From the IMG/VR virus record IMGVR_UViG_3300020473_001965, positions 62,001 to 126,000 of that record: a stretch of DNA of 64,000 bases. One strand, given 5' to 3'. Source of the DNA: a virus. The first letter of the stretch is position 1. The number at the start of each line of letters is the position of its first letter. Below, one piece after another: positions 1-64,000 of this stretch. A program made the position numbers and the translations under genes. Under the pieces are notes generated by a model. It was not told the DNA's origin. It ran no database searches and was given only the letters and a program-made list of their open reading frames with translations.

Positions 1-300
1 ATACTTTAGAAGTGCATTGATTATGGCTTTCCCTGCGCCGCGGCGCAAACTCCACACTGTATATGGGATACAAATGCGGCCGTCGCTGAGTGTATATGAA
101 CTCAGCGTCATAATATCAACTGGTATGGCATGTGTTCTTGCAACACAGCAGAAAGCGACGTAGTCTCCGGAAAGATCTCTTAGACCAAAGACTTCTCGAC
201 CCGGGTACGTTTTAAAAGCTACTCCTAGCTCTGGTCTTACTGGATCACTATCACGCCATAGCTTGGGTGTATTGCTTACATTCTCAAGCACGTATTCCAT
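1..300 (-). CDS. 5' part of a GNAT-like protein, cut by the window edge
   Basis: An open frame starts at an ATG at 300 and reads without a stop to the left edge, giving the first 100 residues. Near the end it has SLRRGAGKAIINALL, which resembles the acyl-CoA-binding R/Q-x-x-G-x-G/A loop of GNAT N-acetyltransferases, preceded by alternating beta-like hydrophobic stretches as expected for that fold. The start follows the stop of the upstream GDLV gene almost directly. The GNAT assignment rests on one motif; the substrate is unknown and the rest of the gene is outside the window. Confidence 0.6.
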   Translation of the reverse strand, partial: MEYVLENVSNTPKLWRDSDPVRPELGVAFKTYPGREVFGLRDLSGDYVAFCCVARTHAIPVDIMTLSSYTLSDGRICIPYTVWSLRRGAGKAIINALLKY

Positions 301-301
301 A

Positions 302-502
302 TCAAAACTCGCTTAACTTCAGTGGTTCAAGTCTATCTAGCTGTGTCCACGAAACTCCTGAATGCCATAACACCTTGGCCACTCGGACCATCACTGATGA
401 GTCGTCAGGGTGATGCATTTTAAAATCGAGCAGAACTCCGGCATTCCGGCCTCGTATGTCGACGTCATTTCTTTTTATTCGTACCAAGTCACCTATTTTC
501 AT
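302..502 (-). CDS. Small SH3/KOW-like 'GDLV' protein
   Basis: A 66-residue protein with the pattern that recurs about two dozen times in this window: an N-terminal GDLVRIK strand, a central AGVLLDF turn-strand and a later VLWHSGVSW strand, a layout that suggests a small SH3/KOW-like beta barrel. No catalytic residues are evident. It overlaps the upstream Smr gene by 14 bases, so translation of the two is probably coupled. Function unknown; nucleic-acid or protein binding would fit the fold but is inference. Confidence 0.8.
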   Translation of the reverse strand: MKIGDLVRIKRNDVDIRGRNAGVLLDFKMHHPDDSSVMVRVAKVLWHSGVSWTQLDRLEPLKLSEF

Positions 503-701
503 CTACAACTACTCTCCCAGGATTATCAATAGCATCTCTCATAGTCAGGCCGAAGTGCTCAGCAACAGCTAAAACTATTCTTTTCATTTGAGACGACTTT
601 CCAGTGATAACAATAAAAGGCACGTCGAAGTCATTACAGCACCTTGATATAATATCGGAAACATCTTTGTGTCTCACCCCATGAAGATCAACTGTTTTCA
701 T
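489..701 (-). CDS. Small Smr-domain protein
   Basis: A 70-residue protein consisting of little more than an Smr domain. It opens with VDLHGVRHKDVSDII, matching the DLHG-x(4-5)-A/V signature, and has VITGKSSQMKRIV where Smr domains have the TGxG-type loop, followed by the usual C-terminal strand (PGRVVV). Smr domains occur in MutS2 as nucleases and in stand-alone nucleic-acid-binding proteins. The loop reads TGKS rather than TGKG, so nuclease activity is uncertain. It lies between two GDLV genes and overlaps both, suggesting one translational unit. Confidence 0.8.
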   Translation of the reverse strand: MKTVDLHGVRHKDVSDIISRCCNDFDVPFIVITGKSSQMKRIVLAVAEHFGLTMRDAIDNPGRVVVDENR

Positions 702-873
702 CGATCACCACCCGGAGTCTAATTGACTGATCATGTGTGTAATGCCATTCGCCAGGGATTCCCTCCCAATCGACTACAACATAGTCCTTTGTTATCTTTA
801 TAACTCTTCCCGATGCCACGTTGTGCTTCCACATAGGAGACATCTCAACTCTATCACCTACCTTGAAATTCAT
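688..873 (-). CDS. Small SH3/KOW-like 'GDLV' family protein
   Basis: I place the start at the ATG at 873 (MNFKVGDRVEM), because the frame upstream lies within the neighbouring gene and the GDxV strand should be near the N-terminus. The 61-residue product has FKVGDRVEM, then SGRVIKI, then VVVDWEGIPGEWHY, the same three-strand order as its paralogues. It overlaps the end of the upstream gene by 20 bases and the Smr gene by 14. Function unknown. Confidence 0.75.
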   Translation of the reverse strand: MNFKVGDRVEMSPMWKHNVASGRVIKITKDYVVVDWEGIPGEWHYTHDQSIRLRVVIDENS

Positions 874-1441
874 CACTCTGCTCTGTTGTTCTGGACCACC
901 ATGGCGGAAGATCTCCCGATCTCCACTTAGCAAATCTTACCTTGTCCTTTAAATAATATTCTCTATAGCAGTCAACAGGATCATCACTTACCTTGTAATC
1001 TTCTAACATACAAATTGAGAACGGTGATAATCCTTTCGACTGTAATCGAGGCGGATGATTATTGTGTAGCCAACGATGCACCCTAGAAGACTTGTGGGTT
1101 TTGCCATATCGCTTTTCATACTCTTCACAAAGTGCTAATCCCAGCTTAGAGTGCCAGACATAATTGTCTAAGCTCTCTCTAGTCCAAACACTGCATGGGT
1201 GATTGATGTGTGTCATCTTCCACTCGGGCTGAAAAACGGTGGGAACTTCTTGATAAAGAAAAGCTTTTGCTTCTTTCTGCGTTCTAAAATCTTTTATATC
1301 CTTCTTAAGGTAGTCAAGCCAGCCCAACCAGTGCGCTGTACACAGCATCTGGCCTGACTCCAGAATCATCTTCAAGACGTGCTTGTCACAGTGGTAACTA
1401 GCTGCAATTTCTGGGTCGTTGTCAAGAATAAAGATGTTCAT
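854..1441 (-). CDS. Conserved phage protein of the 'CDKHVxKMxLE' family
   Basis: A 195-residue protein starting at the ATG at 1441, which overlaps the upstream stop as ATGA. Recognisable blocks are MNIFILDNDPEIAASYHCDK at the N-terminus, HVLKMILESGQMLCTAHW, then HPCSVWTRESLDNYVW, EYEKRYGKTHKS and a C-terminal FAKWRSGDLPPWW. This set occurs widely in phage genomes; some annotations call it a pyrimidine-dimer DNA glycosylase, but I see no independent support here. The invariant His, Cys, Asp, Lys and Glu suggest an enzyme. Function unproven. Confidence 0.85.
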   Translation of the reverse strand: MNIFILDNDPEIAASYHCDKHVLKMILESGQMLCTAHWLGWLDYLKKDIKDFRTQKEAKAFLYQEVPTVFQPEWKMTHINHPCSVWTRESLDNYVWHSKLGLALCEEYEKRYGKTHKSSRVHRWLHNNHPPRLQSKGLSPFSICMLEDYKVSDDPVDCYREYYLKDKVRFAKWRSGDLPPWWSRTTEQSDEFQGR

Positions 1442-1644
1442 ATTGTTTCTTTTCTCTCTGTCACTATTCTTAGTGTGCTGCAATCAACCCACTGAATTTT
1501 GCCATCCCAAAGCAGTATTTCAGCAGATCGGGTAGTGGCGCCAGTTCGAGACAACCTCAAAACGACGCCAAGATCAACATCAAACTTTTCTCGCACATCA
1601 TCTTTAGCTGAGTACCATTTGACGAGATCACCCTTTCTGATCAT
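1438..1644 (-). CDS. Small SH3/KOW-like 'GDLV' protein
   Basis: A 68-residue member of the GDLV set: RKGDLVKWYSA, then LGVVLRL, then ILLWDGKIQWVD. A ribosome site AAGG lies eight bases before the ATG and overlaps the stop codon of the gene upstream. Its own stop overlaps the next ATG (ATGA), so it is coupled to the CDKHV-family gene. No enzyme motif. Function unknown. Confidence 0.85.
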   Translation of the reverse strand: MIRKGDLVKWYSAKDDVREKFDVDLGVVLRLSRTGATTRSAEILLWDGKIQWVDCSTLRIVTERKETI

Positions 1645-1653
1645 TGGAGTACC

Positions 1654-2256
1654 TTACTTTAGTTTTAGAGTTGCAACTTCAGTGTCTAGCTCGATTGAAA
1701 AGTTTCCAAAGTTATACGAGGTTTCAAGCAACGCTGCAGCCGTAGTTTCAAGATCGAGCGTGATTGAATAATTGCCTCGCTTAAAATCATATTGTTGCAA
1801 CGAAGTGTCTAGGCCAAACTCATAGTAATCATAGGTTACTGCCTCTGAAATATCGTCTGGGACGAACGTCATTTGAGAAACAACTTCATCCCATACTTCA
1901 TCTTCGTCAAAGTTGTCATCTTCTGGGCTTGTTAGATTGAGGTGCTTTGTTGCTTCGCTGAAGTCGTATTCATTACCTTCATCATCAATAAAGTAACCTT
2001 CTCGTTCAACGTAGTCTGACTCAGAGATTGCTTCGCTTATCTTCCCACCCAGCATATTTTTGTCAACACCTGTGGTCAAAAATTCGATAAACATGTCAGA
2101 AATACCAGAAGAATAAAACACATCTTCTTGATAGTCATCTGTGTAATGAGCGACATCTTCGGAGTACTCGTATGATAGAGTCACCGGAGTGTCTGGATTG
2201 ATTCCCAAGGCTCCTGTCTTGATAAGTTCACGTAACGTTGTAATGCTATTGCCCAC
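1654..2256 (-). CDS. Acidic protein of unknown function, GTG start
   Basis: I choose the GTG at 2256 because a perfect GGAGG ends five bases upstream. The frame stays open to an ATG at 2340, but that codon has no ribosome site and lies inside the end of the upstream gene, so the longer 228-residue form is less likely. The 200-residue product is rich in Asp, Glu and Tyr and ends in alternating beta-type segments (ITLDLETT, FSIELDTEVATLKL). I recognise no family. It could be a structural or inhibitor-type protein, but nothing shows this. Confidence 0.7.
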   Translation of the reverse strand: MGNSITTLRELIKTGALGINPDTPVTLSYEYSEDVAHYTDDYQEDVFYSSGISDMFIEFLTTGVDKNMLGGKISEAISESDYVEREGYFIDDEGNEYDFSEATKHLNLTSPEDDNFDEDEVWDEVVSQMTFVPDDISEAVTYDYYEFGLDTSLQQYDFKRGNYSITLDLETTAAALLETSYNFGNFSIELDTEVATLKLK

Positions 2257-2317
2257 TATTACCTCCCATTTATTAATAGATGTAAGCTCTACATTGTATT
2301 CAATAGGATTGAAATGT

Positions 2318-2527
2318 TCAATGAATCTTAGAAAGAACATCTACATAAGACTTATGAAATGTCAAGAAAGCACCGTTGGAAAACAATACAGTAATTCTGT
2401 CGCGGCGGCGGCCGCTTATTTCCACGACTAGCCCGTCTCTTCTATTTTCTGGCATCATGGGATCATGCGTACCGTCTTTGATCTGGACATATGCTCCCGG
2501 CTCTAGACGCTTTTTCTTAATTGACAC
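2318..2527 (-). CDS. Small SH3/KOW-like 'GDLV' family protein, GTG start
   Basis: A 69-residue protein starting at a GTG directly after the stop of the phosphomannomutase gene. It follows the family plan with PGAYVQIKDG in place of GDLV, then DGLVVEISG and ITVLFSNGAFLTF. Termination-reinitiation from the upstream enzyme gene is the likely mode of translation, as for several paralogues. Function unknown. Confidence 0.75.
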   Translation of the reverse strand: MSIKKKRLEPGAYVQIKDGTHDPMMPENRRDGLVVEISGRRRDRITVLFSNGAFLTFHKSYVDVLSKIH

Positions 2528-3325
2528 TTAGGACACTTCTGATGGTAATCTACTAATTATGTCTTCTATTATCTCGCATGTATTTTCAGGGGATTTCGTA
2601 GCAAATGCACGGCCGTGTCCGCCAAGCGTCTCATAGATGGTATTGTCGTTGCCGCCTGGCATACACTTATCTCCAACAAACCAGCATCGATAATCTTTAA
2701 AGTGATTTAGCGCATACGTTTTGTCCCAACCCGTCGGATAAATATCAATACTTGTTGATCCCCCAAGTGCAGCAGTCACGCTAACACCAGCGTGCTTGAT
2801 CTCCTTAAAGATCTCTTCTAAATAACGCTCTCTTATGCTCTGTTCAGTATCTGCTTTGATCCAGGCTTCCCTTTCTTGCTGATTTGCTAGCCTGCCTACA
2901 GGACACCAATTAAGCATAGATTCTCTATAGTGGAAGAAAGTTCCAGTAAGGGGCAAATTGTTTTGACACGATATGACAATCTGGTGGGCCAACAGTGAAG
3001 TCAAAAGACTGTTGTATGCATCTTGGCCGATTTCTTCTCTCATGTCTCGAGAATGTTTAAGCTGCCACTTTCTATTCTTGACTGCATACTGATACAGCTT
3101 TGTCCCATTGCAAGGCATCAAGCTTATTCTAGACGGAGGGACTGATCCTATCTCGTACCATATCTCTCGGCACTGCTCAAATAAATAATCATAGTCACTA
3201 CCCGTCACTATTCCTACTTCACAGTGCTCAGATAACTTTCGAAGAATGCTTATGATATCTCGGCCGACTTTTTGTCGAGGCTCAGTCAGTGTCCCGTCCA
3301 TATCAAACAGGACTATATCTTTCAC
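2528..3325 (-). CDS. Eukaryote-type phosphomannomutase (HAD superfamily)
   Basis: This 265-residue protein resembles human PMM1/PMM2 and plant PMM rather than the bacterial ManB/AlgC type. Motif I is VLFDMDGTLTEPRQKV (nucleophile Asp8, acid Asp10). Then come VGIVTGSDYDYLFEQ, MPCNGTKLY, RESMLNWCPVGR (the cap-domain N-P-GR block that binds the sugar phosphate), STSIDIYPTGWDKTYAL and FVGDKCMPGGNDN (motif IV). It should interconvert mannose-6-phosphate and mannose-1-phosphate toward GDP-mannose. Its length matches the family. The start overlaps the upstream stop as ATGA. The role in infection is unknown; glycan synthesis is one possibility. Confidence 0.92.
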   Translation of the reverse strand: MKDIVLFDMDGTLTEPRQKVGRDIISILRKLSEHCEVGIVTGSDYDYLFEQCREIWYEIGSVPPSRISLMPCNGTKLYQYAVKNRKWQLKHSRDMREEIGQDAYNSLLTSLLAHQIVISCQNNLPLTGTFFHYRESMLNWCPVGRLANQQEREAWIKADTEQSIRERYLEEIFKEIKHAGVSVTAALGGSTSIDIYPTGWDKTYALNHFKDYRCWFVGDKCMPGGNDNTIYETLGGHGRAFATKSPENTCEIIEDIISRLPSEVS

Positions 3326-3567
3326 TGTTCTTCCGGGCTTGGCTCATTAGTTATTTGAAAAGTTCTCTCCAAGAGCGCAAGCTTACCATCAGCATCTGAA
3401 ACTCTAGACAGCAGTTTGTCGCATGTGTCAAGAATGCTGCTGTGATCTCCCGTACCCGTAGGGTTTCTTAAGAAAACCATTAACTCTGCGAGTGCTCCCG
3501 CTCTGTCTGCTTCTAGGCGTGCTTTGAGAGCACCCACCATTTGAATGGTAACTCTTTCTTCAATCAT
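3322..3567 (-). CDS. Small helical protein, unknown
   Basis: An 81-residue protein starting at ATG 3567, chosen because GGAGG sits six bases upstream; a TTG twelve bases earlier is less likely. The sequence is mostly predicted helix (MVGALKARLEADRAGALAEL, then ILDTCDKLLSRV). Its stop overlaps the phosphomannomutase start as ATGA. No family recognised. Confidence 0.75.
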   Translation of the reverse strand: MIEERVTIQMVGALKARLEADRAGALAELMVFLRNPTGTGDHSSILDTCDKLLSRVSDADGKLALLERTFQITNEPSPEEQ

Positions 3568-3615
3568 TTCTACCTCCAATGATATTAGAAAGTTTACTCA
3601 ATCTTTGCTATTTGT

Positions 3616-6600
3616 TTAACTATTTTTGAGAAGGTCTTGAATCATTTCTCTCACAACCGATTCATCTCTACGATCCGGGTCGTTGCTTCCCTGGAAGTCT
3701 AGGCTCATTTGTCTGTCTAGGTCGATTGTAACTCTGTCATTAGCTTGCTGTAATTCTACCGCTGTTCTACCCAGGGCCCAGCCAATTGTGAATATTCCTG
3801 CCCTGATATGCGTCAAGCCCTGAGATTTGCCTCGATCTTTTCCGTATCTTGCTGCAAGAACAGGACGGAATTCATCATCTTCAGGAACGTCGCCCTTTAC
3901 TTTAATCTGTCCAGAACCCTTTAGAGAAAACGAGTATACTGGCTGAATACCACTGAACATATCTACCTGGGCTTGATTAGATTCTTTGGATAGTTGTATC
4001 ACACCCTTTGTGGCAATACAAAGGTCGCAGCTTTCTGGGCTTGATTCACTATCACTTAAAGCTGGCCCATAAATTGCGCGTGCTTTTAAGCTGTCATCGT
4101 TAATCTCTCTATAGACTGCAGTTGTCAGCCTTCCTTCGGCAGTGTAGTCTATCAGATCCTGAATAAAAGACTGAATCTCAGGATGCGTATCTAGACCGGA
4201 TCTACTAGAAATTCCTGACCATTGTTGTTGCTCTGATCCTTTGCTTGCATACTTTAGAGATATAAATGCTACCTGATTTCCTTCATAGTCTACCAACGCA
4301 GCATCGGCTTTTGGTGTCTTTGGTATTGACACACAAGAAACAACCCCGCGGACTGTCTTGTCCCGCCCTAAGTACAGAGAGATTCCCTTGGTAGGGTCGT
4401 AGTCATCATCATTCGACTCATCGCTTATTGCTTTCTGAATTGCTGCATTAATCTGATCAATTTGTATATCTTCTTTTTCGGTACCTGAATCACTATCTTT
4501 GCCCGTAACAATACTCTTGCTTATCCGCGAGAGGGGTGTTCCCGAATCTTGAAATATTTTAACTAGTTCCTTGTATTCATCAGACGCTACAGGATCCTCA
4601 AGGTCAGACATCTTCTCACAGAGGCTTGATGCTTTCGTTCTTTGAGCGGGTGTCATATCAAGCAGTACTTCTCCACCGTCTTTGATTAATCTTACTTTTA
4701 ACTCTGGGTTCTGCAACATCTCAGCGAACTTCTTTAAATACTTTGGTCGCTTTGCAATTCCCCCTCTTCCTGATGCCCTTGTTTCTGAAAGCATTTTCTT
4801 TTTCCTCGTAGTTATTTCTTTAATAATTGTCTTCAATAAGAGTTTGGCTGACTCTGTCAGAGTTAGCCCAACATCTTGGAGATTTTGTGCTATCATTGCC
4901 CACAGCCACGTCTTTCCTTCTCTTTCATCTTCTACTTCATCTTCTGGAACGTATTCCTTGTAAGTCTGCCAGTTTGAATTAACCCAGCGAAGTATTTCAT
5001 TCCTAGAAACGGGCGGTAAGTCTACACCCTTTTGAACAACAATATTGCTGTCTCTCATAAACTTTTGAATCACTTCGTCTCTAGCGGAAGGAGTCGTACT
5101 AAAATGAGTTGTACTTGGATGTGCAGGCTCTTGAGAGAGTTGACGCTTTACATCAGCTGCAGCAAAAGCTGTAGCTGCTCCATCACTGGAAAAGATGTCT
5201 ATCTCTCTTGTGAGGTCTTTACTATCTTTCCCTAGAAATACCTGGGGTGGTCTATTTCCATCAAAATGCCTAAACTTTACGTATGCTATTTCTTTACCTT
5301 CAAGTGCTTCAGTACCTTGAAGACTGTAGTACACTGAAGGGTTCACGTCATTTCGCAAAGGTAGTTCTACCACTTTCATCTCAGGGATCCCGGGATATAC
5401 TACCGATTCTATTGAGACTAGCTGGCTCACTGAGTTTGCATCGGCACGAGCAGCTTTCGACCACGGTACAGTAAATTTTATATACGCAGTCTTTCTATCG
5501 TTTTCTTCTGCACCCAGCTCTACACCAAAGAGTTTTCTGGTAGCATCTGTTACTATTGCATCAACATATCCCATCTCATCCAGTAGCTTCATAAATTCAT
5601 CGTGATTGTCTCTAAACATTTGGAAGTAAGCTTGTTGAGCCTCTTGAGCTTGAGGATCTTTTCCCGGTGTCTTCATGTTGCCAAAGCCACTCTCCATGTA
5701 GTGTGTGTAAACTACACTAGTCTTCCCAGTCTCAAGCAAATGAGGTGCACCCTTCGGTGTCACTCTAAGGTATGAAGATCCTTGTCCTAAGTCTTTTGGT
5801 GAGACGCCAGATCTGAACTCTACACCGTAGCCTGTCCTTGCTGGATTCTTCGGATGCGGATCTGGCACGTGAACGTGTGGCCCACCTATCTTTGAACGCT
5901 CCCACAGATTGATAAACCTCTGATCAGTGATATCTACGCCGAGGTTTGACATTTCTCGGCTTAGCTCAAAAACAGGAACTTCGAATTCAGGTACACCTTT
6001 CTTGCCAAGCACCGGTTGACCAGATGAGTCTGTCTTAAATGTCAAGGTGGTTGTCCCTAATGTAATATTTGATGAAGCCTCTGGAGAAGTTGTAATAAAC
6101 GTTTTAGTCTTACCACCTGATGTTTGAACATCGACGATTTTGTCACGATATTTCTTGTCAGCTGTCTCTTCATTCAAGATGTGTTTCTCAACAAAGCGCT
6201 CGATTGCTCGATAGTAAATGTCTGTGGATATGTAGCCTGATAGATATTGGCCCTTTGCCAGTTTTCCTCTTCCCAAGCCCCCCACTCTATGATCATCATT
6301 TAACTTTACGTGAATGTCTACATTGGTCAGTTCAACGTCTACCTCATCATTGCCAGGCTTGGGTTCTGAGCCTGTACCTGGCAACAACTCTACTTCTCCA
6401 AAATTTGCAATAGCTTCTGAAGCCAGGGACTTCATAGCGCTCACAATGTTTTTTAGCTTTAATAAATTCGCAGCTGTGTCACCAGACTCACCCTCAGTAC
6501 TGACAGCGCTTTCAGCTCTTTCAAAAGCAGCGCTATATCTTCGATCTTTCTTGCACTCTTCCCATTCACCTTCCGTTAAATCTCCCGGGGATTTCGCTGC

Positions 6601-6765
6601 AAAGTAAACAGCCCACTCAGCGATAAAAGACGCGTGGCCATTCGCTGAGCCGGTAAATGGACTCCCTGAAACAGAAGAACCCAAGCCCGCTAAAGGCTTG
6701 GGTGACTCCGAAAGAATTGATTGTATTCTTTCTCGCAACGTTTTTTCATGATTACGTGACAACAT
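3616..6765 (-). CDS. Large putative virion protein with leader-like N-terminus and nuclease-like region
   Basis: The longest gene here, 1049 residues. The N-terminus LRERIQSILSE resembles the leader of the head-protein clusters and carries an LSE site. Around residues 142-156 it has VDVELTNVDIHVKLN. Near residues 818-837 is DAALVDYEGNQVAFISLK followed by QQWSGISSRSG, which looks like the D-x(n)-xxK arrangement of PD-(D/E)XK-type nucleases, though the middle acidic residue is replaced by Ser. A C-terminal beta-rich part ends in a short helix. A promoter-like motif lies 19 bases upstream. I infer an internal virion protein possibly delivered with the DNA; the nuclease call is tentative. Confidence 0.85.
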   Translation of the reverse strand: MLSRNHEKTLRERIQSILSESPKPLAGLGSSVSGSPFTGSANGHASFIAEWAVYFAAKSPGDLTEGEWEECKKDRRYSAAFERAESAVSTEGESGDTAANLLKLKNIVSAMKSLASEAIANFGEVELLPGTGSEPKPGNDEVDVELTNVDIHVKLNDDHRVGGLGRGKLAKGQYLSGYISTDIYYRAIERFVEKHILNEETADKKYRDKIVDVQTSGGKTKTFITTSPEASSNITLGTTTLTFKTDSSGQPVLGKKGVPEFEVPVFELSREMSNLGVDITDQRFINLWERSKIGGPHVHVPDPHPKNPARTGYGVEFRSGVSPKDLGQGSSYLRVTPKGAPHLLETGKTSVVYTHYMESGFGNMKTPGKDPQAQEAQQAYFQMFRDNHDEFMKLLDEMGYVDAIVTDATRKLFGVELGAEENDRKTAYIKFTVPWSKAARADANSVSQLVSIESVVYPGIPEMKVVELPLRNDVNPSVYYSLQGTEALEGKEIAYVKFRHFDGNRPPQVFLGKDSKDLTREIDIFSSDGAATAFAAADVKRQLSQEPAHPSTTHFSTTPSARDEVIQKFMRDSNIVVQKGVDLPPVSRNEILRWVNSNWQTYKEYVPEDEVEDEREGKTWLWAMIAQNLQDVGLTLTESAKLLLKTIIKEITTRKKKMLSETRASGRGGIAKRPKYLKKFAEMLQNPELKVRLIKDGGEVLLDMTPAQRTKASSLCEKMSDLEDPVASDEYKELVKIFQDSGTPLSRISKSIVTGKDSDSGTEKEDIQIDQINAAIQKAISDESNDDDYDPTKGISLYLGRDKTVRGVVSCVSIPKTPKADAALVDYEGNQVAFISLKYASKGSEQQQWSGISSRSGLDTHPEIQSFIQDLIDYTAEGRLTTAVYREINDDSLKARAIYGPALSDSESSPESCDLCIATKGVIQLSKESNQAQVDMFSGIQPVYSFSLKGSGQIKVKGDVPEDDEFRPVLAARYGKDRGKSQGLTHIRAGIFTIGWALGRTAVELQQANDRVTIDLDRQMSLDFQGSNDPDRRDESVVREMIQDLLKNS

Positions 6766-6783
6766 ATCTACCCGATTATAAAC

Positions 6784-6796
6784 ATAAATATCACGA
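6784..6796 (-). promoter_or_regulatory. Candidate late promoter motif (TCGTGATATTTAT)
   Basis: Minus-strand TCGTGATATTTAT, 18 bases before the ATG of the 1049-residue gene. Similar GCGTnATATTTAT motifs precede other structural-type genes at 19089, 43863, 46943 and 55776. A second element, GTTTATAAT, follows immediately (6775-6783). Inferred from recurrence only. Confidence 0.4.
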
Positions 6797-6806
6797 TCGT
6801 ATTAAA

Positions 6807-6986
6807 TTAGCTGCTAGAAAAGAGAGAACATAGCTTTTTAAATTCGGAAGGCGTGCAGTTGACAACCTTATTGCCGTTCTTATTTAGCTGATAAAAAGTA
6901 TGGCCGGCGATTTTCGTTACAGACACGTCGAACGTATGTGTCTTGTTGTAACCCTTTACTTTTACAGACGCTAGTGTTTCAGTCAT
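6807..6986 (-). CDS. Small protein, 59 residues, unknown
   Basis: A short gene starting at ATG 6986, one base after the stop of the upstream gene. It encodes alternating strands SVKVKGYNKTHTFDVSVTK and HTFYQLNKNGNKVV, then a helix ending in SSS. The compact mixed alpha/beta pattern, operon position and adjacent stop and start support a real gene. No family recognised. Confidence 0.65.
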   Translation of the reverse strand: MTETLASVKVKGYNKTHTFDVSVTKIAGHTFYQLNKNGNKVVNCTPSEFKKLCSLFSSS

Positions 6987-6987
6987 C

Positions 6988-7176
6988 TTAGATCCCGGGC
7001 ATGAGGCTTCGACTCATCTGAACCTCGTGCGGCTTGCTACTTTTGGCTCTTCGATCTTCAAGGACTTTCTGTGCTCGTGCGTCTGATTCTTTGGCCGATT
7101 CGTTATCTTCGCTGACAACGTACTCGAGATTTAGTTTTACACCATTTCTCTCTTGATAAATTTTGTAGATATACAT
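6988..7176 (-). CDS. Small protein, unknown
   Basis: A 62-residue protein starting at ATG 7176 (MYIYKIYQERNGVKLNLEY) with GGGAGG six bases upstream; the ATG overlaps the previous stop as TAATG. An N-terminal beta hairpin is followed by a charged helix (KESDARAQKVLEDRRAK). No family recognised. Confidence 0.7.
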   Translation of the reverse strand: MYIYKIYQERNGVKLNLEYVVSEDNESAKESDARAQKVLEDRRAKSSKPHEVQMSRSLMPGI

Positions 7177-7409
7177 TATTCTCCTCCCTTGCATTTTGGA
7201 CATGTTAACTTTACATTAGAATCCTGATCAATCTCGACATGCCAGTCAAGTTGTGATGTATCTTCGTCAGGTTCTGTAGTTTTCCCACAACTCCCGCAAT
7301 GATCAGGCATTTTGTCAATTGCGTGCTGCAATTTCTTAAGTCGCTTCTTTGCTGCTTTCTTTTCAGCAAGCTGCTTCTTTCTCCTAATTGATCTCGACAT
7401 AGATCCCAT
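7176..7409 (-). CDS. Zinc-ribbon protein with basic N-terminal helix
   Basis: A 77-residue protein. The first 35 residues are a Lys/Arg-rich helix (RRKKQLAEKKAAKKRLKKL). The rest holds two metal-binding knuckles, CGSCGK and CPKCKG, about 30 residues apart, a four-Cys zinc ribbon. A nucleic-acid-binding or transcription accessory role would fit. The ATG overlaps the upstream stop as TAATG; a second ATG at 7400 is a possible alternative start. Confidence 0.75.
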   Translation of the reverse strand: MGSMSRSIRRKKQLAEKKAAKKRLKKLQHAIDKMPDHCGSCGKTTEPDEDTSQLDWHVEIDQDSNVKLTCPKCKGGE

Positions 7410-8167
7410 TAGATCTCAACCTCACAAATAAGTGACCACTGAGTGTCGTCACACGGTACATCGTTCCACTGGCCCAAGTCTGCATCATTTCGATTGATAT
7501 GACCGCAGAATTCTGCCCCTCCGTTTGGTTCTTCGGGCGCCCAATTGGTGTATTCAAACGGGATACCAGAGTCCCACTGGTTCGACCCTACGCTGCTGAT
7601 GTTTACCCATGGTCGCTCTGTGTCATCTTCTCCCGAATCCTGGAGCAGCAGGTTTATAGACGTTTGAATTGATTCATTGTAGATTCCTGCCAAAGAATCA
7701 TATCCACTGTCTACACAAAGATCGTAAGATTCAGACCACGTTAAATCAAAATCAGGGCAGAAAGCGTAGTAAACCCCCTCAAACGTATCTGCTTCGCAAT
7801 CAAGCGAATCACAGTCTTGATCGATGCCGTCACCATAAAAGTCTCCCGCAAATGGGTGGACTAGAACGTTTTCATCATCGCAGTCGCCGTCGTTAGGAGT
7901 GTATCCGTCCATGTCACAATCATCGTCCAGATTGCCGCAGGGTTCATCTTCGGGTGGGTCTTCAGTCTCTTCTTCTTCGGGTTCATCTTGAATGGGTGGA
8001 TCCAAAACTTCCGCTGTATTGATTGTAAACTCTGGGTTTTCGTCTTCTTCATCTACGACTACTACTTCTTCATCAGCGCCACCTGATGTGGGTGACTTTA
8101 CTTTCTCAAGCCCATAATCAGAGCAGCCAGTCATCACAAGCGTCAACGGAATATAAAAAGTCTTCAT
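7409..8167 (-). CDS. Lipoprotein with MopE-like metal-binding repeat and C-type lectin domain
   Basis: The protein starts with a lipoprotein signal (FYIPLTLVMTGC; mature Cys followed by SDYGL). A Glu/Asp-rich linker comes next, then a calcium-type repeat (DGYTPNDGDCDDE and GDGIDQDCD), as in MopE-like and thrombospondin type-3 motifs. The C-terminal ~120 residues form a C-type lectin-like domain with paired cysteines, the EPN triplet typical of mannose-type calcium sites, and a WND motif before the last Cys. It probably sits on the outer face of the host envelope. I use ATG 8167, five bases after GGAG; ATG 8170 is the alternative. Confidence 0.88.
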   Translation of the reverse strand: MKTFYIPLTLVMTGCSDYGLEKVKSPTSGGADEEVVVVDEEDENPEFTINTAEVLDPPIQDEPEEEETEDPPEDEPCGNLDDDCDMDGYTPNDGDCDDENVLVHPFAGDFYGDGIDQDCDSLDCEADTFEGVYYAFCPDFDLTWSESYDLCVDSGYDSLAGIYNESIQTSINLLLQDSGEDDTERPWVNISSVGSNQWDSGIPFEYTNWAPEEPNGGAEFCGHINRNDADLGQWNDVPCDDTQWSLICEVEI

Positions 8168-8175
8168 CATCTCTC

Positions 8176-8976
8176 CTATCGCAAATTTTCAAATGTTTGA
8201 GTAAATTTTTTCCAAGTCTTTTCTTTTAGGATAGAGTTAAACTCCATCGCCTTGAAGGCTTCTTGGATTGTGCCTTCATGTAGTCTTCCTTCAGAGATCA
8301 GATGATCACAAGGTCTGAAGTTTTCGATACCTTCGAATCTGATCAGCAGCTTGTTCCGTTCAAAGATCTCTTTCTTTTCACCGTCAGACAGAAAGGTATT
8401 CATCAAGGCTCTGTCACGAACAAGCTTTTCTGCTGTCTTAGCACCTACTCCCTTGATACCAGGGATGTTGTCTGTCTTATCGCCGCAAAGTGCCTTCCAG
8501 TCTAAGTAGTTGTAATCAGGTTTTTCAATATAAGTCTTCTTGATCGGGTGATAAATCTTTACAGCTGGATTGGTATCAAGGAGTTGAATAAAATCTGAGT
8601 CGCCTGAGATCACTACACATTCGTCGCCCATGCTATCATGGTACTGCGCTAAGTTCCCAATCAAGTCATCGCATTCCAGGTCATCATGTTGAACTACCCA
8701 AAAAGGAAAAGACGACTTTATCAAATTGATAATCGTTTTCTTTTGTCTGTGGAAACTGTCACCAGGAGAAACTCTGTCGCCCTTGTAGTCAGGAAGCGCA
8801 GCGATTCGATGTTTGGGCATGCCCTCAAGGACGAAATAAGCACGATCAGGATTGTGCATTTCTACCAATGGTCTCAAACCTCTGAAGAAATTGTAAACAA
8901 TAGCGTTGTCACCTCTTGTGAATCCGCTTCTTGCACGATGTATTAGATTGTAGGCATCAAATAGCGCAACCTTCAT
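8176..8976 (-). CDS. 5'-3' exonuclease / FEN-family nuclease
   Basis: A 266-residue protein matching the 5'-3' exonuclease domain of DNA polymerase I and phage RNase H/FEN nucleases. Visible metal-binding motifs are LFDAYNLIHRA near the N-terminus, LECDDLIGNLA, VISGDSDFIQLL and GDKTDNIPGIKGVGAKTAEKL, the last being the helix-3-turn-helix that grips the DNA backbone. It would remove RNA primers and flaps during phage replication. It lies directly after a GDLV gene in the same direction. Confidence 0.95.
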   Translation of the reverse strand: MKVALFDAYNLIHRARSGFTRGDNAIVYNFFRGLRPLVEMHNPDRAYFVLEGMPKHRIAALPDYKGDRVSPGDSFHRQKKTIINLIKSSFPFWVVQHDDLECDDLIGNLAQYHDSMGDECVVISGDSDFIQLLDTNPAVKIYHPIKKTYIEKPDYNYLDWKALCGDKTDNIPGIKGVGAKTAEKLVRDRALMNTFLSDGEKKEIFERNKLLIRFEGIENFRPCDHLISEGRLHEGTIQEAFKAMEFNSILKEKTWKKFTQTFENLR

Positions 8977-9195
8977 TTAACTCTCCTTACTTTTTAATTC
9001 TACCACAACTTGGCTGGCGTTACATAAAATTTCAATATCATCACACCAGGTATTTGATATCACACCATTCGACCATAGAATTGAAACTGATGGTGGTATT
9101 TCTACATCTCGCCTTACTTCTAGTACTATGCCCGTTCCGTCTTCAACACCACAGAAAGTGTCATAAACTAAAACTCCCGGTTCTATTTTATTCAT
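8977..9195 (-). CDS. Small SH3/KOW-like 'GDLV' family protein
   Basis: A 72-residue family member with PGVLVYDTF in place of GDLV, then GTGIVLEV and VSILWSNGVISNTW. The ATG overlaps the stop of the TilS gene (ATGA) and the exonuclease gene follows with no gap, so it sits between two nucleic-acid enzymes. Function unknown. Confidence 0.8.
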   Translation of the reverse strand: MNKIEPGVLVYDTFCGVEDGTGIVLEVRRDVEIPPSVSILWSNGVISNTWCDDIEILCNASQVVVELKSKES

Positions 9196-9791
9196 TGTAG
9201 TGCCAAAATCTTCTTCTTAATAGTCTTCTTAATCCCAGGATTAATTTGCTCCACGTGAGGCATCATAACATGACGAATATAGTTTCGACGATATCTCGTA
9301 TCCACGTTGGTTACATCTTCTACAAATGGGACGCCCTTCCTCGTGCACCACTTGATCAAGTCATCCTTATCTGTAGAAAGAAAAGGCCTGATGTACTGAT
9401 CACGCTTGTGTGGTATTAAGAACGGATTGCCATTGAGGCTTGTAAAGATCCAGTTCTCCACTACATCGCCCAGATGGTGTGCGGTGATGATTGGTAGGTT
9501 AGTTGTGGTTTCAAACCAATCATATCTTTTTTTTCTCCACCAGGCTTCAGATGAAACACCTTCGGGCATCAGGTCTGTATTCCACCCAAACTTGCTCTGA
9601 AGGTTATGCTTGTCTGCGTATTCTTTTACTAGCTGTGTTGCTTTGTCTGCGTGCGCACCGGTGCCATGATTAAAATGCAAAACAGTTACTTCTCGTGTTC
9701 TACGAAGAAAGTCAAGAACTGCCATCGAATCGACGCCGCCGCTAACAGCGATCGATACTTTTTGTGGAACAGCGCCTAAAATTCGAATCAT
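9192..9791 (-). CDS. tilS: TilS-like tRNA(Ile)-lysidine synthetase core
   Basis: A 199-residue N-type ATP-pyrophosphatase. It has VSIAVSGGVDSMAVLDFL (PP-loop), VLHFNHGTGAHAD, ITAHHLGDVVENW and VEDVTNVDTRYRRNYIRHVM, all TilS landmarks. The C-terminal tRNA-binding domains of full-length bacterial TilS are absent, which is usual for short or phage forms. TilS attaches lysine to C34 of tRNA-Ile(CAU) so that it reads AUA. No such tRNA is in the window. Start at ATG 9791, seven bases after GGAG. Confidence 0.88.
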   Translation of the reverse strand: MIRILGAVPQKVSIAVSGGVDSMAVLDFLRRTREVTVLHFNHGTGAHADKATQLVKEYADKHNLQSKFGWNTDLMPEGVSSEAWWRKKRYDWFETTTNLPIITAHHLGDVVENWIFTSLNGNPFLIPHKRDQYIRPFLSTDKDDLIKWCTRKGVPFVEDVTNVDTRYRRNYIRHVMMPHVEQINPGIKKTIKKKILALQ

Positions 9792-9845
9792 CACTTATCT
9801 CCTAGTTTATATTCTAACACACTATGCAGTGTTTTACACTAGAAG

Positions 9846-9956
9846 TTAGTCTGGGTGCACAGGGTTATAGTAGCCGCCGCGGCGCCTACGAGCCATCTGC
9901 TCATATGACAGTATCGTTATTGCGATAATAGAAACACCGAAAGCTAACAAGTCCAT
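9846..9956 (-). CDS. Tiny membrane protein, 36 residues
   Basis: A short frame encodes LLAFGVSIIAITILSYEQMA followed by ARRRRGGYYNPVHPD: one membrane segment with a strongly basic exit. No clear ribosome site is present, so confidence is limited. The rest of this 235-base gap between TilS and the next gene holds an AT-rich stretch but nothing else I can support. Confidence 0.4.
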   Translation of the reverse strand: MDLLAFGVSIIAITILSYEQMARRRRGGYYNPVHPD

Positions 9957-10029
9957 GGCATTTTTTTTAATCTTTCGCTTACACATTATATTATTTTATA
10001 CTGCGTAGATTGATAGTGTATAAATCTCA

Positions 10030-10245
10030 CTAGACTGAAGAGATCACATGAATCTGTGACGCTTCGTCATCCAATTGAAGTGTGCAGAAAACGTCATCTG
10101 TAGAGAGTACTGTGACTTTATCACTGTCTATGTCAAGAACTATCCCTTGCTTTGGTTGAACATTCATCTCAATCATGACGCGTTCTTTGAGCGGGTTGTA
10201 CACAGTGTAGCTTCCTGAAAACACTACTAGATCTCCCTTGTTCAC
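10030..10245 (-). CDS. Small SH3/KOW-like 'GDLV' protein
   Basis: A 71-residue member: NKGDLVVFSGS, QGIVLDIDSDKVTVL, then CTLQL. Its ATG overlaps the stop of the paralogue upstream (ATGA), so two diverged family members are coupled in tandem. Function unknown. Confidence 0.8.
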   Translation of the reverse strand: MNKGDLVVFSGSYTVYNPLKERVMIEMNVQPKQGIVLDIDSDKVTVLSTDDVFCTLQLDDEASQIHVISSV

Positions 10246-10424
10246 TGGTACACCTCAAACTTGTGCCGGTCAGCACTGTCAAAGATTACTTCTCTCACAC
10301 CATTGATATCTCTTTGAGCGCTCACTCTAAACTGGAACCCTTCATCGACAAAACAATAGACTAGCTCACCCAATTCAAACGTGTTTGTTTTAGCTATTAC
10401 CCTAAGAACTTTTCCAGCATACAT
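10242..10424 (-). CDS. Small SH3-like protein, diverged GDLV relative
   Basis: A 60-residue beta-rich protein (GKVLRVIAKTNTFELGELVY, then FQFRVSAQRD). It keeps a GELV strand but has lost much of the family pattern, so membership is uncertain. It is the first gene after the hairpin at 10441 and overlaps the next GDLV gene. Confidence 0.7.
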   Translation of the reverse strand: MYAGKVLRVIAKTNTFELGELVYCFVDEGFQFRVSAQRDINGVREVIFDSADRHKFEVYQ

Positions 10425-10440
10425 CTTCCACCACTATTAA

Positions 10441-10466
10441 TGTGACGGGCCCGAAGGCCCGTCACA
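10441..10466 (-). terminator. Rho-independent-type hairpin with UUCG loop
   Basis: A perfect 11-bp stem (TGTGACGGGCC / GGCCCGTCACA) around four bases; on the minus strand the loop reads TTCG, the very stable tetraloop common in T4-type terminators. It lies just after the Hsp20 stop and before the next gene, though only a weak T-run follows. It probably ends or attenuates the Hsp20 transcript. Confidence 0.75.
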
Positions 10467-10473
10467 AATAACT

Positions 10474-10956
10474 CTAAGCAATCTCAATTTTTCTTGTTTT
10501 CGGTTCCGAGTTGTCAGGTACTACCTTTGGAATCTCCAAGGATAGAATACCGCTTTCAAATCCTGCGGAAATCTTCTTACTATCTAGATTGTCGTTTAGA
10601 GTAAAACTACGTCTAAATGAAGACCTCTTGATCTCTCTCTTTACATATTGAGAATCTGTGACACCTTCATTCTGATTGCTTGTTCCTACAATTGACAACA
10701 CCCCGTCTGTTACTTCAACGTTAATATCTTCTTTAGATAGGCCTGGAATTGCAGCTTCAATTAAAATATGGTCTTCGTGATTTATCACATTTACTTTAGG
10801 GTAGCTCCCCTTGGAAAAGAACTCATCCCCAAACTCCCGATGAAATGCCGGGAACATGTCTGTTAACATATCGTCAAATAGACGATCAAATGGAGTTAAA
10901 AACTCCCTCTTGGTCAGAGAACGTGGATTAACACGTCTACGAATAATTGCACTCAT
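10474..10956 (-). CDS. Small heat-shock protein, Hsp20/alpha-crystallin family
   Basis: A 160-residue ATP-independent holdase chaperone. The alpha-crystallin domain spans roughly residues 45-145, with YPKVNVINHEDHILIEAAIP, LSKEDINVEVTDGVLSIVG and the closing GILSLEIPKV that corresponds to the consensus G-x-L-x-(I/L/V)-x-(I/L/V)-P. The N-terminus (FDRLFDDMLTDMFP) is the usual oligomerisation arm. AGGAG precedes the ATG. With the GroEL and FKBP genes it makes a phage-encoded folding set. Confidence 0.95.
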   Translation of the reverse strand: MSAIIRRRVNPRSLTKREFLTPFDRLFDDMLTDMFPAFHREFGDEFFSKGSYPKVNVINHEDHILIEAAIPGLSKEDINVEVTDGVLSIVGTSNQNEGVTDSQYVKREIKRSSFRRSFTLNDNLDSKKISAGFESGILSLEIPKVVPDNSEPKTRKIEIA

Positions 10957-11071
10957 GATTTATCTCCTATGTTTATGCTTACCTGAAATCAGTGTAAGTG
11001 CCGGTTGTTCACTAGTGATCCAACCGTAATATTAATATAAACACAGGAGTAGGGTTGTACACCCCCTTAAT

Positions 11072-11695
11072 TTAACTTTTTTGATATGGTGCGTTCAATA
11101 AGCTGTCTACAACATCCTGAAGGTGTACTTTGATCGCATCGTAAACAAGTGAGCGTGCTTCATCATGAAAGCTTGCCTCACCAGGCCCGCCTAAATCTTC
11201 AGCTGCAACCTGAAGGACCGGTATCATCGCATCGCGAAGTGCTGCCTTATTCTCTTCACCAAACAGCGGGGCAATTGCATCAGAGAGTGCTTGAGTGTGC
11301 TGCGCTCGCAAGACGCTGAGACCTCCTTCGGGCACAGCCATGTGGCTTATCTCTTCCTTAATAATCTGTCTAAGCTGTCGTCTTGTAATTTTGATTGTTG
11401 ACTCTGTGTATCTTTCAATCCTTTTTCCTGACGGTATGGACTCTGGTTCCATATCAGCCAGCGAGTCTAAACTATAAGGAATGTTTGCTCTGCTTCCTGG
11501 ACCTCCGGTAATCATGTCTAATATGTCGTCAAGCTCATCTTGATTATAGGCAATTTCAGATTGAGCCCTACCGTTTAAATCATATCCCACCACAATGGGA
11601 AATTCAGCATCAGCAATGTTCTTCCCAAGATTATGCCTTGGATGTGCCATTTCTTCTTCAATAATCTTTCTAAGCCGGGATTTTGTAATTTTCAT
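11072..11695 (-). CDS. Leader-family protein with two leader copies
   Basis: A 207-residue protein with two copies of the leader: MKITKSRLRKIIEEEM at the start and IKITRRQLRQIIKEEI near residue 100. The second copy begins with Ile (ATC) where others have Met, as if a former start codon decayed after gene fusion. No other domain is recognised; the C-terminal part is helical. I infer a head-packaged or scaffold-associated protein. It is the last gene of the array that begins near 18982. Confidence 0.8.
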   Translation of the reverse strand: MKITKSRLRKIIEEEMAHPRHNLGKNIADAEFPIVVGYDLNGRAQSEIAYNQDELDDILDMITGGPGSRANIPYSLDSLADMEPESIPSGKRIERYTESTIKITRRQLRQIIKEEISHMAVPEGGLSVLRAQHTQALSDAIAPLFGEENKAALRDAMIPVLQVAAEDLGGPGEASFHDEARSLVYDAIKVHLQDVVDSLLNAPYQKS

Positions 11696-11839
11696 TTTAT
11701 TTTCTCGCGGTGGTCTTTACTCATATCTAAAATCTCATGAATCATTATCGATCGTTTAATCATTGTCTCTAAAATTATTTGAACAACCCTTACTTTCAGC
11801 ATCTTCTGCATAGAAATATATATTACCGAGCCCTGAATT

Positions 11840-12550
11840 ATGCAGCACATCAAAGACCTTAATGTAGAAAGAATAAGAGTTATTACAGTTGCGAAGGTCG
11901 CTAGTTCCGCATTCTCTCACTCTCTCAGTGACAAATATAAGACTAGTCATGGACACTCACTAGCGCTTCTTAAAAAGTGTCTAGAAGAAGAAGAAAACAC
12001 TCTTGTCATCTCAGGCATTAGAAATCCTCTTGCGAGAAATCTATCATACTTTTTCCAAACGTATTCAGACGTCGGGCGCAATGATGTAAAATGCAAGTCA
12101 AATAAATACAAGGGTGAAAAGTGCTATGTTATGGAAAAAGATAAAATATTAAGTTTAAGCACAGAAGAGGTCGTCCAAAAATTCTTTGATCAAAAATGGC
12201 ACAACACTTTTAATGATTGGTTTGAAGAGTTTTTTGAAATCACAGATATCGATGTAGTCTCATTTGATAAAGAATCTGGGTATCAGCTCTACTCACTAGA
12301 CAATAACAACTGGATTCTATTCTATACTTTTGAAATGTTTTCAAAGAACAAGTCAAAATTTGAGAGATTCTTTGATATTAAAAGACTCGCGCACACAAAC
12401 AATGCAGACAAGAGAATTTATGGCGAAGTATATAGAAGCGTAAAAGCATCAATTAAATTCCCTAAGTCATACAAACAAAAGTTACTCAACACAGAAATTA
12501 TCAATCGATTCTACAGTAAAAGTGATATTCAGAAGTTCTGGGCCATGTGA
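11840..12550 (+). CDS. Sulfotransferase-like protein
   Basis: A 236-residue plus-strand protein. RVITVAKVASSAFSHSL fits the PAPS 5'-phosphosulfate loop of sulfotransferases, and LVISGIRNPLARNLSYFFQT fits the 3'-phosphate motif (R-x-P-x-x-R-x-x-S). The later part (WHNTFNDWFEEFFEI) is like capsular-polysaccharide-type sulfotransferases. It may sulfate a surface glycan, but the acceptor is unknown. An in-frame stop six bases upstream limits the start to this ATG or later, and no ribosome site is obvious. It is AT-rich and inverted relative to its neighbours, like an inserted moron. Confidence 0.75.
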   Translation: MQHIKDLNVERIRVITVAKVASSAFSHSLSDKYKTSHGHSLALLKKCLEEEENTLVISGIRNPLARNLSYFFQTYSDVGRNDVKCKSNKYKGEKCYVMEKDKILSLSTEEVVQKFFDQKWHNTFNDWFEEFFEITDIDVVSFDKESGYQLYSLDNNNWILFYTFEMFSKNKSKFERFFDIKRLAHTNNADKRIYGEVYRSVKASIKFPKSYKQKLLNTEIINRFYSKSDIQKFWAM

Positions 12551-12753
12551 TGAAATTTAAAATTTCTGATCACGCTCTAGCAGTTCCTGACATGCAAGTA
12601 GGTGATCTTGTCAAGATAGGTCGCATCGGCAAAGAATACGGCTTGATCCTCAGCATTCATGACTCGAAAAGCATTATTCAAGTATACTGGCCAGAAAGCA
12701 ATGAAATAGGCTGGGAGAAATGCGTTAGAATGATTGTTGTATCTAGAGCCTAA
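12550..12753 (+). CDS. Small SH3/KOW-like 'GDLV' protein (plus strand)
   Basis: A 67-residue member with QVGDLVKIGRIGKEYGLILS and IIQVYWPESNEIGWEK. Its ATG overlaps the sulfotransferase stop (TGATG), so the pair is translationally coupled and has moved together to the plus strand. A small AGCCT/AGGCT hairpin spans its stop and that of the convergent gene. Function unknown. Confidence 0.8.
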   Translation: MKFKISDHALAVPDMQVGDLVKIGRIGKEYGLILSIHDSKSIIQVYWPESNEIGWEKCVRMIVVSRA

Positions 12754-14744
12754 ACAGGCTTAAGATCAGCCAGTTCTTTGATTGCTTCAAGAATCACATC
12801 TCGAACGAGGCCTTTTCTCATAACACCCTCGACTTGTGTCTCGCCAGAGGCTTCTACAGCCGTTGACTGCAATTCTTTTACAGCAGATTTCAGGTCTTTT
12901 ATTCTATCATTTATCTGGTCTATCTTGTCTGGGTCTTCTTCTGCATCGATTTGACTGAGCAGGTCTTGTATCTCTTTGTTTGCTGATGCTACATTGTCTG
13001 TTACTACAGCTTCAATGTCCACGGGTGTTTCGTTGATTACATTTGTTAGCAAAGCTGCGAGATCGCTCTTTCTTATCTTAATGTTTTCTCTTACGTCGTT
13101 TGCGACAGGACGACCAAGACTCGGAGAATAAGCACTCAAGGCGTAATCAGAAGCAGTCACTCCTGCGCGCCAGGCATCCCATGGGCCACCGTAATCATCA
13201 CTTGACATGTCAGCAGGCATCTTATCAACAACTTCATAATTCAAAGCTTTTGCAAGGTCCCTACTCCACTGTCCGAACCCAGAGGCTTCAATGTCTGCCA
13301 TTTGGGCGTCAACGTCGTAAGAGCCTTCTTTTAGGTTTTTTGTAAGTTCGGCGACACGTGTCTTTACCGCTGAAAGAAAACCTGACGACGAGCCACCTAT
13401 TTCATCGCTGGGAATCGGTGTTAAGCCAGAGCCTATGTCAGGCCCCCACATTTCGCCAGAAACCCAAGGACTGCCCGTCCACTTAAACTGATACGGCTTC
13501 GACGCTCCTGGGAGCGTTACTATGAACCCGATGTATTTGCCTTCTTCGTACGGGTTGTAAGAAGTCATCTTTCTTTTGTAGCCGCTCTGAGTCACCTTTA
13601 TTCCTGAAAGTGCTTCTCGCACTTCAGTCACCTGATCGTCTGTTACGGACATTAAGCTTGCAGCCGGACCTGACCATTCGAGGCCTCGACCAGAAATACC
13701 CCAACCCTTAGATTGCCAACCGCCCTGGTTGAGAATTTCTTTGGCTTCTCGGGGTGCTGAAGCTCTACTCTGCCTTGCGATGGTTTTGGCGCCATGATAT
13801 CTTTGTGCTCTTCGTCTGTCTGGGTGTAGATTGTCATCCCAGTCTCCTGACATCGCTTCACGAATCATCTGGAGCAATTCACCCTTAGAGACAGTCCGGA
13901 CTGCACCTTCTGTTGTTTTGCTCTTAGATTGAAATGGTCCGCGGAGATCTGTATTAATATCGCGCCATAGATCAACATCATCGTCAAGCCCCTCCCGATG
14001 GCGGACATACCACTCGGAGTCGGGATCTGAATACGGCTCTAACTCTTCAGGTGTAGATCTTCGCCACTTCGGATTGTCTGCAAGCCACATGACAAAGTCG
14101 GCTTCAAAAACATCTTCACCATAGATTTCTCCAGTAAGCGAATCCACGATATCTCTCATCCCATGTTTTTGAGACAAGCGTTCTGCAGACGCTTCTAGGT
14201 CTGTAACTTTCTGGGTCCATGACTCGTAAACACGCTTTACTTGATCGTCATATCCCCAAACAAGCCTGTTATATTCTGGCCCTCGGGTGAGAATCTTTCC
14301 TTCAAACCCGGGTCGTCCATTCTTAATATCGTCTTCTTTAAATTCAACTTCTACGCGGTGGCGTGTGCCGGAGTTGTCGACAAAGAGGATTTCGTCGCCC
14401 ACTTTATAGCTTACGTCTTGGTGCCCGTATCTGGTGAGCGCGCTCTCTCTGATGTGATTCTGTTGCGCCTGCCTTATAAGATTGCCTGCCAGGCCTTGTG
14501 CAAATTCGTGGGCTGACGCGAGCGGCTTAGCGTGGTAGTGTGGTGCGCCGTAGCCGCTGCTTTTATTGTCCGCTACGATCGCTGATGCATCTTCTTTTGT
14601 GTAAAGCCCTGCTACTCCGCTAGGGGTGCTAGGGTCAGGGTCTCCAAAGACAGGGCTACCGTCATTTCTAGAATCTCGCATGCGAGGCCACAGACTCTGC
14701 TGGCCTCGTCCAAAGTTTGCAATAACTACATAAAGGTCGTCCAT
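12750..14744 (-). CDS. Large multi-leader virion-type protein
   Basis: A 664-residue protein in the leader array. It lacks a leader at residue 1 but has leader-like stretches inside: VSKGELLQMIREAMSG near 285, IKIRKSDLAALLTNVINE near 553 and MRKGLVRDVILEAIKEL near 641. The N-terminal ~100 residues (DDLYVVIANFGRGQQSLW...) look like a separate globular domain, and one beta segment (KVGDEILFVD) resembles the GDLV fold. This suggests a polyprotein of packaged domains cut at INE-type sites. No enzyme motif recognised. Confidence 0.8.
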   Translation of the reverse strand: MDDLYVVIANFGRGQQSLWPRMRDSRNDGSPVFGDPDPSTPSGVAGLYTKEDASAIVADNKSSGYGAPHYHAKPLASAHEFAQGLAGNLIRQAQQNHIRESALTRYGHQDVSYKVGDEILFVDNSGTRHRVEVEFKEDDIKNGRPGFEGKILTRGPEYNRLVWGYDDQVKRVYESWTQKVTDLEASAERLSQKHGMRDIVDSLTGEIYGEDVFEADFVMWLADNPKWRRSTPEELEPYSDPDSEWYVRHREGLDDDVDLWRDINTDLRGPFQSKSKTTEGAVRTVSKGELLQMIREAMSGDWDDNLHPDRRRAQRYHGAKTIARQSRASAPREAKEILNQGGWQSKGWGISGRGLEWSGPAASLMSVTDDQVTEVREALSGIKVTQSGYKRKMTSYNPYEEGKYIGFIVTLPGASKPYQFKWTGSPWVSGEMWGPDIGSGLTPIPSDEIGGSSSGFLSAVKTRVAELTKNLKEGSYDVDAQMADIEASGFGQWSRDLAKALNYEVVDKMPADMSSDDYGGPWDAWRAGVTASDYALSAYSPSLGRPVANDVRENIKIRKSDLAALLTNVINETPVDIEAVVTDNVASANKEIQDLLSQIDAEEDPDKIDQINDRIKDLKSAVKELQSTAVEASGETQVEGVMRKGLVRDVILEAIKELADLKPV

Positions 14745-14754
14745 GTCTTACTCC

Positions 14755-15540
14755 CTAATTTGAAAATGGTACGTAGAGGTTTGTGTTTAACTTGTAGCCT
14801 CCGGCTTCCACATCTGCTTTAGCTTCTGCGTACGAAACAGATCGTGTAGCATCTTCAGCACCTCCAGCGCTTTCTGGAATGTAGACGGCTGCGTGTCGAG
14901 CGCCGCTCTTTGGAATGACAATTATTACACCGTTATTTTGATTGTATTGCATGGGCCCGATGTTTCCGTCACGTTCCTGCTTAAGCAGCCACTCAAGATC
15001 GCTCTCTCTTCCCGGAATTGGTATACCAGAAACTGTTACAAATCCGCGCGGGATTCGAAACTCATTGAGAAGTTGAATCTCTTCTTTAATAATCTGTTGT
15101 AGTTTTGCTTTGGTTATCTTCATGGTGTTCTCCATTGGACCGGCAGGAGGTGCTGCAGTTGGTGGAACTTGAATCGTTGCGCCGCTCATGTCAGAATGAG
15201 CTGTTTGGAAGCTTACGAACTGCGGGTGCTGCTTAAACATTCCCTTGATCACGTCCTTGATCAGCTGGCCCTGTTGCATCATCTCATCTTGAGTGTATCC
15301 CAGGCTTGATAACCACTCTAACAATTGAGGCTCACTTCTGCTTTTCTTCATAGCATTAAAGACAATGTAAAGCCCCATGTCGACTTGGCTTGACCATTCA
15401 AGCTCTGCAGCCCCGTATCGAGGTGCTGATTTTCCAGGTACCGGTGATAGTTCGTTGTGTATTTGATGAACCCGTTCAGATAGCACGCGGCTCAACTCTT
15501 CTTTAATAATCTGTCTTAATTTGTTTTTTGTGATTTTCAT
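14755..15540 (-). CDS. Leader-family protein with two leader-domain units
   Basis: The start is ATG 15540 (MKITKNKLRQIIKEEL), with AAGGA upstream; the longer frame runs through the neighbouring gene. The first leader ends in SRVLSE; the second unit, beginning MKITKAKLQQIIKEEI and ending in LLNE, starts at about residue 140. The second Met still has a GGAG at good spacing, so independent internal initiation or a past gene fusion is likely. The second unit carries a small beta domain (RGFVTVSGIP). No enzymatic motif seen. Confidence 0.82.
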   Translation of the reverse strand: MKITKNKLRQIIKEELSRVLSERVHQIHNELSPVPGKSAPRYGAAELEWSSQVDMGLYIVFNAMKKSRSEPQLLEWLSSLGYTQDEMMQQGQLIKDVIKGMFKQHPQFVSFQTAHSDMSGATIQVPPTAAPPAGPMENTMKITKAKLQQIIKEEIQLLNEFRIPRGFVTVSGIPIPGRESDLEWLLKQERDGNIGPMQYNQNNGVIIVIPKSGARHAAVYIPESAGGAEDATRSVSYAEAKADVEAGGYKLNTNLYVPFSN

Positions 15541-15556
15541 TTTGCTTCCTTTGACC

Positions 15557-16627
15557 TTAATCATACATTGGGGGTGTGTGTCTGACTGGTGCCCGCTTCT
15601 TGCGTGGCTTGGCACCATAAGCATAAAGCACATCTTCAATTTGTTTTAGAGTAAATCCTGCACGTTGTGCTTGATCGGCTGTAATATTACCATAGTCGGT
15701 GCCGCCGTCCTTGTATTCAATATTAATGTTACTTGGCTCGCCACCCTTGCGACGGACCTGATACGTTATCTTCTTGATATCATCCTTAGCTATGTAATCC
15801 ATTGTCAGTGAATTGCCGATAACTTCTCTTTCTCCTGGGTTTGGGTCCGCTTGATGCGCTGCATCCATGTCGGCACCACGCTGGTTCATCCAGGCAGACT
15901 CAAGATCTCTCATGAACTTACGTACTTTGTCAAGATCCCAGTTATCTGGAACGACAGCATCTTGAGAAAAAGACCCGTCGTTCCGACCTACCTTGTTTAC
16001 CCATCCGTTCATTGCGTCAAGGTCTAAGTCAAGATTCTCGTAGTTAACCATTTCATCAGCAAGCGCACCTTGAATGTCATTCGTAAGTGCATAGTTTGCA
16101 ACCCTGTTCATGGTATCCAGATCTTCATAAGGGTTTACCATAATTGGAAGCATTTTGCGCTCGCTGAGTATGGCTTCGCGTATAATTCTTCTAAGCTGTG
16201 ACTTCTTGATTCTCATCTTTCCCTCTGTGGCTGGAGGTAAATCATAGTCTGGTAGACCATGATCACCTGATTCTTGCCACTCACCTTTTCCATTCCAAAA
16301 TCCTGATGGATCTGCATCGGCAGGTGGTGGTCGTTCATGCCAGCCTTCTTGTTTAATGAGTGCTAATAGTTCGCTGTCATGCATCCACTCAGTTTTAGCA
16401 CCAGGATTTGCTCCGAAAACAACAAGAACGTTTGCACCCGGAGGGACTGGATCACCAAGGTCTATTGCGGCACTCACTGTCTCAGGCGAAGCTATGTCAT
16501 TGATATATCGAACTTCTCCGTCACGCGTGAATGTAACATTCCGCCAAGCAAAATGATCTTCAACCCAAGTGGGCACAGATACCACCTCTTGAATTATTCG
16601 CCTGAGCTGTGACCTCTTGATTCTCAC
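15557..16627 (-). CDS. Leader-family protein with two leader-domain units, GTG start
   Basis: A 356-residue protein starting at GTG 16627 (reading RIKRSQLRRIIQEVV). After ~120 residues a second leader, MRIKKSQLRRIIREAILSE, begins with an ATG preceded by GAGG at normal spacing, so the second half can be made alone or is a fused gene. The second unit has a helical domain and ends in a basic tail (KPRKKRAPVRHTPP), a possible DNA-contact element. The GTG overlaps the stop of a 48-residue gene. Confidence 0.82.
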   Translation of the reverse strand: MRIKRSQLRRIIQEVVSVPTWVEDHFAWRNVTFTRDGEVRYINDIASPETVSAAIDLGDPVPPGANVLVVFGANPGAKTEWMHDSELLALIKQEGWHERPPPADADPSGFWNGKGEWQESGDHGLPDYDLPPATEGKMRIKKSQLRRIIREAILSERKMLPIMVNPYEDLDTMNRVANYALTNDIQGALADEMVNYENLDLDLDAMNGWVNKVGRNDGSFSQDAVVPDNWDLDKVRKFMRDLESAWMNQRGADMDAAHQADPNPGEREVIGNSLTMDYIAKDDIKKITYQVRRKGGEPSNINIEYKDGGTDYGNITADQAQRAGFTLKQIEDVLYAYGAKPRKKRAPVRHTPPMYD

Positions 16628-16770
16628 TGTGATAAACTCCCTATGAATCCCATTACCATTACTACAACAAATACTGTTAATGGTATCATTGCTGCTGCCA
16701 TCATACCTAAATCTTTTGGTGTGACTCCTCGATGATCCATCCAGTCTTTGAGTTTTTTTATTGGCTTCAT
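16624..16770 (-). CDS. Small membrane protein, 48 residues
   Basis: Reads MKPIKKLKDWMDHRG, then a hydrophobic segment rich in Met, Ala and Val (MMAAAMIPLTVFVVVMVMG) and a short tail. ATG 16770 overlaps the previous stop (ATGA) and its stop overlaps the next GTG, so it is embedded in the chain of coupled genes. No family recognised. Confidence 0.65.
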   Translation of the reverse strand: MKPIKKLKDWMDHRGVTPKDLGMMAAAMIPLTVFVVVMVMGFIGSLSQ

Positions 16771-16892
16771 TTCTTCTTGTCCTTGTTTTTCTTGACAGGG
16801 ACGGGCTGAAGCGCTGGCTGCAATCCCAGCAAAGCTGCTAGATCATCAATAAATTCGCTCACCTTGGCTCGAATGTCATCAAAGATTTTCAT
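16767..16892 (-). CDS. Small protein, 41 residues
   Basis: Reads MKIFDDIRAKVSEFIDDLAA, then LLGLQPALQPVPVKKNKDKKK: an amphipathic helix, a proline-rich turn and a lysine tail. It is coupled to the following membrane-protein gene by ATGA. The N-terminus faintly resembles the leader helix but lacks the II-EE core. Function unknown. Confidence 0.6.
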   Translation of the reverse strand: MKIFDDIRAKVSEFIDDLAALLGLQPALQPVPVKKNKDKKK

Positions 16893-16897
16893 TTTAT

Positions 16898-17296
16898 CTA
16901 GCCTGTTGTTGTTGCGTACACACTGTAAATGTCGTACTGATCTAAATCACCGATTTGCTGTATAAGCGCAGGGTTGCGGCCGCGCTCTATCGCGGATTGG
17001 ACGTTTCCTCTCACTCCTGGATCAGAAAGGTCAAGCAGTGTTACTGCCCTAAACATGTCTTCGGGTGTGATTGATGGTGCACCCTTTGGCACAAATTCCA
17101 ACCAAGCTCTGTCCCGAGGATGAATTCTTCTTCCATCGAATGTGGTAGTACCGCCTGTTCCAACCTTCCCGTGATAAGGGCCTGAGAGAGCGTCATCCAA
17201 ATAAGAATCGGATTCACTGAGGCCTTTTCTTTCACTCAGAAATCTTGAGACTTCCTCTTTTATAATCTGCTGAATTCTTGATTTAGCTATTTTCAT
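16898..17296 (-). CDS. Leader-family small virion-type protein
   Basis: A 132-residue protein beginning MKIAKSRIQQIIKEEVSRF, followed by LSE and a second LSE within ten residues, both T4-type prohead cleavage sites. The rest is a compact domain (GRRIHPRDRAWLEFVPKG, then helices) without recognised motifs. Its ATG overlaps the upstream stop. Confidence 0.82.
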   Translation of the reverse strand: MKIAKSRIQQIIKEEVSRFLSERKGLSESDSYLDDALSGPYHGKVGTGGTTTFDGRRIHPRDRAWLEFVPKGAPSITPEDMFRAVTLLDLSDPGVRGNVQSAIERGRNPALIQQIGDLDQYDIYSVYATTTG

Positions 17297-17580
17297 TTTA
17301 AGGCCTTGGCGTCGTCGAGCTGACCTCGCTCGACTGTTGCTGTTAGATCCTCAATGAATTCATATGCAGCCGCTCGGCGATCGCCGGGATCGCGTATCGA
17401 CATAAGAGCATTGATCACATCTTTCATAGCAGTACCCAAATCGTCTTCTTCGTACTCATACTCCTTGAGCATTTCTTGACGCTCAGCATTTGAGCCAAAC
17501 TCTTTCTTGCTGGTCTGCCTGTTAAGTTTTGCAGCTTCCTCAGCAACAATTCTTTTAAGTTGTTTCTTGGTAATTTTCAT
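17293..17580 (-). CDS. Leader-family small helical protein
   Basis: A 95-residue protein starting MKITKKQLKRIVAEEAAKLN. The body is acidic and helical (MKDVINALMSIRDPGDRRAA and YEFIEDLTATVE). No clear L-x-E site follows the leader. It overlaps the next gene as ATGA. Function unknown; presumed head-packaged by its leader and neighbours. Confidence 0.8.
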   Translation of the reverse strand: MKITKKQLKRIVAEEAAKLNRQTSKKEFGSNAERQEMLKEYEYEEDDLGTAMKDVINALMSIRDPGDRRAAAYEFIEDLTATVERGQLDDAKALK

Positions 17581-17589
17581 TTTTATCCT

Positions 17590-17832
17590 CTACAATCTAA
17601 TGTTTCTTAGTCTTCTGTCCCTGACTATTGCTGCAGGTAGTTCTCCTAGCTCGAGATCTCTCTTTACTTGTGTCAGCTGTTCGGGGAAGAGTCGACCCTT
17701 GTCGACTTCGAACTCTACTTGACGCAGGAGTTCTGCCTTTTGTCGCTCAATCTCAGCGTTTTCACTAAGAGCATTAAGCACTTGCAGCTCTTCTCTTACT
17801 ATTTGACGAAGCTTTTTCTCTGTTAGTTTCAC
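17590..17832 (-). CDS. Leader-family small helical protein, GTG start
   Basis: I take GTG 17832, which has GAGG six bases upstream, overlaps the preceding TAG and puts the leader (KLTEKKLRQIVREEL) at the N-terminus as in its paralogues. An LSE site follows at about residue 23. The remainder is a long charged helix pair (EIERQKAELLRQVEFEVDKG, then LTQVKRDLELGEL). Function unknown. Confidence 0.8.
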   Translation of the reverse strand: MKLTEKKLRQIVREELQVLNALSENAEIERQKAELLRQVEFEVDKGRLFPEQLTQVKRDLELGELPAAIVRDRRLRNIRL

Positions 17833-18083
17833 TATCTTCCTCGCTGCCAAGAATAGGCGAACCCATGCTTGCTAAAAAATGCGTTGAGCACCTCATCCAA
17901 CTCGGTTTCAAAGCCTACCGGAAGCAGACCGTGCTTGAGATCAGATTCAATGTTTACACTCAAGGTGTGCATTCCGCCGGCTGAGGGCCACATTCTAGCA
18001 GATGCTGTGCTGTTCGATTCGTTTAAAATCTTTTTCTGCTCTTCTTGGATGATTCTTCTGAGTTGTGACTTTTTGATTTTCAT
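17832..18083 (-). CDS. Leader-family small protein
   Basis: An 83-residue protein with MKIKKSQLRRIIQEEQKKI followed at once by LNE. The rest has a beta segment (GMHTLSVNIESDLKHG) and a helix (FETELDEVLNAFFSKHG). Very similar leaders at 18290 and 18845 suggest recent duplication. Function unknown. Confidence 0.8.
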   Translation of the reverse strand: MKIKKSQLRRIIQEEQKKILNESNSTASARMWPSAGGMHTLSVNIESDLKHGLLPVGFETELDEVLNAFFSKHGFAYSWQRGR

Positions 18084-18089
18084 GATATC

Positions 18090-18290
18090 CTACTTTGCTG
18101 TTTGCGCTTGAGACAGCATCGCTGCTAGACGGTCTAGCTTTTTTCCTATGTCTGTTTCTTCGCCTACATCGTCAACTAGGCTAAACAGTTCCTGTCTTAC
18201 CTTTTCTATTATTTCATTCTTTTTTGACTCTGCCAACCGATCCTTCTCTTCTTGGATGATTCTTCTGAGTTGTGACTTCTTGATTCTCAT
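18090..18290 (-). CDS. Leader-family small helical protein
   Basis: A 66-residue protein; start at ATG 18290 because GGAGAG lies just upstream and the ATG overlaps the preceding TGA. The leader MRIKKSQLRRIIQEEKDRL is followed by AES and two helices (IIEKVRQELFSLVDDV and LDRLAAMLSQAQTA). Function unknown. Confidence 0.8.
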   Translation of the reverse strand: MRIKKSQLRRIIQEEKDRLAESKKNEIIEKVRQELFSLVDDVGEETDIGKKLDRLAAMLSQAQTAK

Positions 18291-18571
18291 TTTCTCTCCC
18301 AAGCTCCTCTTGAAGCTAAGTTTACTAGGGCAGGGATCACTTTGCCCCTCACGTACTCAAGTGCGTCTTGATAAACGTCATCGCCGTACAAGCCCGTGTC
18401 AAAGTTCTTCTGATCACTCTTGACGGCGCCGTCTTCAATCATCACTTCAACAATCTCATCGACGAGCTGTGCTACGCTGTGGTAGTCGGGACCAGCTTCG
18501 ACGCGAGCTTCCTGAAGGTTGGCAGCTTCTTCTTTGATTATCTGTCTAAGTTGTTTCTTTGTAATTTTCAT
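18287..18571 (-). CDS. Leader-family small helical protein
   Basis: A 94-residue protein with MKITKKQLRQIIKEEAANL, then LQE and a helical acidic domain (YHSVAQLVDEIVEVMIEDG, then DALEYVRGKVIPALVNLAS). Helix content and size match its neighbours, suggesting one expanded family. Function unknown. Confidence 0.8.
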   Translation of the reverse strand: MKITKKQLRQIIKEEAANLQEARVEAGPDYHSVAQLVDEIVEVMIEDGAVKSDQKNFDTGLYGDDVYQDALEYVRGKVIPALVNLASRGAWERK

Positions 18572-18572
18572 T

Positions 18573-18845
18573 TTAAGCTCTCGGTACCGACTTTAAGAAA
18601 TTGTGCACTAACTTGAATGCCTTTTTTAATTCTAGAAATTTCTGAGGTGTCAGCTCACCCGCATCGCGTTGCCTCATTGCTAGCGCAGGAAGGACACTGC
18701 TAAGATCTACAGCTACATCGGACGGGTGTTTCTCGTGCGGCAAGTGGTCGTCCTCGATGTCGCCGGGGCGCGTGTACGCATCAGCAATCAATCTAGCCTG
18801 CTCTTCTTGGATGATTCTTCTAAGTTGTGACTTCTTGATCTTCAT
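18573..18845 (-). CDS. Leader-family small helical protein
   Basis: A 90-residue protein; ATG 18845 has AGGAAG upstream and puts the leader MKIKKSQLRRIIQEEQARL at the N-terminus. The body contains a His/Asp-rich loop (EDDHLPHEKHPSDV) and a C-terminal helix (FLELKKAFKLVHNFLKSV). Function unknown. Confidence 0.8.
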   Translation of the reverse strand: MKIKKSQLRRIIQEEQARLIADAYTRPGDIEDDHLPHEKHPSDVAVDLSSVLPALAMRQRDAGELTPQKFLELKKAFKLVHNFLKSVPRA

Positions 18846-18853
18846 TTTTCTTC

Positions 18854-18982
18854 CTAGCAACAACTACAAGAGTCGCAACTGCACGTGCAGCATTCGCAGC
18901 ACTTTGATTCTTTCTTGGGCGGACATGTTTCACCGCAATCTTCATCGTGGTGATTCGTGATCTTTTGATCTAAATTTCCCAT
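18854..18982 (-). CDS. Cysteine-rich miniprotein, metallothionein-like
   Basis: A 42-residue protein starting at ATG 18982 with GGAAGAG upstream. Eleven residues are Cys, packed at the end as CCECCTCSCDSCSCC, with two His and several acidic residues before them (NHHDEDCGETC). That density suggests metal-cluster binding as in metallothioneins; no family match is claimed. It is the first gene of the leader array, downstream of a candidate late promoter. It could bind zinc or copper, or be heavily disulfide-bonded in the virion; both are inference. Confidence 0.7.
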   Translation of the reverse strand: MGNLDQKITNHHDEDCGETCPPKKESKCCECCTCSCDSCSCC

Positions 18983-19006
18983 CTTTCTCTTCCTCTACAG
19001 TTAATT

Positions 19007-19042
19007 GACCGGAGCCCGACGAAAATGGGAGATGTTCCGGTC
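19007..19042 (-). promoter_or_regulatory. Inverted repeat in the 5' leader of the array
   Basis: GACCGGA at 19007-19013 pairs with TCCGGTC at 19036-19042; an inner CCC/GGG pair is possible. It lies between the candidate promoter at 19089 and the first gene, so it would fold in the 5' untranslated RNA. Role unknown. The rest of 18983-19205 holds nothing else I can support. Confidence 0.35.
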
Positions 19043-19088
19043 TCATTTTATTTTAGCGTGGGCTCAGACCTACCAATCCCACGTGATT

Positions 19089-19101
19089 ATAAATATGACG
19101 C
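19089..19101 (-). promoter_or_regulatory. Candidate late promoter motif (GCGTCATATTTAT)
   Basis: Minus-strand GCGTCATATTTAT upstream of the Cys-rich gene and the whole leader array. It matches GCGTAATATTTAT at 46943 at 12 of 13 positions and GCGTTATATTTAA at 43863 closely. The placement before structural-type operons supports a promoter; this is inferred from recurrence. Confidence 0.5.
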
Positions 19102-19205
19102 AGCAATACTATCGTACCACCCGGGAGAGTAAAAAGTTTCGAACCAGCAAAGAATTTTGGAGGAATCGATACGTCGATTCTGAGAAATTCTGTTGCAACT
19201 CTATC

Positions 19206-19397
19206 TTAATCGCTTGCGTTGTCTTCGAGTTCTTCGTCGTCTGATGATTCATGTCGTGACTCCGGGACGTCATCAAATGCATCTTCTTCAAACATTAGTT
19301 CCTCCAACGCTTTCTTTCTTTCCTCGTCTGCACGATCAGGTAAATTAGACTTTGGGCAACCCATCAACACTAAAGACAGTAAAAACAATAACCTCAT
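19206..19397 (-). CDS. Small lipoprotein
   Basis: A 63-residue protein starting at ATG 19397 with AAGGAG upstream. It has MRLLFLLSLVLMGC, a lipoprotein signal with lipobox LMGC, followed by an acidic, serine-rich tail ending EELEDNASD. It is probably anchored to the host envelope. No family recognised; it could be an immunity, exclusion or spanin-like factor. Confidence 0.75.
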   Translation of the reverse strand: MRLLFLLSLVLMGCPKSNLPDRADEERKKALEELMFEEDAFDDVPESRHESSDDEELEDNASD

Positions 19398-19545
19398 TGT
19401 ATATCTCCTTGACTTTATACATATCATCTTTGTTGAGGTTATTCTAGACGCCCTGTGTGATTCTCTGTTGTTAACTAAATATCGATACCAAGAAGGTATC
19501 ATATGACTTAACAAAGACGTCTGTGATTCATCTGTGTCCCCCTGA

Positions 19546-19785
19546 TTAATCTATCTTCACAAGGTCATCTTCCTCCAAGAATAAAGAATAACCACATGAA
19601 AATCCTACAAGGCACATTCCCGGTGATGACTTCACATCTCCAAATATTTCTAGGACCAATCCTATGTCTTTCGAATTTTGACTAGAGTAATCATGGTTTA
19701 TGTTTGTAAAAACAAGATCGCCCACACTTAGGTAAAAACCTTCGGTGGGCTTTAAGATATTAGATTGATATCGGCGGATTGACAA
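19546..19785 (-). CDS. SH3/KOW-like 'GDLV' protein, TTG start
   Basis: A 79-residue member with LSVGDLVFTNI, IGLVLEIFGDV and CLVGFSCGYSLFL. The TTG start has GGAGG eight bases upstream; no in-frame ATG precedes the GDLV strand. Function unknown. Confidence 0.72.
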   Translation of the reverse strand: MSIRRYQSNILKPTEGFYLSVGDLVFTNINHDYSSQNSKDIGLVLEIFGDVKSSPGMCLVGFSCGYSLFLEEDDLVKID

Positions 19786-19815
19786 ATCATTTTCCTCCGG
19801 GACTCAATTTAATTA

Positions 19816-20373
19816 TTAAACATTCTCTAATTTTTCAGGATCTAGCAGCTCAACACCTGAGCACTTGTACCGAATATATGGATCAGTTCCCGGTGCCCAT
19901 TCTTCTGGCATTGTTGTTCGATACCTCTTGTCAATAAGAAGAGCCTCATCTCTCGTAATGACAGCTGCGTGGAGATTGTCCTCAAGAATCTCTGAAACTG
20001 CCTCCCACGAACCGCCCCTTACAGCGGCATCTTGAAAAAGAAGATTTCTCAAAAGTGCCAGAGGAACAACATGTTCATGTCGAAGACCTGTAATCTTTCT
20101 TCTGCTTCGCGTGCCCTTGTTTTCAATTAAAGCCCTAGCAGCCCTGCTGTGTTTATGATGTCGTTCTGAGTACTTTACGGCATCGTAACCTTGCTGATCG
20201 GGTGAATCGCAAGTAAACGCCCAAAAATAATGTTTTAGATCTCCACGCTCTCGATCGAGTCTTATGTCATACTTTTCTTCATACTCAACAATAAACTTAA
20301 TTGCATTTGCAATTCGCTTACATCTTTCGATTGCTAAAGGATGGCTAGATAGATAGTTTCCAATTTTCTTCAT
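19816..20373 (-). CDS. HNH-nuclease-like protein
   Basis: A 185-residue protein with RHEHVVPLALL near the middle, resembling the first His pair and Pro of HNH-type motifs, preceded by a His/Arg-rich stretch (RHHKHSRAARALIE) and followed by LHAAVITRDEALLIDKRYR. The full HNH zinc fingers are not seen, so a diverged HNH or restriction-like enzyme is only a possibility. It sits between GDLV genes in the same direction. Confidence 0.75.
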   Translation of the reverse strand: MKKIGNYLSSHPLAIERCKRIANAIKFIVEYEEKYDIRLDRERGDLKHYFWAFTCDSPDQQGYDAVKYSERHHKHSRAARALIENKGTRSRRKITGLRHEHVVPLALLRNLLFQDAAVRGGSWEAVSEILEDNLHAAVITRDEALLIDKRYRTTMPEEWAPGTDPYIRYKCSGVELLDPEKLENV

Positions 20374-20378
20374 AATGT

Positions 20379-20588
20379 TTAAACTCGCTCAATAGATGAC
20401 GAAGACCACTCTGACATAGTATTGTCTGGCCAGCGGACTAGATAACTGTAAGGCACGGCCTTTGAAAGCTTCCCTACTGTCTTCTCCACTTTGACAATAA
20501 TGCCCACGCCTTCGGGTACATCTTTGTCTAGTCGCTTGATCGCTCTCACTAAGTCGCCCTCTAAGTATTTTGGCTGATCTTTAAACAT
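20379..20588 (-). CDS. Small SH3/KOW-like 'GDLV' protein
   Basis: A 69-residue member with LEGDLVRAIKRL, GVGIIVKVEK and YLVRWPDNTMSEW. ATG 20588 is preferred over the GTG six bases earlier because GAGG lies five bases upstream of it. A GTTTATAAT element is found at 20604-20612 on the minus strand, just upstream. Function unknown. Confidence 0.8.
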   Translation of the reverse strand: MFKDQPKYLEGDLVRAIKRLDKDVPEGVGIIVKVEKTVGKLSKAVPYSYLVRWPDNTMSEWSSSSIERV

Positions 20589-20604
20589 GAACACCTCATT
20601 AATA

Positions 20605-20883
20605 TTATAAACAGTGCAGAGGAACGTTACACTCTATTTGCCTATTAGCAAAAGCAGCGCCCGTCTTTGTCACTGAATCTGAGTGCACATCAAAGATCTC
20701 TTCGGTGTCTACTAGCATGATCTTTATGCCTATAGAAAAAGGCAGCTCGTCGCCTGTTAGCCGAAGTCGCTCTGCGTCCTCTATAGAAATTGGATCCGCA
20801 ACTAGAACGTTCTCTTCCAAAATGTAAGCGATGTGTTCGTCACACCAGACAACGGTGTCGCCGGCTTTGAGTCTATTGGTCAT
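20605..20883 (-). CDS. SH3/KOW-like 'GDLV' family protein
   Basis: A 92-residue member with KAGDTVVWCDEHIAYIL, then SIGIKIMLVDTEEIF. It is slightly longer than its paralogues and has an insertion between strands. It overlaps the preceding family member by 11 bases. Function unknown. Confidence 0.78.
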   Translation of the reverse strand: MTNRLKAGDTVVWCDEHIAYILEENVLVADPISIEDAERLRLTGDELPFSIGIKIMLVDTEEIFDVHSDSVTKTGAAFANRQIECNVPLHCL

Positions 20884-21088
20884 TTTTCTCTCCTATTTTT
20901 TTTAAGCTCCAGTAAGGTTCCTCAAACTCTAAAACTTTGCCGTTAGACAGAACTTGATAAACACGATACCATTCGTCGCTGTCGAGTATTTTCTTAACTG
21001 ACAGCAGGATACCCGTAGTGTGATAGTCTACTCTTGGATCTCTAGGGTCATAAACCTCTACAAGCGATCCTATGACAAGTTTTTCAAT
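20873..21088 (-). CDS. SH3/KOW-like 'GDLV' protein with apparent ATT start
   Basis: The frame encodes IEKLVIGSLVEVYDPRDPR, TTGILLSVKKI and VYQVLSNGKVLEFEE, an intact GDLV-type domain of 71 residues, but holds no ATG, GTG or TTG before the first strand. An ATT at 21088 follows GGGAGG at short spacing and overlaps the upstream TGA as ATTGA, the place where its paralogues start at ATG. I infer an ATT start; the domain would be broken by any later codon. Function unknown. Confidence 0.65.
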   Translation of the reverse strand: MEKLVIGSLVEVYDPRDPRVDYHTTGILLSVKKILDSDEWYRVYQVLSNGKVLEFEEPYWSLKKIGEKNDQ

Positions 21089-21296
21089 CGCTTCCTCCCG
21101 GGCATCTATTTAATAAAAGTACTGAACGCACGGGACGTGTATAAAACTTTCCATTACGCATGATCACTACGTGATTTCTTTGCTTGGAAACAATTATACC
21201 TGTCAATAAAACGCGATGCTCGAAGCAGTCAACAGACTTTGCGCTAGGTATATTATCAGGCTCCCAAAATCTCACCAAACTACCGATGTTCTTCAT
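21084..21296 (-). CDS. Small SH3/KOW-like 'GDLV' family protein
   Basis: A 70-residue member with NIGSLVRFWEP, LTGIIVSKQRNHVVIM and GKFYTRPVRSVLLL. Two adjacent ATGs follow GGGGGAG; I use the second. It overlaps the next paralogue through ATTGA and the previous one by 17 bases, so three family members are in one overlapping run. Function unknown. Confidence 0.78.
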   Translation of the reverse strand: MKNIGSLVRFWEPDNIPSAKSVDCFEHRVLLTGIIVSKQRNHVVIMRNGKFYTRPVRSVLLLNRCPGGSD

Positions 21297-21534
21297 CATC
21301 TCCCCCTACAGGCTGAAAATGTCCTGGCTTTACCCATCTCGTTGTCCAGCTTCCATTTACGCTTAAAACTCTTGCTTGAATCGGAAGCTCTGTACCTGAC
21401 CATGTCACTCTTATTCTATGATGATAATCATCATCGACAGCAGTCTCGTCAACTACGATACCTAACGGTCCGGAAGCACCTGTCTTGCCCCAGCCCTTAT
21501 ACCTTACAAGATCTCCTACGCGTAACTTCTTCAT
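21280..21534 (-). CDS. SH3/KOW-like 'GDLV' protein
   Basis: An 84-residue member. ATG 21534 (MKKLRVGDLVRYKGWGKTG) is chosen so the GDLV strand is at the N-terminus; the longer frame runs through the GIY-YIG gene. It continues with LGIVVDETAVDDD, RIRVTWSGTEL and TRWVKPGHFQPV. It overlaps the GIY-YIG gene by 38 bases. Function unknown. Confidence 0.78.
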   Translation of the reverse strand: MKKLRVGDLVRYKGWGKTGASGPLGIVVDETAVDDDYHHRIRVTWSGTELPIQARVLSVNGSWTTRWVKPGHFQPVGGDDEEHR

Positions 21535-21778
21535 AATCAATGTATTCTTCTTTCTTTTTTCTTGACAGTTTTTTAAAAGCTGACTCTGCAATCTGAGCTT
21601 TCGATCTATTTTCATGCGTTTCAAAATAAATCACCGAAACAGGCGTCCTGGGCCTTGTATATTTTGCGCCTGTTCCGCTGTTGTGTTCGCGAGTTCTTCT
21701 AACAATCTCAGTGGTTACACCACAATAGAAAGACCCGTCGGAACATTCCAAAACATACATCTTCCAGGAGTCACTCAT
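21497..21778 (-). CDS. GIY-YIG nuclease domain protein
   Basis: A 93-residue protein of the short YhbQ/UvrC-N type. KMYVLECSDGSFYCGVT matches the GIY...YIG region (here MYV...YCG), followed by VRRTREHNSG with the catalytic Arg and VSVIYFETHENRSKAQIAE with the metal-binding Glu. It could be a stand-alone nuclease in repair or a homing remnant. Its start overlaps the ligase stop as ATGA. Confidence 0.88.
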   Translation of the reverse strand: MSDSWKMYVLECSDGSFYCGVTTEIVRRTREHNSGTGAKYTRPRTPVSVIYFETHENRSKAQIAESAFKKLSRKKKEEYIDYEEVTRRRSCKV

Positions 21779-23007
21779 CGATCATTCCTAAAACACACGA
21801 ACGTTGGAAATCGTAAAGATCCGTCTGGGGTCACTTCTTGATATCTCACTTCAATCATTCTCCCTACAAATTCTTCTTTATTCGACCAGATCGATGTCCT
21901 CAACTCATCAGAAAAGCCCGACCCTACCTGAACATCGACTCCCTTGTAGTTCACAACAACAGAGCCTAGTTTGCCAGAATGTTTTCCTGTTCCTTCAAGA
22001 AGTGACTGTATTGTCAAATCTACATCGTGGAAAGCTTTTAGCTTCATTACCTCAAAGCCCCTACCAAACTTATAGGGTGCGTCAAGAAACTTTACCATTG
22101 CACCCTCGTAACCCTCTTTCACATAATAATCATGCTGATCTTTTATCTCATCATAAACAGCATCAACAGTGGTTCTCTCCACGGGCTGAACCATTTCGAG
22201 GTCGATAGCGCTCTCTGCCAGACGGTCGAGCAGTGCTTCATATCTAGACTCACTAGGCATTGTTGACTTCTTAGATCTCCATTCTGACAAGGGCAAGAAA
22301 TCAAATAAAGCAAGATAAGTCCCGGACGTATCTTTGTCTTCTTTTCTATACGCTTGACGCATTAGAGAGATGAAGTCAGAACCCATTAGCTCGCCATCAT
22401 AACATCCGTCGCCTAGTTTTAAGAGTTCAGGTGCAATCGTCTGACTGAAGTTTGTGATCAACTTTCCAGATCTTGCGTACATCTTTACATCATTGTTTTC
22501 AACAATACAAAAACATCGAATACCATCTAGCTTGGGTTCAATTGCGACGCTATCCTGATCTTTCAATCTTTTCATGTCAAACTTTTGTGCCAGCGAAACT
22601 TCAAACGTAGAAATAAGCCCAGGATAAACGCTGTTTATTGTCTTGACTGATGCTCCTATTGCCAAATGTTTCTTGAGAATTTTTCTCATCCACACTTCTT
22701 CTTCTTTCGTGACTACACAAAAAGCTGATCTTATGGTTTCAATGGCCGCATTTCCCGTTACTTCTCTAGAAATACATCTGTCTACTGCGGTGAAAAAAGA
22801 GTCCCATCGATCTGCCTCAGACATTGCGATCGTCTTGTCGGACTCTTTGACTCTTGGGACCTTTACAACATTAAACACAATAAAAGGGTCGAAGCTATAG
22901 ACAAAAATCTTCTTGAGCAGATCATTGCTATCATTCTCCAGAAGAATCGACTTCTTAAGATTAGACCCGGAGGAACTTTTAATTTGTTCTAGTATTTCTA
23001 CAATCAT
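21775..23007 (-). CDS. ATP-dependent DNA ligase
   Basis: A 410-residue ligase. Motif I is IEPKLDGIRCFC with the adenylated Lys, followed by MYARSGKLITNFS, a DGELMG motif III, EGAMVKFLDAPYKFGRG (motif IV) and VMKLKAFHDVDLTI (motif V), then an OB-fold ending in motif VI-like PDGSLRFPTFVCFRNDR. Length and order match T4-type phage ligases. It would seal nicks in replication together with the exonuclease at 8176. Confidence 0.95.
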   Translation of the reverse strand: MIVEILEQIKSSSGSNLKKSILLENDSNDLLKKIFVYSFDPFIVFNVVKVPRVKESDKTIAMSEADRWDSFFTAVDRCISREVTGNAAIETIRSAFCVVTKEEEVWMRKILKKHLAIGASVKTINSVYPGLISTFEVSLAQKFDMKRLKDQDSVAIEPKLDGIRCFCIVENNDVKMYARSGKLITNFSQTIAPELLKLGDGCYDGELMGSDFISLMRQAYRKEDKDTSGTYLALFDFLPLSEWRSKKSTMPSESRYEALLDRLAESAIDLEMVQPVERTTVDAVYDEIKDQHDYYVKEGYEGAMVKFLDAPYKFGRGFEVMKLKAFHDVDLTIQSLLEGTGKHSGKLGSVVVNYKGVDVQVGSGFSDELRTSIWSNKEEFVGRMIEVRYQEVTPDGSLRFPTFVCFRNDR

Positions 23008-23008
23008 C

Positions 23009-23230
23009 TTATTTTGGTTGAAAGTCAGGCATCGTCAAATCAACTGTCTCTACCTGTTCAAGCGAAGAGATCATGTCTTTTAACCTTAGCTTTAAAACTT
23101 TCAGCTCTTTCAATTGTTGATGCTCTCTAGGGGAGATGTGCCTTATTGATGACAGCTCATCTACCCGCTTGTTTATCTGAGCATGTCGCTCTTTCAAAAT
23201 GTCTATTCTTGTCACTGATTTCTCTCTCAT
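23009..23230 (-). CDS. DUF465 / YdcH-like coiled-coil protein
   Basis: A 73-residue protein with ILKERHAQINKRVDELSSI and QLKELKVLKLRLKDMISSLE, the paired-helix pattern of DUF465 (L-x-x-x-H-x-x-L/I-d; L-K-x-x-K-L-x-L-K-D). GAGG with good spacing precedes the ATG inside the end of the upstream gene. DUF465 proteins are small bacterial coiled coils of unclear function. Confidence 0.82.
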   Translation of the reverse strand: MREKSVTRIDILKERHAQINKRVDELSSIRHISPREHQQLKELKVLKLRLKDMISSLEQVETVDLTMPDFQPK

Positions 23231-23519
23231 TTACTTCCTCTAACCAACGAATGTCCTTTCCTAAAACCTTGCACACTTCACCATTTATCAAGAACTGATA
23301 GTGGGTATGAGTGCCTCCTAGATTCATATCTGTTACCTTTCTACCTAAGTATACACCGCTTTTGTAGCTATTTACATTATCTTTTACAACCCAAGCGATT
23401 GGTATTTCTGTTACCGGGGAGCCAGGAAGAAAGAGCCACGTCTCATAGTTTATAAAAAAATACCTCCCGGGGACTGTCTTTACCAACAAACCGGGCCTTA
23501 GATCAGAAACTAACATCAT
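23157..23519 (-). CDS. Extended SH3/KOW-like 'GDLV' family protein
   Basis: A 120-residue member with LRPGLLVKTVPGRYFFINYE, a long insertion, SGVYLGRKVTD and YQFLINGEVCKVLG, then a charged C-terminal tail that overlaps the DUF465 gene by 74 bases. The start (23519 or the adjacent ATG at 23516) is judged from the family pattern; no ribosome site is clear. Function unknown. Confidence 0.7.
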   Translation of the reverse strand: MMLVSDLRPGLLVKTVPGRYFFINYETWLFLPGSPVTEIPIAWVVKDNVNSYKSGVYLGRKVTDMNLGGTHTHYQFLINGEVCKVLGKDIRWLEEVNEREISDKNRHFERATCSDKQAGR

Positions 23520-23530
23520 TAATACTACAG

Positions 23531-23752
23531 CTATAGATCTACACGATAAACATCGCAAACGCTTGTATACTTGTCTATATACCCTTTCGATCCGTCGGGC
23601 CATAAAACTATCAAATACGCTTTATCCACACCGTTCAGATCAACACAATTTCTTTCTGCTACAACCAACCCTACTGTATCTTCGACAGCGCCTACGTCGT
23701 CTATTACATCTGGCTTGTAACGTACGAGATCACCTACATTGATTGATTCCAT
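23531..23752 (-). CDS. Small SH3/KOW-like 'GDLV' protein
   Basis: A 73-residue member with NVGDLVRYKPDV, VGLVVAERN and LIVLWPDGSKGYIDK. ATG 23752 puts the GDLV strand at residue 7. It overlaps the end of the cysteine synthase gene by 23 bases. Function unknown. Confidence 0.78.
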   Translation of the reverse strand: MESINVGDLVRYKPDVIDDVGAVEDTVGLVVAERNCVDLNGVDKAYLIVLWPDGSKGYIDKYTSVCDVYRVDL

Positions 23753-24641
23753 ACATACTATATATGGATGTATATCGTTCGCCTCTATCACACAGCATTG
23801 TTACGACGATACCATCGGGCTGAGATTGCTGCACATATTTCTCAGCAGCCAAAACATTAGCACCTGAAGATATCCCTACTAGCAAGCCGTGCTTACTAGA
23901 CAATTCTATGGATTTCTTTATTGCCAGCTGCGTCTCTATTTTTATTTCTTGATGTATTGCTGATTTGTCTAATAGAAAATCGGCGCCGTCGTTTACACCC
24001 TGAATGCCGTGGGATTTGTTTCCCTCAGCCGGGCTCATCAAAACTATCTTAGTTGTCAATCCTGCATCGCAGAGATATTCTTGAACACCACGTATTGTCC
24101 CACCTGTGCCGGCTCCTGAGACAAATGCGCTCCATGATCCGTGAGGAATGACTTGTTTGTGTATCTCAGGTGCTGTCTGTGTTTTGTGACATTCTACGTT
24201 TAGTAAGTTTTCAAACTGCGACGGCGTCCAAAAATTGGGATTTGAAGAACATATCTCATCTCTTAGCTGAATGGCTGCTGCGAAATCGCTGGGGCCTACT
24301 TCAACTACTTTGGCGCCATACAGGCGCATCATTACTTTTCTCTCTTCACTCATATTTGACGGCATAACAATCAGAACATCTAGACCGAGAGAAGCGCCAA
24401 ACATAGACAGCGCGATGCCAGTGTTTCCAGATGTTGCTTCAACAAGCGTCGATTCAGAGTTTATCTTTCCAGAATTAATCGCTTCGTTTACAAGATATGA
24501 TATCATCCTATCTTTGACTGAACCTGAAGGGTTGTATGTCTCTAGTTTTGCATAGATCTTGTCTGTCAGCTTAACTAAGGGTGTGTTACCTACTAGGCTC
24601 TTTAAGCTCTGGTATTCTTGCGTCGTTTCTGTTGTTTTCAT
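23730..24641 (-). CDS. Cysteine synthase (O-acetylserine sulfhydrylase family)
   Basis: A 303-residue PLP enzyme of the CysK/CysM type. The PLP lysine is in YNPSGSVKDRMI, the phosphate/substrate loops in EATSGNTGIALS and SGAGTGGTIRG, and the C-terminal loop in GISSGANVLAA; a QFEN motif at FWTPSQFENLLN also fits. It would make cysteine from O-acetylserine (or a related acceptor) and sulfide. CysK versus CysM versus cystathionine beta-synthase-like cannot be decided by eye. An auxiliary metabolic gene; it is unusual for a phage. Confidence 0.92.
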   Translation of the reverse strand: MKTTETTQEYQSLKSLVGNTPLVKLTDKIYAKLETYNPSGSVKDRMISYLVNEAINSGKINSESTLVEATSGNTGIALSMFGASLGLDVLIVMPSNMSEERKVMMRLYGAKVVEVGPSDFAAAIQLRDEICSSNPNFWTPSQFENLLNVECHKTQTAPEIHKQVIPHGSWSAFVSGAGTGGTIRGVQEYLCDAGLTTKIVLMSPAEGNKSHGIQGVNDGADFLLDKSAIHQEIKIETQLAIKKSIELSSKHGLLVGISSGANVLAAEKYVQQSQPDGIVVTMLCDRGERYTSIYSMYGINQCR

Positions 24642-24798
24642 TTTCTAAACTATAGTTGTACATGTTTTGACCTATTACATTGTTAGCTTTTTGTATGTGC
24701 CCAGCAGCGCCAGATTTTATTAACACATATATAAACAGCATTGCTGCTGATAGAGCTGAACAAATTGCTACCTCTAACAAGTGAGCGTCTTTAACCAT
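24586..24798 (-). CDS. Small single-pass membrane protein
   Basis: A 70-residue protein with LLEVAICSALSAAMLFIYVL as one membrane helix near the N-terminus and a polar tail (NNVIGQNMYNYSLENENNR). It overlaps the start of the cysteine synthase gene by 56 bases. No family recognised. Confidence 0.6.
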   Translation of the reverse strand: MVKDAHLLEVAICSALSAAMLFIYVLIKSGAAGHIQKANNVIGQNMYNYSLENENNRNDARIPELKEPSR

Positions 24799-24803
24799 AT
24801 AAA

Positions 24804-25121
24804 CTAATTATCATCTAGAACCTCTTGTTCATAAAACACTGCCAAATCTTTTAGTTCTTTTTCGTAGTTGAAGTTTGATCGAACTTCTGCTTCAAAACAG
24901 AGACTATCAATCTCAACAAGCGTATCGTAACAATCAATTGACGACATAGAAATTGCAGATCTAATCTCATCTGAAAGATCTTCGAGTACTTCGTGAATAG
25001 ATTCTAACGATAAGTTTCGTACTTTTTTTGAGGCTTCTATTATCTTATTTTTCACACCTTGCTTGATGCTTTCTTCACTTGATTCTAATTCAAAATTGTC
25101 ACTAATTTCTATAGTTTGCAT
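24804..25121 (-). CDS. Acidic helical protein, unknown
   Basis: A 105-residue, strongly acidic protein of several helices (IKQGVKNKIIEASKKVRNL and IHEVLEDLSDEIRSAI). It overlaps the upstream gene by 20 bases. No family or catalytic motif recognised. Confidence 0.75.
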   Translation of the reverse strand: MQTIEISDNFELESSEESIKQGVKNKIIEASKKVRNLSLESIHEVLEDLSDEIRSAISMSSIDCYDTLVEIDSLCFEAEVRSNFNYEKELKDLAVFYEQEVLDDN

Positions 25122-25509
25122 GGAAAAAATTTACTCCTGATCCTTTTTTGATTCCAGCTATTTCAAAACATACTATTAATTCTTCGTATGTCTTTAGGCC
25201 GCAAGACTCGATGACGTCATAATTTACATAAGTAAAATCTTCTCCGTCGATACTGAGCCCGCATTTTTTTATCATTTTCTCATATGTCTTTGTACTTCTT
25301 GTCCAAACACAAAAGTACCTAATCGTTTTAAATTCCTTCGTCTTTTCATCTACATCGTCTTCGTGAATATTGAGGGTATCTGAAACAACAGCCCGAACAA
25401 TAAGCTTGTTAAACCATACATCGACGCCAAGTTCATCATCGATGACCAACCTGTTCTTGTTGTTTTTGCGTATAACCGCGCCGGATTTTTTTCTGATAAT
25501 CAGGGACAT
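25102..25509 (-). CDS. Unknown phage protein, mixed alpha/beta
   Basis: A 135-residue protein with a basic N-terminus (IIRKKSGAVIRKNNKNR), then DDELGVDVWFNKLIVRAV, IRYFCVWTRSTKTYEKMI and YEELIVCFEIAG. It belongs to a run of five unknown genes (24804-26994) without enzyme signatures that may form one structural or assembly module. Confidence 0.75.
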   Translation of the reverse strand: MSLIIRKKSGAVIRKNNKNRLVIDDELGVDVWFNKLIVRAVVSDTLNIHEDDVDEKTKEFKTIRYFCVWTRSTKTYEKMIKKCGLSIDGEDFTYVNYDVIESCGLKTYEELIVCFEIAGIKKGSGVNFFHANYRN

Positions 25510-25517
25510 GTACCATC

Positions 25518-25892
25518 TTAAATATCTGCTGAACCCGTAATATTTGTACCGTTGTCTAAATTATAACCATCTAAAAGTTCTCTATGCGTGAGCTGAAACA
25601 TGTTCCCCGCGCTGAAGATTGCATTCCCCATCATCACAGCGTTCTGAGCTAATGTCATCAGCATTGTCATTCTCTGAACTCTTTCAGTCATCTCTAGACA
25701 AAGTGTTTCAGTTTTAAAATTTTCCAAACCCGTCTCTGGATTTTCTCCCATGGGCATCAACCTGTTGACAATTTCATCATATATGAGGTCTGTACTAGCA
25801 TGATAAATAGCGTTTGCCTCCATTATGTCTTTAGCTGTCATGTTCTCTTTGCCTTCAGGCAGATTCAACTGTTTGATTTGTGCTATTGACAT
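25518..25892 (-). CDS. Unknown helical protein
   Basis: A 124-residue, methionine-rich helical protein (DIMEANAIYHASTDLIYDEI and MTERVQRMTMLMTLAQNAVM). The hydrophobic central helices could associate with membranes or oligomerise. No family recognised. Confidence 0.75.
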   Translation of the reverse strand: MSIAQIKQLNLPEGKENMTAKDIMEANAIYHASTDLIYDEIVNRLMPMGENPETGLENFKTETLCLEMTERVQRMTMLMTLAQNAVMMGNAIFSAGNMFQLTHRELLDGYNLDNGTNITGSADI

Positions 25893-25894
25893 GA

Positions 25895-26353
25895 TTACTC
25901 CTTAGCCTTGTCACTGTCGTCAGCCTTAGATTTATCCTCAGCCTTAGCCTTCTCTTTCTTTTCTTCTTCAATTGCTTCGACTTTTGTCTTTATCTTGTCT
26001 GAAACAATTGAAAGTATTTCTGATTTGTGTGCATGTTGAAGCGCATCGACAAACTCCAACTGATCTTCGTCTAATTCTCTTAGATTGTCAAGCCACTTAT
26101 TAGAGAGCGCAATATTTTGCTGCGCAGCTTCAGAGTTTTCATATGTTTCAAAAAAATCAAAGTCTTTATGCTCTTCGCTTTCTCTATAGGCGAGGACTTC
26201 TTTTAGCGGCACTGGCTTATAACTGAACCCAAGCGAATCATCTCTTACATTCTTCAAGTTTTCGAGCACATAACCAGCGACATCTTGCGACTTTAGCATA
26301 GAAACATTGTGCAAAAACTCTGAGAGCCCTAATTTATAATTTGAATCTGGCAT
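25895..26353 (-). CDS. Unknown protein with charged repetitive tail
   Basis: Starting at ATG 26353, the product has ~110 residues of helical sequence and then a Lys/Ala/Asp/Glu-rich tail (KAKAEDKSKADDSDKAKE). Such tails occur in scaffold and tape-type phage proteins, but nothing proves that here. It overlaps the DUF5652-like gene by 20 bases. Confidence 0.75.
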   Translation of the reverse strand: MPDSNYKLGLSEFLHNVSMLKSQDVAGYVLENLKNVRDDSLGFSYKPVPLKEVLAYRESEEHKDFDFFETYENSEAAQQNIALSNKWLDNLRELDEDQLEFVDALQHAHKSEILSIVSDKIKTKVEAIEEEKKEKAKAEDKSKADDSDKAKE

Positions 26354-26525
26354 TATCAAACTTTAGCAGGTAGAGAATCTCTGGAACACAAAATAAGTTC
26401 AACAGCAAAAAGAGTGAAAACCATCCGGTGTCTCTATTTCTCGCTGACCTCCACATTGCGTACCCTTTAACAGGTATGGTTAGCCACATTGTCCACTCAG
26501 GCAGTTGAGCTATATCAAAAACCAT
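26334..26525 (-). CDS. DUF5652-like membrane protein
   Basis: A 63-residue protein with two hydrophobic segments around WRSARNRDTGWFSLFLLLN and VPEILYLLKF. The pattern P-x-K-G-Y-A-x-W-R-x-A-R-x-x-x-x-G-W-F followed by a second helix with EILYLL matches DUF5652-type small membrane proteins known from several bacterial groups. Role unknown. Confidence 0.75.
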   Translation of the reverse strand: MVFDIAQLPEWTMWLTIPVKGYAMWRSARNRDTGWFSLFLLLNLFCVPEILYLLKFDNARFKL

Positions 26526-26526
26526 G

Positions 26527-26994
26527 CTAAATTTTTATCCTATTTAAAACAGGTGTATAATCAAAATAAATCTCGCGATGAAATTTCTTTAGAACTTTTT
26601 TTGTTACATCTAGAATGATATCCTGATTTACTTTTCCCTTCAAAAGTTTTTCAACTTCTTTGGTCACCTTTGGTTCTATCTCATCTTTATAGTATCTTCC
26701 CATCTCAGATCTTGCGAGTCTTCTAACCTCTTCTTTGTCTGTTTTTGTCAGAGCCTCAACAAGGGTGTACTCCTTGACGTAAGTGCGCAAGATCACTTCA
26801 GATTCTATTAGCTTCATCGCTTTTAGATAGTCAGAGATTTGAACATTGACTGGGATTTCTTTTCCGTTCTTTTTAAAACTTAAGTTTGACAGCGCTTTTA
26901 TTTCTCTATCTAAAAATAGATTCTTGTCATTGCCCGGCATATACGACTCGTCTGGATGACTGCCAGCTACTTTTGATTTTTTTGACTTAGGCAT
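26527..26994 (-). CDS. Unknown charged protein
   Basis: A 155-residue, lysine- and glutamate-rich protein with NLFLDREIKALSNLSFKKNG and a C-terminal VTKKVLKKFHREIYFDYTPV. Helical through most of its length. It is the first gene in the run of unknowns; no family recognised. Confidence 0.75.
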   Translation of the reverse strand: MPKSKKSKVAGSHPDESYMPGNDKNLFLDREIKALSNLSFKKNGKEIPVNVQISDYLKAMKLIESEVILRTYVKEYTLVEALTKTDKEEVRRLARSEMGRYYKDEIEPKVTKEVEKLLKGKVNQDIILDVTKKVLKKFHREIYFDYTPVLNRIKI

Positions 26995-27002
26995 AATGGT
27001 AA

Positions 27003-27395
27003 TTATTCTTTAGTATTATATTTATCTCTCACTTTGTCAGAAACAGGAATTGCTTCACCATCGCCATCGATTCTAACAAACGTCATCTCTGTAGTCAGGA
27101 CTGTCTTTTGAGAGCCATTATAAACGCTATGTCTCCTCGCCTCTAATTTAATCGTAATAGACCTTGTTCCTACGCGGTCGACTTCACCGTAGATTTTGAT
27201 GATCTGACCTGGTCTTACGGGCTTATTAAAGACAACCTCTGATATCTTTTTTGTTACCATTCTGGGTGTGTCACAAGCCTGGCATGCGAATGCTGCTCCA
27301 GCTTCATCAAGCCAAGCGAGCATCGTCCCGCCGAATAGATTACCGTGATAACCTACATTAGCAGCTTTGCAAAAATGTGTAGAAATTAATTCCAT
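27003..27395 (-). CDS. Hotdog-fold acyl-CoA thioesterase
   Basis: A 130-residue protein of the YciA/BACH type. GYHGNLFGGTMLAWLDEAGA is the long central helix with the catalytic Asp, TKKISEVVFNKPVRPGQII and KIYGEVDRVGTRSITIKLEA are the beta strands, and TTEMTFVRID is the last. It would hydrolyse acyl-CoA thioesters. ATG 27395 is preferred to a GTG twelve bases earlier. A rare metabolic gene in phages; its target in infection is unknown. Confidence 0.9.
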   Translation of the reverse strand: MELISTHFCKAANVGYHGNLFGGTMLAWLDEAGAAFACQACDTPRMVTKKISEVVFNKPVRPGQIIKIYGEVDRVGTRSITIKLEARRHSVYNGSQKTVLTTEMTFVRIDGDGEAIPVSDKVRDKYNTKE

Positions 27396-27433
27396 TTCTA
27401 AGAGCACCCTTTTCCAAGATACGTATAAAAGTT

Positions 27434-27784
27434 ATGCGCGTAAATCACAAACTTAAGGAAGGTGACTTAGTCAAGTTGAAAATATATAGAAAGTCATTTA
27501 CAAGTGATGGATTTTCTACGCTAGGTTATCACCCCAACCCGATGTACGGTGCTCTTTACGAGTATATCAATATTCAAACCTACCCTAGTTGTAGAGACTT
27601 CTTAGGCAGAAGCGTTGCAGTCAAGCATAATCAAGAAGCGATGGTTCTAAAATATATTGGAAGACCCTTAACGCTACAGAACCCTGCATATTCAGACTAC
27701 GACATTTACGAGGTGTTAGTCAATGGCTATACTTGCTATGTTTTTAATTACAACATTGAGCCAGTATGCATCAAATCGGAATAA
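27434..27784 (+). CDS. Extended SH3/KOW-like 'GDLV' protein (plus strand)
   Basis: A 116-residue member with LKEGDLVKLKIYRKS, a long insertion, EAMVLKYIGRPL and YEVLVNGYTCYVFNYN. It overlaps the SET-domain gene by 19 bases, again pairing a GDLV protein with an enzyme. No ribosome site is clear. Function unknown. Confidence 0.78.
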   Translation: MRVNHKLKEGDLVKLKIYRKSFTSDGFSTLGYHPNPMYGALYEYINIQTYPSCRDFLGRSVAVKHNQEAMVLKYIGRPLTLQNPAYSDYDIYEVLVNGYTCYVFNYNIEPVCIKSE

Positions 27785-28272
27785 GCGACAAACTAGAAAT
27801 CAAGACATCTTCAATACAGGGTGCGGGTTTAGGTGTATTTGCAAAAGCCGATATTCCGGCGGGGACTATTATTGAGACTTGCCCTGTAAAGCTTCTAAGC
27901 ACCTTCATTCTTGATGACGATGATATGCACAAGACATGGTTGATAGATTACACGTTTTCATGGAATGAAAAATTTGCAGCCGTTTGCTTTGGATGGGGTA
28001 GTTTTTACAACCACAGCGAAGAATACAACACGCACTATTCATGTCAGGAAGAGCCCATGGGAATTAGTTTTAAAACTGTCAAGCGTGTAAAGAAGGGTGA
28101 AGAACTATTTATTCGCTATCGTCACCCAAGCAGGTATCATGAGCTTGATTTTATCGAAATACAAGAGCATCAAAGCTCACCTGACAAATCGTATACAGAT
28201 CGTACCAAAAGCAACATACAAAGAAGGCGTCTAAATAGAGATGGTTCTCTCAAAGACTACCTCAAGCGCTAG
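27766..28272 (+). CDS. SET-domain protein methyltransferase
   Basis: A 168-residue protein built around a SET domain: IQGAGLGVFAKADIPAGTII (the first strand pair that binds S-adenosylmethionine), WGSFYNHSEEYNTHYS (the N-H-S/C pseudoknot segment) and VKRVKKGEELFIRYRH (E-L-x-x-x-Y). Like viral vSET it lacks pre- and post-SET domains. It should methylate lysine in a protein, target unknown. The C-terminal tail is basic (NIQRRRLNRDG). On the plus strand with its GDLV partner. Confidence 0.88.
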   Translation: MHQIGISDKLEIKTSSIQGAGLGVFAKADIPAGTIIETCPVKLLSTFILDDDDMHKTWLIDYTFSWNEKFAAVCFGWGSFYNHSEEYNTHYSCQEEPMGISFKTVKRVKKGEELFIRYRHPSRYHELDFIEIQEHQSSPDKSYTDRTKSNIQRRRLNRDGSLKDYLKR

Positions 28273-28292
28273 CTTTTCGACAAACAGCGCTT
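28264..28292. terminator. Hairpin between convergent genes
   Basis: AAGCGCT at 28264-28270 and AGCGCTT at 28286-28292 can pair in either strand and enclose the stops of the SET gene and the convergent helicase gene. No strong T-run follows, so its terminator role is tentative. Confidence 0.35.
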
Positions 28293-29897
28293 AAAATCTT
28301 TAGGGAAGAAGCTGGAATTCATTCTGTAGAACCTGTCAAAATCTGCATCTAGTATGTATGAAACTGCGTGGTCATCAGATGATCTCACGCTTCTGCCTAC
28401 AGACTGAACTATTGATTTAGCTGTTTGAAGCGGGTACCACTTCTTCCACTTGTTCATTCGCTTCTTGACTAATTTGTCTCCCAAGTAAGGATAGGGCACC
28501 TTGCATATTATTTGAAATCTGCTTGCATCACCTTTAAGATCCACCCCTTCAGTCATCGAAGGTGAAAGCAAAACAGTGTCCTTGTCACCATGTATATGCT
28601 TATAAAGAATTTCGTCTCGATTCTCACTATTGTGAGTTAAAATTCTCGAACTTCTAATATTGCGTTTGAGATGGTTTACCACCTTGTAAGAGTGGCAGTG
28701 AATAATTCCCTTTTCATTCTTGTGAGCAGCCATTATCATCTTGACTGCTTGAACAATGTTCGGCAAAGATTTGTCAATCACTTTCGATGACATACTCCCG
28801 ATAGGATTAAAAAGGATGGGTCGATTTTCTACAGGGAAAGGTGACGGTATACTGATGAAAGCTGTCTCTTCTTTCGGGATGCCCAAAGACTGGCAAAAGA
28901 CTTCGTGATCAAGTATTGTTGCTGACATCAGCAAAACACGCTCGCCCAACCGAAACAAATACTCGGTCGCGTATCCTGAAACGTCGATTGATTTAAAGAC
29001 AAACTTTCTAGACTTCCGTTCCCAGCTCACCTCTTCATCAAACACCCAGTTATCTTTGTTATAATATCTCAAAAAGTTTTCAAGCTTTGTGACATGACCT
29101 CGGAGCATGTCGTAATGTCGAGCAATAGTTTTTAATTCTTTCATTTTTTGAGTAAGATCAATCTTCTCTATTTGCTTTTCCATGTGTGAAAGCTGCGCTT
29201 TTGCTTTTGGAAAGTATACATCTTTCACCCAACGGAAAGCCTGAAATTGAGTTTGGTGCTTTGGCAAAGAAGTCTTCAAGACTGACTTGACAAACCTGTC
29301 AGTAATTGTCACTTCAACGAATCTACTTAATTCCGTTTCGACGTTGTGAGCCTCGTCGATTACTAAAAAACGTCGAGGAGAAATCTTTCCTGAGTATGCT
29401 GCTTCCGTCATGAAATATGGGAAATTACTCACGCTTTCACTAGATTCAAGGTACTTCTTTTTCTCTTCTTTGTAATTGCAGTTGAACGTGCATGCTTTAA
29501 AAAACCTTGAATCTCTTTCAGCAGTCTTTAGTAGCTGCTGACTCTGATTGCATGTATTGCGCTTATGAAAGCCACACGTGTAATTGGTTGAAGACTTGAT
29601 GGATCTCATCTTTCCGGAAGGTGCCCCGAAATCAGAAACATACTGATGTTGCAGGATCTTTTGGGTAGTTACGAACCACGATCCCAAATCATAATCATCA
29701 GACTTTTTTAGGCCACTATTTATCTGTCGCCCTAGCGTCAAACCTATTGCAGACTTGCCAACGCCCGTTCCTGCCTCGAGGACCACAAATCTCTTACCAG
29801 AATTATAAGCTTCAATCGCCAAGTCAATTGCTTGAACTTGTTCATCTCTTATCTTTTCGTAAGGAAAGAACTGCAAATAGTTATCACCACTGATCAT
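28269..29897 (-). CDS. XPD/DinG-type superfamily 2 helicase with Fe-S domain
   Basis: A ~542-residue helicase. VLEAGTGVGKSAIGLTL is Walker A; FLVIDEAHNVETE is the DEAH box; between them four cysteines (NYTCGF, RNTCNQ, KACTF, FNCNY) form the Fe-S domain of the XPD/DinG/Rad3 group. Later motifs are LLMSATILDHEVF, LSPSMTEGVDLKGD and SIVQSVGRSVRSSDD (motif VI). It would unwind DNA 5' to 3'. Start taken at ATG 29897 (MISGDNYLQFFPY); a GTG at 29930 is the alternative. Confidence 0.93.
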   Translation of the reverse strand: MISGDNYLQFFPYEKIRDEQVQAIDLAIEAYNSGKRFVVLEAGTGVGKSAIGLTLGRQINSGLKKSDDYDLGSWFVTTQKILQHQYVSDFGAPSGKMRSIKSSTNYTCGFHKRNTCNQSQQLLKTAERDSRFFKACTFNCNYKEEKKKYLESSESVSNFPYFMTEAAYSGKISPRRFLVIDEAHNVETELSRFVEVTITDRFVKSVLKTSLPKHQTQFQAFRWVKDVYFPKAKAQLSHMEKQIEKIDLTQKMKELKTIARHYDMLRGHVTKLENFLRYYNKDNWVFDEEVSWERKSRKFVFKSIDVSGYATEYLFRLGERVLLMSATILDHEVFCQSLGIPKEETAFISIPSPFPVENRPILFNPIGSMSSKVIDKSLPNIVQAVKMIMAAHKNEKGIIHCHSYKVVNHLKRNIRSSRILTHNSENRDEILYKHIHGDKDTVLLSPSMTEGVDLKGDASRFQIICKVPYPYLGDKLVKKRMNKWKKWYPLQTAKSIVQSVGRSVRSSDDHAVSYILDADFDRFYRMNSSFFPKDFKRCLSKS

Positions 29898-30315
29898 CTT
29901 GTCCCACCCAGTCCTTAAATTTTTCGTCACCGCCCCGGATAGTCCAGTCAGAATCTATCGTTAACTTAGACGATATTCCGCCGCGAGGGTTGAACAACAT
30001 TGTCAATCTAAGTCTGTTTGGTTCATAAGCCTTCATAATATCATCGTAAACAACATTAATCAAGCGCTCATAAGAAATAATTGAATTTCGAAACTGATAA
30101 AAATATTGTTTTAAAGATTTTAGCTCGATCACTTTTTCATTGGGATAGAACGTCATATAAACTTGTGCATAGTCTGGTTGATTTTTCACACCTAAAAAAG
30201 TCAACTCAGGATTTTTTATTTTTATTTCGTACCCTTGCCTTGTTGGATTTACTATTGTTGTTAGGATCGACGGATCGCTCCACCTTCTTTTTCCTGAGTC
30301 TTGTTGTTTTGCCAC
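29884..30315 (-). CDS. QueF-related T-fold protein lacking the catalytic cysteine
   Basis: The body aligns with preQ0 reductase QueF: GYEIKIKNPELTFLG, NQPDYAQVYMTFYPNEKVIE, LKSLKQYFYQFRN and MLFNPRGGISS. The conserved QPD, E-L-K-S-L-K and T/NPRGGI blocks are intact, but QueF's L-C-P-x-T-G-Q-P-D reads L-G-V-K-N-Q-P-D, so the nucleophile Cys is missing and one residue is deleted; the FRNHGDFHED region is also changed. It may bind a 7-deazaguanine but should not form the usual thioimide. I use GTG 30315, ten bases after GGAGG; ATG 30366 or 30360 is possible. Confidence 0.82.
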   Translation of the reverse strand: MAKQQDSGKRRWSDPSILTTIVNPTRQGYEIKIKNPELTFLGVKNQPDYAQVYMTFYPNEKVIELKSLKQYFYQFRNSIISYERLINVVYDDIMKAYEPNRLRLTMLFNPRGGISSKLTIDSDWTIRGGDEKFKDWVGQDDQW

Positions 30316-30631
30316 CGTGAGTTTTCCTCCTAGATTCTTTCTTAATAATACAGCTGTCATATACAAATGTACTATCTCCTGGGCCTTTAAAGGGGATTGA
30401 CCATTTCTTTCTCAGCAGGTCTGCTTCATGCTGATACACAACTTCTGACTCCCAACCAGAATATCCTGGCCAGCCCATTGACATTTTAAACCCCACACGC
30501 TTCGGAGGTGTTGGTTTGACAACGACTCTCTTTACAAGCCTTACGTGAATATGAGGAATTGCGTCTCCAGCGATGGACTTTACTAAGACTATATCGCCTT
30601 CTTTGTATCTACGTGTTTTCTTATCTTTCAT
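30206..30631 (-). CDS. Extended SH3/KOW-like 'GDLV' protein with basic tail
   Basis: A 141-residue member with YKEGDIVLVKSIAGDAIPH, HVRLVKRVVV and SEVVYQHEADLL, followed by a Lys/Arg-rich tail (TTRLRKKKVERS and ARVRNKNKKS). The tail overlaps the QueF-like gene by about 110 bases, so both frames are under selection there. The basic tail would suit nucleic-acid binding. ATG 30631 is used; a GTG lies twelve bases upstream. Confidence 0.7.
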   Translation of the reverse strand: MKDKKTRRYKEGDIVLVKSIAGDAIPHIHVRLVKRVVVKPTPPKRVGFKMSMGWPGYSGWESEVVYQHEADLLRKKWSIPFKGPGDSTFVYDSCIIKKESRRKTHGGKTTRLRKKKVERSVDPNNNSKSNKARVRNKNKKS

Positions 30632-30721
30632 CTGGTTTGCCACAAAACAAACAATTTTCGTATTGGTCTTGTGCTATCTCAAATTATTTTATTTGTCTAT
30701 TATAAACACAATTAGAAGAAT

Positions 30722-30961
30722 TTACAATGTATTTTGCTGATTCGCCAAAGGAATGATCGAATCATGATTCTTTCTAAAGGGCTTTGCGTTATGAATGCTC
30801 GTTACTTTTCCATCAGCAAAAACTCGATAAGTAACAGTGTCTGGGTCGGGTGTTGATCTCACTTCACATATCAAGTACAGTGTTTCGGACTTGTCGGGAT
30901 TTATTACTTTTATGATATCACCAGGCTCTGCACAGGGGTGACTCTTGATTTGAGAATTCAT
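30722..30961 (-). CDS. SH3/KOW-like 'GDLV' family protein
   Basis: A 79-residue member with AEPGDIIKVINPDKSETLYL, ICEVRS and TYRVFADGKVTSIHN. Start at ATG 30961, inside the end of the preceding paralogue (44-base overlap). A GTTTATAAT element lies downstream at 30699-30707, before the next gene. Function unknown. Confidence 0.78.
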   Translation of the reverse strand: MNSQIKSHPCAEPGDIIKVINPDKSETLYLICEVRSTPDPDTVTYRVFADGKVTSIHNAKPFRKNHDSIIPLANQQNTL

Positions 30962-31154
30962 TGGCAAACAACTCTTGGGGGACAGAGATAAGTATCCCTC
31001 CAGGAGACAATGCTACCCAAACTATATTTCTACCTTCTTCAAAGGGGCCGTCAATTAGAGTCAAGACAGCACCTCGAGAAACTTTTATACTCATTCTAGT
31101 ATCAAAAAAATCTTGTTCTAAATCAATTCTATCGCCGACTTCGTACTCTTCCAT
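30918..31154 (-). CDS. SH3/KOW-like 'GDLV' family protein
   Basis: A 78-residue member with YEVGDRIDLEQDF, VSRGAVLTLIDG and IVWVALSPGGILISV. It overlaps the nucleotidyltransferase gene by 26 bases and the next paralogue by 44. Function unknown. Confidence 0.78.
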   Translation of the reverse strand: MEEYEVGDRIDLEQDFFDTRMSIKVSRGAVLTLIDGPFEEGRNIVWVALSPGGILISVPQELFANEFSNQESPLCRAW

Positions 31155-31953
31155 TAATAGATTCCCTCACAAACTTACGAACAAGATCAACTTGAGAAAC
31201 CTCAGTATGAATTTCATTTTCAACTGAGAGACTCTTGTCAAATTCTTTTACTGCTCGATCATAAAGTCGCTCGATATATCCAGTGTTTCTCAAAACTTTA
31301 AAAGCGAGATTTTCAGCTGAATACTCCCCCGATCTTTCAAGCCCAGACTGTCGCATATTCTTTATTTTTTTCTTTAATGCGTCTATCTTTTTTATGCTAG
31401 GATCATCTTTTTCTAAAAGATTGTCGATCATCTTCATTAATGCGCTAGCTTTTCTTTGGACCGCGGGTAAATCTAATTTGGCGGATTCTCTCTTCGGGAC
31501 AGTCAACCATTTGTCTGACATTATACTGTATACACCCGTAGAGTGATGTTCTTCATTTACGTCTTGACCGTAAAGTTCAACATCGTGACCTTTTATTTTA
31601 ATGTTATGCTTTTCGTTCCAGATGGATTTTTTAGCATTCATATAATTTTTTACTAGGTCGAGGTTTTCATCTATTTCACTAAAGTCAAAAAGAACGTGCA
31701 AGTCCACATCGCTGACTTTTGTATAGTTGTAATTTGCAAGCGAGCCCGTAATTATTATGTCTTTGATTGGCGCGCTAATGTCTAAAGAAAGATAAAATTC
31801 GAGAGCAATCTTATACAAGATGTTTCGAAGCCCTTGCTTTAACTCATTCTCTTCCCACAAAACTGTGCTTAGATTTTGACTAGGTTCAAAATCAGAGAAG
31901 TCGTCAGGAACTGACTTCTGAATTGCTGACTGTATTTCATCTTCAGATAGCAT
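31129..31953 (-). CDS. Nucleotidyltransferase-fold protein
   Basis: A 274-residue protein with DIIITGSLANYNYTKVSDVD followed by LHVLFDF, the GS...DxD signature of polymerase-beta-type nucleotidyltransferases; a third acidic residue may be in GHDVELYGQD. The C-terminal half is a helical domain (KKIDALKKKIKNMRQSG). Substrates may be tRNA, nucleotides or protein; the sequence does not say. The C-terminus reads VDLVRKFVRESI. A GTAATAATTA element lies just before the ATG. Confidence 0.85.
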   Translation of the reverse strand: MLSEDEIQSAIQKSVPDDFSDFEPSQNLSTVLWEENELKQGLRNILYKIALEFYLSLDISAPIKDIIITGSLANYNYTKVSDVDLHVLFDFSEIDENLDLVKNYMNAKKSIWNEKHNIKIKGHDVELYGQDVNEEHHSTGVYSIMSDKWLTVPKRESAKLDLPAVQRKASALMKMIDNLLEKDDPSIKKIDALKKKIKNMRQSGLERSGEYSAENLAFKVLRNTGYIERLYDRAVKEFDKSLSVENEIHTEVSQVDLVRKFVRESINGRVRSRR

Positions 31954-31964
31954 ACTAGTAATTA

Positions 31965-32114
31965 TTACTCACTTACAATAGAATCATGGCTTTTATTATC
32001 TACCGCCTTGTCTTCCATTATTTCCTTTTTTACATGATACCACAACGTGAAACTCAAAGACAGGCTTACAATTAATGCAATCAACTTGTAAATATCAAGT
32101 CTTGGTTGCTTCAT
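31965..32114 (-). CDS. Small membrane protein, 49 residues
   Basis: Reads MKQPRLDIYKLIALIVSLSL, then SFTLWYHVKKEIMEDKAVDN: an N-terminal membrane helix and a charged tail. ATG 32114 lies inside the end of the asparagine synthetase gene with AAGAAG just upstream. No family recognised. Confidence 0.65.
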   Translation of the reverse strand: MKQPRLDIYKLIALIVSLSLSFTLWYHVKKEIMEDKAVDNKSHDSIVSE

Positions 32115-33726
32115 CTTCTTGATATTCTGTTAGCTCACGAGCAGACGGATCGTTCACATCTGACCAGTTGGGCATCCAAAATTTTGGTATCGTTAACGTT
32201 GCAGGTTTTCCAAAGAATTTCTCAAAGACCTTCCTATAATAATAGCTTTCTTTCAACACGGGTGTGCACGGGTGAAGTCGACTCCCATGTTTTGCAAACT
32301 CACCGTCTGAGACTACAGTGTTTACATGTTGCTGAATTATTTTGTGCCAAGAGTTTTCCCTTGTGGATACTGCATCAGAAAAAGCGCACTTAGTTCTATT
32401 AAGCACATCAAGTGGCAAGAGGCCTGTCTCAGAAAAAGCAGATCGAAGCAAGTTCTTTTCAGGGACTTCTCCGCCAAATCGCTTTAAGCCCACTGGAAGG
32501 CTCATATAATAGTCTACGAAATCTCGATCAAGAAAGGGTGTTCTTGCTTCGAGGCCGTGCGACGATACAGATCTGTCTGATCGGAGGACATCATAGATAT
32601 GGATTTCTCGCAATAGCTTTAAGTTTTCTTCAAAAAACGCTGCGTTGCTCGGTGCATTTATATTATAAAGATAGCCCATAGCAACTTCATCAGACCCATC
32701 TCCGTTGAACACCACCTTGACGTCAGTGTTCTCCTTAATATATTTCCCTACAAGATAATTCCCCACCGATGCTCTCACTGTTGTCGTGTCATACGATTCA
32801 ATGCTGTAGATTACCGCTTCTATTGCATCAACAAACTCTTGAGCGGTCGCTTCAACAACATGATGGTCAGAGCCTATCCAGTCTGCAACCTTTTGTGCAT
32901 AGACGACATCAGGACTGCCCGGCATTCCAATTGAAAACGTTTTTATTCTTTCGCTTGTCATAGAGTTGGCAAGGCTCGCTATCAGACTAGAGTCTAGGCC
33001 GCCTGATAGAAGACAGCCTATTTCTCTGTCAGACATCATTCTCTTTTCTACAGCTGATGTTAAAAGATTTTGTATCTGTGTCGTTGCTTCTTCAAAGCTT
33101 GCATTGTTATCGGGTTTATAGTCACAATCAAAATAACTGTAAAACGACTGGGGCGTTTCAGACGACCACCAAGAGCCCGGTGGAAAGTGTTGTATCTTTT
33201 CTGCGATATCAGACATTGCCTTGATCTCAGAAGCTACAAAATATTCACCAGAAGATGCTCCAAAGAAGCTTGGTCGTACTCCGTAACGATCTCTAGCTGA
33301 GTAAAGTATTCCTTCCTTTTTGTCGTATAAGGACAGTGCGAATACTCCGTCGAGCTCTCTACATGTTCTGTTCATTCCAAACTTAGCAAACATGTGTATT
33401 ATAATTTCGCAATCAGAGTTTGTCTCTGTCTTGAAATTGTACTTCTCGCTGAGCGTTTTGTGATTGTAAATCTCTCCGTTGCAAATCAACCAGTACCTTT
33501 GAAGGTTGGCTTTTCTTAAGTTCATTGGCTGGCCGGACTTTTCGTCTAACCCATTAATTGCAAGACGATGGAACCAGAGCACAGCCCTTGCCTTTGATTT
33601 TAAAGTGAGCTTGTTTTTAAATTCTTCAAATTCTGTCTTGTCGGGTCCACGGTGCTGAATTTTTGTAAAATGCTTGTCCAGCTCCCGCAAACTTCTATTC
33701 CCTAGATAACCTACAAACCCACACAT
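32095..33726 (-). CDS. asnB: Asparagine synthetase (glutamine-hydrolysing)
   Basis: A 543-residue AsnB-type enzyme. The mature N-terminal Cys2 nucleophile is in MCGFVGYLG, RGPDKTEFEE and WLICNGEIYNH belong to the glutaminase domain, and IGCLLSGGLDSSLIASLA is the ATP-pyrophosphatase loop; LEARTPFLDRDFVDYYMSLP is typical of the synthetase domain. It converts aspartate, glutamine and ATP to asparagine; related phage enzymes may amidate glycans. A promoter-like motif precedes it at 33746. Confidence 0.93.
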   Translation of the reverse strand: MCGFVGYLGNRSLRELDKHFTKIQHRGPDKTEFEEFKNKLTLKSKARAVLWFHRLAINGLDEKSGQPMNLRKANLQRYWLICNGEIYNHKTLSEKYNFKTETNSDCEIIIHMFAKFGMNRTCRELDGVFALSLYDKKEGILYSARDRYGVRPSFFGASSGEYFVASEIKAMSDIAEKIQHFPPGSWWSSETPQSFYSYFDCDYKPDNNASFEEATTQIQNLLTSAVEKRMMSDREIGCLLSGGLDSSLIASLANSMTSERIKTFSIGMPGSPDVVYAQKVADWIGSDHHVVEATAQEFVDAIEAVIYSIESYDTTTVRASVGNYLVGKYIKENTDVKVVFNGDGSDEVAMGYLYNINAPSNAAFFEENLKLLREIHIYDVLRSDRSVSSHGLEARTPFLDRDFVDYYMSLPVGLKRFGGEVPEKNLLRSAFSETGLLPLDVLNRTKCAFSDAVSTRENSWHKIIQQHVNTVVSDGEFAKHGSRLHPCTPVLKESYYYRKVFEKFFGKPATLTIPKFWMPNWSDVNDPSARELTEYQEDEATKT

Positions 33727-33745
33727 AAAAACTCCAAACTCCGTA

Positions 33746-33758
33746 TTTATTATTACGC
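33746..33758 (-). promoter_or_regulatory. Candidate promoter motif (GCGTAATAATAAA)
   Basis: Minus-strand GCGTAATAATAAA lies 19 bases before the asparagine synthetase ATG, in the divergent gap with the plus-strand gene at 33796. It matches GCGTAATAATTAG at 62778 and TCGTAATAATTAT at 40929. Inferred from recurrence. Confidence 0.45.
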
Positions 33759-33795
33759 GAGCGCAAAAAAAGATTTAACCTATTATTTATTGTTT

Positions 33796-34035
33796 ATGCG
33801 ACTAAAAGACATAGCTGAAAATATTCGTCGCGATCTGGTTGATCTAACAGACGGAGCATTTCACGTTGAAATATCTAGTGACGACGGTGGCCACCACTTG
33901 ACCATTTCAATAGAATTCCACAACGACGCTCAAAAGGTTAGAAAGTTACTGGATGAAAAGTATAGAAATACAAGGACAGTTATCCTTAAAGTACCAGTAG
34001 GGACACTGCACTTTATCAGAATCCCTATCGTCTAA
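33796..34035 (+). CDS. Small protein, unknown (plus strand)
   Basis: A 79-residue protein starting at ATG 33796 (a TTG six bases earlier is possible). It has a helix (LKDIAENIRRDLVDLTDGAF), then beta segments (HHLTISIEFH) and a closing VILKVPVGTLHFIRIPIV. The pattern is a small alpha/beta domain; no family recognised. It diverges from asnB and converges on the glyoxalase-type gene. Confidence 0.7.
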   Translation: MRLKDIAENIRRDLVDLTDGAFHVEISSDDGGHHLTISIEFHNDAQKVRKLLDEKYRNTRTVILKVPVGTLHFIRIPIV

Positions 34036-34037
34036 AG

Positions 34038-34337
34038 TCAATCGTACTTTATCCATTCAATTACATTGCCACTAAGATCTCTGTCATAGTAATACCAAGA
34101 GCCGTCTCTGTGCTGCTTTATCTCGCAACCTTCTGGAAATTCTGAAAAGTCGCTTACTTGAAAAGCTACGTGAGGCGGGTGGTCGCCCTCTATTGTCAGA
34201 GCTATTTTTGTTTCACCTATCTTAAGCATCGCCCACGTTTGGTCTTCGTATTCGACAGTTGCTTTCATGTTTTCTCTATACCACTGAACAGATGTGTGAA
34301 TACTTTTTACATTCAATGCGATGTGATCAAATTTCAC
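34038..34337 (-). CDS. VOC/glyoxalase-like metal-binding protein
   Basis: A 99-residue protein with FDHIALNVKSIHTSVQWYRE at the start and YYYDRDLSGNVIEWIKYD at the end, the two signatures of a vicinal-oxygen-chelate domain; metal-binding His5 and the Glu near the C-terminus are present, with a further His in PPHVAFQVSD. It is one VOC module; the active form would be a dimer. Substrate unknown. Confidence 0.88.
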   Translation of the reverse strand: MKFDHIALNVKSIHTSVQWYRENMKATVEYEDQTWAMLKIGETKIALTIEGDHPPHVAFQVSDFSEFPEGCEIKQHRDGSWYYYDRDLSGNVIEWIKYD

Positions 34338-34350
34338 TTCTACCTCATGA

Positions 34351-34551
34351 TTATGTTGGGTCGATCATCTCTATAGGGCATTCATCTCTCATTAAACGCT
34401 TGCCCTCATAATAGCTATCTTTCTTCTTGACTTGCAGCATCCCTTCAGGTGTTTCTATAATACAAACATCCCGCTCACACTGGTCAACAGTACAAACGGG
34501 CAACTCAGGTTGCTGATATGTGAAAGCTAAAAGCATTATTATCCAAAACAT
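34351..34551 (-). CDS. Small secreted protein
   Basis: A 66-residue protein with a hydrophobic N-terminus (FWIIMLLAFTYQQPE) that looks like a signal peptide, then four cysteines (PVCTVDQCERDVC and DECP) and the segment KKKDSYYEGKRLMRDECPIE. A periplasmic or surface location is likely. Function unknown. Confidence 0.7.
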   Translation of the reverse strand: MFWIIMLLAFTYQQPELPVCTVDQCERDVCIIETPEGMLQVKKKDSYYEGKRLMRDECPIEMIDPT

Positions 34552-34616
34552 GTTGTTCCTCTTTGTAAAAGATAATAACTATATCTGTTCTATTTTATTT
34601 GTATACTAAAATAATA

Positions 34617-34692
34617 TGGAGCGGGTGATGGGACTCGAACCCACAACGTACAGCTTGGAAGGCTGTCACTCTACCAGTTGAGTTACACCCGC
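34617..34692 (-). tRNA. tRNA-Gly (anticodon TCC)
   Basis: Cloverleaf on the minus strand: acceptor GCGGGTG pairs with CACCCGC, anticodon stem ACAGC/GCTGT around CTTCCAA, T stem GTGGG/CCCAT with a terminal mismatch or G-T pair and loop TTCGAGT, discriminator U and encoded CCA. Anticodon TCC reads GGA/GGG. Confidence 0.95.
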
Positions 34693-34701
34693 AATTCGTC
34701 G

Positions 34702-35130
34702 CTATTCTTGAATATCTACAAGCTCTATTTCAAAATTTAAAGTTTTCCCTGCAAGCGGGTGATTAAAGTCGATAACAGCTTCTTCGTCTGTGAAAGAGCT
34801 GATTACTCCTCGGAACGTTCCCGTCTCATTTTGTGCCTGAACTACTCCGCCTACAGCAAATTCCATCTCTTCAGGAAACTGGGTCCTGGGAACAGTTGCA
34901 ACTGCTTGTTCGTCAATGGGTCCGTAAGCATTGTCAGGTTCGATTGTAACATTTTTCACTTCTCCTACTTGCATTCCTAAAAGCGCAGAATCAAATCCTC
35001 CAATAACTCTACCCTCGCCTACCTGAAATTCTAGAGGCATTTCTCTATCATAAGAGTTATCAAACTCCATTCCATCATCGAGTGTTCCTCGATAGTGAAC
35101 GCTAACTGTATTTCCGTTTTCTACTTTCAT
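34702..35130 (-). CDS. SlyD-like FKBP peptidyl-prolyl isomerase
   Basis: A 142-residue protein starting at ATG 35130 with AAGGA upstream. VSVHYRGTLDDGMEFDNSY, MPLEFQVGEGRVIGGFDSAL and IEPDNAYGPIDEQAV are FKBP/SlyD landmarks, with an insert-in-flap domain (MEFAVGGVVQAQNETG) and the closing NHPLAGKTLNFEIELVDI. The metal-binding His-rich tail of E. coli SlyD is absent. A folding helper acting on proline bonds. Confidence 0.93.
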   Translation of the reverse strand: MKVENGNTVSVHYRGTLDDGMEFDNSYDREMPLEFQVGEGRVIGGFDSALLGMQVGEVKNVTIEPDNAYGPIDEQAVATVPRTQFPEEMEFAVGGVVQAQNETGTFRGVISSFTDEEAVIDFNHPLAGKTLNFEIELVDIQE

Positions 35131-35172
35131 TTTTCCTTCTTTCTTTTGTGCATTTTGCACGGTTATTAGTGC

Positions 35173-35415
35173 TTAACGCACAACTTTTAGTTTTTCTACC
35201 CAGACTGGCAAAGATAACTCGGACCGACCAGATCCGTAAATTGCACTCTCTGGTACTTTGAATGGTACTAGTTCGTCTGAACCGCCTACCCAGTGCAATC
35301 TATCTGCAACTACATCGAACAAGAGTGTTTCTTGATCTTCAGTGGGATAATAGAACCCGTTGTAGCCGCGCTTGCTCATTCGAACTGTGTCACCTTTTTT
35401 GATTGTAATTTTCAT
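35173..35415 (-). CDS. SH3/KOW-like 'GDLV' family protein
   Basis: An 80-residue member with TIKKGDTVRMSKRGYNGFYY, LLFDVVADRLHWVGG and a closing PVWVEKLKVV. It lies between the deaminase and FKBP genes. The start MKITIKK resembles the head leader by chance only; the helix core is missing. Function unknown. Confidence 0.75.
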   Translation of the reverse strand: MKITIKKGDTVRMSKRGYNGFYYPTEDQETLLFDVVADRLHWVGGSDELVPFKVPESAIYGSGRSELSLPVWVEKLKVVR

Positions 35416-35425
35416 TTGATGCTCC

Positions 35426-35794
35426 TCAGCAACCTTTTAAAACGTCTATTTCTTCCCAGGCACCCTGCCAGTTTGTGTACCTGACTTTAGCTATCCCAGC
35501 CTTTTTCATCTCTTGCATGCAGAGATAACATGGGCGTGCCATTGTCCATCGATGATCATGCTTTGTAAATCTAATAACTTCAATTTCATCTCCCGGTTTT
35601 GCAAATCTCAATACATTCATTTCTGCGTGCATGTGCGAAGCCCATGTACCATCCTCATATTGTCGCTTAAACCTTGGGTGAGTCTTATCAGTATTTTCAC
35701 CTATCTTCACGACCTTGCCTTTTCTTCGTAAGATAGCAGCCAAATGATAGGTTCTACCATTGCTGATCGCTTTTTCTTTAGCTCGATAGTACAC
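35426..35794 (-). CDS. Cytidine-deaminase-fold zinc enzyme
   Basis: A 122-residue protein with HMHAEMNVLRFA (zinc His and catalytic Glu) and RPCYLCMQEMKKAG (PCxxC zinc cysteines), the CDA-fold signature. It differs from the dCMP deaminase at 62822 in length and flanks, so substrate is open: nucleotide, tRNA or another base. It ends next to tRNA-Ser. Confidence 0.88.
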   Translation of the reverse strand: MYYRAKEKAISNGRTYHLAAILRRKGKVVKIGENTDKTHPRFKRQYEDGTWASHMHAEMNVLRFAKPGDEIEVIRFTKHDHRWTMARPCYLCMQEMKKAGIAKVRYTNWQGAWEEIDVLKGC

Positions 35795-35815
35795 TTGGCA
35801 TGATGCCCTCCTTAG

Positions 35816-35903
35816 TGGCGGAAGCGGTGAGATTCGAACTCACGATACGTTTCCGTATGCCGGTTTTCAAGACCGGTGCCTTAAGCCGCTCGGCCACGCT
35901 TCC
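35816..35903 (-). tRNA. tRNA-Ser (anticodon TGA)
   Basis: Minus-strand class II tRNA: acceptor GGAAGCG/CGCTTCC, anticodon stem CCGGT/ACCGG around CTTGAAA, long variable arm (ATACGGAAACGTAT), T stem GTGAG/CTCAC with loop TTCGAAT, discriminator G and encoded CCA. Reads UCA and probably other UCN codons. Confidence 0.95.
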
Positions 35904-35905
35904 AG

Positions 35906-36505
35906 TTAAACTTTCCATAATCCTGACTGATTTCCAATACCAGTCCATCTTGGCCGGACGGTTCGTGAATAGAGATCCAAGTATGGACCTTTGCTTCTTT
36001 CCTCAACAAAAGAGTAAAATTCTTCAGGCTTTCGAGAATGCTGTCGCCTCTGAGCGAAAATATAATCCTTAGAACCGCACAGACCCTTTCCGTTGGGAAC
36101 TGACTCTTTCTCATTTGTCCCTGAATACCTTGTTCTTTTTCCCATTCCCTTTCGATATCTTACAGCAAAAATACACATCTCAGTGTATCTCATTCCGTAC
36201 GGGGTAGGGCTTCCCACATTTGACTTTACCCATGGGATCAAGCTGATTGGTTTGAAACCTAGCGCATCACAAACTTCAAGCGCAGGTAAAATCCCTTGAT
36301 CTTTCCCAGCTGTAAATGAATTAACTGTCCACATGTACATATGGGCTTCAGGAGCGACAGGATGCTTCTTAAACCACTCTGATATCGTGCAAATTATCTC
36401 GCCCTTAGACTGAACATTGTAATGAGTCGAAGGTTGTAAAGTTGCATGACCCACACCCCCTGTGGTCTTTCTCCAAGGTGGGTCTATTACGATAGTTTTA
36501 TACAT
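35906..36505 (-). CDS. MT-A70-type N6-adenine DNA methyltransferase
   Basis: A 199-residue protein beginning TIVIDPPWRKT, with the DPPW catalytic tetrad typical of the MT-A70 group. LIPWVKSNVGSPTPYGMRYT and CIFAVRYRKGM follow the family pattern, then SRKPEEFYSFVEERSKGPYL. It should methylate adenine, most likely in DNA, protecting phage DNA or altering its regulation. It sits between tRNA-Ser and tRNA-Asn. Confidence 0.9.
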   Translation of the reverse strand: MYKTIVIDPPWRKTTGGVGHATLQPSTHYNVQSKGEIICTISEWFKKHPVAPEAHMYMWTVNSFTAGKDQGILPALEVCDALGFKPISLIPWVKSNVGSPTPYGMRYTEMCIFAVRYRKGMGKRTRYSGTNEKESVPNGKGLCGSKDYIFAQRRQHSRKPEEFYSFVEERSKGPYLDLYSRTVRPRWTGIGNQSGLWKV

Positions 36506-36520
36506 AGCTTATCCATAAAA

Positions 36521-36596
36521 TGGCTCCCCGAGCAGGACTTGAACCTACGACCCGCTGATTAACAGTCAGCTGCTCTACCAACTGAGCTATCGGGGA
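36521..36596 (-). tRNA. tRNA-Asn (anticodon GTT)
   Basis: Minus-strand cloverleaf: acceptor TCCCCGA/TCGGGGA, D arm GCTC...GAGC, anticodon stem GCTGA/TCAGC around CTGTTAA, T stem GTAGG/CCTGC with loop TTCAAGT, discriminator G and encoded CCA. Reads AAC/AAU. Confidence 0.96.
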
Positions 36597-36866
36597 TTAT
36601 ATTTTTTCAAACATTAGTTCGTCTAAATCTTTATATACTACACCGTCTATCAAAACTTTATAAAGAAAAAAGTCTTCATCTCCAACAACGTCTAATGTAT
36701 CTTTAGTATATGACTCAGTAAACATCTTCTTTTCTAATATGATGCCTACTTTATCTGGGCTTAGCTCTAGCTCACCATCTTGTTCACTTGTCACCCACCA
36801 CGAACCAAAAGGTGCAGCTGAATGAACTGTCTTAATTGCTGTGCCTATGTCATAAGGAGATTTCAT
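36597..36866 (-). CDS. SH3/KOW-like 'GDLV' family protein
   Basis: An 89-residue member: GSWWVTSEQDGELELSPDKV, GIILEKKMFT and FLYKVLIDGVVYKDLDEL. The GDLV strand is replaced but the GIIL and V-L-I-D-G strands are clear. Its stop abuts tRNA-Asn; its start overlaps the upstream stop (ATGA). Function unknown. Confidence 0.75.
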   Translation of the reverse strand: MKSPYDIGTAIKTVHSAAPFGSWWVTSEQDGELELSPDKVGIILEKKMFTESYTKDTLDVVGDEDFFLYKVLIDGVVYKDLDELMFEKI

Positions 36867-37081
36867 TTCTTATTCATCGCCAAAAGCTCTGGATTATCGC
36901 CGATATACGTGTCATAAAAGAAATCATCGACTGTAGCTAGATTATTGGCCAGCGCTCTTTCTTGCCAATGCTGGCTTGTGTTTTGTAAAGCATTGCGCAA
37001 AATGCTATGAATTTTTTCAACAGAGTTTTCATTCAAAGCGTCTAATACGCGTAGCTTCAATATAGTATATTCGGCGCCCAT
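36863..37081 (-). CDS. Small helical protein, unknown
   Basis: A 72-residue protein of helices (LKLRVLDALNENSVEKIHSI and TSQHWQERALANNLATVDDF). No family recognised. Coupled to the downstream GDLV gene by ATGA. Confidence 0.7.
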   Translation of the reverse strand: MGAEYTILKLRVLDALNENSVEKIHSILRNALQNTSQHWQERALANNLATVDDFFYDTYIGDNPELLAMNKK

Positions 37082-37096
37082 ACCGTCCTCTCAGAG

Positions 37097-37834
37097 TTAC
37101 TCTAATATTCGAATGCCTGTTTTTACACAATTTGCTGAAGAGTACAACCAGGATTCACCCTGTTTACCGCAACAGTAATATCTTACACCCTTGTAATCCC
37201 AATGTTCATGCTCATGATGATGACCAAAAAACCAAGTATTGGGGTGCTTCGTCGCACCTTCGACAACTGCCTTAAAATATTGTGGGACGCCATTCTTCGA
37301 CCATTTTTTATGATACTTTTGATGCTTTAATAGAAAGCTAGGGCAATCATGTGTCACCACGATGTCAGCTTTCTCGTAGTTCTTTTTAAACATCTCAAGC
37401 TCATTATGTGAAGGCATCTCTCTTGGCCACCAATTTTTTCCAAATATAAACGGAGAATCTTTCTTGCCTAAGTAGCTTTGAGCACCACCCATAAAAAGAA
37501 TATTGTTGCCATTGAGGTTCATGAGTGTGCCGCGGCGAACATGATAACAGTTCTTTGCGACCTGTACTACATCGGGTGTGGGATTGCTTACCTTCTGATT
37601 TTCGTACATCTCATCAAGTACTGTGTGGTTTTCGTGATTGCCATCACAAAAAAAGAAGGGTATCTCTGATTTGTTATTTTCGAAAAAACTGCTCAAGCCA
37701 TTCTCAGGATCTGGCCAGTAAATTCCAAAATCGCCCACCTGAATTATTGCTTGAACTTTTTTGTCTATTGCATCTTTATAGACCTGTTCTAAAGCGCTTA
37801 CTCTGCCGTGGATATCTCCTGCAAATAGAATCAC
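37097..37834 (-). CDS. Calcineurin-like metallophosphoesterase
   Basis: A 245-residue protein with all metallophosphoesterase motifs: LFAGDIHGRV, IQVGDFGIYW, FCDGNHENH, DIVVTHDCPS and TWFFGHHHEHEHWD. These bind two metal ions and hydrolyse phosphoester bonds. The substrate (protein phosphate, nucleotide or nucleic-acid end) cannot be told. It overlaps the upstream membrane protein gene. Confidence 0.92.
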   Translation of the reverse strand: MILFAGDIHGRVSALEQVYKDAIDKKVQAIIQVGDFGIYWPDPENGLSSFFENNKSEIPFFFCDGNHENHTVLDEMYENQKVSNPTPDVVQVAKNCYHVRRGTLMNLNGNNILFMGGAQSYLGKKDSPFIFGKNWWPREMPSHNELEMFKKNYEKADIVVTHDCPSFLLKHQKYHKKWSKNGVPQYFKAVVEGATKHPNTWFFGHHHEHEHWDYKGVRYYCCGKQGESWLYSSANCVKTGIRILE

Positions 37835-38001
37835 TTAAAATCGTCTCTCGTAAATAAGGATATTCCACAGGCTGCAAAAGATCCCAAGCTGATTAGCATT
37901 AGAGGCTTATCTTGTAGATACATGCCTACTCCGAATACCCCTAGATTTACGCAAAGCAATGCGTACCACACGCCAGCTGGAATTAGATTATTAATTTTCA
38001 T
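37831..38001 (-). CDS. Small two-helix membrane protein
   Basis: Starting at ATG 38001, a 56-residue product has two hydrophobic segments (AGVWYALLCVNLGVFGVGMY and PLMLISLGSFAACGISLF). Two ATGs slightly upstream are alternative starts, and no ribosome site is clear. Coupled to the phosphoesterase by ATGA. Function unknown. Confidence 0.6.
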   Translation of the reverse strand: MKINNLIPAGVWYALLCVNLGVFGVGMYLQDKPLMLISLGSFAACGISLFTRDDFK

Positions 38002-38242
38002 GTTCATCATCTGGCGGCATGTATTCAACTTCATCTTCGACATTACTGCACGTTGTGCAATGATACTCTAAGATTGATGTGTGAAAATCCATGATCATCT
38101 TAAGATCTTCAATGATTCCACAAAAAGAATAAAAATCTTTGATGTGCAGCTTTAGGACAACCTGATCACCTACGGGTAATCGCAACATCTGTGTTTCTAA
38201 ATCAATTGTTGCGCCGTGAGGAAGATCATGAAGTTTTGACAT
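37991..38242 (-). CDS. Unknown protein with C-terminal cysteine pair
   Basis: An 83-residue protein starting at ATG 38242; the frame upstream is only a shadow of the Pro-rich gene. It has a beta-rich part (QMLRLPVGDQVVLKLHI), a helix, and CTTCSNVEDEVEY, a possible half metal site. Function unknown. Confidence 0.7.
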   Translation of the reverse strand: MSKLHDLPHGATIDLETQMLRLPVGDQVVLKLHIKDFYSFCGIIEDLKMIMDFHTSILEYHCTTCSNVEDEVEYMPPDDEHEN

Positions 38243-38669
38243 TTTTTCTAGATCTTGTTTTTCGCGTCGCGGGCTTCTTCTTAACGCTGTCAATGATTGA
38301 CGATGTACCAGATCCCGCCTCGGACGATGTCTTTGGCTTGCGTGGTGCTCTTTTTCGTGTCGCCTTTTTCTTCGGTGGCGGCTTTTCTTCCGGAGCAGGC
38401 TCTGGGGCACGTTCGCGTCTAGGCTCAACTGGCTCAGGCTCAGGCTTAGGTTCGGGCTTAAGCTCTTTTGGTGGCTGGGGTGGCGGAGCTGGTGGCTTAG
38501 GCGGCGCAAAGAATTCATTGTATTCTTCTAGCGTCGGTGCCACCAGACACTTCTTATTGATTAGCTTGACACATTTTTCATATGAGTCGATTTCATTGAA
38601 TTCAGCCCATCGTCGTGGGTCGCGGCGTTTTCTTATAAAGAAACCTTTCCAAGAAAGAATAAATCCCAT
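38226..38669 (-). CDS. Protein with proline-rich linker and basic tail
   Basis: A 147-residue protein: an N-terminal ~55-residue domain (WAEFNEIDSYEKCVKLINKK), a proline-rich region (PPKPPAPPPQPPKELKPEPK), then an Arg/Lys-rich tail with RKRAPRKPKTS and TRKTRSRKN, resembling AT-hook or histone-like tails. DNA binding by the tail is plausible. Its low-complexity sequence gives long false frames on the other strand. Confidence 0.78.
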   Translation of the reverse strand: MGFILSWKGFFIRKRRDPRRWAEFNEIDSYEKCVKLINKKCLVAPTLEEYNEFFAPPKPPAPPPQPPKELKPEPKPEPEPVEPRRERAPEPAPEEKPPPKKKATRKRAPRKPKTSSEAGSGTSSIIDSVKKKPATRKTRSRKNVKTS

Positions 38670-38705
38670 AGTTACCTCTTAAATATATATGCAGATCTAA
38701 GAGAC

Positions 38706-38984
38706 TTAGTCAATTTCTGTAATCATTTCTGCAACAGCACTCTGAAACGCTGGGTGAATTGCCACGCTCTTAAGATTATCTGGTGAGCAGTCCTGACCGT
38801 AGAGTACACATACTTCTCTTGCGATCTTTGTCAAGCCCTTGACAAAAACATTTCTCGCTGTTGCATGATTCATCTTGTGACCTTCTTCTGTCATCTTTTC
38901 AGCAATAGACCGATAATCCATTCCAGACAAATCATTTACAGTTGCATAGCCTCGCTCAATCTTAGTTCCTTTAGGCATTGACAT
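38706..38984 (-). CDS. Small helix-turn-helix protein next to the sigma factor
   Basis: A 92-residue protein with DYRSIAEKMTEEGHKMNHA followed by TARNVFVKGLTKIAREV, a helix-turn-helix like sigma region 4.2 or a related DNA-binding helix pair. GGAGGG precedes its ATG, overlapping the end of the sigma gene, which itself lacks region 4.2. By analogy to T4 gp33 with gp55 it could supply the missing -35/clamp contact; this is inference. Confidence 0.8.
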   Translation of the reverse strand: MSMPKGTKIERGYATVNDLSGMDYRSIAEKMTEEGHKMNHATARNVFVKGLTKIAREVCVLYGQDCSPDNLKSVAIHPAFQSAVAEMITEID

Positions 38985-39746
38985 TTATTTTCCCTCCATG
39001 AGTTTCATATATTTTTCTTTAGAGATTGGATAATCAGAATGATTTGTGCTGTCCTCAGTAATTCCGAATCTAAGCCTGATTATCTTTTCTTCCCTAGAAG
39101 TCAAGCATCGCAAACCTTTGCGAACAGCTCCGGTAATTTTTTCCTTGTCCAGAATATCATCTAAGTGTGTAGCATCACTATCAGGGACGATATCTTCAAG
39201 GGTCCCGGATTCATCTTTCCCAATCGGCCGGCTAAGTGACGTTGTATTGGTCGGCGCTTGCAAAGCATCTTCAATCAACGAAGTTGTCACGCCTAAGATA
39301 TCAGCAAGTTCTTCTTTAGTTGGGGCTGAACCGAATTCATCCTCATACTCTTCAGAGACATTTTTGATCTTAGATAGTAGACCTCGAGCGTGAGATGGAA
39401 TTCTAATAGTCGACGTGTTTGCTGTAACATGTCGGCGAACTGACTGACGAATCCACCAAGTTGCATACGTAGAAAAACGAAAGCCTCGACGCCAATCGAA
39501 TTTCTCAACAGCTTTCATCAAGCCAATGTTAGATTCTTGAATCAGATCAGAAAGATCACATCCAAAATGCTGATATTTCTTAGCGATGCTCACAGCTAGT
39601 CGCAAGTTTGACTCGATCAACTTCCTTCTAGCTTCGGGGTCACCTGCCTCGATTCTCTTTGAGAGTTCTACTTCTTCATCTTTGGTAAGAAGTTTAGACT
39701 TCCCAGCTTCTTTAAAGTAAACGTTAAGTAAGTTAGACACAAACAC
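38985..39746 (-). CDS. Sigma-70 family RNA polymerase sigma factor, truncated in region 4
   Basis: A 253-residue sigma factor. Region 1.2 is [20 protein letters not shown], region 2 covers [35 protein letters not shown] and [20 protein letters not shown], region 3 is [12 protein letters not shown]. Region 4.1 is present ([18 protein letters not shown]), but the protein stops about 20 residues later without the 4.2 helix-turn-helix that reads the -35 box. It likely directs middle or late transcription from promoters with only a -10-like element, perhaps with the adjacent HTH protein. Confidence 0.92.
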
Positions 39747-39815
39747 CTTCTCGTCAATGTACGCTGAATTGCGTTATATATATTTTACCACAAAAAATCT
39801 AGCTCTTACACTAAA

Positions 39816-40037
39816 CTAACGAGTATTTTTATATCTACGGGACGTCTGCTTTAGATACTCTGCATGGCGGATCTTTCTGATCTTTCGCCACTCAGACTCT
39901 CGTTGAGCGTAGCAAAGCTCCACCTGGGCGCCCATACCATCGCGGCGCCGAGCGGCTGTTCTAAGCGCGTCGATCTTTCGATCGATTTGCTCATCACTCA
40001 TATCATTCAAAACTTCACGTGTCAAAGCTCTATGCAT
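39816..40037 (-). CDS. Small basic helical protein
   Basis: A 73-residue protein starting at ATG 40037 with GGAG about seven bases upstream. It is helical and Arg-rich (IDRKIDALRTAARRRDGMG, then SEWRKIRKIRHAEYLKQ). Nucleic-acid or polymerase binding would be possible. No family recognised. Confidence 0.7.
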   Translation of the reverse strand: MHRALTREVLNDMSDEQIDRKIDALRTAARRRDGMGAQVELCYAQRESEWRKIRKIRHAEYLKQTSRRYKNTR

Positions 40038-40091
40038 CAAGCATCTCCTCTTTAAGCTTTTATATAATACCATAAGGGAGCGAGATGTACA

Positions 40092-40436
40092 CTAAATTGT
40101 CATCATATCAAACAAAGTTTTGATGACAAGGCCGACGACCACTGATGACGTCATCCATAGGAACTTTTGATAAGATCTGGACCTTGCTTTTATCAGAGTA
40201 AAATCTTCAACGAGGTTCTCAGGAATCATTTGAGAACAGTTCTCTAGTTTTGCTTCAAGTAAGGCTAGTCGCGTTTCCTGAGAGTTTGTAACAGACTTTA
40301 GCTCTTCAAAGCCTGCTTCAAGCTTTTGAACACTTAATGACAGTGAGTCTAACTTGGTGTCTACACCAGCAGCAAGGATCTTTATTTCAGTTAAAGAATC
40401 TTGTAGTTTTGCAACCCACGCTTCATCAGCAGACAT
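40092..40436 (-). CDS. Coiled-coil protein with C-terminal membrane anchor
   Basis: Starting at ATG 40436 with GGGAG upstream. A long coiled coil (LQDSLTEIKILAAGVDTKLD, SVQKLEAGFEELKSV) is followed by FLWMTSSVVVGLVIKTLF, one membrane segment, at the C-terminus. The layout resembles XhlA-type haemolysin/holin accessory proteins. Function inferred only from layout. Confidence 0.72.
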   Translation of the reverse strand: MSADEAWVAKLQDSLTEIKILAAGVDTKLDSLSLSVQKLEAGFEELKSVTNSQETRLALLEAKLENCSQMIPENLVEDFTLIKARSRSYQKFLWMTSSVVVGLVIKTLFDMMTI

Positions 40437-40531
40437 CGTGTTATCTCCCATTAACAATAACCAACCCGGCAGTTATATGTATTATAGAATTGTGGATTAA
40501 GCTATTTTAGCTAAAGTCTCACCAGTGAGTA

Positions 40532-40906
40532 TTAGATTACCAAAGGCTTACCATTTACCATGTAGGGTTTGTCATTTAATTTGACAATTTTTACGATCCT
40601 TACATTTGCTGCTTTTTTGATAGCATTGCCTAGCTTTTCAAGAGAGACTGTAATATTTCCCTTTGCTGGTAAGAACTTCACAGAAATAGGCAAAACGGTC
40701 CTTCCCAACTTTGATCTTAAAGAATGATCTGTTTGCCCTACAACTGCAACGCCTTGAAGTACTCTTATTATTGTCATTGTGTCTGTTACACTAGCATCTC
40801 TATCAAGAAACAACTTCATATCACAATCAGCTAATCTTGATGTGGGCCCTTCCTTTTTCTCAAGAATTAGGGCTTTTACAGTATTTTTTAAATCGTCTCT
40901 ATTCAT
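40532..40906 (-). CDS. Unknown alpha/beta protein
   Basis: A 124-residue protein with a helix start (LKNTVKALILEKKE), strands (MTIIRVLQGVAVVGQ, VLPISVKFLP) and a C-terminal IVKIVKLNDKPYMVNGKPLV. A GTAATAATTA promoter-like motif lies 23 bases upstream. No family recognised. Confidence 0.75.
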   Translation of the reverse strand: MNRDDLKNTVKALILEKKEGPTSRLADCDMKLFLDRDASVTDTMTIIRVLQGVAVVGQTDHSLRSKLGRTVLPISVKFLPAKGNITVSLEKLGNAIKKAANVRIVKIVKLNDKPYMVNGKPLVI

Positions 40907-40928
40907 CGAAGCAACTCTAAACCTGCGT

Positions 40929-40941
40929 ATAATTATTACGA
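40929..40941 (-). promoter_or_regulatory. Candidate promoter motif (TCGTAATAATTAT)
   Basis: Minus-strand TCGTAATAATTAT 23 bases before the ATG of the 124-residue gene, in the short gap after GroEL. Matches the motifs at 33746 and 62778. Confidence 0.4.
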
Positions 40942-40969
40942 GAAAAGAGAAAGATTGGTCATTTAAAAA

Positions 40970-42744
<1,775 letters not shown>

Positions 42745-42745
42745 T

Positions 42746-43162
42746 TTAACCTCCCAAAGCTTCGGGTAACTTTATATTTGCAACTGTTCCATCTGAAAGG
42801 GTTACAACCTTTTTATCGTCGTTGCCAGATTTTACTGATTCATCAGCAGGCTCAGTAGTCTGCTGATGATGCTGAACACCAAAAGTTTCTGAAGCCGCAG
42901 CTTTAGCGCTTGAAACTATCTCTTGAACCACATTTGACACATTAGTCATTAGTGCCTCAGTTACTTCATCTGGGTCTTTGTAAAATGTGGCTTTAACTTT
43001 CTTGAGATCGCTTATGACTTTCCCGTTCGCTGTCTTCGCCACATAAGAAGTTTCTTCTCCTTCGAGTGTCTGTCGCACAATTCTTTCAGTTATCTGAACT
43101 GGCATTACAGACATTTGCTTAGAAGAAAGCGCGTACAAGACTTGTCCTACTTTGTAGTCCAA
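42746..43162 (-). CDS. Protein with GDLV-like N-terminal domain and disordered tail
   Basis: A 138-residue protein. The first 60 residues (YKVGQVLYALSSKQMSVMPV, QITERIVRQ, SYVAKTANGKV) fit an SH3-like barrel of the GDLV type; the remainder is a helix and a polar, His/Gln-containing linker ending in SDGTVANIKLPEAL. A related domain is common in phages next to structural genes. Function unknown. Confidence 0.75.
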   Translation of the reverse strand: MDYKVGQVLYALSSKQMSVMPVQITERIVRQTLEGEETSYVAKTANGKVISDLKKVKATFYKDPDEVTEALMTNVSNVVQEIVSSAKAAASETFGVQHHQQTTEPADESVKSGNDDKKVVTLSDGTVANIKLPEALGG

Positions 43163-43172
43163 TTTTCACCTC

Positions 43173-43367
43173 TTAAGACCGATTAAATTCTCTTAGTGCC
43201 TGCTGAAGTTCATCGGTCAAAACAAGAACTTGTGTCCCTGAAGTTTGAGTGTATTCGGACAAGTCAAGCTTGTACAATTCTGATCGTAATTTTGTCTGCT
43301 CTTTGTGACCCCCGTAGTTGTCACAAAGTCTTATAAGCTTTTCAATAACTGTGTCGTGTAAACGCAT
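43173..43367 (-). CDS. Small helical protein behind a regulatory hairpin
   Basis: A 64-residue protein (VIEKLIRLCDNYGGHKEQTK, LVLTDELQQALREFN). Its only plausible ribosome site, GAGG, is buried in the stem of a 14-bp hairpin that ends three bases before the ATG. No family recognised. Confidence 0.72.
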   Translation of the reverse strand: MRLHDTVIEKLIRLCDNYGGHKEQTKLRSELYKLDLSEYTQTSGTQVLVLTDELQQALREFNRS

Positions 43368-43370
43368 AAA

Positions 43371-43410
43371 ATAATACCTCGTAGTTAAAATGTGTTCTAC
43401 GAGGTATTAT
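43371..43410 (-). promoter_or_regulatory. 14-bp perfect hairpin over the ribosome site of the 43367 gene
   Basis: ATAATACCTCGTAG (43371-43384) and its exact complement CTACGAGGTATTAT (43397-43410) enclose a 12-base loop. On the minus strand it lies after the stop of the 43844 gene and ends three bases before ATG 43367, holding GAGG in the stem. It may be a terminator, a translation switch or both, as T-richness follows the stem. Confidence 0.75.
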
Positions 43411-43442
43411 ACAGAATTAGAAATGTTTGTTAATGACAGTAG

Positions 43443-43844
43443 TTATTTCTTCCAGTTTGCGAAACCTACACCTACGCCGCCCATATTCACTTGGCGACCA
43501 GTACGTTTTACCCTAGAGTAACCAGAAACTCCAAAGAACTCATCGTCTTCTTCGGTTTCATCTGACTCAGCCAACATTGCTTTCAACTCTTGACGAATCG
43601 CATCTCTGAGTCGTGACTCTACTAAAGCTGTCTTGGACTCTTTAATTGCGTATTCAACATCAATTTCATTGATGTCTTCATCTTCATTATCTTCAGAATG
43701 AAACTTCGACTCAACGGTCTGTTCGCTCTGATATGGCTGGTGTGTTTGAACTGGTTCTTCTGCAAGGCCTTCGTTCAAAGGTTGTGTCTCTTCACCTTCG
43801 CCTAAGCCTGCAAGTCTTAAAATTCTCTCTGAAAGGAATTCCAT
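43443..43844 (-). CDS. Leader-family acidic head-type protein
   Basis: A 133-residue protein starting at ATG 43844 with AGGAG upstream. The N-terminus MEFLSERILRLAGLGEG has an LSE, then QPLNE, both I/L-x-E sites; an internal helix ESRLRDAIRQELKAMLAE resembles the leader. A strongly acidic middle is followed by a basic Gly-rich end (VKRTGRQVNMGGVGVGF). It may be a scaffold or internal head protein. Confidence 0.8.
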   Translation of the reverse strand: MEFLSERILRLAGLGEGEETQPLNEGLAEEPVQTHQPYQSEQTVESKFHSEDNEDEDINEIDVEYAIKESKTALVESRLRDAIRQELKAMLAESDETEEDDEFFGVSGYSRVKRTGRQVNMGGVGVGFANWKK

Positions 43845-43862
43845 CACTGTCTCCTTGTAGTA

Positions 43863-43875
43863 TTAAATATAACGC
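43863..43875 (-). promoter_or_regulatory. Candidate late promoter motif (GCGTTATATTTAA)
   Basis: Minus-strand GCGTTATATTTAA 18 bases before the ATG of the head-type gene at 43844; preceded by GTCTGT. Close match to the motifs at 19089 and 46943. Confidence 0.5.
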
Positions 43876-43893
43876 ACAGACAGTTTTTTCTAC

Positions 43894-44658
43894 CTAAACT
43901 CCTGCAAGAATGAACTTATATTTCTTATCTGCGTCTTGCCAGTATTCAGTTTTGTCGATAATTGTCTGCATTTTTTTAGAATGTCTTGACATCCTAGTCT
44001 CAAGACCTTTGGTGAGACGCTCTCTCTTCTTCACAGCGTTTTCACTGCAGCCCCAAATCTTTTTGTTTGTGCTAGCGACGTCCTGATATGCTGCATAGGC
44101 TGCATTAAAAAATCTTGCGGCTTGCTTGTTAATTTCGATCTCATTCATTACCTGAACGTCACCATGTAGTACTACAGATTTTTTCATTCCAACGTGTTTC
44201 TTCATCTTAACTTTTCCTCGGGCTCCTGGCGCCTCATCAGAAAAGTCATTTATTGTCAGACCCTCGAAAAACAAAACATTAAAAGATTGAAAATCGGGTG
44301 CAGCAAGAACATACAAATAATCAAGCGATCCTTTTTTCTTTAAAGTACTGTAATCTGTCTGGAAGCTATAACCTCCCTTTGGGCGCCGAGTGGTTATTTT
44401 ACACTCAAGCTCTTTGCCTAGTGAAGGTATGACAATGTCAGGCTGGCCGGTTGCTCCGTCTGAAATCGCATCTTTAAAATAACTTGCTATCTCGTCTGCA
44501 AAAAACTTCTCTTGAGCAGCTGACATGATTATGTTTCTTCGTCCGGTGTTTTGAACAAAATCGAGTCCGTACTCCTCATGAAGAGACAACTGCTTATCGT
44601 GAAAGCTTTTCATTTTAGCCAACGCTTTTACGACCATTTCTTTAGTAATATAACTCAT
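43894..44658 (-). CDS. PD-(D/E)XK restriction-like endonuclease
   Basis: A 254-residue protein with QPDIVIPSLGKELECKITTR, a clear D-x(n)-E-x-K active site, preceded by a helix with a conserved-looking Glu (AAQEKFFADEIASYF). The C-terminal half is helical and basic (KKRERLTKGLETRMSRHSKK). It could cut DNA in recombination, host-DNA breakdown or exclusion. It has its own sigma70-like promoter. Confidence 0.85.
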   Translation of the reverse strand: MSYITKEMVVKALAKMKSFHDKQLSLHEEYGLDFVQNTGRRNIIMSAAQEKFFADEIASYFKDAISDGATGQPDIVIPSLGKELECKITTRRPKGGYSFQTDYSTLKKKGSLDYLYVLAAPDFQSFNVLFFEGLTINDFSDEAPGARGKVKMKKHVGMKKSVVLHGDVQVMNEIEINKQAARFFNAAYAAYQDVASTNKKIWGCSENAVKKRERLTKGLETRMSRHSKKMQTIIDKTEYWQDADKKYKFILAGV

Positions 44659-44682
44659 ATGACACTCCTAGCATACAACTAT

Positions 44683-44711
44683 ATTATACACAAAGAGTTT
44701 CAATTTTACAA
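44683..44711 (-). promoter_or_regulatory. Sigma70-like promoter
   Basis: Minus-strand TTGTAA (44706-44711), 17-base spacer, TATAAT (44683-44688), 24 bases before the ATG of the restriction-like nuclease gene. The consensus -10 and ideal spacing suggest early expression by host polymerase. Confidence 0.6.
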
Positions 44712-44717
44712 TTATTA

Positions 44718-45101
44718 TTATTCTTCTGTGCTGTCTAGAGTATTTGTTGTGGTGTCATCTTCAGACACGGCAACTCTTACGTTGCTTGTAATCTTCTGTC
44801 CTTTCATAGCTGCAGTCTTATAAGCTTCCAAGCCCAAAGCAAAACGAACGTTGTCATATTCCGCCCAATTTAGCTTTTCTTTTAAGACAGCCATGCTTGC
44901 ATATTGATGAAGATCTAACTCCGTCACCGGTACTTCTTCGCCGTCCAGACCTGGCTCGAACTCCCCAGTGTCTCTAGACTCAAACATAAAGAGTATCTTT
45001 GGCATCTCTTGATCATCGGGAACATGAATAAAGGGTATCTTTGAAGTAATGCCGTCTTCGGCTTCTTCATACATAATTTCTGGTATCCAATTGGTAGACA
45101 T
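44718..45101 (-). CDS. Unknown structural-type protein
   Basis: A 127-residue protein starting at ATG 45101 with AGAGG upstream. IPFIHVPDDQEMPKILFMFE, EEVPVTELDLHQYASMAVLK and ITSNVRVAVSEDDTTTN suggest a beta-rich capsid- or tail-associated protein with an acidic end. No family recognised. Confidence 0.78.
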   Translation of the reverse strand: MSTNWIPEIMYEEAEDGITSKIPFIHVPDDQEMPKILFMFESRDTGEFEPGLDGEEVPVTELDLHQYASMAVLKEKLNWAEYDNVRFALGLEAYKTAAMKGQKITSNVRVAVSEDDTTTNTLDSTEE

Positions 45102-45169
45102 CTGCACCTCTTAAAACTTATAAATCATACATCGAGGTTTTTAGAAGTTAATATATTATAGCGTTTAAT

Positions 45170-46924
45170 TTAAGTCGCTAGATCTAGGTCGACATCTTCT
45201 TCTTCAGCTTGCTCCTCTTCAGCTTCCTCTTTCTTTTTCTCCATTATTTCGACCATTTCATTTTTTGCTTTTTCTCTCTCGGACTCTAAAACATCAAGGC
45301 CAGATTCTAATCCCTTGACTACTGTTTCATATCCGTCTTCAAATAAAATTGTAACCATCTGTTCCCACATCGGATCTTTGCTCGAATCATAACCTGATTT
45401 TTTTACTAAGCTTTCGTAAGCATCAAAATTGGGCGAAATCATGTCTTTAAAAGACTTTTCATCAAGTGAGTCCACAAAAGATTCTACATAGCTAGGTCTA
45501 AACTGTGCTATTATACGTGACATTATTTCATCATCTTGTTCTTCAATGGCTAGCTCATATGCTTCTTTGATATCATCTTGCTGAGAAAACACTTCAAAGC
45601 CCTTCTTGAACAAGGGTTGTGCAGCATTTAAATCAGACGTCTTTGCAGGCTTCAGCCCCTCAGCCATCTCCTCTCCCAAATAAGCTTGAATATCAGCGAT
45701 TATGGCTTTCAAAGACTTTGCAGCGCCTGATGATTCTTTTTGTGCTACTAGGTTTAGCCATTCTAGGGACGTCAAAATATCTAAAAATAATTCATCATCT
45801 GTCGATGTTATGTTCAATTTTGACCTTAGATCTTCGGGCTCATCGCTGAAATCGCCCATTCCGCCGGCGCCTTTTAAAAATTCTGCAAACGCTTCAATAT
45901 CGTCAAGATCAGCATCAGCTTTTCTATGACCTCGTTCCCAATTCTTCAAGGCGTCTTGCGACTGGTCCCAAAGTTTAGTTAGAGTCCCTGTCAGTCTCCC
46001 AGGGAAAACATCATTGATTCCGTCTTTTGCAGGGACGTATGCATCTTCTCTAGATAGAAGCAAAGCATGCATTGCAACAATTCTTGGTAGATATTTTCTC
46101 TCAATTGCTTTACTTAAATCTTGTTGATTCTTTTTCTGATTCTCTCCCGGATCTTCTTCGTAAATCGTTTTTAAGAGATCTTCTGGATCTATTCTTTCAT
46201 TGTCAGAAAGAATTACTGAAATTGTTAGCTTGGACAGCCAGTCATCGTCAGCGAGATCACCTGCTACGGTCGCATCTGTTATTGCATTTTTAACTGTGGG
46301 ATTTCCTCTCGCGCGTTTGACAGCATTACTTACCCATCGAGGTATTTCCTTGCCGTTGTAGTCATCTACAGCTGCTTCTGTCAAAAGGGCGCGCTCCCAC
46401 TTCTCAATTATTAGAGCTGCGTCTCTGGTGTGAGATTCTCCTATAATTGATTTGTGAAGAATATCGTAAAAGTTTTTATTGTCTTCAGAGAATTGGTTGC
46501 TTTCCGCAGAATACTTGTCAAGTAGAGCCATGTATTCTCTTCGCTTATGCTCTCTCTCGAACACCTCGAGGCACCAGAATGAAGCTGGTGCGCCGACCAA
46601 TATTTCTGGCACACCTATCTTTTTAGCACGAATAATAGAAGACTTCTCTCTATCTAAGTTGGCGAAGTGTTTCTCCAGGTCGCCTCGGGTGTAGTCAGCC
46701 ACTTCTTTCCAAAAGTTTTTCCATCCGCCTTTTATCGCGCCTCCGACTGCTGATGCTATTGCTTGCCAGTTAGGTGCAAACCCCTTGACAATTCCTATAA
46801 GATCAGAAAGACCTGCTATGTCCTCATTGACAGCATCATCGTGATACATTGATCTCACATCCTGCGACTCTTTAATAGAGTTTCTGGCCCGAACAAGAGA
46901 ATTTTTGAAATCTGGCTTTTTCAT
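45170..46924 (-). CDS. Large helical virion-type protein
   Basis: A ~584-residue, mostly helical protein. It starts at ATG 46924 (a GTG lies 12 bases earlier), has a hydrophobic patch (IASAVGGAIKGGWKNFW), and ends in an acidic coiled-coil tail (KKKEEAEEEQAEEEDVD). A leader-like stretch SLVRARNSIKESQDVRS is near the N-terminus. A late-promoter-type motif precedes it. Probably an internal head or injection protein; no family recognised. Confidence 0.82.
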   Translation of the reverse strand: MKKPDFKNSLVRARNSIKESQDVRSMYHDDAVNEDIAGLSDLIGIVKGFAPNWQAIASAVGGAIKGGWKNFWKEVADYTRGDLEKHFANLDREKSSIIRAKKIGVPEILVGAPASFWCLEVFEREHKRREYMALLDKYSAESNQFSEDNKNFYDILHKSIIGESHTRDAALIIEKWERALLTEAAVDDYNGKEIPRWVSNAVKRARGNPTVKNAITDATVAGDLADDDWLSKLTISVILSDNERIDPEDLLKTIYEEDPGENQKKNQQDLSKAIERKYLPRIVAMHALLLSREDAYVPAKDGINDVFPGRLTGTLTKLWDQSQDALKNWERGHRKADADLDDIEAFAEFLKGAGGMGDFSDEPEDLRSKLNITSTDDELFLDILTSLEWLNLVAQKESSGAAKSLKAIIADIQAYLGEEMAEGLKPAKTSDLNAAQPLFKKGFEVFSQQDDIKEAYELAIEEQDDEIMSRIIAQFRPSYVESFVDSLDEKSFKDMISPNFDAYESLVKKSGYDSSKDPMWEQMVTILFEDGYETVVKGLESGLDVLESEREKAKNEMVEIMEKKKEEAEEEQAEEEDVDLDLAT

Positions 46925-46942
46925 ATTTCTTTGCACTCAACA

Positions 46943-46955
46943 ATAAATATTACGC
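46943..46955 (-). promoter_or_regulatory. Candidate late promoter motif (GCGTAATATTTAT)
   Basis: Minus-strand GCGTAATATTTAT, 18 bases before ATG 46924, in the divergent gap with the plus-strand surface module. It is the clearest copy of the recurring motif (compare 19089, 43863 and 6784). Confidence 0.55.
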
Positions 46956-46983
46956 ACTGCTAACAATTACACAGAATATAGAT

Positions 46984-47012
46984 TTGTACATTAAACAATT
47001 TTTTTGTATAAT
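46984..47012 (+). promoter_or_regulatory. Sigma70-like promoter of the plus-strand module
   Basis: TTGTAC (46984-46989), a 17-base T-rich spacer, and consensus TATAAT (47007-47012), followed by AGAGG and ATG 47031. Ideal spacing and position indicate host-polymerase transcription of the four-gene plus-strand module. Confidence 0.7.
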
Positions 47013-47030
47013 TCATCAAAAGAGGTTTGT

Positions 47031-47780
47031 ATGAAAATCGGTCTTGTTCCTATGTCAGCAAAACCCTATCATATCGGTCATCATAAGTTAATCGATATTG
47101 CTGCTAAAGAAAATGATGTTACTTTTGTATTCGTTTCTTTTTCTAGCAGGGGTGTCAAAAAGATAAAGGACCCAACCGATAAGAGGACAATCAAGCAAGG
47201 CGCAAGAAAAATTGAAGTGCCTAAAGACGGAGAGTTACCTATTTTTGGGTCTGATATGCGGTATATCTGGCTTAATATCCTCAAAGAAGAGCTTGAGTTC
47301 TCAGGACGTGTTGAACTCGTCTTTCCAAAAGAAGGCAAAAGTTTGATTCCTGTACTGTCAGTCCACGAAGCATGTGCAAGCCTAATTGAGTCGATCGACA
47401 ATAATGCATGGTTTGAAATCGATGGTCAAAAATTTGAAAGCAGTTCATCGACTATTCAAATCTACTCAGATAAGCAAGATATTGCTACGAACTACGATAA
47501 TCAAACAATGACAAAGTACTACAAGGATGATTGGTTTAGACACATCACTCTTGTGGGTGTCGATCGAAATGACACTGTCAATATCAGCGGTACAAAAATG
47601 AGGGCTCTGTTAAGCGAGAGAAAAAACATTGATGAATTCAAATCTCTGCTGCCCCCAATTAGAAATAATTCAAAAAATATTGTTGCTGAAATACTGTTTG
47701 ACAGTGCTGGATCAGGTACAACTTTTAATTCTAGGTGTGTGCGTGCAATCCAAACCCCTTTGCCGATTTACGCTGGCTGA
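47031..47780 (+). CDS. HIGH-motif nucleotidyltransferase (cytidylyltransferase-like)
   Basis: A 249-residue protein; ATG 47031 follows AGAGG. GLVPMSAKPYHIGHHKLIDI contains the HIGH motif of nucleotidylyltransferases, and VNISGTKMRALLSE gives the second, I-S-x-T-x-x-R-type motif. NMN/FMN adenylyltransferases, PPAT and cytidylyltransferases share these. The C-terminus (TTFNSRCVRAIQTPLPIYAG) is unusual. Being first in the surface module, it could activate a cofactor or sugar-alcohol phosphate; the substrate is unknown. Confidence 0.88.
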   Translation: MKIGLVPMSAKPYHIGHHKLIDIAAKENDVTFVFVSFSSRGVKKIKDPTDKRTIKQGARKIEVPKDGELPIFGSDMRYIWLNILKEELEFSGRVELVFPKEGKSLIPVLSVHEACASLIESIDNNAWFEIDGQKFESSSSTIQIYSDKQDIATNYDNQTMTKYYKDDWFRHITLVGVDRNDTVNISGTKMRALLSERKNIDEFKSLLPPIRNNSKNIVAEILFDSAGSGTTFNSRCVRAIQTPLPIYAG

Positions 47781-47828
47781 CAAAAAATAGTTCTAAAGTC
47801 GCATACTTATAAAAAGAGGTATGCGCTC

Positions 47829-48554
47829 TTGAGACAGATTAAAATCATAGTGGTAACACTATTAGCCGGTGTGGCGATATACACTGGCTACGCCTTCTTT
47901 AATCATGGACATCAAGATGAATCTCAAGAAAAACAACAACAAAGCTATGTAACTGAAGAAGCTGTTGTTGATTTAGAGTTTATTGATCATCAGGCGTCTT
48001 ACGCAGAAATAGCGTCTAGAAAGTCATCGGTACAAGTACACAACCCGGATTTTCGAGGTTTTGGCTCTGGTACATATTTTGTACAAAAGGGCCGCCATTT
48101 TATACTGACAGCTGCACACGTCGTAGACGATAAAGAGCACATGATGATCTCAGGCAGAGATGAGATTGTGCCCGGGCGCGTGGTTTATACAAATCCGGCT
48201 ACTGATATTGCCGTCATAGAAGTCGATAAAATGAATACACGTGATCCTGTGCGTCTTCGTGTCAATGGTAACCCACACGTGGGTGATGCGGTTGCATACA
48301 CTGGCTTTCCGAACGGTACAGATCTATTAACCATCACGGGAAGAATTAGCGGCTATAGGGGCAGCTGGGTTGTTATTCAAAGTTATACATGGATGGGTGC
48401 ATCAGGAAGCGGCGTTTTTGACTCCAGAGGAAGGCTTGTTGGCGTTGTCTCAATGGTAGAAATTGGCCATTACAGAGCGCCCCAAGTTATTGAAGATGTT
48501 GGTTATGTTGCTAAAATATCTGAAGCTGATGTGCGAGGAATTAGAGGGTTGTGA
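47829..48554 (+). CDS. Membrane-anchored trypsin-like serine protease
   Basis: A 241-residue protein starting at TTG 47829, eight bases after AGAGGT. An N-terminal anchor (IIVVTLLAGVAIYTGYAFF) is followed by a Gln/Glu-rich linker and an S1-type fold with the full triad: His in ILTAAHVVDD, Asp in NPATDIAVIEV, Ser in GASGSGVFDSRG. The protease domain would face the periplasm or outside. No PDZ domain. It may process the two vWA lipoproteins encoded next. Confidence 0.9.
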   Translation: MRQIKIIVVTLLAGVAIYTGYAFFNHGHQDESQEKQQQSYVTEEAVVDLEFIDHQASYAEIASRKSSVQVHNPDFRGFGSGTYFVQKGRHFILTAAHVVDDKEHMMISGRDEIVPGRVVYTNPATDIAVIEVDKMNTRDPVRLRVNGNPHVGDAVAYTGFPNGTDLLTITGRISGYRGSWVVIQSYTWMGASGSGVFDSRGRLVGVVSMVEIGHYRAPQVIEDVGYVAKISEADVRGIRGL

Positions 48555-48582
48555 GCGTTGACATAAAATAGGAGGGTCTAAA

Positions 48583-49467
48583 ATGTCTTCGGGTGTTAAA
48601 TTGCTGTTGTTGTTAGCCAGTCTTGGAATTGTTGGCTGCACATCTGACTACGCAGTTTCAGAAACAAAAGAAGTAAGAGTGGTCGTTGACTCTTACGTTC
48701 AAGCAGATCAGCTTGAAGAACTTGACGTTCTTGTTGTTTTAGACACATCTGGATCAATGCACGACAATTATGAAGATGTCGCTGACGGTATGGAAATACT
48801 AAGAACAGATATTGAGTCTTTGACTCTTGATTATCAGTTCGGTTACATTACCATGGATCCCACTCGATTGTCTTACGTGGGACCGTATGACTCTTCTTCT
48901 ACAGCAATTGACATGCTTATGGCTCCAAGCCTTCTTCCTTCTACAATATTAGAGGAGGGGTTCGGAGCCACATACACTTTTTTGGAGTCAGAGGAAGGAT
49001 TAGCCTTCAGGCGACCCGAAGCGGATTTTCTTTTGTTCTTGATTTCTGATGAAGACGAGCAGAGTGCGATATCCTCTGATCTATTCTATGACTGGTTGCA
49101 TGATGAGTTTAAAGACGTAAATCATGATGTTGTGTCTATAGTAAACCCTGATGATGAAAACGCATCTTGGGCACATGAAATAGGTTATAAGTACATTGAC
49201 CTCGCAAACCTTTATGGTAAAGATGTTCTTGACATAAAAGCAGAAGACTGGTCAATATGGCTATCAGACTCTTCATATTTAACACAGCTGCAAGACACTA
49301 TTGCACTAACTGAGACCTATCCCATTGTTGAATCAATTGTCGTCTATGTTGATCAAGTAGCTATCTATAATTGGAACTACATTGAAGAAACGAATGTCAT
49401 CAAGCTAGGTGACGTTCCCGATTACGGGTCTGTAGTAGAGGTGGGGTACAATGTATATGTGGACTAG
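48583..49467 (+). CDS. vWA-domain lipoprotein
   Basis: A 294-residue protein with GGAGG before the ATG. Lipoprotein signal LLLLLASLGIVGC, then SDYAVS. The von Willebrand A domain starts at DVLVVLDTSGSMHDN (MIDAS D-x-S-G-S) and includes FLISDEDEQS. The last ~60 residues (IVVYVDQVAIYNWNYIE, then VIKLGDVPDYGSVVEVGY) match the C-terminal domain of the next gene. A surface-anchored metal-dependent adhesin is likely. Confidence 0.9.
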   Translation: MSSGVKLLLLLASLGIVGCTSDYAVSETKEVRVVVDSYVQADQLEELDVLVVLDTSGSMHDNYEDVADGMEILRTDIESLTLDYQFGYITMDPTRLSYVGPYDSSSTAIDMLMAPSLLPSTILEEGFGATYTFLESEEGLAFRRPEADFLLFLISDEDEQSAISSDLFYDWLHDEFKDVNHDVVSIVNPDDENASWAHEIGYKYIDLANLYGKDVLDIKAEDWSIWLSDSSYLTQLQDTIALTETYPIVESIVVYVDQVAIYNWNYIEETNVIKLGDVPDYGSVVEVGYNVYVD

Positions 49468-51073
49468 ATTACTGCTTTCTTCTTTTGTTGTGCTATCGAT
49501 AGGTTGCAGCAGTGATTATGAGATAAGCAAATATGTTGAGCCGCCAGAGCCGGGCGTCACTGCACCTGAAATAGAAGTTGACCCTACACATCATAGTTAT
49601 GGTGCACTAAGCGCTGGCAGTGAGACCCAAGACATTGTCATCAATATTGAAAACATCGGCAATGACGATCTAGACGTTTCAAACATTTACTTGCATAACG
49701 GTGATTCCAACTTCACATTATCTACAATGCCGATTGGTATCGTAGAATCGCTAGGATCTGTAGAACTTATTGTCACGTATGCGCCTGGAACATACGAAAC
49801 TAATCACGAAACTATTAGTATTATTTCTAACGATGAAGACGAACCGGTTGTAAATGTAACACTAGATGGTTCCGGCGACGCACCTGTCATCACTATCACA
49901 CCAGACTACCACGATTTTGGAGATGTCTATATAGGCTGTGACGATACACTTCCAATAGAGGTAGGAAATATTGGAAATTCAAATCTTATAATTGATGATA
50001 TTGAGTTTTTTGCTAGTCTCCCTGTTGATTTTTCTATGCAAGACTATGAACCAGACTGGGGAGTTCTTCCTATTACTATTTCGCCTGGTGACACTATCAA
50101 TCTTAACGTAGACTATATGCCGCTAGATGTTTTAGACGATGCTGCTTACCTCGAAATCTCGTCAAATGATCCGGCGACGCCTACTGCTCATGCTGATCAA
50201 GACGGTCTCGGAGAAGTGGAAGCTTGGATTACTGATTCTTTTAATCAAGACGGAACCGTTGATGTTGATATACTATTTGTCATTGACAACTCTGGTTCAA
50301 TGGGGTCTAACCAGACTAACATTAAAAACAACTTTGACGCCTTTATGAATGCTTTTAACGCAGCTGGTGTGTCCTATCAAATGGCACTTATCACTACGGA
50401 TAGTGCTGATTTTGTAGGTGATGTTATTACAAACGCAACAGTTGATCCCGTCACTGAATTCAACAATCAGATTGACTCTATTGGTACACGCGGAAGTGCT
50501 TATGAGAAAGGCCTGTGGTTTGCATACGAGTCAACAACAACAGGTGACGCATCTTCAAGCAGCCCCACTGGATTTTTTAGATCAGACGCAAGACTAGTAG
50601 TTGTATACGTTTCTGATGAGCCTGACTTTTCACACCAGACTTACGGAAGCGGTGGGTCTACAACCATGGTTCCCGCTGATTATTCAGCATCTCTTTTGTC
50701 TCTTAAGAGCTCTTCTGATCTAGTCACAGCGCATGCAATCGCAGGCGATTACCCGTCTGGCTGCACTTCTAATGGAGGCGCTCAGTTTGGTGACGGATAT
50801 TATGATGTTGTAACTGATCTTGGTGGAACGTTTATGTCAATATGTGCTGCTGACTGGAGTGTAACAATGGATACACTCGCAAGAGAATCACTGGCTCAAC
50901 TAGGATTTGCACTTTCAGACACACCGATTGAAGACACTATAACAGTTACAGTCGACGGTGTTCTGTCATCAGACTGGTCATACGAAGCCTCATCAAATAC
51001 TGTTATTTTCACAACAGCACCTGCCGACGGCAGCACCATTGATATTAATTACGGTGTATGGGGTTGCGACTAA
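49451..51073 (+). CDS. Lipoprotein with ASH-like repeats and vWA domain
   Basis: A 540-residue protein. Signal LLSSFVVLSIGC, then SSDYEIS. Two ASH/choice-of-anchor-D-type immunoglobulin-like repeats follow (IEVDPTHHSYGALSAGSE; ITPDYHDFGDVYIGCDD). The vWA domain begins DILFVIDNSGSMGSN and has VVYVSDEPDFSH. The C-terminal domain (TITVTVDGVLSSDWSYEASS) is shared with the upstream paralogue. It overlaps that gene by 17 bases. Probably a surface adhesin or decoy; the domain set is common in Myxococcota. Confidence 0.9.
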   Translation: MYMWTRLLLSSFVVLSIGCSSDYEISKYVEPPEPGVTAPEIEVDPTHHSYGALSAGSETQDIVINIENIGNDDLDVSNIYLHNGDSNFTLSTMPIGIVESLGSVELIVTYAPGTYETNHETISIISNDEDEPVVNVTLDGSGDAPVITITPDYHDFGDVYIGCDDTLPIEVGNIGNSNLIIDDIEFFASLPVDFSMQDYEPDWGVLPITISPGDTINLNVDYMPLDVLDDAAYLEISSNDPATPTAHADQDGLGEVEAWITDSFNQDGTVDVDILFVIDNSGSMGSNQTNIKNNFDAFMNAFNAAGVSYQMALITTDSADFVGDVITNATVDPVTEFNNQIDSIGTRGSAYEKGLWFAYESTTTGDASSSSPTGFFRSDARLVVVYVSDEPDFSHQTYGSGGSTTMVPADYSASLLSLKSSSDLVTAHAIAGDYPSGCTSNGGAQFGDGYYDVVTDLGGTFMSICAADWSVTMDTLARESLAQLGFALSDTPIEDTITVTVDGVLSSDWSYEASSNTVIFTTAPADGSTIDINYGVWGCD

Positions 51074-52347
51074 CCCACGTAAAGAGGCACTGGTAGCGGC
51101 TTTTCTTTTCCTCTAGACTTAGAAAAAGCTGGATTTACCATACCTAAAATCTGATTTACTGGTGCAAACGCTCCCGTAATCTTATAAGACATTCGTTTAT
51201 TTGGTAACGTAAAAACCACACCCTCGACAGTTGATGTTATAGTAAACACATCATTAGATAACTTCTCATAATTCATTGCCAAGGTATTAAGAGTTTTCTC
51301 TGACTCATTTTCTTTTCTTACTTTTTCTACAGCCGTCGCGACCTTCGTCCTCAATGCCTTAACCTGATCTTCTCCGTTGTCGACAAAAATGGAATGAGAG
51401 TTTTCAAGCAATCCTATGCCAAACTTATTGATAATCATCTCTAGCGGCATGATAATTTTTCGGACAATTGAAGATCTAGACCTAGCGATATCAGACAAAG
51501 CACTTCTGACTGCAGGATTTAGTGTTTTAACGATTGAAGGTGTGGGCCTTGTTCGAGGCACATCAAGCATTCTATTTAGAAACTCATTTTCAATTTCAGA
51601 TGGCAACGTGTACTGCTTTAGATAATCTAAAGTAATCTGGTTTTCTAAGTACACGCTGATTGTATCTTCATCTTCTAAGTGATTCTTTACCATAAAATCT
51701 TTTAGAAGAAACAATGCTTCGTTCATTTTTTCTTTGTTTGCTGTCTTTGCCAAACTTATAGGGGTAGGCCCCTTAATTGTCCAAAACTTATCAGTAAAGG
51801 GTGATTTGACAACAGCACCAGACATTGCCTTTACAACTTTGTCAAACGTCTCAGGACATGCAGTCCCTAGTGAAGTGCCTTCTTGATATCTTGTAACACC
51901 GTGCATAACAAGATAGTTTCTATTGTATGTGATAACATTTGGATTATCAGTAGACATCACCTCAAGATTGACAAATGGAATGCCCCCTTGATCTTTATCA
52001 AAGATCTGGAATCGGTTGTAGTACACCAAATCAGACACAGATAGATTGAAAGCTGAGAGTGCGTCAGTAAATGCTTCTTTTACAAGCGTCTTTGTAGCGT
52101 ATCGCTTTTCAAGTTGTTTTCTATCAACACCTGACTTTTTGATGTCAGTCTTGTTTCGTGCCGCGTAAGATGCATGCCCTCTTGGGTCATGAGTTAACGA
52201 AAGATTTTGTCCGTCGACTTTCTCGTATAGGGTTATTTTATTCTGAATAATTGATTCTAGAACTGATCTTAGTTCTCCAAAAGTTAGGTTATAATCTTCA
52301 TAAAGATGATTGAGGTGACCACTATCGTTTCCACCAAGTCCACCCAT
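51070..52347 (-). CDS. DUF6267-type ligase/nucleotidyltransferase-like phage protein
   Basis: A 425-residue protein of a family common in T4-like marine phages. It starts GGLGGNDSGHLNHLYEDYNL; LYEKVDGQNLSLTHD has the K-x-D-G of covalent nucleotidyltransferases (ligases, capping enzymes), AARNKT follows, NLEVMS is like motif III, TSTVEGVVFTLP like motif IV and YKITGAFAPVNQ like motif V. A ligase-like adenylyl transfer is inferred, not shown. It converges with the vWA gene. Confidence 0.85.
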   Translation of the reverse strand: MGGLGGNDSGHLNHLYEDYNLTFGELRSVLESIIQNKITLYEKVDGQNLSLTHDPRGHASYAARNKTDIKKSGVDRKQLEKRYATKTLVKEAFTDALSAFNLSVSDLVYYNRFQIFDKDQGGIPFVNLEVMSTDNPNVITYNRNYLVMHGVTRYQEGTSLGTACPETFDKVVKAMSGAVVKSPFTDKFWTIKGPTPISLAKTANKEKMNEALFLLKDFMVKNHLEDEDTISVYLENQITLDYLKQYTLPSEIENEFLNRMLDVPRTRPTPSIVKTLNPAVRSALSDIARSRSSIVRKIIMPLEMIINKFGIGLLENSHSIFVDNGEDQVKALRTKVATAVEKVRKENESEKTLNTLAMNYEKLSNDVFTITSTVEGVVFTLPNKRMSYKITGAFAPVNQILGMVNPAFSKSRGKEKPLPVPLYVG

Positions 52348-52656
52348 TTAATCCTCCGATTCTTCAATTAACTCTATTTGACCTGTGCTTAAACCGTACC
52401 TGTGAGCTTTTTTCTTAAGTTCTCGCAGGGACTCCATACATCTTGTAATTCGATCTCTTTCTTTCCTATCTGTTCTTGAAAGTTGCTTTCTAACATTGTT
52501 CAACTCAGACAGCAAAGTATCATATACATTCACATGCGATGAAGAGCCAAAAGAAAGCTCTTCATTTTCAGTTGTTAGAAAAGTCTTGTTCTCATTTAAA
52601 GATAAGAAACTTTCTCTAAGAAAAGTTCTCAATAACTTGTTTTTCTGGTCAGACAT
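52348..52656 (-). CDS. Leader-family coiled-coil protein
   Basis: A 102-residue protein with KLLRTFLRESFLSLNE at the N-terminus, a leader-type helix ending in an LNE site, then a coiled coil (LLSELNNVRKQLSRTDRKE and ITRCMESLRELKKKAH). It lies directly before the DUF6267 gene. Presumably head-associated; function unknown. Confidence 0.78.
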   Translation of the reverse strand: MSDQKNKLLRTFLRESFLSLNENKTFLTTENEELSFGSSSHVNVYDTLLSELNNVRKQLSRTDRKERDRITRCMESLRELKKKAHRYGLSTGQIELIEESED

Positions 52657-52675
52657 TCGTCACCTCCAGATATAA

Positions 52676-52867
52676 CTATAGCTTAAAAGTCTCTTCTTTA
52701 TTAATAGCTGTATTTAACGATCCATAAAAGAACATTCGTATATGATCATCACTAACGGGTTGATCTGTCTTTAGATCAAATGCTTCGCGGATCTTATCAA
52801 GAAAACCCTTTTTGAATTCAACTTCTAAAATCTTCCCATTTGGAAGCTCAATATTTCTTTGTTCCAT
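52676..52867 (-). CDS. Small protein, unknown
   Basis: A 63-residue protein with a beta start (NIELPNGKILEVEFKKG) and helices (FLDKIREAFDL, SDDHIRMFFYGSLNTA). A TATAAT-like element lies just upstream of the ATG. No family recognised. Confidence 0.72.
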   Translation of the reverse strand: MEQRNIELPNGKILEVEFKKGFLDKIREAFDLKTDQPVSDDHIRMFFYGSLNTAINKEETFKL

Positions 52868-52918
52868 AATCGTATTATACCCTATTCTTTGACGGTTTAC
52901 ATAAAAAAATATATTTTT

Positions 52919-53581
52919 TTATTTTATAATCTCAGTGATGACGTCTCGTTTGTCCTGAGATTCTCCCACTTTAATTGGTGGGCTAAACTCTCTCTCAGGA
53001 GCAGACTTGTCAACTGATTTTTTCTTCACTGACTTCTTTATTTTTTGTTTGATGCTCTTTTTGTTAGGATCGGGTGCCTTGACCTTAGATTTAGTCTTAA
53101 CGTCAACTTTCCCTTTTCCTTGATCGGGCTCCTGAACATCAGATCCCTCTACATCTTTTGTCAAAATAACAGAAATGGCTGCGAGAAATTTATAGAGCGC
53201 TATTCTGTCAGGCTCATCTAAATCATCGTAGTAATCAACTAGCTCCATCTTTGTTTCTGGGTCTTTTAGAGATTTTCCAGACCTTAGCTGATCGATCATT
53301 TTTCTGATATCTTGAAACTTTATCTCTGGTGGCACATCTAACTTGACGAACTTTTCGTCCTGTTCTGGCTCTTTTTTCGCCTCTTCTTCCCCTTGCGCCT
53401 CTTCAGATTCTTCCTCATCAACAAGCATGGGTCTTTCTGCATCGTAAGTCTTGCCTCGAAGGTCTCTTGCCAGTGATTTTTGGCGTTCTTCTTCTTCGGG
53501 ATTCTCAGACAATGCTGTTTGAACTGCCTCTTTTGTTAGCTTTTTTAAGAGACTCTGAAGTTGCTCCGGGTAACTTATCAC
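52919..53581 (-). CDS. Leader-family protein with acidic and basic low-complexity regions
   Basis: A 220-residue protein. The start LQSLLKKLTKEAVQTALSE is a leader-type helix with an LSE site. An acidic stretch (EEESEEAQGEEEAKKEPE), a central folded part (KFQDIRKMIDQLRSGKSL) and a Lys-rich region (KKSIKQKIKKSVKKKSV) follow. Typical of internal head or scaffold-like proteins; the assignment is by analogy. Confidence 0.8.
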   Translation of the reverse strand: MISYPEQLQSLLKKLTKEAVQTALSENPEEEERQKSLARDLRGKTYDAERPMLVDEEESEEAQGEEEAKKEPEQDEKFVKLDVPPEIKFQDIRKMIDQLRSGKSLKDPETKMELVDYYDDLDEPDRIALYKFLAAISVILTKDVEGSDVQEPDQGKGKVDVKTKSKVKAPDPNKKSIKQKIKKSVKKKSVDKSAPEREFSPPIKVGESQDKRDVITEIIK

Positions 53582-53588
53582 AATTACC

Positions 53589-53807
53589 TCACTTCTTGGT
53601 TGTTTTAGGTCTGTAGACTACGCGATTCTGTGGGAGTTCTCTGTAAAGCCTGTTGTACTTACGCTGGGGTAGCTCAGCATGTCCTTCAGCATACTCTTTT
53701 ATCTTCTCTTTTGCAGCCTCTTCCCTCTTGACAATGTCATTCATAAACTTATCAAAGTGGAATTCTGGGATGTACTCTTCATCATGATTGTTGTTGTTGT
53801 TGGACAT
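53589..53807 (-). CDS. Small charged protein
   Basis: A 72-residue protein with an Asn run near the start (SNNNNNHDEEY), a charged helix (MNDIVKREEAAKEKIKEYAE) and a basic end (VVYRPKTTKK). In the head-type cluster. No family recognised. Confidence 0.72.
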   Translation of the reverse strand: MSNNNNNHDEEYIPEFHFDKFMNDIVKREEAAKEKIKEYAEGHAELPQRKYNRLYRELPQNRVVYRPKTTKK

Positions 53808-53817
53808 GTTTACCTCT

Positions 53818-54225
53818 TTAATTAAATATTATCTTTACCTGGTAATTTTCAGAATCATTGGGCTTTATAAGATTAATTTTGTACTTATTGACACCCACCT
53901 CTCCAAAATCGAACTTGGCCGTTTCAAACCCGTTGTCATCTAATAGATTTACGCCTAAGATTGGATTCTGATTACTTAAAATGTCAACTAGTGTCCCCAG
54001 CTGAGAATCGGCTTCTAGAACAATTTCTTCTAAGTTTGAGCCAAACAGTAACGACCGAGTGGGCATTACAAGCTGAATGTCTTTGAACAAGATCACAGAT
54101 TCGAGGAGATCTGCTTCTCCATCTTCATACTCAAAATCACTGTATTCTTCACTTTGAGAAGAAAGAGACGATTCTGTCAATCGTCCTGTCAAAGAATTGC
54201 TAACAAAAAAAGTACTGTCGGACAT
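53818..54225 (-). CDS. Unknown beta-rich structural-type protein
   Basis: A 135-residue, acidic, beta-rich protein (SVILFKDIQLVMPTRSLLFG, VNKYKINLIKPNDSENYQVK). Serine-rich N-terminus. Size and context suggest a head or tail accessory protein; no family recognised. Confidence 0.75.
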   Translation of the reverse strand: MSDSTFFVSNSLTGRLTESSLSSQSEEYSDFEYEDGEADLLESVILFKDIQLVMPTRSLLFGSNLEEIVLEADSQLGTLVDILSNQNPILGVNLLDDNGFETAKFDFGEVGVNKYKINLIKPNDSENYQVKIIFN

Positions 54226-54226
54226 T

Positions 54227-54619
54227 TTATCCTCTCACGTGTCGAGCGTCTTTGTAGATTAAATCTACTTCTTTAGCGTATTTTATATCTAAGCCTGTCA
54301 CTTCGTTTAAATCATGTGTGTAAATTTCTATCTCAACGTCTTTTGGATTTATCGTTATCGTCCCATGGTGATTCATCTCTTCCTGAAATACAAGTACTTC
54401 TGCAACGAAAAAGAGACGCTGTTCAGGTGAATCAAAATCGAAGCGCCTATGGAGCTTATTGGGACTATCTGTCTGTGTCCAGGTTTGCTTTGGTGCTTCA
54501 ATAGGTAGTTTTCTAGGCAATCCTATAGCTTCGTTAAGAGATTCAACCAGAGCTAATTCTGATTCATTCTCGTCAAGGTGGCCGTTAGACTTCATTATCT
54601 CTAGAATTGATCGACCCAT
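54227..54619 (-). CDS. Pterin-4a-carbinolamine dehydratase-like protein with leader-type extension
   Basis: A 130-residue protein. The C-terminal ~85 residues match the PCD/DCoH fold: RRFDFDSPEQRLFFVAEVL, EEMNHHGTITINPKDVEIEI and YTHDLNEVTGLDIKYAKEVD, with the His pair and the T-H-D motif. The N-terminal 45 residues are extra and contain LALVESLNE, a leader-like LNE segment. It may be a packaged structural use of the fold or an active enzyme; both are open. Confidence 0.82.
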   Translation of the reverse strand: MGRSILEIMKSNGHLDENESELALVESLNEAIGLPRKLPIEAPKQTWTQTDSPNKLHRRFDFDSPEQRLFFVAEVLVFQEEMNHHGTITINPKDVEIEIYTHDLNEVTGLDIKYAKEVDLIYKDARHVRG

Positions 54620-55749
54620 TAGCTTCTCTTAGCAAGTTCTTTGTCTGCTTTCTGAGCTGCCTTCTTGAGCATTTTACCATATTCTTCGGGTGTGTAAGCC
54701 TGGATTAGCTCTTTGAGATCATCTAGGATGAATTTGTGCAAAGAATTGTTTTCACTGTGCGGCTTCCCGTTTCCATATTCTCTGCCGGTTCCTAATGTAT
54801 GCCACTGGGAAACTAGATCCACAGAAGACTTTATTCCACCCGAGTAGTAGTCTGACAGTAGTTGATGTACGAAGAATCTAAAGACTTCACGAGGTGCTTC
54901 TAATTCTTTTGAATTTGTAAATCTGTCATACACAGGTAGTTGAGCGGCATCCGGATTTAGCTGCTCAGTCATATCTTGAAAAACAAGATAGAGAATTTTT
55001 TCAATCTCAGTGGCAGTGCCCATTACTTCGGGGTCAAGTCTTGTTGGAATTGCTGACCTACGAGATGGTCGCTTGCTAACCTGAGCATGGTCTCCTGCCT
55101 TTTTCATAAAGTCATATAAGACGTTAGTTACAGCTGAGCGACCTACGCCCATTTGAGCTGCAATGGCATCTATTATTTCTCCAATAGTTAAAGCGTTGGG
55201 ACCCATTCTCAATTCTGGATCGAACAGGTCGACCGTCTTTAGCTCTTCGGGAGTAAGCTTAGCTCTCTTTTGAAAAGCTTGTACTATTGCTTCTTCATCA
55301 GGTTCTTCTTCAGAGTACTCGCCTGCTTCGTCATCACCTGAATCGATTGCTTCGAGATCAGCGGCTGTTGGGCCTTCGAGATCTTTCATCCACTCGGGCT
55401 CATCATCCATTTCGTTAACCACACTCTCTATGATTTTTACGAGAACCATCTCATCGTTTGACTGCTCTCTAATCTTCTTCACTGATTTTCTAAGCTTCTT
55501 ATAAATAGTTGTCTGTTGGTCCTCTGTGAGTTTTGAAAGCAGCCTTCCTAGCTTTCGCATTGTTGGGTTTGACTCAAAAGCTGGTACTGATTTTAAGTTT
55601 CCCACTTCTGCACCGCTCACAGAAGGTTGAGGGCGGACAGGGACGACAGGAGGTTCGTTCACTACTACTGGATCGTTACCTGATGACGCCAGGCCCAACG
55701 TCTCTTTTATTAAAGCTTGTAGCTTGTTTCTTTCAATCTTAGTGGGCAT
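54619..55749 (-). CDS. Leader-family helical head-type protein
   Basis: A 376-residue protein starting KIERNKLQALIKETLGLA, a leader-type helix. Later helical parts (LGRLLSKLTEDQQTTIYKKL) surround an acidic linker, and a small helix-turn-helix-like segment (LTIGEIIDAIAAQMGVGRSA) follows at about residue 190. Ends in a basic helix. Probably internal head or scaffold. Preceded by a late-promoter-like motif. Confidence 0.8.
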   Translation of the reverse strand: MPTKIERNKLQALIKETLGLASSGNDPVVVNEPPVVPVRPQPSVSGAEVGNLKSVPAFESNPTMRKLGRLLSKLTEDQQTTIYKKLRKSVKKIREQSNDEMVLVKIIESVVNEMDDEPEWMKDLEGPTAADLEAIDSGDDEAGEYSEEEPDEEAIVQAFQKRAKLTPEELKTVDLFDPELRMGPNALTIGEIIDAIAAQMGVGRSAVTNVLYDFMKKAGDHAQVSKRPSRRSAIPTRLDPEVMGTATEIEKILYLVFQDMTEQLNPDAAQLPVYDRFTNSKELEAPREVFRFFVHQLLSDYYSGGIKSSVDLVSQWHTLGTGREYGNGKPHSENNSLHKFILDDLKELIQAYTPEEYGKMLKKAAQKADKELAKRS

Positions 55750-55775
55750 TTATATCTCCTCGAAAAATCACACAT

Positions 55776-55788
55776 ATAAATATCATCT
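55776..55788 (-). promoter_or_regulatory. Candidate late promoter motif, weaker copy (AGATGATATTTAT)
   Basis: Minus-strand AGATGATATTTAT, 26 bases before the ATG of the 376-residue gene. It keeps the ATATTTAT core but not the GCGT half. Confidence 0.3.
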
Positions 55789-55811
55789 TAACATAGAAGA
55801 TTATTAACTTA

Positions 55812-56288
55812 TTAAGGATTTGCTGCCTGATTTAAACTCCATGCTGCGGCGCCCGTTATTACTATCCCACCGACGACCCCTAGCGCAAACCAAAGTTCAT
55901 TCTTGGGCTTTGATGCTTTTTCAAGCCGGGTGTCGAGAAAATCAATTTGACCATTTTTAATGGCTAGCATTTCATTATAATTGGTCTCTAGACGCAAGGT
56001 TTTTGCACTTAAGTTATCGATCTCAAGTTGATATTCAGCCCTTACCAAATTTACTCTTCTGTCAACTTCAAGCTGGCAGCTCTCTTCAGTTAGCTCTATT
56101 TGAGCTAGAAGACTTGCGGCCGCGGCTGTACTGAACAGTGTGCCTGAATATGGTGCTATTTCACCTTTTTCCAGCGTTGTCACAAGCTTTGCTTGTTCAC
56201 TTATATCATCAGCCTCGTCACCATAAACTGGTAACGGTGCTACTAAAAGTGCTATCGAAGTAATCCAAGCTGCAATTTGTCTCATCAT
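55812..56288 (-). CDS. Secreted coiled-coil protein with C-terminal membrane anchor
   Basis: A 158-residue protein with a signal sequence (IAAWITSIALLVAPLPVYG), a region KGEIAPYSGTLFSTAAAASL seen in phage envelope proteins, a coiled coil (VRAEYQLEIDNLSAKTLRLE) and a C-terminal membrane segment (WFALGVVGGIVITGAAAWSL). Spanning from membrane into periplasm, it is a candidate spanin or lysis factor. Confidence 0.78.
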   Translation of the reverse strand: MMRQIAAWITSIALLVAPLPVYGDEADDISEQAKLVTTLEKGEIAPYSGTLFSTAAAASLLAQIELTEESCQLEVDRRVNLVRAEYQLEIDNLSAKTLRLETNYNEMLAIKNGQIDFLDTRLEKASKPKNELWFALGVVGGIVITGAAAWSLNQAANP

Positions 56289-56289
56289 A

Positions 56290-56733
56290 TTAATCTATAT
56301 CAACAACAGTAAAACCAGTTAAATCAGCAATCTGCTTGGTTATCTCATCCGGGTCTTCACTATTATCTTGTATTAACTTTTTAATTCTTTTCTTTTTTTC
56401 TGCATCTAGCTTTTTTGACTCAGACTCATATTTTTCTTCGATCTGCTTGATTGCAACCTGATATCTTTTGTTTGCAGCATCACGATCTTCCAGCTCTTTT
56501 TCATGAGAGCTCTTTAGAGCATTGATCTCATCTTCGTAAGCCTTCTTGCGCTCGTTCAGTATTTTAGAAAAGTCTACTGGTTTTCGGCTAATTATCAAAA
56601 CTATAATTCCTGCCCCTACCAGGAAAACAACGTGACCGTTGACTTTAATCCAAGCCCAGGCTTTTTTTGCCCAATGCTTTAGCTTTGAAGCCAAGGTCAG
56701 CGCTGTATTAGCAATGCTTAACGCTTGAATCAT
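56290..56733 (-). CDS. Membrane protein with cytoplasmic or periplasmic coiled coil
   Basis: A 147-residue protein: amphipathic start, one membrane helix (GHVVFLVGAGIIVLIISRK), then a long charged coiled coil (AYEDEINALKSSHEKELED, KYESESKKLDAEKKKRIKK). The layout matches an inner-membrane spanin. It follows the holin-like gene with ATGA overlap. Confidence 0.75.
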   Translation of the reverse strand: MIQALSIANTALTLASKLKHWAKKAWAWIKVNGHVVFLVGAGIIVLIISRKPVDFSKILNERKKAYEDEINALKSSHEKELEDRDAANKRYQVAIKQIEEKYESESKKLDAEKKKRIKKLIQDNSEDPDEITKQIADLTGFTVVDID

Positions 56734-56969
56734 TTTCCATGCTTCCAGGAGATCGCAGCATCAATAACAGTCTGGCCTCCAATGTAAATCATAGCAATCA
56801 TTCCCCACGTATCTGCATCTAGGTAGTTATAGCCTAGCAATGCTGTAGCTGTCAAGAACACAAAGAATTTTCTAGAAATCAATCTTCCCATGATCTGGTC
56901 GATTAACCCTAGCTTTTCTCCTTCAATAGCAGCCTGTACCTGCTTAACATCAATATCATTGTCAGCCAT
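56730..56969 (-). CDS. Holin-like small membrane protein
   Basis: Starting at ATG 56969, a 79-residue protein with two hydrophobic helices (RKFFVFLTATALLGYNYL and WGMIAMIYIGGQTVIDAAIS) separated by a short Asp-containing turn and a charged tail. Size and topology suit a class II holin. It is grouped with spanin-like genes; no endolysin is found in the window. Confidence 0.68.
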   Translation of the reverse strand: MADNDIDVKQVQAAIEGEKLGLIDQIMGRLISRKFFVFLTATALLGYNYLDADTWGMIAMIYIGGQTVIDAAISWKHGK

Positions 56970-56987
56970 AAACATACCTTATTTCTC

Positions 56988-57290
56988 CTACTCTTCAGTA
57001 GCTTCAGCTTCAGCAGGCTCAGCCGCACCAGTAGTATCAGTTCCCTCTACTGTTGTTGCAGCAGGGGCTGTTGCTTCTGTTGCTTCAGCTGTCTCTGTAG
57101 TTCCTGTAGTTTCTGTATTGCCTGTAGCTTCTGTGGTCGTCTCTTCTGACGATTCTTCGACTGCAGGTTCTTCAGCAGCTGGGGGTTCGTACGAGCACGT
57201 ACCATAAGCAGAAGCGACTACTAGTACACCTCCTACTACACTTATTTGAACCTTCCATCTGTTCCATAGTTCTTTTGCTTTATCTAACAT
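56988..57290 (-). CDS. Membrane/lipoprotein with Thr-Glu-Ala-rich tail
   Basis: A 100-residue protein with a membrane segment (VQISVVGGVLVVASAYGTC) ending in a Cys that could be a lipobox, then a low-complexity acidic tail (SSEETTTEATGNTETTGTTE). It may be an outer-membrane lipoprotein or a stalk. Repetitive DNA in the tail is prone to length variation. Confidence 0.7.
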   Translation of the reverse strand: MLDKAKELWNRWKVQISVVGGVLVVASAYGTCSYEPPAAEEPAVEESSEETTTEATGNTETTGTTETAEATEATAPAATTVEGTDTTGAAEPAEAEATEE

Positions 57291-57301
57291 AATTACCTCT
57301 T

Positions 57302-57646
57302 TTAGTTTATTAGATCATCGTCGTCATCGTTTGAAAATAATGATGGTAAACCGACTCCTATATTCTTTCTGCCAGAAGAAGATTGTAAACCCTCATAAGA
57401 CATTGCAACTTCCAATGCCAATTCAGCGAATGACTTTACTAAATTATCTAGCAACTCTTTATTTTTCTTCTCAGCCAACCTATTTTGGCTGGACGCATAT
57501 ACCAAATCAGAAATTGTTTTTGTATTAGAGCCTATTATGTTTGATATCTTTCTCATCTGCTGAGTTAGACCATAAACTTGCGCTCTCAAATCATCTACTT
57601 CTTTTTTTGTAGTAAGACCAAATATTCTAGCAAGATAGCGTGTCAT
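57302..57646 (-). CDS. Coiled-coil protein, unknown
   Basis: A 114-residue protein with a trimeric-type coiled coil (KKEVDDLRAQVYGLTQQMRK) and an Asp-rich C-terminus. Directly after the RHH-type gene and before the membrane cassette. No family recognised. Confidence 0.72.
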   Translation of the reverse strand: MTRYLARIFGLTTKKEVDDLRAQVYGLTQQMRKISNIIGSNTKTISDLVYASSQNRLAEKKNKELLDNLVKSFAELALEVAMSYEGLQSSSGRKNIGVGLPSLFSNDDDDDLIN

Positions 57647-57648
57647 GA

Positions 57649-57927
57649 TTAAAACGGACTCTCATTTTCAAGTAGATCATATATCTTATCAGCTTCTGTG
57701 CTAGAAATTTTCTCAACTGTTTTGTTTTCTTTGTCGCGCTTAATTTCATTAAGAAAGTTCATAAAATAATTTTCTTCAGATGCTAAGGCAGTTGCACATG
57801 CAGAAAAGAAATCTTGCATAGTTAAGTCCTTTTTAAATAGTATACTCCGCATATCAGCATGCGTTTCTTTTTCTATATTAACATGGACACTTTTCTTGCT
57901 TGCTATTACTCTTTTTGTTTTAGACAT
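57649..57927 (-). CDS. Ribbon-helix-helix-like regulator
   Basis: A 92-residue protein with a basic start and KKSVHVNIEKETHADMRSIL, then KKDLTMQDFFSACATAL, the strand-helix-helix pattern of Arc/ParD-type DNA-binding proteins common in phages. The C-terminal part is charged (EIKRDKENKTVEKISS). It could regulate nearby late genes. Confidence 0.75.
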   Translation of the reverse strand: MSKTKRVIASKKSVHVNIEKETHADMRSILFKKDLTMQDFFSACATALASEENYFMNFLNEIKRDKENKTVEKISSTEADKIYDLLENESPF

Positions 57928-57931
57928 AGTC

Positions 57932-58549
57932 CTACGCTAGTTTTGATGCACCCGCTCCTACGGCAATTGGTGTTTCAAGATCATCATTCATAGTACCGCT
58001 AGGACGAGTAAGTGTATCAAGTTTTTCATCAACTTCATCGGCGGACGCTTTGTCATATCGATCTAGCATAAATTGTCGAGCTCTATTTTTAATTGTCGTC
58101 TCAACATTAATCAAGTTGTTAAAGTTATTAATTAACCGTGAGATTCTCTCAGCAAAAGCATCAGCGTTAAGGGGCTGCTGAACTTCTTCTCCTGGGTCAT
58201 CAACGGCTACTGAAGAGTTGTCCACAGTTAGGCGCACATCATAGCCTGCTTGCTTTAATTTCTCAATCATGTTTTTAATGTCATCATCGGAGGCTGCGTC
58301 CGGGTCTTCTTCAGGCGTCGGTTCAGCATCTTCAGCTTCTTCGCCTTCTTCTTCTTCAAAGAGGTAACCTAGTGCTGATCTAAGTGTTTTAGATTCATCA
58401 GCTCTTTCCATCGCTGAATCTGCTTCATACTGTAACAATAATGCATCAATCTGACGATCTATCGAATCTTGCTCTTCAGCAGCACCCTCAGAAATCAGTT
58501 TTAGCTCTTCTCTTATAATTCTTCTCAGTATTGCTGCTTCCTTTTTCAT
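57932..58549 (-). CDS. Leader-family acidic head-type protein
   Basis: A 205-residue protein; ATG 58549 places the leader KKEAAILRRIIREELKLISE (ending in an ISE site) at the N-terminus. An acidic linker and helical domain (NDIKNMIEKLKQAGYDVRL-like and NFNNLINVETTIKNRARQFM) follow. Presumed internal head protein. Overlap with the upstream gene's longer frame is not used. Confidence 0.8.
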   Translation of the reverse strand: MKKEAAILRRIIREELKLISEGAAEEQDSIDRQIDALLLQYEADSAMERADESKTLRSALGYLFEEEEGEEAEDAEPTPEEDPDAASDDDIKNMIEKLKQAGYDVRLTVDNSSVAVDDPGEEVQQPLNADAFAERISRLINNFNNLINVETTIKNRARQFMLDRYDKASADEVDEKLDTLTRPSGTMNDDLETPIAVGAGASKLA

Positions 58550-58550
58550 T

Positions 58551-58949
58551 TTAGCTATCCTGTATTCCAGCTCTTTGCTTGCCCAGTTCAGCACCCTTAC
58601 CTAACTTCTTGGCTTTTGAAGTGGTTACATTTTGCTCTACAAATGTAGTTAACATATCATCAAAAAACTGAATTAAGGCCGGGATTTCTGTTGAAGTTAT
58701 GTTCTGTGCGCCTCGAAGTGCCTTCATCATATAGTTTCCTGCTTCTGTTTTATTTGTAGGCATCTTTGCACCTTGCAACTTCGGCTGGTATTCTTTTCCG
58801 GCGGCACCTAGTTCAGCTTGGTCTCCTTCGGGGGCATCTTCTTGACCAGGTTGATTCTCAGATATAACTCTCTTGGACAGCTCATTGAGCTTCTTAATCT
58901 GCAATTGGTTTCTAACAATCTTTCTAAGTTTTGATTCTGTAATTTTCAT
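58551..58949 (-). CDS. Leader-family small helical protein
   Basis: A 132-residue protein with MKITESKLRKIVRNQLQIKK, then LNE and ISE sites close together, an acidic-polar linker and helices (LIQFFDDMLTTFVEQNVTTS). It directly follows the superoxide-dismutase-like gene. Function unknown. Confidence 0.82.
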   Translation of the reverse strand: MKITESKLRKIVRNQLQIKKLNELSKRVISENQPGQEDAPEGDQAELGAAGKEYQPKLQGAKMPTNKTEAGNYMMKALRGAQNITSTEIPALIQFFDDMLTTFVEQNVTTSKAKKLGKGAELGKQRAGIQDS

Positions 58950-58956
58950 TGTGTTC

Positions 58957-59640
58957 TCACTTAAGTGCTTTTGCGATCTTCTCAGCTCGCTTAAATCGGT
59001 CCTCGATGACTTGCCAGTTTAGTTCCTTCATCATCGCGTATACATAAGACTTTCTCTTTGAAAGATAGTCCCTGTAATATGAGTGCTCCCACACGTCGAC
59101 GACAATCACGGGATAGAATCCGACCGGAACATTAAGGCTGTGTAAGTCGATTACTGTGTTCATGTATCGTTGCGTGTATGTGTTGTAGCCTGTGACTACC
59201 CAACCATTTCTGGCAGACTTTGCACATGCTATAAAGTCTTCTTGCCATGCATCGAAAGATCCGAAGTCTCTCTCAAGACGCATAAAAGAGAGTGTGTCCA
59301 TAGAAACTTCGCTTTGGACATCGCTAATGTTGTTAAAGAAGAGCTCGTGTAGATAAGCAGCGTTCATGTTGTACGTTTCATCCACTTTCAAGCTTCGGAA
59401 GTAAGAATGATTTAAGCCCGCCTCATCTCGATTTGCGGCGTCGAGCTCAGCTGAGACTCTATTAAATGTTTTTACATAGTTCTCATACAAGCCCTCATGT
59501 GCGTGCTTGTTCTTTTGGGTTAAAAGCTCAGTGGGCAAATCAAATTGCTTCTTTTGCAACACGAGTGCTTCATTAACTTCTTCTTCTTCGATTCCCAAGG
59601 AATCTCTGATTATTTCTCTTACACCATCTTTAGTAATCAT
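58957..59640 (-). CDS. Fe/Mn superoxide-dismutase-like protein with head-type leader
   Basis: A 227-residue protein. The N-terminus MITKDGVREIIRDSLGI, followed by VNE, fits the leader family. The rest matches Fe/Mn-SOD: HAHEGLYENYVKTFN (first His ligand region, spacing one residue off), NMNAAYLHELFFNN (second His), ARNGWVVTGYN and VDVWEHSYYRDYLSKR with the D and H ligands. Activity is uncertain because of the changed first-His spacing. The leader implies packaging in the virion; it may be a structural SOD relative or a protective enzyme. Confidence 0.85.
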   Translation of the reverse strand: MITKDGVREIIRDSLGIEEEEVNEALVLQKKQFDLPTELLTQKNKHAHEGLYENYVKTFNRVSAELDAANRDEAGLNHSYFRSLKVDETYNMNAAYLHELFFNNISDVQSEVSMDTLSFMRLERDFGSFDAWQEDFIACAKSARNGWVVTGYNTYTQRYMNTVIDLHSLNVPVGFYPVIVVDVWEHSYYRDYLSKRKSYVYAMMKELNWQVIEDRFKRAEKIAKALK

Positions 59641-60011
59641 TAGTCCACCACATATTCTTTTTCTAAATCTTTCTTGCTAACTTCTAGAGATTCCACTTCG
59701 CCCGTATCCGGATTCACATACTCTAGATTGACTGAGTCGGGGCCGATATGACTAACTGTGTACTCATACCCGCGTGGCCCGCCATTGGGTAAATGTGTTA
59801 CTCGGGTATCGAGGCCAAGATTGTCCACCTTTACTCGAGGTTCTTGGTCTTTCGGCTTTTCATCTTTCTTTGTGTCACCCGGGTCTTCAACAGACTTGTC
59901 AGCCTTCATACCATCAGCCGGCTTTTCAGAAAGCTCCTTGATTACGTCACGAAGATGCTGATCATACTGATCACGCATCATTCGAATTATTTGTTTCTCT
60001 GTTAATCTCAC
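59640..60011 (-). CDS. Leader-family protein with C-terminal beta domain, GTG start
   Basis: GTG 60011 overlaps the upstream TGA, has AAGGA nearby and puts the leader VRLTEKQIIRMMRDQYDQHL at residue 1, followed by LSE. An acidic-basic linker leads to a small beta domain (RGYEYTVSHIGPDSVNLEYV). Coupled by start/stop overlap to the SOD-like gene. Function unknown. Confidence 0.8.
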   Translation of the reverse strand: MRLTEKQIIRMMRDQYDQHLRDVIKELSEKPADGMKADKSVEDPGDTKKDEKPKDQEPRVKVDNLGLDTRVTHLPNGGPRGYEYTVSHIGPDSVNLEYVNPDTGEVESLEVSKKDLEKEYVVD

Positions 60012-62746
60012 TTTCCTTCCCCTAAACCTGCTAGTGTCATCCATCTTTCGTCAACCTGAGACTGCTCATGAGCTCTTGACTCTGTTATTACATCTGTTGA
60101 CTCGGGCCCCTCTTTAACAAGGCCGTATGTGACGAGCACATCGACGATTTTGTCTCTAGTTGCCTTGTCCTGGAATGATTGTCGGCGTTTGTCACCAAAA
60201 GCATTGCTTACTGCCTTGTTTGCTGCTGCTCGAGAGACCTTTGACTTGTTTGATACAAACTGATTAAAGATTTTTTGAACCAGTCTTTGTGTAGCTGCTT
60301 TGTTCTTGGCGCCTAATTTTGGATATTCAAACGACCCGCCTTTTGAAGTCTTTGATTTTTTATCTTTCTTCAAGTAGATATCAGAAGTAACAGATTTGTC
60401 GACTGTAAAGTAAGGTTCTACCTCGACACCTTTTCTGCGGAGATCGGGTGAACCCATGTCTTTCACCATTTGATCGTATGTTCTGTCTTTAACTGGTTTG
60501 TTTCTACCTAAGTGGGTCACACCTTTTCGTCGATCATCTAGATCACTTGAGGATGGCGTTGTATCTTTTCCAGTAATGCCTTGATCTTGTGCCGCTTGGA
60601 ATCTTTCTTTTTCAGTTTCGTATCGCTTGAGTGTAATTCCTCCTCGAGTCCGGTGGGCGTGAACGCCGTCGTCGTCAAGACGAAGAATTGCTAGTCTTGG
60701 TTTATCATCACCTGGTTTTGGTGGTACGGGAGGTACGGGAGGGTCGTCTTTTCCGCCAGTTCGTTTGTCATTAAGCGTGAACTGGCCGTCTCCGACGGCA
60801 CCATCGAGCATCTCTTTGGTAATCGGCCCAAATTCTGGGTGCTTTACTTTTAATAGCGCGTTCACCCACTTGAGAAGTGTCGGATAGTCGTCAAAGTTTT
60901 TGAAAGACGCACCAAACGTTCCCTCATCTTCTGGGTAGTTTTTAGGTTCACCCTGCCTGTTCTTGAATATGAACTCACCTTCGTGAGCTTCTGAAAGCAG
61001 ATCGATTATGGCATCAGGCGTTGTTATTCCTAATTCTACTAATGCAGGCAGGTTGGGCACATACCCAGAAAGATCTAGATCTACTTCCTCTTCTTCACCG
61101 GTTTCTGGATCTTTGACTGTTATTGTCATACGATTGGCAAAAAGGTCTATCACGATTTGCTCGTCTTCACCAGGCGGTGGAAGTGGAGGATCGTCTTCTC
61201 CACCTTCTTTACCTACATCCTCAAATCCGTCAACCATGACCTTGAGGATGGACATGCGAGAGCCGCGGATCTTGCCCGAACCTTTTTTACCACCCTTGCC
61301 TTTCCATCGAAGGAATCCACTAGCAGCACCTGCAGCTAGAAACCCTAACCCGAAGCCTTTGAGCAAGGGGCCGGCCCACTTCATAAGGCCGTTCAACACA
61401 TCATTCCTGAACGTATCATCTTCAACTATTCTAGTCTGATCTGGCATTGACTGGGAAAGCGTCTGAGATACATTCTCTGAGAACTGACCTGGGTCTATTC
61501 CGAAAAGTTCTGATCCTGCTTTTCCCATACCAGATGTTGCGTCGCCCGCGCCGCCGACAAAAGCTGTTACAGGGTCTGCGTTTGATGAAATAAGGTTGTC
61601 CACAGCTGCTGGACCCTTAGAGTCCATCATCGATGCTTTGATCAACTTAAGCAACTGTGCATTCTTCCCGCCGCCGAAGACAGTTCCCATGGAGGGTCCG
61701 CCTGCTTTACCAAATGTGCCGTCTCCCGTTATTCTTCGAACAACACGGATGATACCTTCTTCAGGCTTGACTTCACCCAAACCTACTGATTTCGAAATTG
61801 TTTGGGTTACTGTTTTTCCTGGAACTGTAGTTGTAGTTACATCCTTCATTGACTGCATCAAATCTTGAGCAAAAGGTGTGTCAGCTGCCCACCCGAGTGT
61901 CATCATAGCTGCGCCCGTTCCGATAAGAACGAGAGGTAACTTATACCCATAAGCAGCTTCAAAGTTTGCGGCGACATCGCCCTCTTTCCGACCAATTGAC
62001 TTTTCTTCTTGGCCTTCAACCTCTTCGAAGAGTAGGTCAGCAAGTGACTCTTCTTTACTCTCCCTATAGTAGTACTGGTCGTTCATCGCAAAGTCTTGGA
62101 AGTAAATTACTACCCCTCGAAGAACAGCGATAATGGTGTTGGCCGTTTTTGTATCAAGCTGCTCGGCGTCATGAGCAGAAACTACATCATCATAGATTTT
62201 TTGAAACTTAGCTGCTTCAGTCTTGAAACCGGATTTGTTTGCCTTGTTAGGGAATTCTGCTTGAACAAGCTCATCATACAAGTCTGAAAGCGGTTTATAT
62301 TCTATTGCTTTTAGCCAAGATTCTGCTTCTCTCTTTGCATTATCTTTAAGTTCTTGTCGCTTCTTGATATCAAACGTCTCATTTCCCCCTAGAAGTGTTC
62401 CGGCTTTGTTTCCGAACATTCCAATGTCTTTGATCCCTTTGATTCGATCAACTGTCTTAGCAAAAAAGCCGCGGGTGTCTTCGCCGGCTTCTTCTTGCTT
62501 GGCTTTCAGCATTTTCTTCAATGCAGATTTTGACAAAGCTTTAAGTTCGGCCTCGTCTGCTTGTGGATCACGATCCATTATCTTTTTGATCAAAGTTTTC
62601 TTTCGAGTGAAACCCAGTAACTCATTCAGCTCATCGTCTGAAAGCCCATTATTTGATGCTAAGATTGCTATGTGCTCTTCTGTCAAGTTGGCAAAATCTT
62701 CGTCGTCGAGCTCAAAAAGCAAAGATTCTAAGTCGTGTTGATTCAT
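60008..62746 (-). CDS. Large putative internal virion protein
   Basis: A 912-residue protein. The N-terminal ~150 residues are charged helices (LTEEHIAILASNNGLSDDEL). Hydrophobic segments lie near 270-290 (LVLIGTGAAMMTLGWAA) and 455-480 (GFGLGFLAAGAASGFLRWKG), then Gly/Pro-rich linkers and a basic C-terminus. The end, MTLAGLGEGK, resembles the AGLGEG near the start of the 43844 gene. Membrane-active internal or ejection protein is a reasonable inference; no family recognised. Confidence 0.82.
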   Translation of the reverse strand: MNQHDLESLLFELDDEDFANLTEEHIAILASNNGLSDDELNELLGFTRKKTLIKKIMDRDPQADEAELKALSKSALKKMLKAKQEEAGEDTRGFFAKTVDRIKGIKDIGMFGNKAGTLLGGNETFDIKKRQELKDNAKREAESWLKAIEYKPLSDLYDELVQAEFPNKANKSGFKTEAAKFQKIYDDVVSAHDAEQLDTKTANTIIAVLRGVVIYFQDFAMNDQYYYRESKEESLADLLFEEVEGQEEKSIGRKEGDVAANFEAAYGYKLPLVLIGTGAAMMTLGWAADTPFAQDLMQSMKDVTTTTVPGKTVTQTISKSVGLGEVKPEEGIIRVVRRITGDGTFGKAGGPSMGTVFGGGKNAQLLKLIKASMMDSKGPAAVDNLISSNADPVTAFVGGAGDATSGMGKAGSELFGIDPGQFSENVSQTLSQSMPDQTRIVEDDTFRNDVLNGLMKWAGPLLKGFGLGFLAAGAASGFLRWKGKGGKKGSGKIRGSRMSILKVMVDGFEDVGKEGGEDDPPLPPPGEDEQIVIDLFANRMTITVKDPETGEEEEVDLDLSGYVPNLPALVELGITTPDAIIDLLSEAHEGEFIFKNRQGEPKNYPEDEGTFGASFKNFDDYPTLLKWVNALLKVKHPEFGPITKEMLDGAVGDGQFTLNDKRTGGKDDPPVPPVPPKPGDDKPRLAILRLDDDGVHAHRTRGGITLKRYETEKERFQAAQDQGITGKDTTPSSSDLDDRRKGVTHLGRNKPVKDRTYDQMVKDMGSPDLRRKGVEVEPYFTVDKSVTSDIYLKKDKKSKTSKGGSFEYPKLGAKNKAATQRLVQKIFNQFVSNKSKVSRAAANKAVSNAFGDKRRQSFQDKATRDKIVDVLVTYGLVKEGPESTDVITESRAHEQSQVDERWMTLAGLGEGK

Positions 62747-62777
62747 TATATAACTCCGCGTGCCTGCAGCCTACAAT

Positions 62778-62790
62778 CTAATTATTACGC
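62778..62790 (-). promoter_or_regulatory. Candidate promoter motif (GCGTAATAATTAG)
   Basis: Minus-strand GCGTAATAATTAG, 31 bases before the ATG of the 912-residue gene. It shares GCGTAATA with the motifs at 46943 and 33746. Confidence 0.45.
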
Positions 62791-62821
62791 AAAGAGACAA
62801 AATAATGACACACGCAGCTGT

Positions 62822-63226
62822 TTATTGGTAACTTTTAACAGACACACCTGAAGAGAGAAGCAAATCTATCCCAGACCTATCACGATACTCTTCGTCATAG
62901 ATCACTTCATCAATTCCGGCGTTTATCATCGCTTTGGCACACATTCTACAAGGTGAGAGCGTCACATACATTATCTTCTTCTTAGGATTGTTATAATCCA
63001 TTTTTAGAAGTGCGTTAATTTCTGCATGAATCATTCCCGACGCGCCTGGTTCTACTGACTCTACTTCATTAGGCCCGCCTTGATGGTTTCCGTTATACCC
63101 AACGGAAAGAACTTGTGTATTATCGTCAGTGACTACTATAGCTCCCACTTGATATCTTGGATCGTATGACCTTCTAGAAATGTTTCTGGCAAAGCTCATC
63201 CATATTTCATCCCACTCTGGACGCAT
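62822..63226 (-). CDS. dCMP deaminase
   Basis: A 134-residue zinc deaminase of the deoxycytidylate type. SYDPRYQVGAIVVTDD, YNGNHQGGPNE, MIHAEINALLKM (zinc His and catalytic Glu) and TLSPCRMCAKAMINAGIDEV (PCxxC) are all present. It turns dCMP to dUMP, feeding thymidylate synthesis in phage DNA replication. Length and motif order match T4-type and bacterial enzymes. Confidence 0.93.
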   Translation of the reverse strand: MRPEWDEIWMSFARNISRRSYDPRYQVGAIVVTDDNTQVLSVGYNGNHQGGPNEVESVEPGASGMIHAEINALLKMDYNNPKKKIMYVTLSPCRMCAKAMINAGIDEVIYDEEYRDRSGIDLLLSSGVSVKSYQ

Positions 63227-63309
63227 CTGATTACCTCCTGTTGCAATTATATTATTGTCTATAGGATTGTATTAAAAAACACATAAGTGACAACCAGGAT
63301 CATTCTAGA

Positions 63310-64000
63310 TTACTTGTCAGTACTTTCTTTTGTTGATTCGCCAGCATTCTTATCAGCGCCAACATTTTTAGCAGCTGTCTTCTTGACAAGCTTCTTTCTT
63401 GTAGATCTAGTTCTTTTGGGCTTATCAAATAAATCTTCCACATGCTTGTTTTTGGGAAGCTGAAAACCTGACGCTTTTTTATGTCCGCCGCCGCCGTATT
63501 TCTTTGCAATCTCTGAAACGTCTACAGTGTCATGAAATGCCCTTAAACTTACTTTTGTTTCTTTAGACTCATGGTCCCAAAACCATATCATCGCAAAATC
63601 ACAGTCAGGAGCTAGACGAGCGCCAATCTCAGACATCCAGTGTGATGCATTAACAACAAGGACATCCATTCCTCCTAGCTTTCTCTTTGATGCTTTCTCG
63701 CAGACTTTTTTCACAACTGTCTTGCTATACGCAAGTATGTAGGATCCTCGCTTGCACGCATCATCGAAAACTGAGTCGTCTTCAAATTTCTCAAATTCCT
63801 CAAATTCAAAGGGCACCATATCGAAAGCCGCACTGAATTCTTTAGAGTATTCAAGCTCCCACTTCCACAAGTCTCTATCCTGGATATATCGTATAAACTT
63901 TGGTGGCTCTTTTCCAGGGTGGAAAAACTCCCATGCAAGCATTGCGCCGGATTTTGTCATGTCAAAATGTGTATGAGACACGTCGTGCAACTCTACCATA
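63310..64000 (-). CDS. C-terminal part of a DHH/DHHA1-family phosphoesterase, cut by the window edge
   Basis: Open to the right edge; 229 residues visible. SGAMLAWEFFHPGKEPPKF, YIQDRDLWKWE and the DHHA1 motif KKYGGGGHKKASGFQL identify the family of DHH phosphoesterases (NrnA-, RecJ-like). The catalytic DHH domain should lie beyond 64000. A basic tail (RTRSTRKKLVKKTAAKN) follows the DHHA1 domain. It may degrade short RNA or cyclic dinucleotides; which is unknown. Confidence 0.82.
   Translation of the reverse strand, partial: MVELHDVSHTHFDMTKSGAMLAWEFFHPGKEPPKFIRYIQDRDLWKWELEYSKEFSAAFDMVPFEFEEFEKFEDDSVFDDACKRGSYILAYSKTVVKKVCEKASKRKLGGMDVLVVNASHWMSEIGARLAPDCDFAMIWFWDHESKETKVSLRAFHDTVDVSEIAKKYGGGGHKKASGFQLPKNKHVEDLFDKPKRTRSTRKKLVKKTAAKNVGADKNAGESTKESTDK

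Follow-up and report, generated by a model that had tools for sequence, protein, structure and literature searches.

The leader array

The window analyzed in this study is a stretch of 64,000 nucleotides that spans bases 62001-126000 of a virus record 235,672 bp long. Its minus strand carries, at 11072-18845, a tandem array of genes whose products begin with one shared N-terminal sequence, here called the leader (Table 1), exactly where the original prediction had placed such an array. Ten genes start with a leader, and three of the ten proteins contain a further strong copy in frame, which gives 13 copies in total. The predicted array was borne out, but the count of nine consecutive genes with eleven copies was too low, and the row is only nearly consecutive because two short leaderless genes, a 664-aa ORF, and two plus-strand ORFs interrupt it. 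The array leaders follow the pattern M-K/R-I-x-K-x-x-L-x-x-I-I-x-E-E. An I-x-E occupies residues 12-14 in 11 of the 13 copies, and an L-x-E starts at about residues 16-24 in eight of them; with a background of 11 L-x-E in 1164 body positions (0.95% per position), only ~8% would be expected per copy (binomial P = 1.8e-6), in agreement with the claim that most leaders carry this motif. The membership of the 664-aa ORF in the leader set is uncertain, its degenerate internal leader scoring 7.2 bits with the leader HMM, below the best shuffled match (8.5 bits).

Table 1. Leader genes and associated features, in window positions; minus-strand features start at the higher number, and a slash marks the predicted cut.
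Feature	Position	Strand	Description
Leader gene 1	18573..18845	-	90 aa; MKIKKSQLRRIIQEEQARLIAD...; IQE at 12-14, without second L-x-E
Leader gene 2	18287..18571	-	94 aa; MKITKKQLRQIIKEEAANLQE/A; leader HMM 39.2 bits, top score in the record
Leader gene 3	18090..18290	-	66 aa; MRIKKSQLRRIIQEEKDRLAE/S; found by leader HMM
Leader gene 4	17832..18083	-	83 aa; MKIKKSQLRRIIQEEQKKILNE/S; found by leader HMM
Leader gene 5	17590..17832	-	GTG start overlaps preceding stop; VKLTEKKLRQIVREELQVLNALSE/N; leader divergent
Leader gene 6	17293..17580	-	95 aa; MKITKKQLKRIVAEEAAKLNRQ; without L-x-E
Leader gene 7	16898..17296	-	132 aa; MKIAKSRIQQIIKEEVSRFLSE/R
Two short leaderless genes	16624-16892		Interrupt the array
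Leader gene 8	15557..16627	-	GTG start; 356 aa; two modules
Internal in-frame leader of gene 8	16151..16216	-	MRIKKSQLRRIIREAILSE/R; own ribosome-binding site GAGGGAAAGATG
Leader gene 9	14755..15540	-	261 aa; two modules; MKITKNKLRQIIKEELSRVLSE/R
Internal in-frame leader of gene 9	15058..15123	-	MKITKAKLQQIIKEEIQLLNE/F; own ribosome-binding site GGAGAACACCATG
664-aa ORF inside array	12750..14744	-	Degenerate internal leader TVSKGELLQMIREA (~13839-13889); putative leader-like helices near C-terminus, as read from sequence
Two plus-strand ORFs	11840-12753	+	Interrupt the array
Leader gene 10	11072..11695	-	207 aa; MKITKSRLRKIIEEEMAHPRHN; without second L-x-E
Internal in-frame leader of gene 10	11330..11395	-	Start ~11395; (I)KITRRQLRQIIKEEISHM; leader HMM 34.9 bits, strong; without Met
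Distant leader-like gene	58551..58949	-	MKITESKLRKIVRNQLQIKKLNELSKRVISE; weak, 4.9 bits
Neighbour of the distant leader-like gene	57932-58594		LRRIIREELKLISE/G; leader HMM 12.1 bits

The leader DNA of the genes starting at 18845, 18290, and 18083 is identical at 42-43 of 45 positions, while the next 60 nt agree at only 18-19 of 60. Such near-identical leader DNA ahead of unrelated DNA indicates that the leaders behave as cassettes that spread or are converted. Each of the internal leaders at 16216 and 15123 has a ribosome-binding site of its own, which implies either two products or a chain that is cut inside the head. Similar leader fusions were found in L022, L043, L059, L063, L080, L138, and L140. 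These in-frame fusions may be cargo polyproteins, or the internal leader may serve as an extra translation start.

The bodies behind the array leaders are mutually unrelated, as had been proposed, and the only matches among them in blastp are the internal leader copies. No Pfam or PHROG family was found above chance in these bodies. Searches of IMG/VR returned no close relatives of the 356-aa and 664-aa ORFs and two weak ones of the 132-aa protein; judging from these searches, the array bodies appear to be near-orphans even in IMG/VR. Two homologues were recovered, one of the gene 7 body (L073:9464-9793, 54% over 80 aa), which also bears a leader, and one of the second module of gene 8 (L114:2785-3879, 34% over 137 aa), which again forms the latter part of a leader protein. 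The median length of leader proteins is 111 aa, and known domains are almost absent among the 129 leader proteins scanned, the single cases being a GNAT acetyltransferase, an HD_4 phosphohydrolase, an LRR protein, FliG_C, and DUF6321. The HD_4 domain begins directly behind the leader, at residue 26.

Conservation and distribution of the leader

A back-translated leader pattern matched at least 120 stretches in viral contigs, and 343 non-redundant leader proteins with different bodies were gathered from loci matching this pattern. The genome-wide leader HMM suggested along with the original prediction was built as well, and it recovers the array, further copies in the record, and the head gene adjoining the protease (see below). 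The consensus, MK-I-T/K-K-x-Q-L-R/K-x-I-I-K-E-E-x(3-5)-[LVI]-L-x-E, spans ~22 residues. Among the 343 proteins, L8, I12, and E14 are conserved at 96-99%, I12-x-E14 is present in 97.7%, and column entropy reaches background right after residue 22, where conservation stops. The codons of the conserved residues differ freely at third positions across 334 complete genes (e.g., four T codons and six L codons), indicating that the peptide is conserved and not the DNA.

A second [LI]xE peak lies at residues 20-22 (29% of the 343 proteins) and 19-21 (11%), compared with 1.2% at each later position, and [LI]xE starts at 16-22 in 53%, compared with 6-11% in later 7-residue windows. At P4, 71 of the 98 array-type leaders with L-x-E at 20-22 have V, L, or I, and P1' is mildly enriched in small residues (A+G+S 34% vs. 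23% in bodies). The second [LI]xE is absent from 5 of the 13 array copies and from ~47% of the wider set, so cleavage at this site cannot be universal. Hydrophobic positions 8, 11, 12, 16, 19, and 20 are compatible with one continuous amphipathic helix, and the L-x-E peak could partly reflect the continuation of such a helix. Across all genes of the record, N-terminal [LI]xE shows a modest excess (60 of 211, vs. 36-44 of 211 further on), which was left out of the argument.

Across 257 Gb of prokaryote genomes, the same leader pattern matched nine stretches belonging to five MAGs; the leader is almost absent from prokaryotes and common in uncultured large phages. Chance similarity was considered and rejected, as ~1e-4 matches to the pattern are expected from base composition in 257 Gb, against nine real stretches, all on a few MAG contigs. 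Cultured phages yielded in tblastn no clear leader, only chance-level matches or none, the sensitivity of this search being low for so short a query, and near-identical DNA was not found in the phage records searched. A literature search, with most subscription papers outside its coverage, found no paper describing this leader. The number of leaders per record ranges from 2 to 41 in relatives, with 18 in the window's own record at the threshold applied. The repertoire had been called unusually large; this holds in comparison with the three shared-leader internal proteins of T4, but not within this phage group, where such numbers are usual.

The leader and the T4-type head genes

The prohead protease on which the original prediction depended is present in the genome. 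A head maturation protease of the gp21 family (phrog_207, E = 2.7e-51) is encoded at record positions 207284-207895, and the record also encodes a gp23-type capsid protein (phrog_138, E = 1.5e-72), both clustering with portal and terminase, ~120 kb from the array. Of the 25 large records that bear leaders, 23 carry the protease; the two lacking it (147 and 106 kb) may be fragments. A gp23 capsid protein is encoded in 29 of the 49 leader-bearing records of all sizes, including every one >150 kb, and an HK97-type capsid in none of the 49. Thus, as far as tested, the leader is confined to records with T4-type heads. Because T4-like phages are frequent among large uncultured phages, this co-occurrence alone is weak evidence; the leader on a head gene adjoining the protease is stronger evidence. 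No late promoter motif was recognized in the record, where the T4 motif TATAAATA is not enriched.

This head gene belongs to a family, designated g206407, that adjoins the protease on the scaffold-gene side in 74 of 80 protease loci (in the present record, g206407 at 206407-206880 and the scaffold gene at 203317-204873). Its N-terminus, AKVTKSMLKGIVKECLVEILSE/G and similar, is a divergent copy of the array leader: 47% of the family members score >8 bits with the leader HMM, versus 0 of 1480 shuffles, and profile-profile comparison aligns both without gaps across residues 1-32 at 96.9% probability. The leader of g206407 ends with [ILV][LIV]xE/G, of the I-L-[SA]-E/G type, in nearly all of 65 strict matches. 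A structure model, with an overall pTM of only 0.32, has a confident helix that spans residues 17-36, with block pLDDT reaching 94; the helix stops at the predicted cleavage motif and is followed by low-confidence coil. Two more leader-matching families occur in protease clusters, one of ~81 aa (MKLTSxLLRKIIxEEVAKF) and one with MPKITISQLRRIISEE. In another phage group, the gene directly upstream of the protease is a canonical leader gene in L224 and L225, and other leader-like genes stand beside it in L227, L230, and L234. A protease-adjacent leader protein was not found in the cultured phages searched, and no canonical leader lies beside the protease in the nearest cultured protease neighbourhoods, those of Microcystis phage Mel-JY01 and Flavobacterium phage immuto. 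We consider the predicted leader of g206407 the decisive link between the array leader and the head.

The T4 prohead protease cuts after L/I-X-E (PMC9026906). The capsid proteins of relatives carry Q-[AS]-x-x-[VL]-L-x-E/[ASQTVNY] (also written [VL]L[RK]E) in 43 of 50 distinct sequences, and by alignment this [VL]-L-x-E falls within ~6 residues of the T4 gp23 cleavage position; residues 73-123 of the capsid protein of the record align to residues 19-69 of mature T4 gp23*, and its LLRE ends at residue 60. Several proteases of relatives have [LV]-L-T-E near their own N-terminus. The motif [VLI]-L-x-E, common to array-type leaders, the g206407 leader in the head cluster, and capsid proteins, is the predicted cut site.

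Interpretation and comparison with known systems

We propose, with a probability of about 0.77, that the leader is an N-terminal capsid-targeting propeptide of a T4-type phage, carried by 2-41 cargo proteins per record. The leader helix would bind the prohead core (scaffold and/or protease), by which each protein carrying it would be built into the prohead, and the gp21-type protease would then cut after [LVI]-L-x-E, possibly also after I-x-E at 12-14. The freed bodies would remain in the head with the DNA and be injected, forming a variable repertoire of proteins for host takeover or counter-defence. The modular capsid-targeting tag of the original prediction is in this respect largely supported at the sequence level, judging from the presence of the protease, the T4-type heads without HK97 capsids, the leader copy on a head gene, and the matching motif. 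The internal leaders of the fusions, which are not N-terminal, the copies that lack the second [LI]xE, the mild P1' preference, and the distance of the array from the head genes were counted against a propeptide.

A tentative and rather doubtful extension is a cargo polyprotein system, in which the modules of genes 8, 9, and 10, perhaps of the 664-aa ORF, and of the similar fusions listed above would be made in one frame, the protease would cut the internal leaders in the head and free several injected proteins, and recombination at near-identical leader DNA would reshuffle the cargo.

It is unlikely that the leader is instead a permanent helix that binds the prohead core or inner capsid and stays uncleaved, its proteins being packaged or acting as assembly factors and L-x-E being merely the end of an amphipathic helix. 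The ~47% of leader proteins without [LI]xE at 16-22, the single amphipathic helix that the hydrophobic positions would suit, and the weak P1' preference fit this explanation, but conservation stops exactly after E22, P4-P1 agree with both the inferred capsid site [VL]-L-x-E and the head-cluster ILSE/G, and most leaders that lack the second site have a candidate one in the invariant I-x-E at 12-14. Still less probable, in our view, is a signal unrelated to the head, such as a host-target, membrane, or DNA-binding helix, an import tag for a replication compartment, or a tag that loads early anti-host proteins into the tail lumen. The array does lie in an accessory region distant from the head genes, and the bodies of relatives include host-interaction-like domains (GNAT, HD_4, FliG_C, and LRR); however, the T4 genes for capsid-targeted internal proteins are also remote from the T4 head cluster, the leader is, as far as tested, confined to records with T4-type heads, and it occurs on a conserved protease-adjacent gene in most relatives as well as on variable genes inserted beside the protease. 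A leader that is no more than the trace of recombination or gene duplication, or an element for translation initiation, maintained as DNA or RNA and lacking a function as protein, would accommodate the moving or converting cassette seen in the three near-identical leader DNAs, but it is very improbable and was rejected because third positions are free while L8, I12, and E14 are almost invariant, so that the peptide is selected.

If the proposed propeptide is real, the leader is a readable label by which proteins that are packaged in the head, and probably injected, can be recognized in a large group of uncultured T4-type phages. For hundreds of orphan proteins, an early role in host takeover or counter-defence would then be predicted, and this prediction would be directly testable. 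Capsid targeting as known from T4 would prove to be a general cargo system, modular and strongly expanded, with a leader family of its own, and the leader would provide a new tag with which to load phage heads with proteins.

In T4, the same removable N-terminal sequence precedes the different bodies of three internal proteins, and IPI has an anti-restriction role (PMC9026906). The array resembles IPI, IPII, and IPIII in having one short N-terminal leader common to small proteins with different bodies; the T4 leader also ends in [LI]-x-E (IAE/A in IPII and IPIII) and is cut by gp21, a protease of the same family as the one encoded here, and the T4 genes likewise lie far from the head cluster. 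In contrast, the T4 sequence (MKTYQEFIAE) has 10 residues, compared with a basic amphipathic helix of ~22 residues here, and T4 has three members instead of tens per genome in a tandem array. Fusions with internal leaders and a copy on a protease-adjacent head protein further distinguish the leader phages from T4. No meaningful leader-HMM score was obtained for T4 IPI, IPII, or IPIII (MKTYQEFIAEA, MKTFKEFTS), so the leader is, as far as sequence tells, not a member of the T4 targeting sequences by descent, and the array bodies gave no homology to IPI-IPIII. The leader thus appears analogous, and not recognizably homologous, to the T4 capsid-targeting sequence.

T4 gp67 and gp68, the genes of which are next to gp21, are prohead core proteins. 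Like them, g206407 and the ~81-aa leader protein are helical, have [LI]-x-E sites, and adjoin the protease, on the side towards the scaffold gene. They differ in the position of the protease-adjacent genes relative to the protease gene (downstream, not upstream), and gp67 and gp68 score at most 2.6 bits with the leader HMM, which is no match. In phiKZ and SPN3US, many head proteins, among them inner-body and ejection proteins, are cut after x-x-E by a gp21-type protease and delivered with the DNA (PMC9026906), but the phiKZ motif is S/A-X-E, PMC9026906 does not describe the propeptides as a single shared short leader, and the phiKZ and SPN3US proteases are only distant gp21 relatives. The N-terminal 30 residues of DarB of phage P1 suffice to direct a reporter to the capsid (PMC9024508), while the Dar proteins have no shared consensus and form no tandem leader family. 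Relative to the T4 precedent, the different leader, the far larger predicted cargo set, the tandem arrays, and the fusions seem to be new.

Leader arrays on MAG contigs

Dense leader arrays were found on NHDW01000006.1 (stretches L135, L139 and L140), a 306-kb MAG contig filed as Methylococcaceae, and on PBIO01000025.1 (L136 and L138), a 101-kb MAG contig filed as Halobacteriovorax. Because NHDW01000006.1 carries a T4-type protease besides its arrays, this contig is probably the genome of a jumbo phage that was mis-binned.

Leader-bearing and leader-like proteins

An HD_4 domain protein is encoded at record 14828-15823 (L003 of the same record, minus strand), where NUDIX is fused to HD_4, and in its relative at L114:1322-2263 the leader directly precedes the HD domain; this protein is a candidate injected nucleotide or alarmone hydrolase. 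The 1049-aa protein of window 3616-6765 (minus strand) starts with MLSRNHEKTLRERIQSILSE, a leader-like helix ending in ILSE, followed after the putative cut by SPKPL. A domain scan gave no convincing match to a known domain for this protein, which is possibly a large head-packaged protein. Diverged leader-like N-termini (LRRIIREELKLISE, MKITESKLRKIVRNQL, MITKDGVREIIRDSLG, KVRLTEKQIIRMMRDQ) also occur in a second gene cluster (window 57932-60044, minus strand).

Two tandem plus-strand genes (record 52404-52955 and 52961-53602; L005:14404-15602) share the N-terminus MSEMKLIMEGWRxxL.E; the relatives L225 and L234 have a similar one, MKVIMExWDR[FY][VI]L.E, inserted close to the protease. N-termini of this type may constitute a second capsid-targeting leader type.

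Other genes of the record and its relatives

The plus-strand gene at window 11840-12550, within the array, matched NKWYS (putative capsular polysaccharide synthesis) weakly (E=8e-6), and several sulfotransferase-like genes with an HIPKTGG motif lie at record 47790-50370. Several lipoprotein-like genes, unusual for a phage, carry GCSDY/CTSDY after the signal peptide (window 7409-8170, 48583-49467 and 49451-51073; record 2573-5183) and perhaps point to the host group.

Further genes in the window
Feature	Window position	Basis
tRNA(Ile)-lysidine synthetase-like PP-loop ATPase	9192-9794	sequence reading
Hsp20-like chaperone, adjoins array	10474-10956	sequence reading
GroEL	40970-42556	sequence reading

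In many relatives (L222, L224-L234), the head gene cluster includes a small basic gene that is similar to ribosomal protein bS21 and sits between the protease and the scaffold or capsid gene; this small gene is annotated as RpsU in Microcystis phage Mel-JY01.

Follow-up and report, generated by a model that had tools for sequence, protein, structure and literature searches.

A candidate host-envelope kit built around MIDAS adhesin-type lipoproteins in a clade of large marine phages

What might a phage gain from encoding, next to one another, an anchored protease and two lipoproteins built on vWA domains? The locus that raises this question lies in a 64,000-nucleotide window (G000:C1:62001-126000) of a 235,672-bp virus record, where four plus-strand open reading frames spanning positions 47031-51073 of the window are bounded by convergent and divergent minus-strand genes. 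They encode, in order, a 249-aa nucleotidyltransferase of Citrate_ly_lig / CTP_transf_like / NMNAT-like type with an HxGH motif (47031..47780), a 241-aa serine protease (47829..48554), a 294-aa lipoprotein that we call vWA1 (48583..49467) and a 540-aa lipoprotein, vWA2 (49451..51073). To the left the slot is flanked by the minus-strand gene p588 (45170..46936) and to the right by a minus-strand gene for a 425-aa ligase-like protein with a KVDG motif (51070..52347), which is convergent with vWA2 and whose end overlaps it by 4 nt. The initial annotation of this region as four plus-strand genes is confirmed with one correction: the start listed for the nucleotidyltransferase, a TTG at 47004, falls within the putative -10 region, and we prefer the ATG at 47031, which is preceded by a good SD sequence (AAGAGG).

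The putative promoter ahead of these genes, TGTACA-N16-TATAAT (46985..47012, plus strand), scores 10/12 in a local scan, and its -10 block, TGTATAAT at 47005-47012, is a clade-wide upstream motif. In related phages both TGTATAAT (16 versus 4) and GTATAATA (24 versus 3) are strand-biased upstream of genes and rank among the most biased 8-mers. The proposal of a near-consensus sigma70 promoter draws better support from this recurrence than from the local scan, since promoter-like sites in the region are not enriched over shuffles (16 versus 16.8). The same TGTATAAT block also precedes the minus-strand gene at 43894-44658. Because the cassette has its -10 motif in common with its minus-strand neighbours, the motif is uninformative on early or late timing, and the early expression originally attributed to the module finds no support in it.

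The protease combines a hydrophobic N-terminal anchor with a Trypsin_2 domain (E 5.9e-21) in which the H-D-S triad is intact (TAAHV, TDIAV and GASGSG), and the triad is kept in all nine relatives compared (9/9). Its closest PDB relative is DegS, and it resembles DegS/HtrA proteases in pairing an N-terminal anchor with a trypsin-like domain that retains the triad. It differs from them in length, at 241 aa, and in architecture: a domain search found no PDZ domain, and the protein ends shortly after the protease domain.

The two lipoproteins follow a common plan. In vWA1, the predicted lipobox cysteine is C19 and the MIDAS is formed by D54-x-S56-x-S58 and D156, with a C-terminal beta domain completing a protein of MIDAS-adhesin type. 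In vWA2, two Ig-like HYDIN/ASH domains (49571..50170, residues 41-240; PF22544 at 1.5e-15, and PF15780) precede a vWA domain with MIDAS residues D279, S281, S283 and D389 (50222..50911) and a C-terminal beta domain (50918..51070) that is common to vWA1 and to cellular MIDAS adhesins. The initial annotation had noted that the pair share a C-terminal domain and overlap, and both points stand: the genes overlap by 17 nt, and the proteins align with hhalign at E 4e-33 over 258 columns covering the vWA and C-terminal domains, and by BLASTP at ~1e-13 to ~1e-10 across relatives. The four MIDAS residues of vWA2 (DxSxS and SDE residues) are invariant in 23 of 23 vWA2-type phage homologues; so are C163 and C465, and C438 and C539 are nearly so. 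Both proteins match a PROSITE-type lipobox, which is a sequence pattern only, and 29 of the 31 vWA proteins from phages have one; on its own a lipobox does not prove surface exposure. The structure model of vWA2 (pLDDT 88) resembles ciliary ASH/HYDIN domains and, at lower rank, the integrin beta headpiece; that of vWA1 (pLDDT 60) is too poor for fold comparison. Both vWA1 and vWA2 have the DxSxS motif with a downstream acidic residue, the pattern of an exported lipoprotein and, by profile comparison, the small C-terminal beta domain of cellular MIDAS adhesins.

Does the nucleotidyltransferase belong with these surface genes, as the initial annotation had it? A survey of the slot, with the neighbouring gene at 44718-45107 as query, returned 55 loci, among them the contigs of L004 and L005. 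Both run colinear with the window and have protease, vWA1, vWA2 and a TlpA-like thioredoxin at the same place, without the nucleotidyltransferase. A gene at the place of p588 flanks the slot in L004, L005, L057, L060 and L070. Eight loci have the nucleotidyltransferase in the slot without surface genes: L070, L104, L107 and L108 encode it on the opposite strand, L093, L094, L095 and L100 on the same one. This rules it out as a member of the surface module. Elsewhere the slot holds the nucleotidyltransferase with TlpA and a vWA protein (L057/L058), or the protease with vWA2 (L060). Since the nucleotidyltransferase sits alone in the slot of related phages, we conclude that it belongs to the slot, and that the surface genes are cargo varying between phages.

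The vWA pair has been held under strong constraint. Between the window and L004, amino-acid identity is 75% for vWA1 and 81% for vWA2; the flanking genes that were measured reach 27-61%. A recent transfer as the cause of this high identity is ruled out by the fourfold-degenerate sites of the pair, which are 35-37% identical between the same two genomes where ~31% is expected by chance; with these sites so near chance, the high identity reflects constraint on an old pair. The comparison of flanks places L004 close to L005 and the window at a distance, whereas the vWA1 of the window groups with that of L005 and its vWA2 with that of L004. This conflict between the vWA trees and the flanks points to exchange between lineages.

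The observation is larger than first described, because the genes form a recurrent set across related phages. Of 51 related marine phage records, 22 have the vWA family at E<=1e-10, mostly alongside an exported protease and often with a TlpA-like thioredoxin. Two arrangements recur. In type A, vWA1 and/or vWA2 are accompanied by the trypsin-like protease and often by TlpA; in type B, the gene after vWA2 encodes a matrixin with a membrane anchor (HExxHxxGxxH, Pfam PF00413), the two genes usually overlapping, and TlpA sometimes comes next. Among 49 related records, 22 are vWA-positive; of these, 16 have a matrixin and 10 a TlpA, as against 0 and 1 of the 27 vWA-negative ones. Among 38 records searched for the trypsin-like protease, it accompanies vWA1 in 6 of 7 and is present in 4 of the 31 that lack vWA1. 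The Fisher tests behind these comparisons ignore relatedness, and many of the records are fragments, so that neighbouring genes are sampled together and the co-occurrence is weakened as evidence. In some records the partners lie far apart. Examples are G010 and the window phage itself, whose matrixin lipoprotein (near 55.3-56.0 kb of the record) and TlpA lipoprotein (near 13.9-14.5 kb) are both encoded outside the window; in such records adjacency cannot explain co-occurrence. At the other extreme, a 19.6-kb contig (L273) carries protease, a vWA1-type lipoprotein, matrixin and TlpA in a single gene run. In a matrixin-led scan of 80 viral loci, 15 had a vWA gene within 4 kb, and some of the records had been counted before; most viral matrixins therefore have no vWA neighbour, and the metalloprotease alone is no marker of the system. 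By tblastn, neither vWA1 nor vWA2 has a counterpart in named phages, and the same holds for the nucleotidyltransferase and the gene at 44718-45107. The protease weakly matched four phage-collection records, and plasmids yielded a single partial match to an Ig domain.

The cellular relatives of the vWA proteins provide a likely indication of the host. When bacterial genomes were scanned without restriction to any group, most matches came from Myxococcota, Bdellovibrionota and unclassified 'Deltaproteobacteria'. The vWA2 profile matches 94 of 290 Bdellovibrionota genomes, over the vWA and C-terminal domains, and 78 of 195 Myxococcota genomes, where the best cases include Ig domains. Profile comparison with Bdellovibrionota MIDAS lipoproteins over the same two domains gave E 4e-25 for vWA1 and 6e-44 for vWA2. 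In the tree, phage vWA2 and its Myxococcota sister proteins form a joint clade with support of 97/93, and vWA1 forms a deep branch of its own. Judged by this kinship of genes, the host probably lies in or near the Myxococcota or Bdellovibrionota.

How close the kinship is depends on the family considered. The Bd0875/Bd1483 MIDAS adhesins of Bdellovibrio (NF052240) have the same plan, with a lipobox and a vWA and C-terminal profile match through their Bdellovibrionota relatives, and Bd0875 itself is a lipobox MIDAS adhesin that acts at the predator-prey junction, where its MIDAS is needed for prey invasion (PMC11003981). The phage proteins differ in being phage-encoded, in the two extra Ig domains of vWA2 and in scoring far under the family cut-off: against the 700 bits required by NCBIfam NF052240, vWA2 reaches 42.6 bits and vWA1 has no match, which makes the pair relatives rather than members of the MIDAS adhesin equivalog. 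CglB and CglD of Myxococcus are likewise vWA-domain surface proteins of gliding bacteria, and the CglD profile (NF033765) matches vWA2 at E 4.6e-11, but with 41.3 bits against a cut-off of 400, and no glt or agl genes were recognised beside the phage genes. Closest in domain order are the choice-of-anchor-D and vWA proteins of Myxococcota, the sister clade of phage vWA2, which have the same succession of Ig, vWA and C-terminal domains; they differ in that the best copies are ~830-1,360 aa long, the one scanned has more Ig domains and there are many copies per genome. The suggestion of an adhesion or predation function made at the outset has gained from this kinship to Bdellovibrionota and Myxococcota MIDAS adhesins. 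Kinship to host adhesins does not show the role of the phage copies.

Taking these lines together, we lean somewhat towards the view that the genes constitute a modular host-envelope kit of a clade of large marine phages, with one or two MIDAS (integrin-like) adhesin lipoproteins at its centre. The gene class, the export signals and the adhesin kinship are supported by the encoded proteins, and the proposal of a surface-facing, envelope-remodelling module fits well with the lipoboxes, the anchored protease, the conserved MIDAS and the recurrence with exported proteases and thioredoxins. We infer from them an outer-membrane surface site, action in the infected cell rather than in the virion, a ligand and an end effect, along the following lines. 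The infected cell would make the lipoproteins, export them and anchor them in the outer membrane, and the exported protease, the matrixin and the TlpA-like thioredoxin would work in the same compartment. There, the proteases and thioredoxin might mature the lipoproteins, through cleavage and disulfides, or clear away host surface proteins that compete with them. Through its metal-bound face, the vWA domain would then bind an envelope ligand, most likely a part of the host adhesion or gliding surface apparatus, the usual site of host MIDAS adhesins, or else the phage receptor. On the surface so altered, later phages may fail to adsorb, or the adhesion or gliding of the cell may change. Lysogenic conversion, which had also been raised, is unsupported since no PF00589 tyrosine integrase was found in the 235,672-bp record, which may be incomplete.

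Small exported lipoproteins are known tools of superinfection exclusion, and in one sharper form of the envelope kit the vWA lipoproteins would bind or cover the outer-membrane receptor of the phage itself while the proteases trim it, and later phages could then not adsorb. There is a precedent in T5, where the gene for the lipoprotein Llp adjoins that for the receptor-binding protein pb5 (PMC9586334). In 10 of the 11 type B phages, the vWA2 and matrixin pair has a fibre-like gene beside it, the fibre assignment being weak and based on few PHROG matches, and the TlpA gene of the window genome lies near a gene with tail-fibre PHROG matches. T5 Llp and T1 Cor share with the vWA proteins that they are phage-encoded exported lipoproteins, but they are much smaller and without vWA domains; Llp acts from the periplasm, whereas vWA1 and vWA2 are adhesin-like and have a conserved metal site. 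Moreover, no fibre gene adjoins the cassette in the window. We therefore regard receptor blocking as plausible without expecting it to prove correct. The second reading is a change in adhesion, gliding or predation: extra or dominant-negative adhesins of the focal-adhesion or prey-contact type would alter how the host glides, attaches or hunts. Besides the kinship to Bd0875-type adhesins and the CglD profile match, this other sharper form of the kit draws on the neighbours of the Bdellovibrionota relatives, as in L215, where genes for an outer-membrane barrel, a GltC-like TPR protein and TolQ/TolR come after the vWA gene in a gliding-type cluster, with a similar gene order in L214. It draws also on the part of Bd0875 in invasion and on that of CglB in gliding (PMC13104615). 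Against it, vWA lipoproteins are numerous in Myxococcota and not all of them act in motility, and we consider such a manipulation of behaviour a tentative proposal. The same reserve applies to its integrin-like version, which we find rather doubtful: a dedicated adhesion kit, kin to that of gliding or predatory bacteria and complete with exported serine and metalloproteases and a thioredoxin of its own, through which the phage would commandeer the host machinery for focal adhesion or prey contact.

Roles in lysis or in the virion are less likely. In many relatives a lipoprotein gene overlaps that of a TM-anchored matrixin, and this, like the anchored protease and lipoproteins of the window, could suggest a spanin-like topology in which a protease in the inner membrane and a lipoprotein in the outer membrane open the envelope late in infection. 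But MIDAS and Ig domains are binding rather than fusion modules, thioredoxin partners do not fit such a scheme, and no lysozyme or holin gene was recognised alongside among the genes inspected, so we judge a lysis module improbable. An adhesive decoration or a tail protease on the particle would be in keeping with the Ig and vWA domains that some viral structural proteins seem to have, judging by viral fold matches, and with neighbouring minus-strand genes that have no assigned function. It accords poorly with the lipoboxes of nearly all the phage vWA proteins, with a coding strand opposite to that of the window neighbours and with partners that are exported, and we think a virion component very unlikely indeed.

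Proteins by which phages change the host surface are best known as short lipoproteins that block one receptor. Alteration of the host surface by phages is thus already familiar, but the vWA/MIDAS family in phages is new to the open-access literature searched, in which we found no description of phage proteins of the MIDAS-adhesin kind. What we describe here is a phage clade in which large, integrin-like adhesins have stayed under strong constraint at the amino-acid level, together with partner proteases and a thioredoxin, and have been swapped between lineages; the set probably serves to alter the surface of infected cells. If it is true that the adhesins act on the host adhesion apparatus, they would offer a direct handle on the hosts of uncultured marine phages, and also on the effects that phages may have on gliding or predatory bacteria.

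In L263, L270 and L294, loci from other marine phages, a small exported metalloprotease of the matrixin type and a thioredoxin-like TlpA lipoprotein were found together, with a fibre-like gene separating them in two of the three, and no vWA lipoprotein was recognised in any of these matrixin- and TlpA-bearing phages. At a further viral locus, L057, a PLD-like protein (PF13091; 5145-5981) adjoins the vWA/TlpA/nucleotidyltransferase set.

The 425-aa ligase-like protein that forms the right flank of the slot (window 51070-52347) has its matching regions, in many relatives, within predicted proteins of ~930-1,490 aa (loci L059, L063, L064, L066, L067, L068, L072, L079, L083 and L101). One possibility is that these longer counterparts represent a fusion or a larger enzyme.

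The phage also encodes a sigma70-family factor (38985-39746) and a GroEL chaperonin (40970-42556), both of which are retained in relatives at 45-50% identity, and three minus-strand tRNA genes (Gly-TCC, Ser-TGA and Asn-GTT) lie within 34617-36596. A short basic amphipathic tag recurs at the N-terminus, and at times the C-terminus, of many proteins in this phage clade, as exemplified by MKITRRQLRQIIREAL, MKLLLENWRKYL and LLRTFLRESFL. It is carried by the window entries at 17590-17850, 52348-52656, 57932-58594 and 58551-58949, and by entries in L136, L138, L139, L163, L263 and L270. The tag has the appearance of a shared signal for targeting or packaging, similar to the capsid-targeting tag of T4.

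Follow-up and report, generated by a model that had tools for sequence, protein, structure and literature searches.

A Fe/Mn-type superoxide dismutase as probable cargo of the head in a group of T4-like phages

Internal proteins of bacteriophage T4 reach the head via N-terminal targeting leaders, and the T4 protease gp21 cleaves after the motif L/I-X-E (PMC9026906). Superoxide dismutases (SODs) and their relatives have been described in the virions of other viruses: the chlorovirus PBCV-1 encodes a Cu/Zn SOD (A245R), which is active and packaged in the virion (PMC7019647), and A45R of vaccinia is an SOD-like virion protein without SOD function (PMC9282662). Virion SODs are hence known for pox viruses and for viruses of algae; the isolate collection and the papers searched contained no phage head cargo of this type. 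The records of isolated phages in this collection include no close relative of the SOD described here, and no report of a phage SOD with capsid targeting was found in these papers.

The open reading frame (ORF) of interest is located at 58957..59640 (minus strand) of the window, a stretch of 64,000 nucleotides covering positions 62,001 to 126,000 of the IMG/VR virus record IMGVR_UViG_3300020473_001965 (235,672 bases, 235.7 kb). Coordinates refer to the window unless another locus is named. The ORF starts with ATG, encodes 227 amino acids, and is the sole SOD copy in the record. A preliminary description of this DNA had called the SOD fold recognisable, and database searches agree: the product contains the motifs DVWEH, NAAYLHELFF and GW, Pfam Sod_Fe_C matches at 3.1e-20, well over the cut-off (Sod_Fe_N, at 0.042, is below it), and the top match of a PDB sequence search is 1coj, the Fe-SOD of Aquifex pyrophilus (6.3e-33). 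Neither PHROGs nor NCBIfam assigned the ORF to a specific family, and an Rfam scan of the window from 54 to 64 kb gave no match. We consider it probable that this Fe/Mn-type SOD is a T4-style cargo of the phage head, probably active in this phage, and that the head role outlives catalysis in some lineages.

An AlphaFold2 model based on an alignment of 80 rows (pLDDT 94) superposes on 1coj with a Z score of 26.7 and an rmsd of 1.4 Å over 201 residues. The structural alignment starts with A25, the predicted mature N-terminus, on residue 2 of 1coj and spans residues 2–208 of the latter; in the model the two-domain SOD fold covers the whole mature chain (residues 25–227; 58960..59568, minus strand). 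All four metal ligands are predicted to be present, namely H48 (59497..59499), H98 (59347..59349), D182 (59095..59097) and H186 (59083..59085), all on the minus strand and placed by family alignment and by covariation of ligand loss. Y55 (59476..59478, minus strand) corresponds in the family alignment to the gate residue Tyr34 and is kept in 76 of 82 viral relatives. With the four ligands and the gate tyrosine in place, binding of Fe or Mn and removal of superoxide by the protein are most likely. H167 is shared with 1coj, which we take to suggest Fe or cambialistic metal use.

The SOD domain is preceded by a predicted capsid targeting sequence of 24 residues (residues 1–24; 59569..59640, minus strand), MITKDGVREIIRDSLGIEEEEVNE↓A, in which the arrow marks the predicted cut. 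The putative head-protease site V22-N23-E24↓A25 (59566..59577, minus strand) has Val at P3, where the T4 rule has Leu or Ile (PMC9026906). In the model, the leader forms a separate helix (residues 4–15), followed by a disordered or looser segment up to about residue 30. A Sec signal peptide was considered and rejected, as the leader sequence has no hydrophobic core. A leader profile was trained solely on the leader genes at 11–19 kb of the window, where about ten small ORFs in a row (11072-18863, minus strand) share an almost identical leader, M(K/R)I(T/K)KxQLRxIIxEE, at their start; the ORFs 11072-11695, 14755-15639 and 15557-16627 carry two leader units in tandem. This profile places the SOD ORF 5th in comparison with 113 other ORFs. 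Judged from the single sequence, the leader is suggestive only, and its signal is modest because 295 of 20,000 shuffled versions of this N-terminus score as high. Apart from these genes, a protein of 1049 residues (3616-6765, minus strand) starts with MLSRNHEKTLRERIQSILSE↓SPKP, which may be a further leader ending in a site of this type.

The strength of the evidence for the leader lies in the family comparison, where the pattern is far beyond chance. Among 81 relatives, all from viral contigs except L082 (a contig of a metagenome-assembled genome, which also holds gp23), the leader is 21–52 residues long and hardly alignable, and its end always directly precedes the SOD domain. The junction [LIV]xE↓[ASN] is found in 38 of 38 clusters (75% identity), which are kin and hence not a count of independent events, compared to 33 of 2484 other positions (1.3%). 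P3 is Leu, Ile or Val, P1 is Glu in all clusters, and P1' is Ala, Ser or Asn. Entropy amounts to 3.1–3.6 bits from position -20 to -4 and drops at -3, -1 and +1, and 106 of 107 relatives fit the wider pattern [LIVM]xE↓[ASGN] at the junction. The leader sequence thus drifts freely, near-random up to P4, while the cleavage site stays fixed. The leader and VNE site noted in the preliminary description are present here, and the junction is kept across the family. A drifting helix followed by [LIV]xE↓[ASN] provides a simple reading rule for finding head cargo in this phage group.

Candidate machinery for such processing is encoded in the same record: a gp21-type head protease (PF03420, E-value 4.7e-28) and a gp23-type capsid protein (PF07068 (Gp23), E-value 1.1e-65). 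The head ORFs follow the T4 order of large terminase, portal, protease, scaffold and capsid, where the terminase-like, portal-like and scaffold-like identities are read from position and sequence. In two sets of SOD-bearing related records the protease was detected in 18 of 21 and 9 of 16; records without it are all at most 134.7 kb in length, and every tested record of at least 137 kb has it. In the major capsid protein of 81 relatives, the motifs LLE and L[RK]E are kept around residues 49–60, approximately at the expected end of the propeptide. Head packaging of the SOD, as proposed in the preliminary description, is strongly supported by this comparison, in which a conserved junction coincides with a gp21-type protease and gp23 in the record. 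Near the head protease, an ORF at L121 10407-10880 (minus strand) has the leader-like start MAKVTKSMLKGIVKECLVEILSE↓GINAP. The 912-residue neighbour of the SOD (60008-62746, minus strand) ends in ERWMTLAGLGEGK, and a scaffold-like protein of the head region (L121 7317-8873, minus strand) ends in DRWATLAGLK; this common C-terminal tail may be a core-binding tag. Searching the DNA for a C-terminal tag with too strict a pattern gave no match.

We hypothesize a mechanism in which the 24-residue leader would dock the SOD in the prohead core, the gp21-type protease of the phage would cut after E24, as the conserved motif suggests, and the mature protein, starting where ordinary SODs start, would remain inside the finished head. 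It may remove superoxide close to the genome in the head or, should it be ejected together with the DNA, in the cell that has just been infected.

The SOD was also said to lie between leader-bearing genes. This is clear on the downstream side only, since the upstream neighbour (59640-60044) has a leader profile score of about 0. The downstream neighbour at 58551..58949 (minus strand; MKITESKLRKIVRNQLQIKKLNE↓L) scores 15.8, and a second one at 57932..58549 (minus strand; MKKEAAILRRIIREELKLISE↓G), read from an internal ATG of the ORF 57932-58594, scores 16.9; both outscore the SOD itself. Homologues of 57932-58594 occur in 46 of 81 related loci, nearly always directly downstream of the SOD, and those of 57649-57927 in 74 of 81; the SOD belongs to a conserved block of genes. 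Elsewhere in the window, GroEL-like and small heat-shock-like proteins (40970-42556 and 10474-10956, minus strand) can be read from the sequence. Relatives of the SOD are widespread among giant T4-like phages and are encoded in at least 168 viral stretches. Among contigs picked by their capsid protein and not by SOD, all six of at least 115 kb have the SOD, and smaller fragments are mostly without it, as expected of fragments. In a phylogenetic tree all viral SODs group in a single clade with a support of 100, set apart by a long stem; the cellular proteins in this tree were picked by similarity patterns, which makes any sister group of the viral clade provisional. The freshwater 'Bacteriophage sp.' MW462191 was discarded as a phage relative, as its surroundings look bacterial (branched-chain aminotransferase, class C beta-lactamase, LysR).

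Comparison of 107 sequences displays an intact metal site in 92 and a lost one in 15, a share that is not an estimate of frequency, as loci were ranked in the scan by how closely they resemble a member poor in ligands. The scan, which was keyed on a ligand-free stretch, brought up members in which the ligand set HHDH is replaced by QFSE, RRDG, NSSR, NTSR, QRDG or LREG; the family alignment adds further ligand-poor members with HHDT and HNDN. A quick tree computed without the ligand columns requires four changes for loss of the metal site, of which at least three are forced by starred branches; the site has thus been lost in three or more other lineages, probably in four. Each metal-less record examined holds one SOD copy, several of these records being fragments, and an explanation by paralogues was rejected on this ground. 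The cleavage site is kept in 15 of 15 metal-less members. Purifying selection on their lineages appears strong where measurable (dN/dS 0.02–0.08 in four pairs with usable dS, the remaining pairs being saturated). A model of the metal-less member L254 (NSSR; pLDDT 89.5) aligns to 1coj from residue 30, just after E29, with a Z score of 26.5, and on this model L254 retains the SOD fold. Since the ligands have been lost repeatedly, catalysis seems dispensable in some phages of the group, and since the lineages without a metal site still have the leader, the cleavage site and the fold and remain under purifying selection, a metal-independent use of the packaged fold is indicated. Metal-free members may serve a second, non-catalytic purpose, perhaps in the core or in the DNA interior. 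The preliminary description had left the choice between an enzyme and a structural derivative open; both seem to occur in the family, with complete ligands and a predicted enzyme in the window, and metal-less proteins with leader and fold in other lineages.

These losses in sole copies, with junction, selection and fold maintained, also speak for the rival that survives best, according to which the SOD is now chiefly a structural or internal head protein, and activity is incidental or fading where ligands survive. At the position adjoining the last ligand (the Glu of WEH), 30 of 82 viral relatives (L003, L004, L012 and others) have Gln and all 35 cellular proteins have Glu, and this points in the same direction. 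However, the four ligands are intact together in 92 of the 107 sequences and the gate tyrosine is mostly kept; over a very divergent clade, this requires that selection has kept acting on the metal site. The window protein itself keeps all ligands and E185, the dimer-bridging Glu adjoining the last of them. We regard a chiefly structural role as unlikely, although it deserves more weight than the other rivals. A broader proposal combines both aspects: the SOD may be an internal head protein present almost throughout a large clade of T4-like phages, which would have gained it once as an enzyme, fixed it as head cargo, and several times turned it into a metal-free pseudoenzyme that retains an essential role in the head or in delivery. 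We put this forward tentatively, at somewhat less than even chances.

Alternatively, the protein could be an ordinary cytoplasmic phage SOD of infection, with an N-terminal extension unrelated to the head. The SODs of the phages MIJ3/PA5oct and Vibrio phage 2.275.O, which sit in chaperone or translation-type gene clusters, would fit such a role. However, the protease junction is conserved while the leader drifts and is retained even after catalytic loss, a head protease is present, and the SOD adjoins other leader genes, which makes a purely cytoplasmic function improbable.

Loss of the first His ligand had been named beforehand as a finding that would speak against an enzyme. An ungapped alignment to 1coj sets A47 at the position of the first ligand, and H48 seems to be missing there because a one-residue deletion in the helix shifts the register; the H-x6-Y spacing is one residue below the usual. 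In the family alignment, residue 47 varies (Ala, Asn or Ser) and H48 is invariant; all 92 relatives that have the other three ligands (92 of 92) also have H48, and none of the eight that lack those three has it. The relative L209 has the usual H-x7-Y spacing and some cellular SODs also display H-x6-Y, and H48 is therefore the first ligand and the window copy a predicted metal-binding SOD. A catalytically dead window SOD, as the ungapped placement of A47 would have it, is thus the least probable of the readings, and loss of the first His is rejected on the basis of family alignment and ligand covariation.

Compared to known systems, probable head cargo of the present type resembles the T4 proteins IPI-IPIII and Alt in its N-terminal leader, its short motif of the L/I-X-E type, and the presence of a gp21-type protease and gp23 in the genome. 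Unlike in T4, the cargo has a metalloenzyme fold, packaging is deduced from the genes, and the leader of the viral SOD family is longer (21–52 residues versus 10–19 in T4 internal proteins (PMC9026906)). With cellular Fe/Mn-SODs, of which 1coj is the nearest solved structure, the protein shares the whole mature fold, the four ligands, the gate tyrosine, and a His (H167) at the second-shell Gln/His position; it differs in the predicted removable leader, the H-x6-Y helix deletion, its separate clade on a long stem, and the repeated loss of ligands. The SODs of the jumbo phages PA5oct/MIJ3 and of 2.275.O are phage Fe/Mn-SODs as well, with H-x7-Y and DxWEH, but display about 24–25% identity, chaperone or translation-type neighbours, and no comparable leader. 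The SOD of Pseudomonas phage MIJ3 (L210 2878-3423, plus strand) starts with MNDSIKKYISIAE↓AASS; this start likewise matches the site, perhaps by chance. PBCV-1 A245R is likewise a virus-encoded SOD, packaged in the virion there and presumably here, but has an unrelated Cu/Zn fold, a eukaryotic algal host and another packaging route. Vaccinia A45R parallels the metal-less phage members, but differs in its Cu/Zn-SOD fold and its location in the lateral bodies of a poxvirus. The phage family offers a natural experiment, in that phages comparable in other respects carry one presumably packaged fold, some of them with its metal site and some lacking it, by which it becomes testable whether heads carry an enzyme that guards the genome or the fresh host from superoxide, or an enzyme reused as a structural part.
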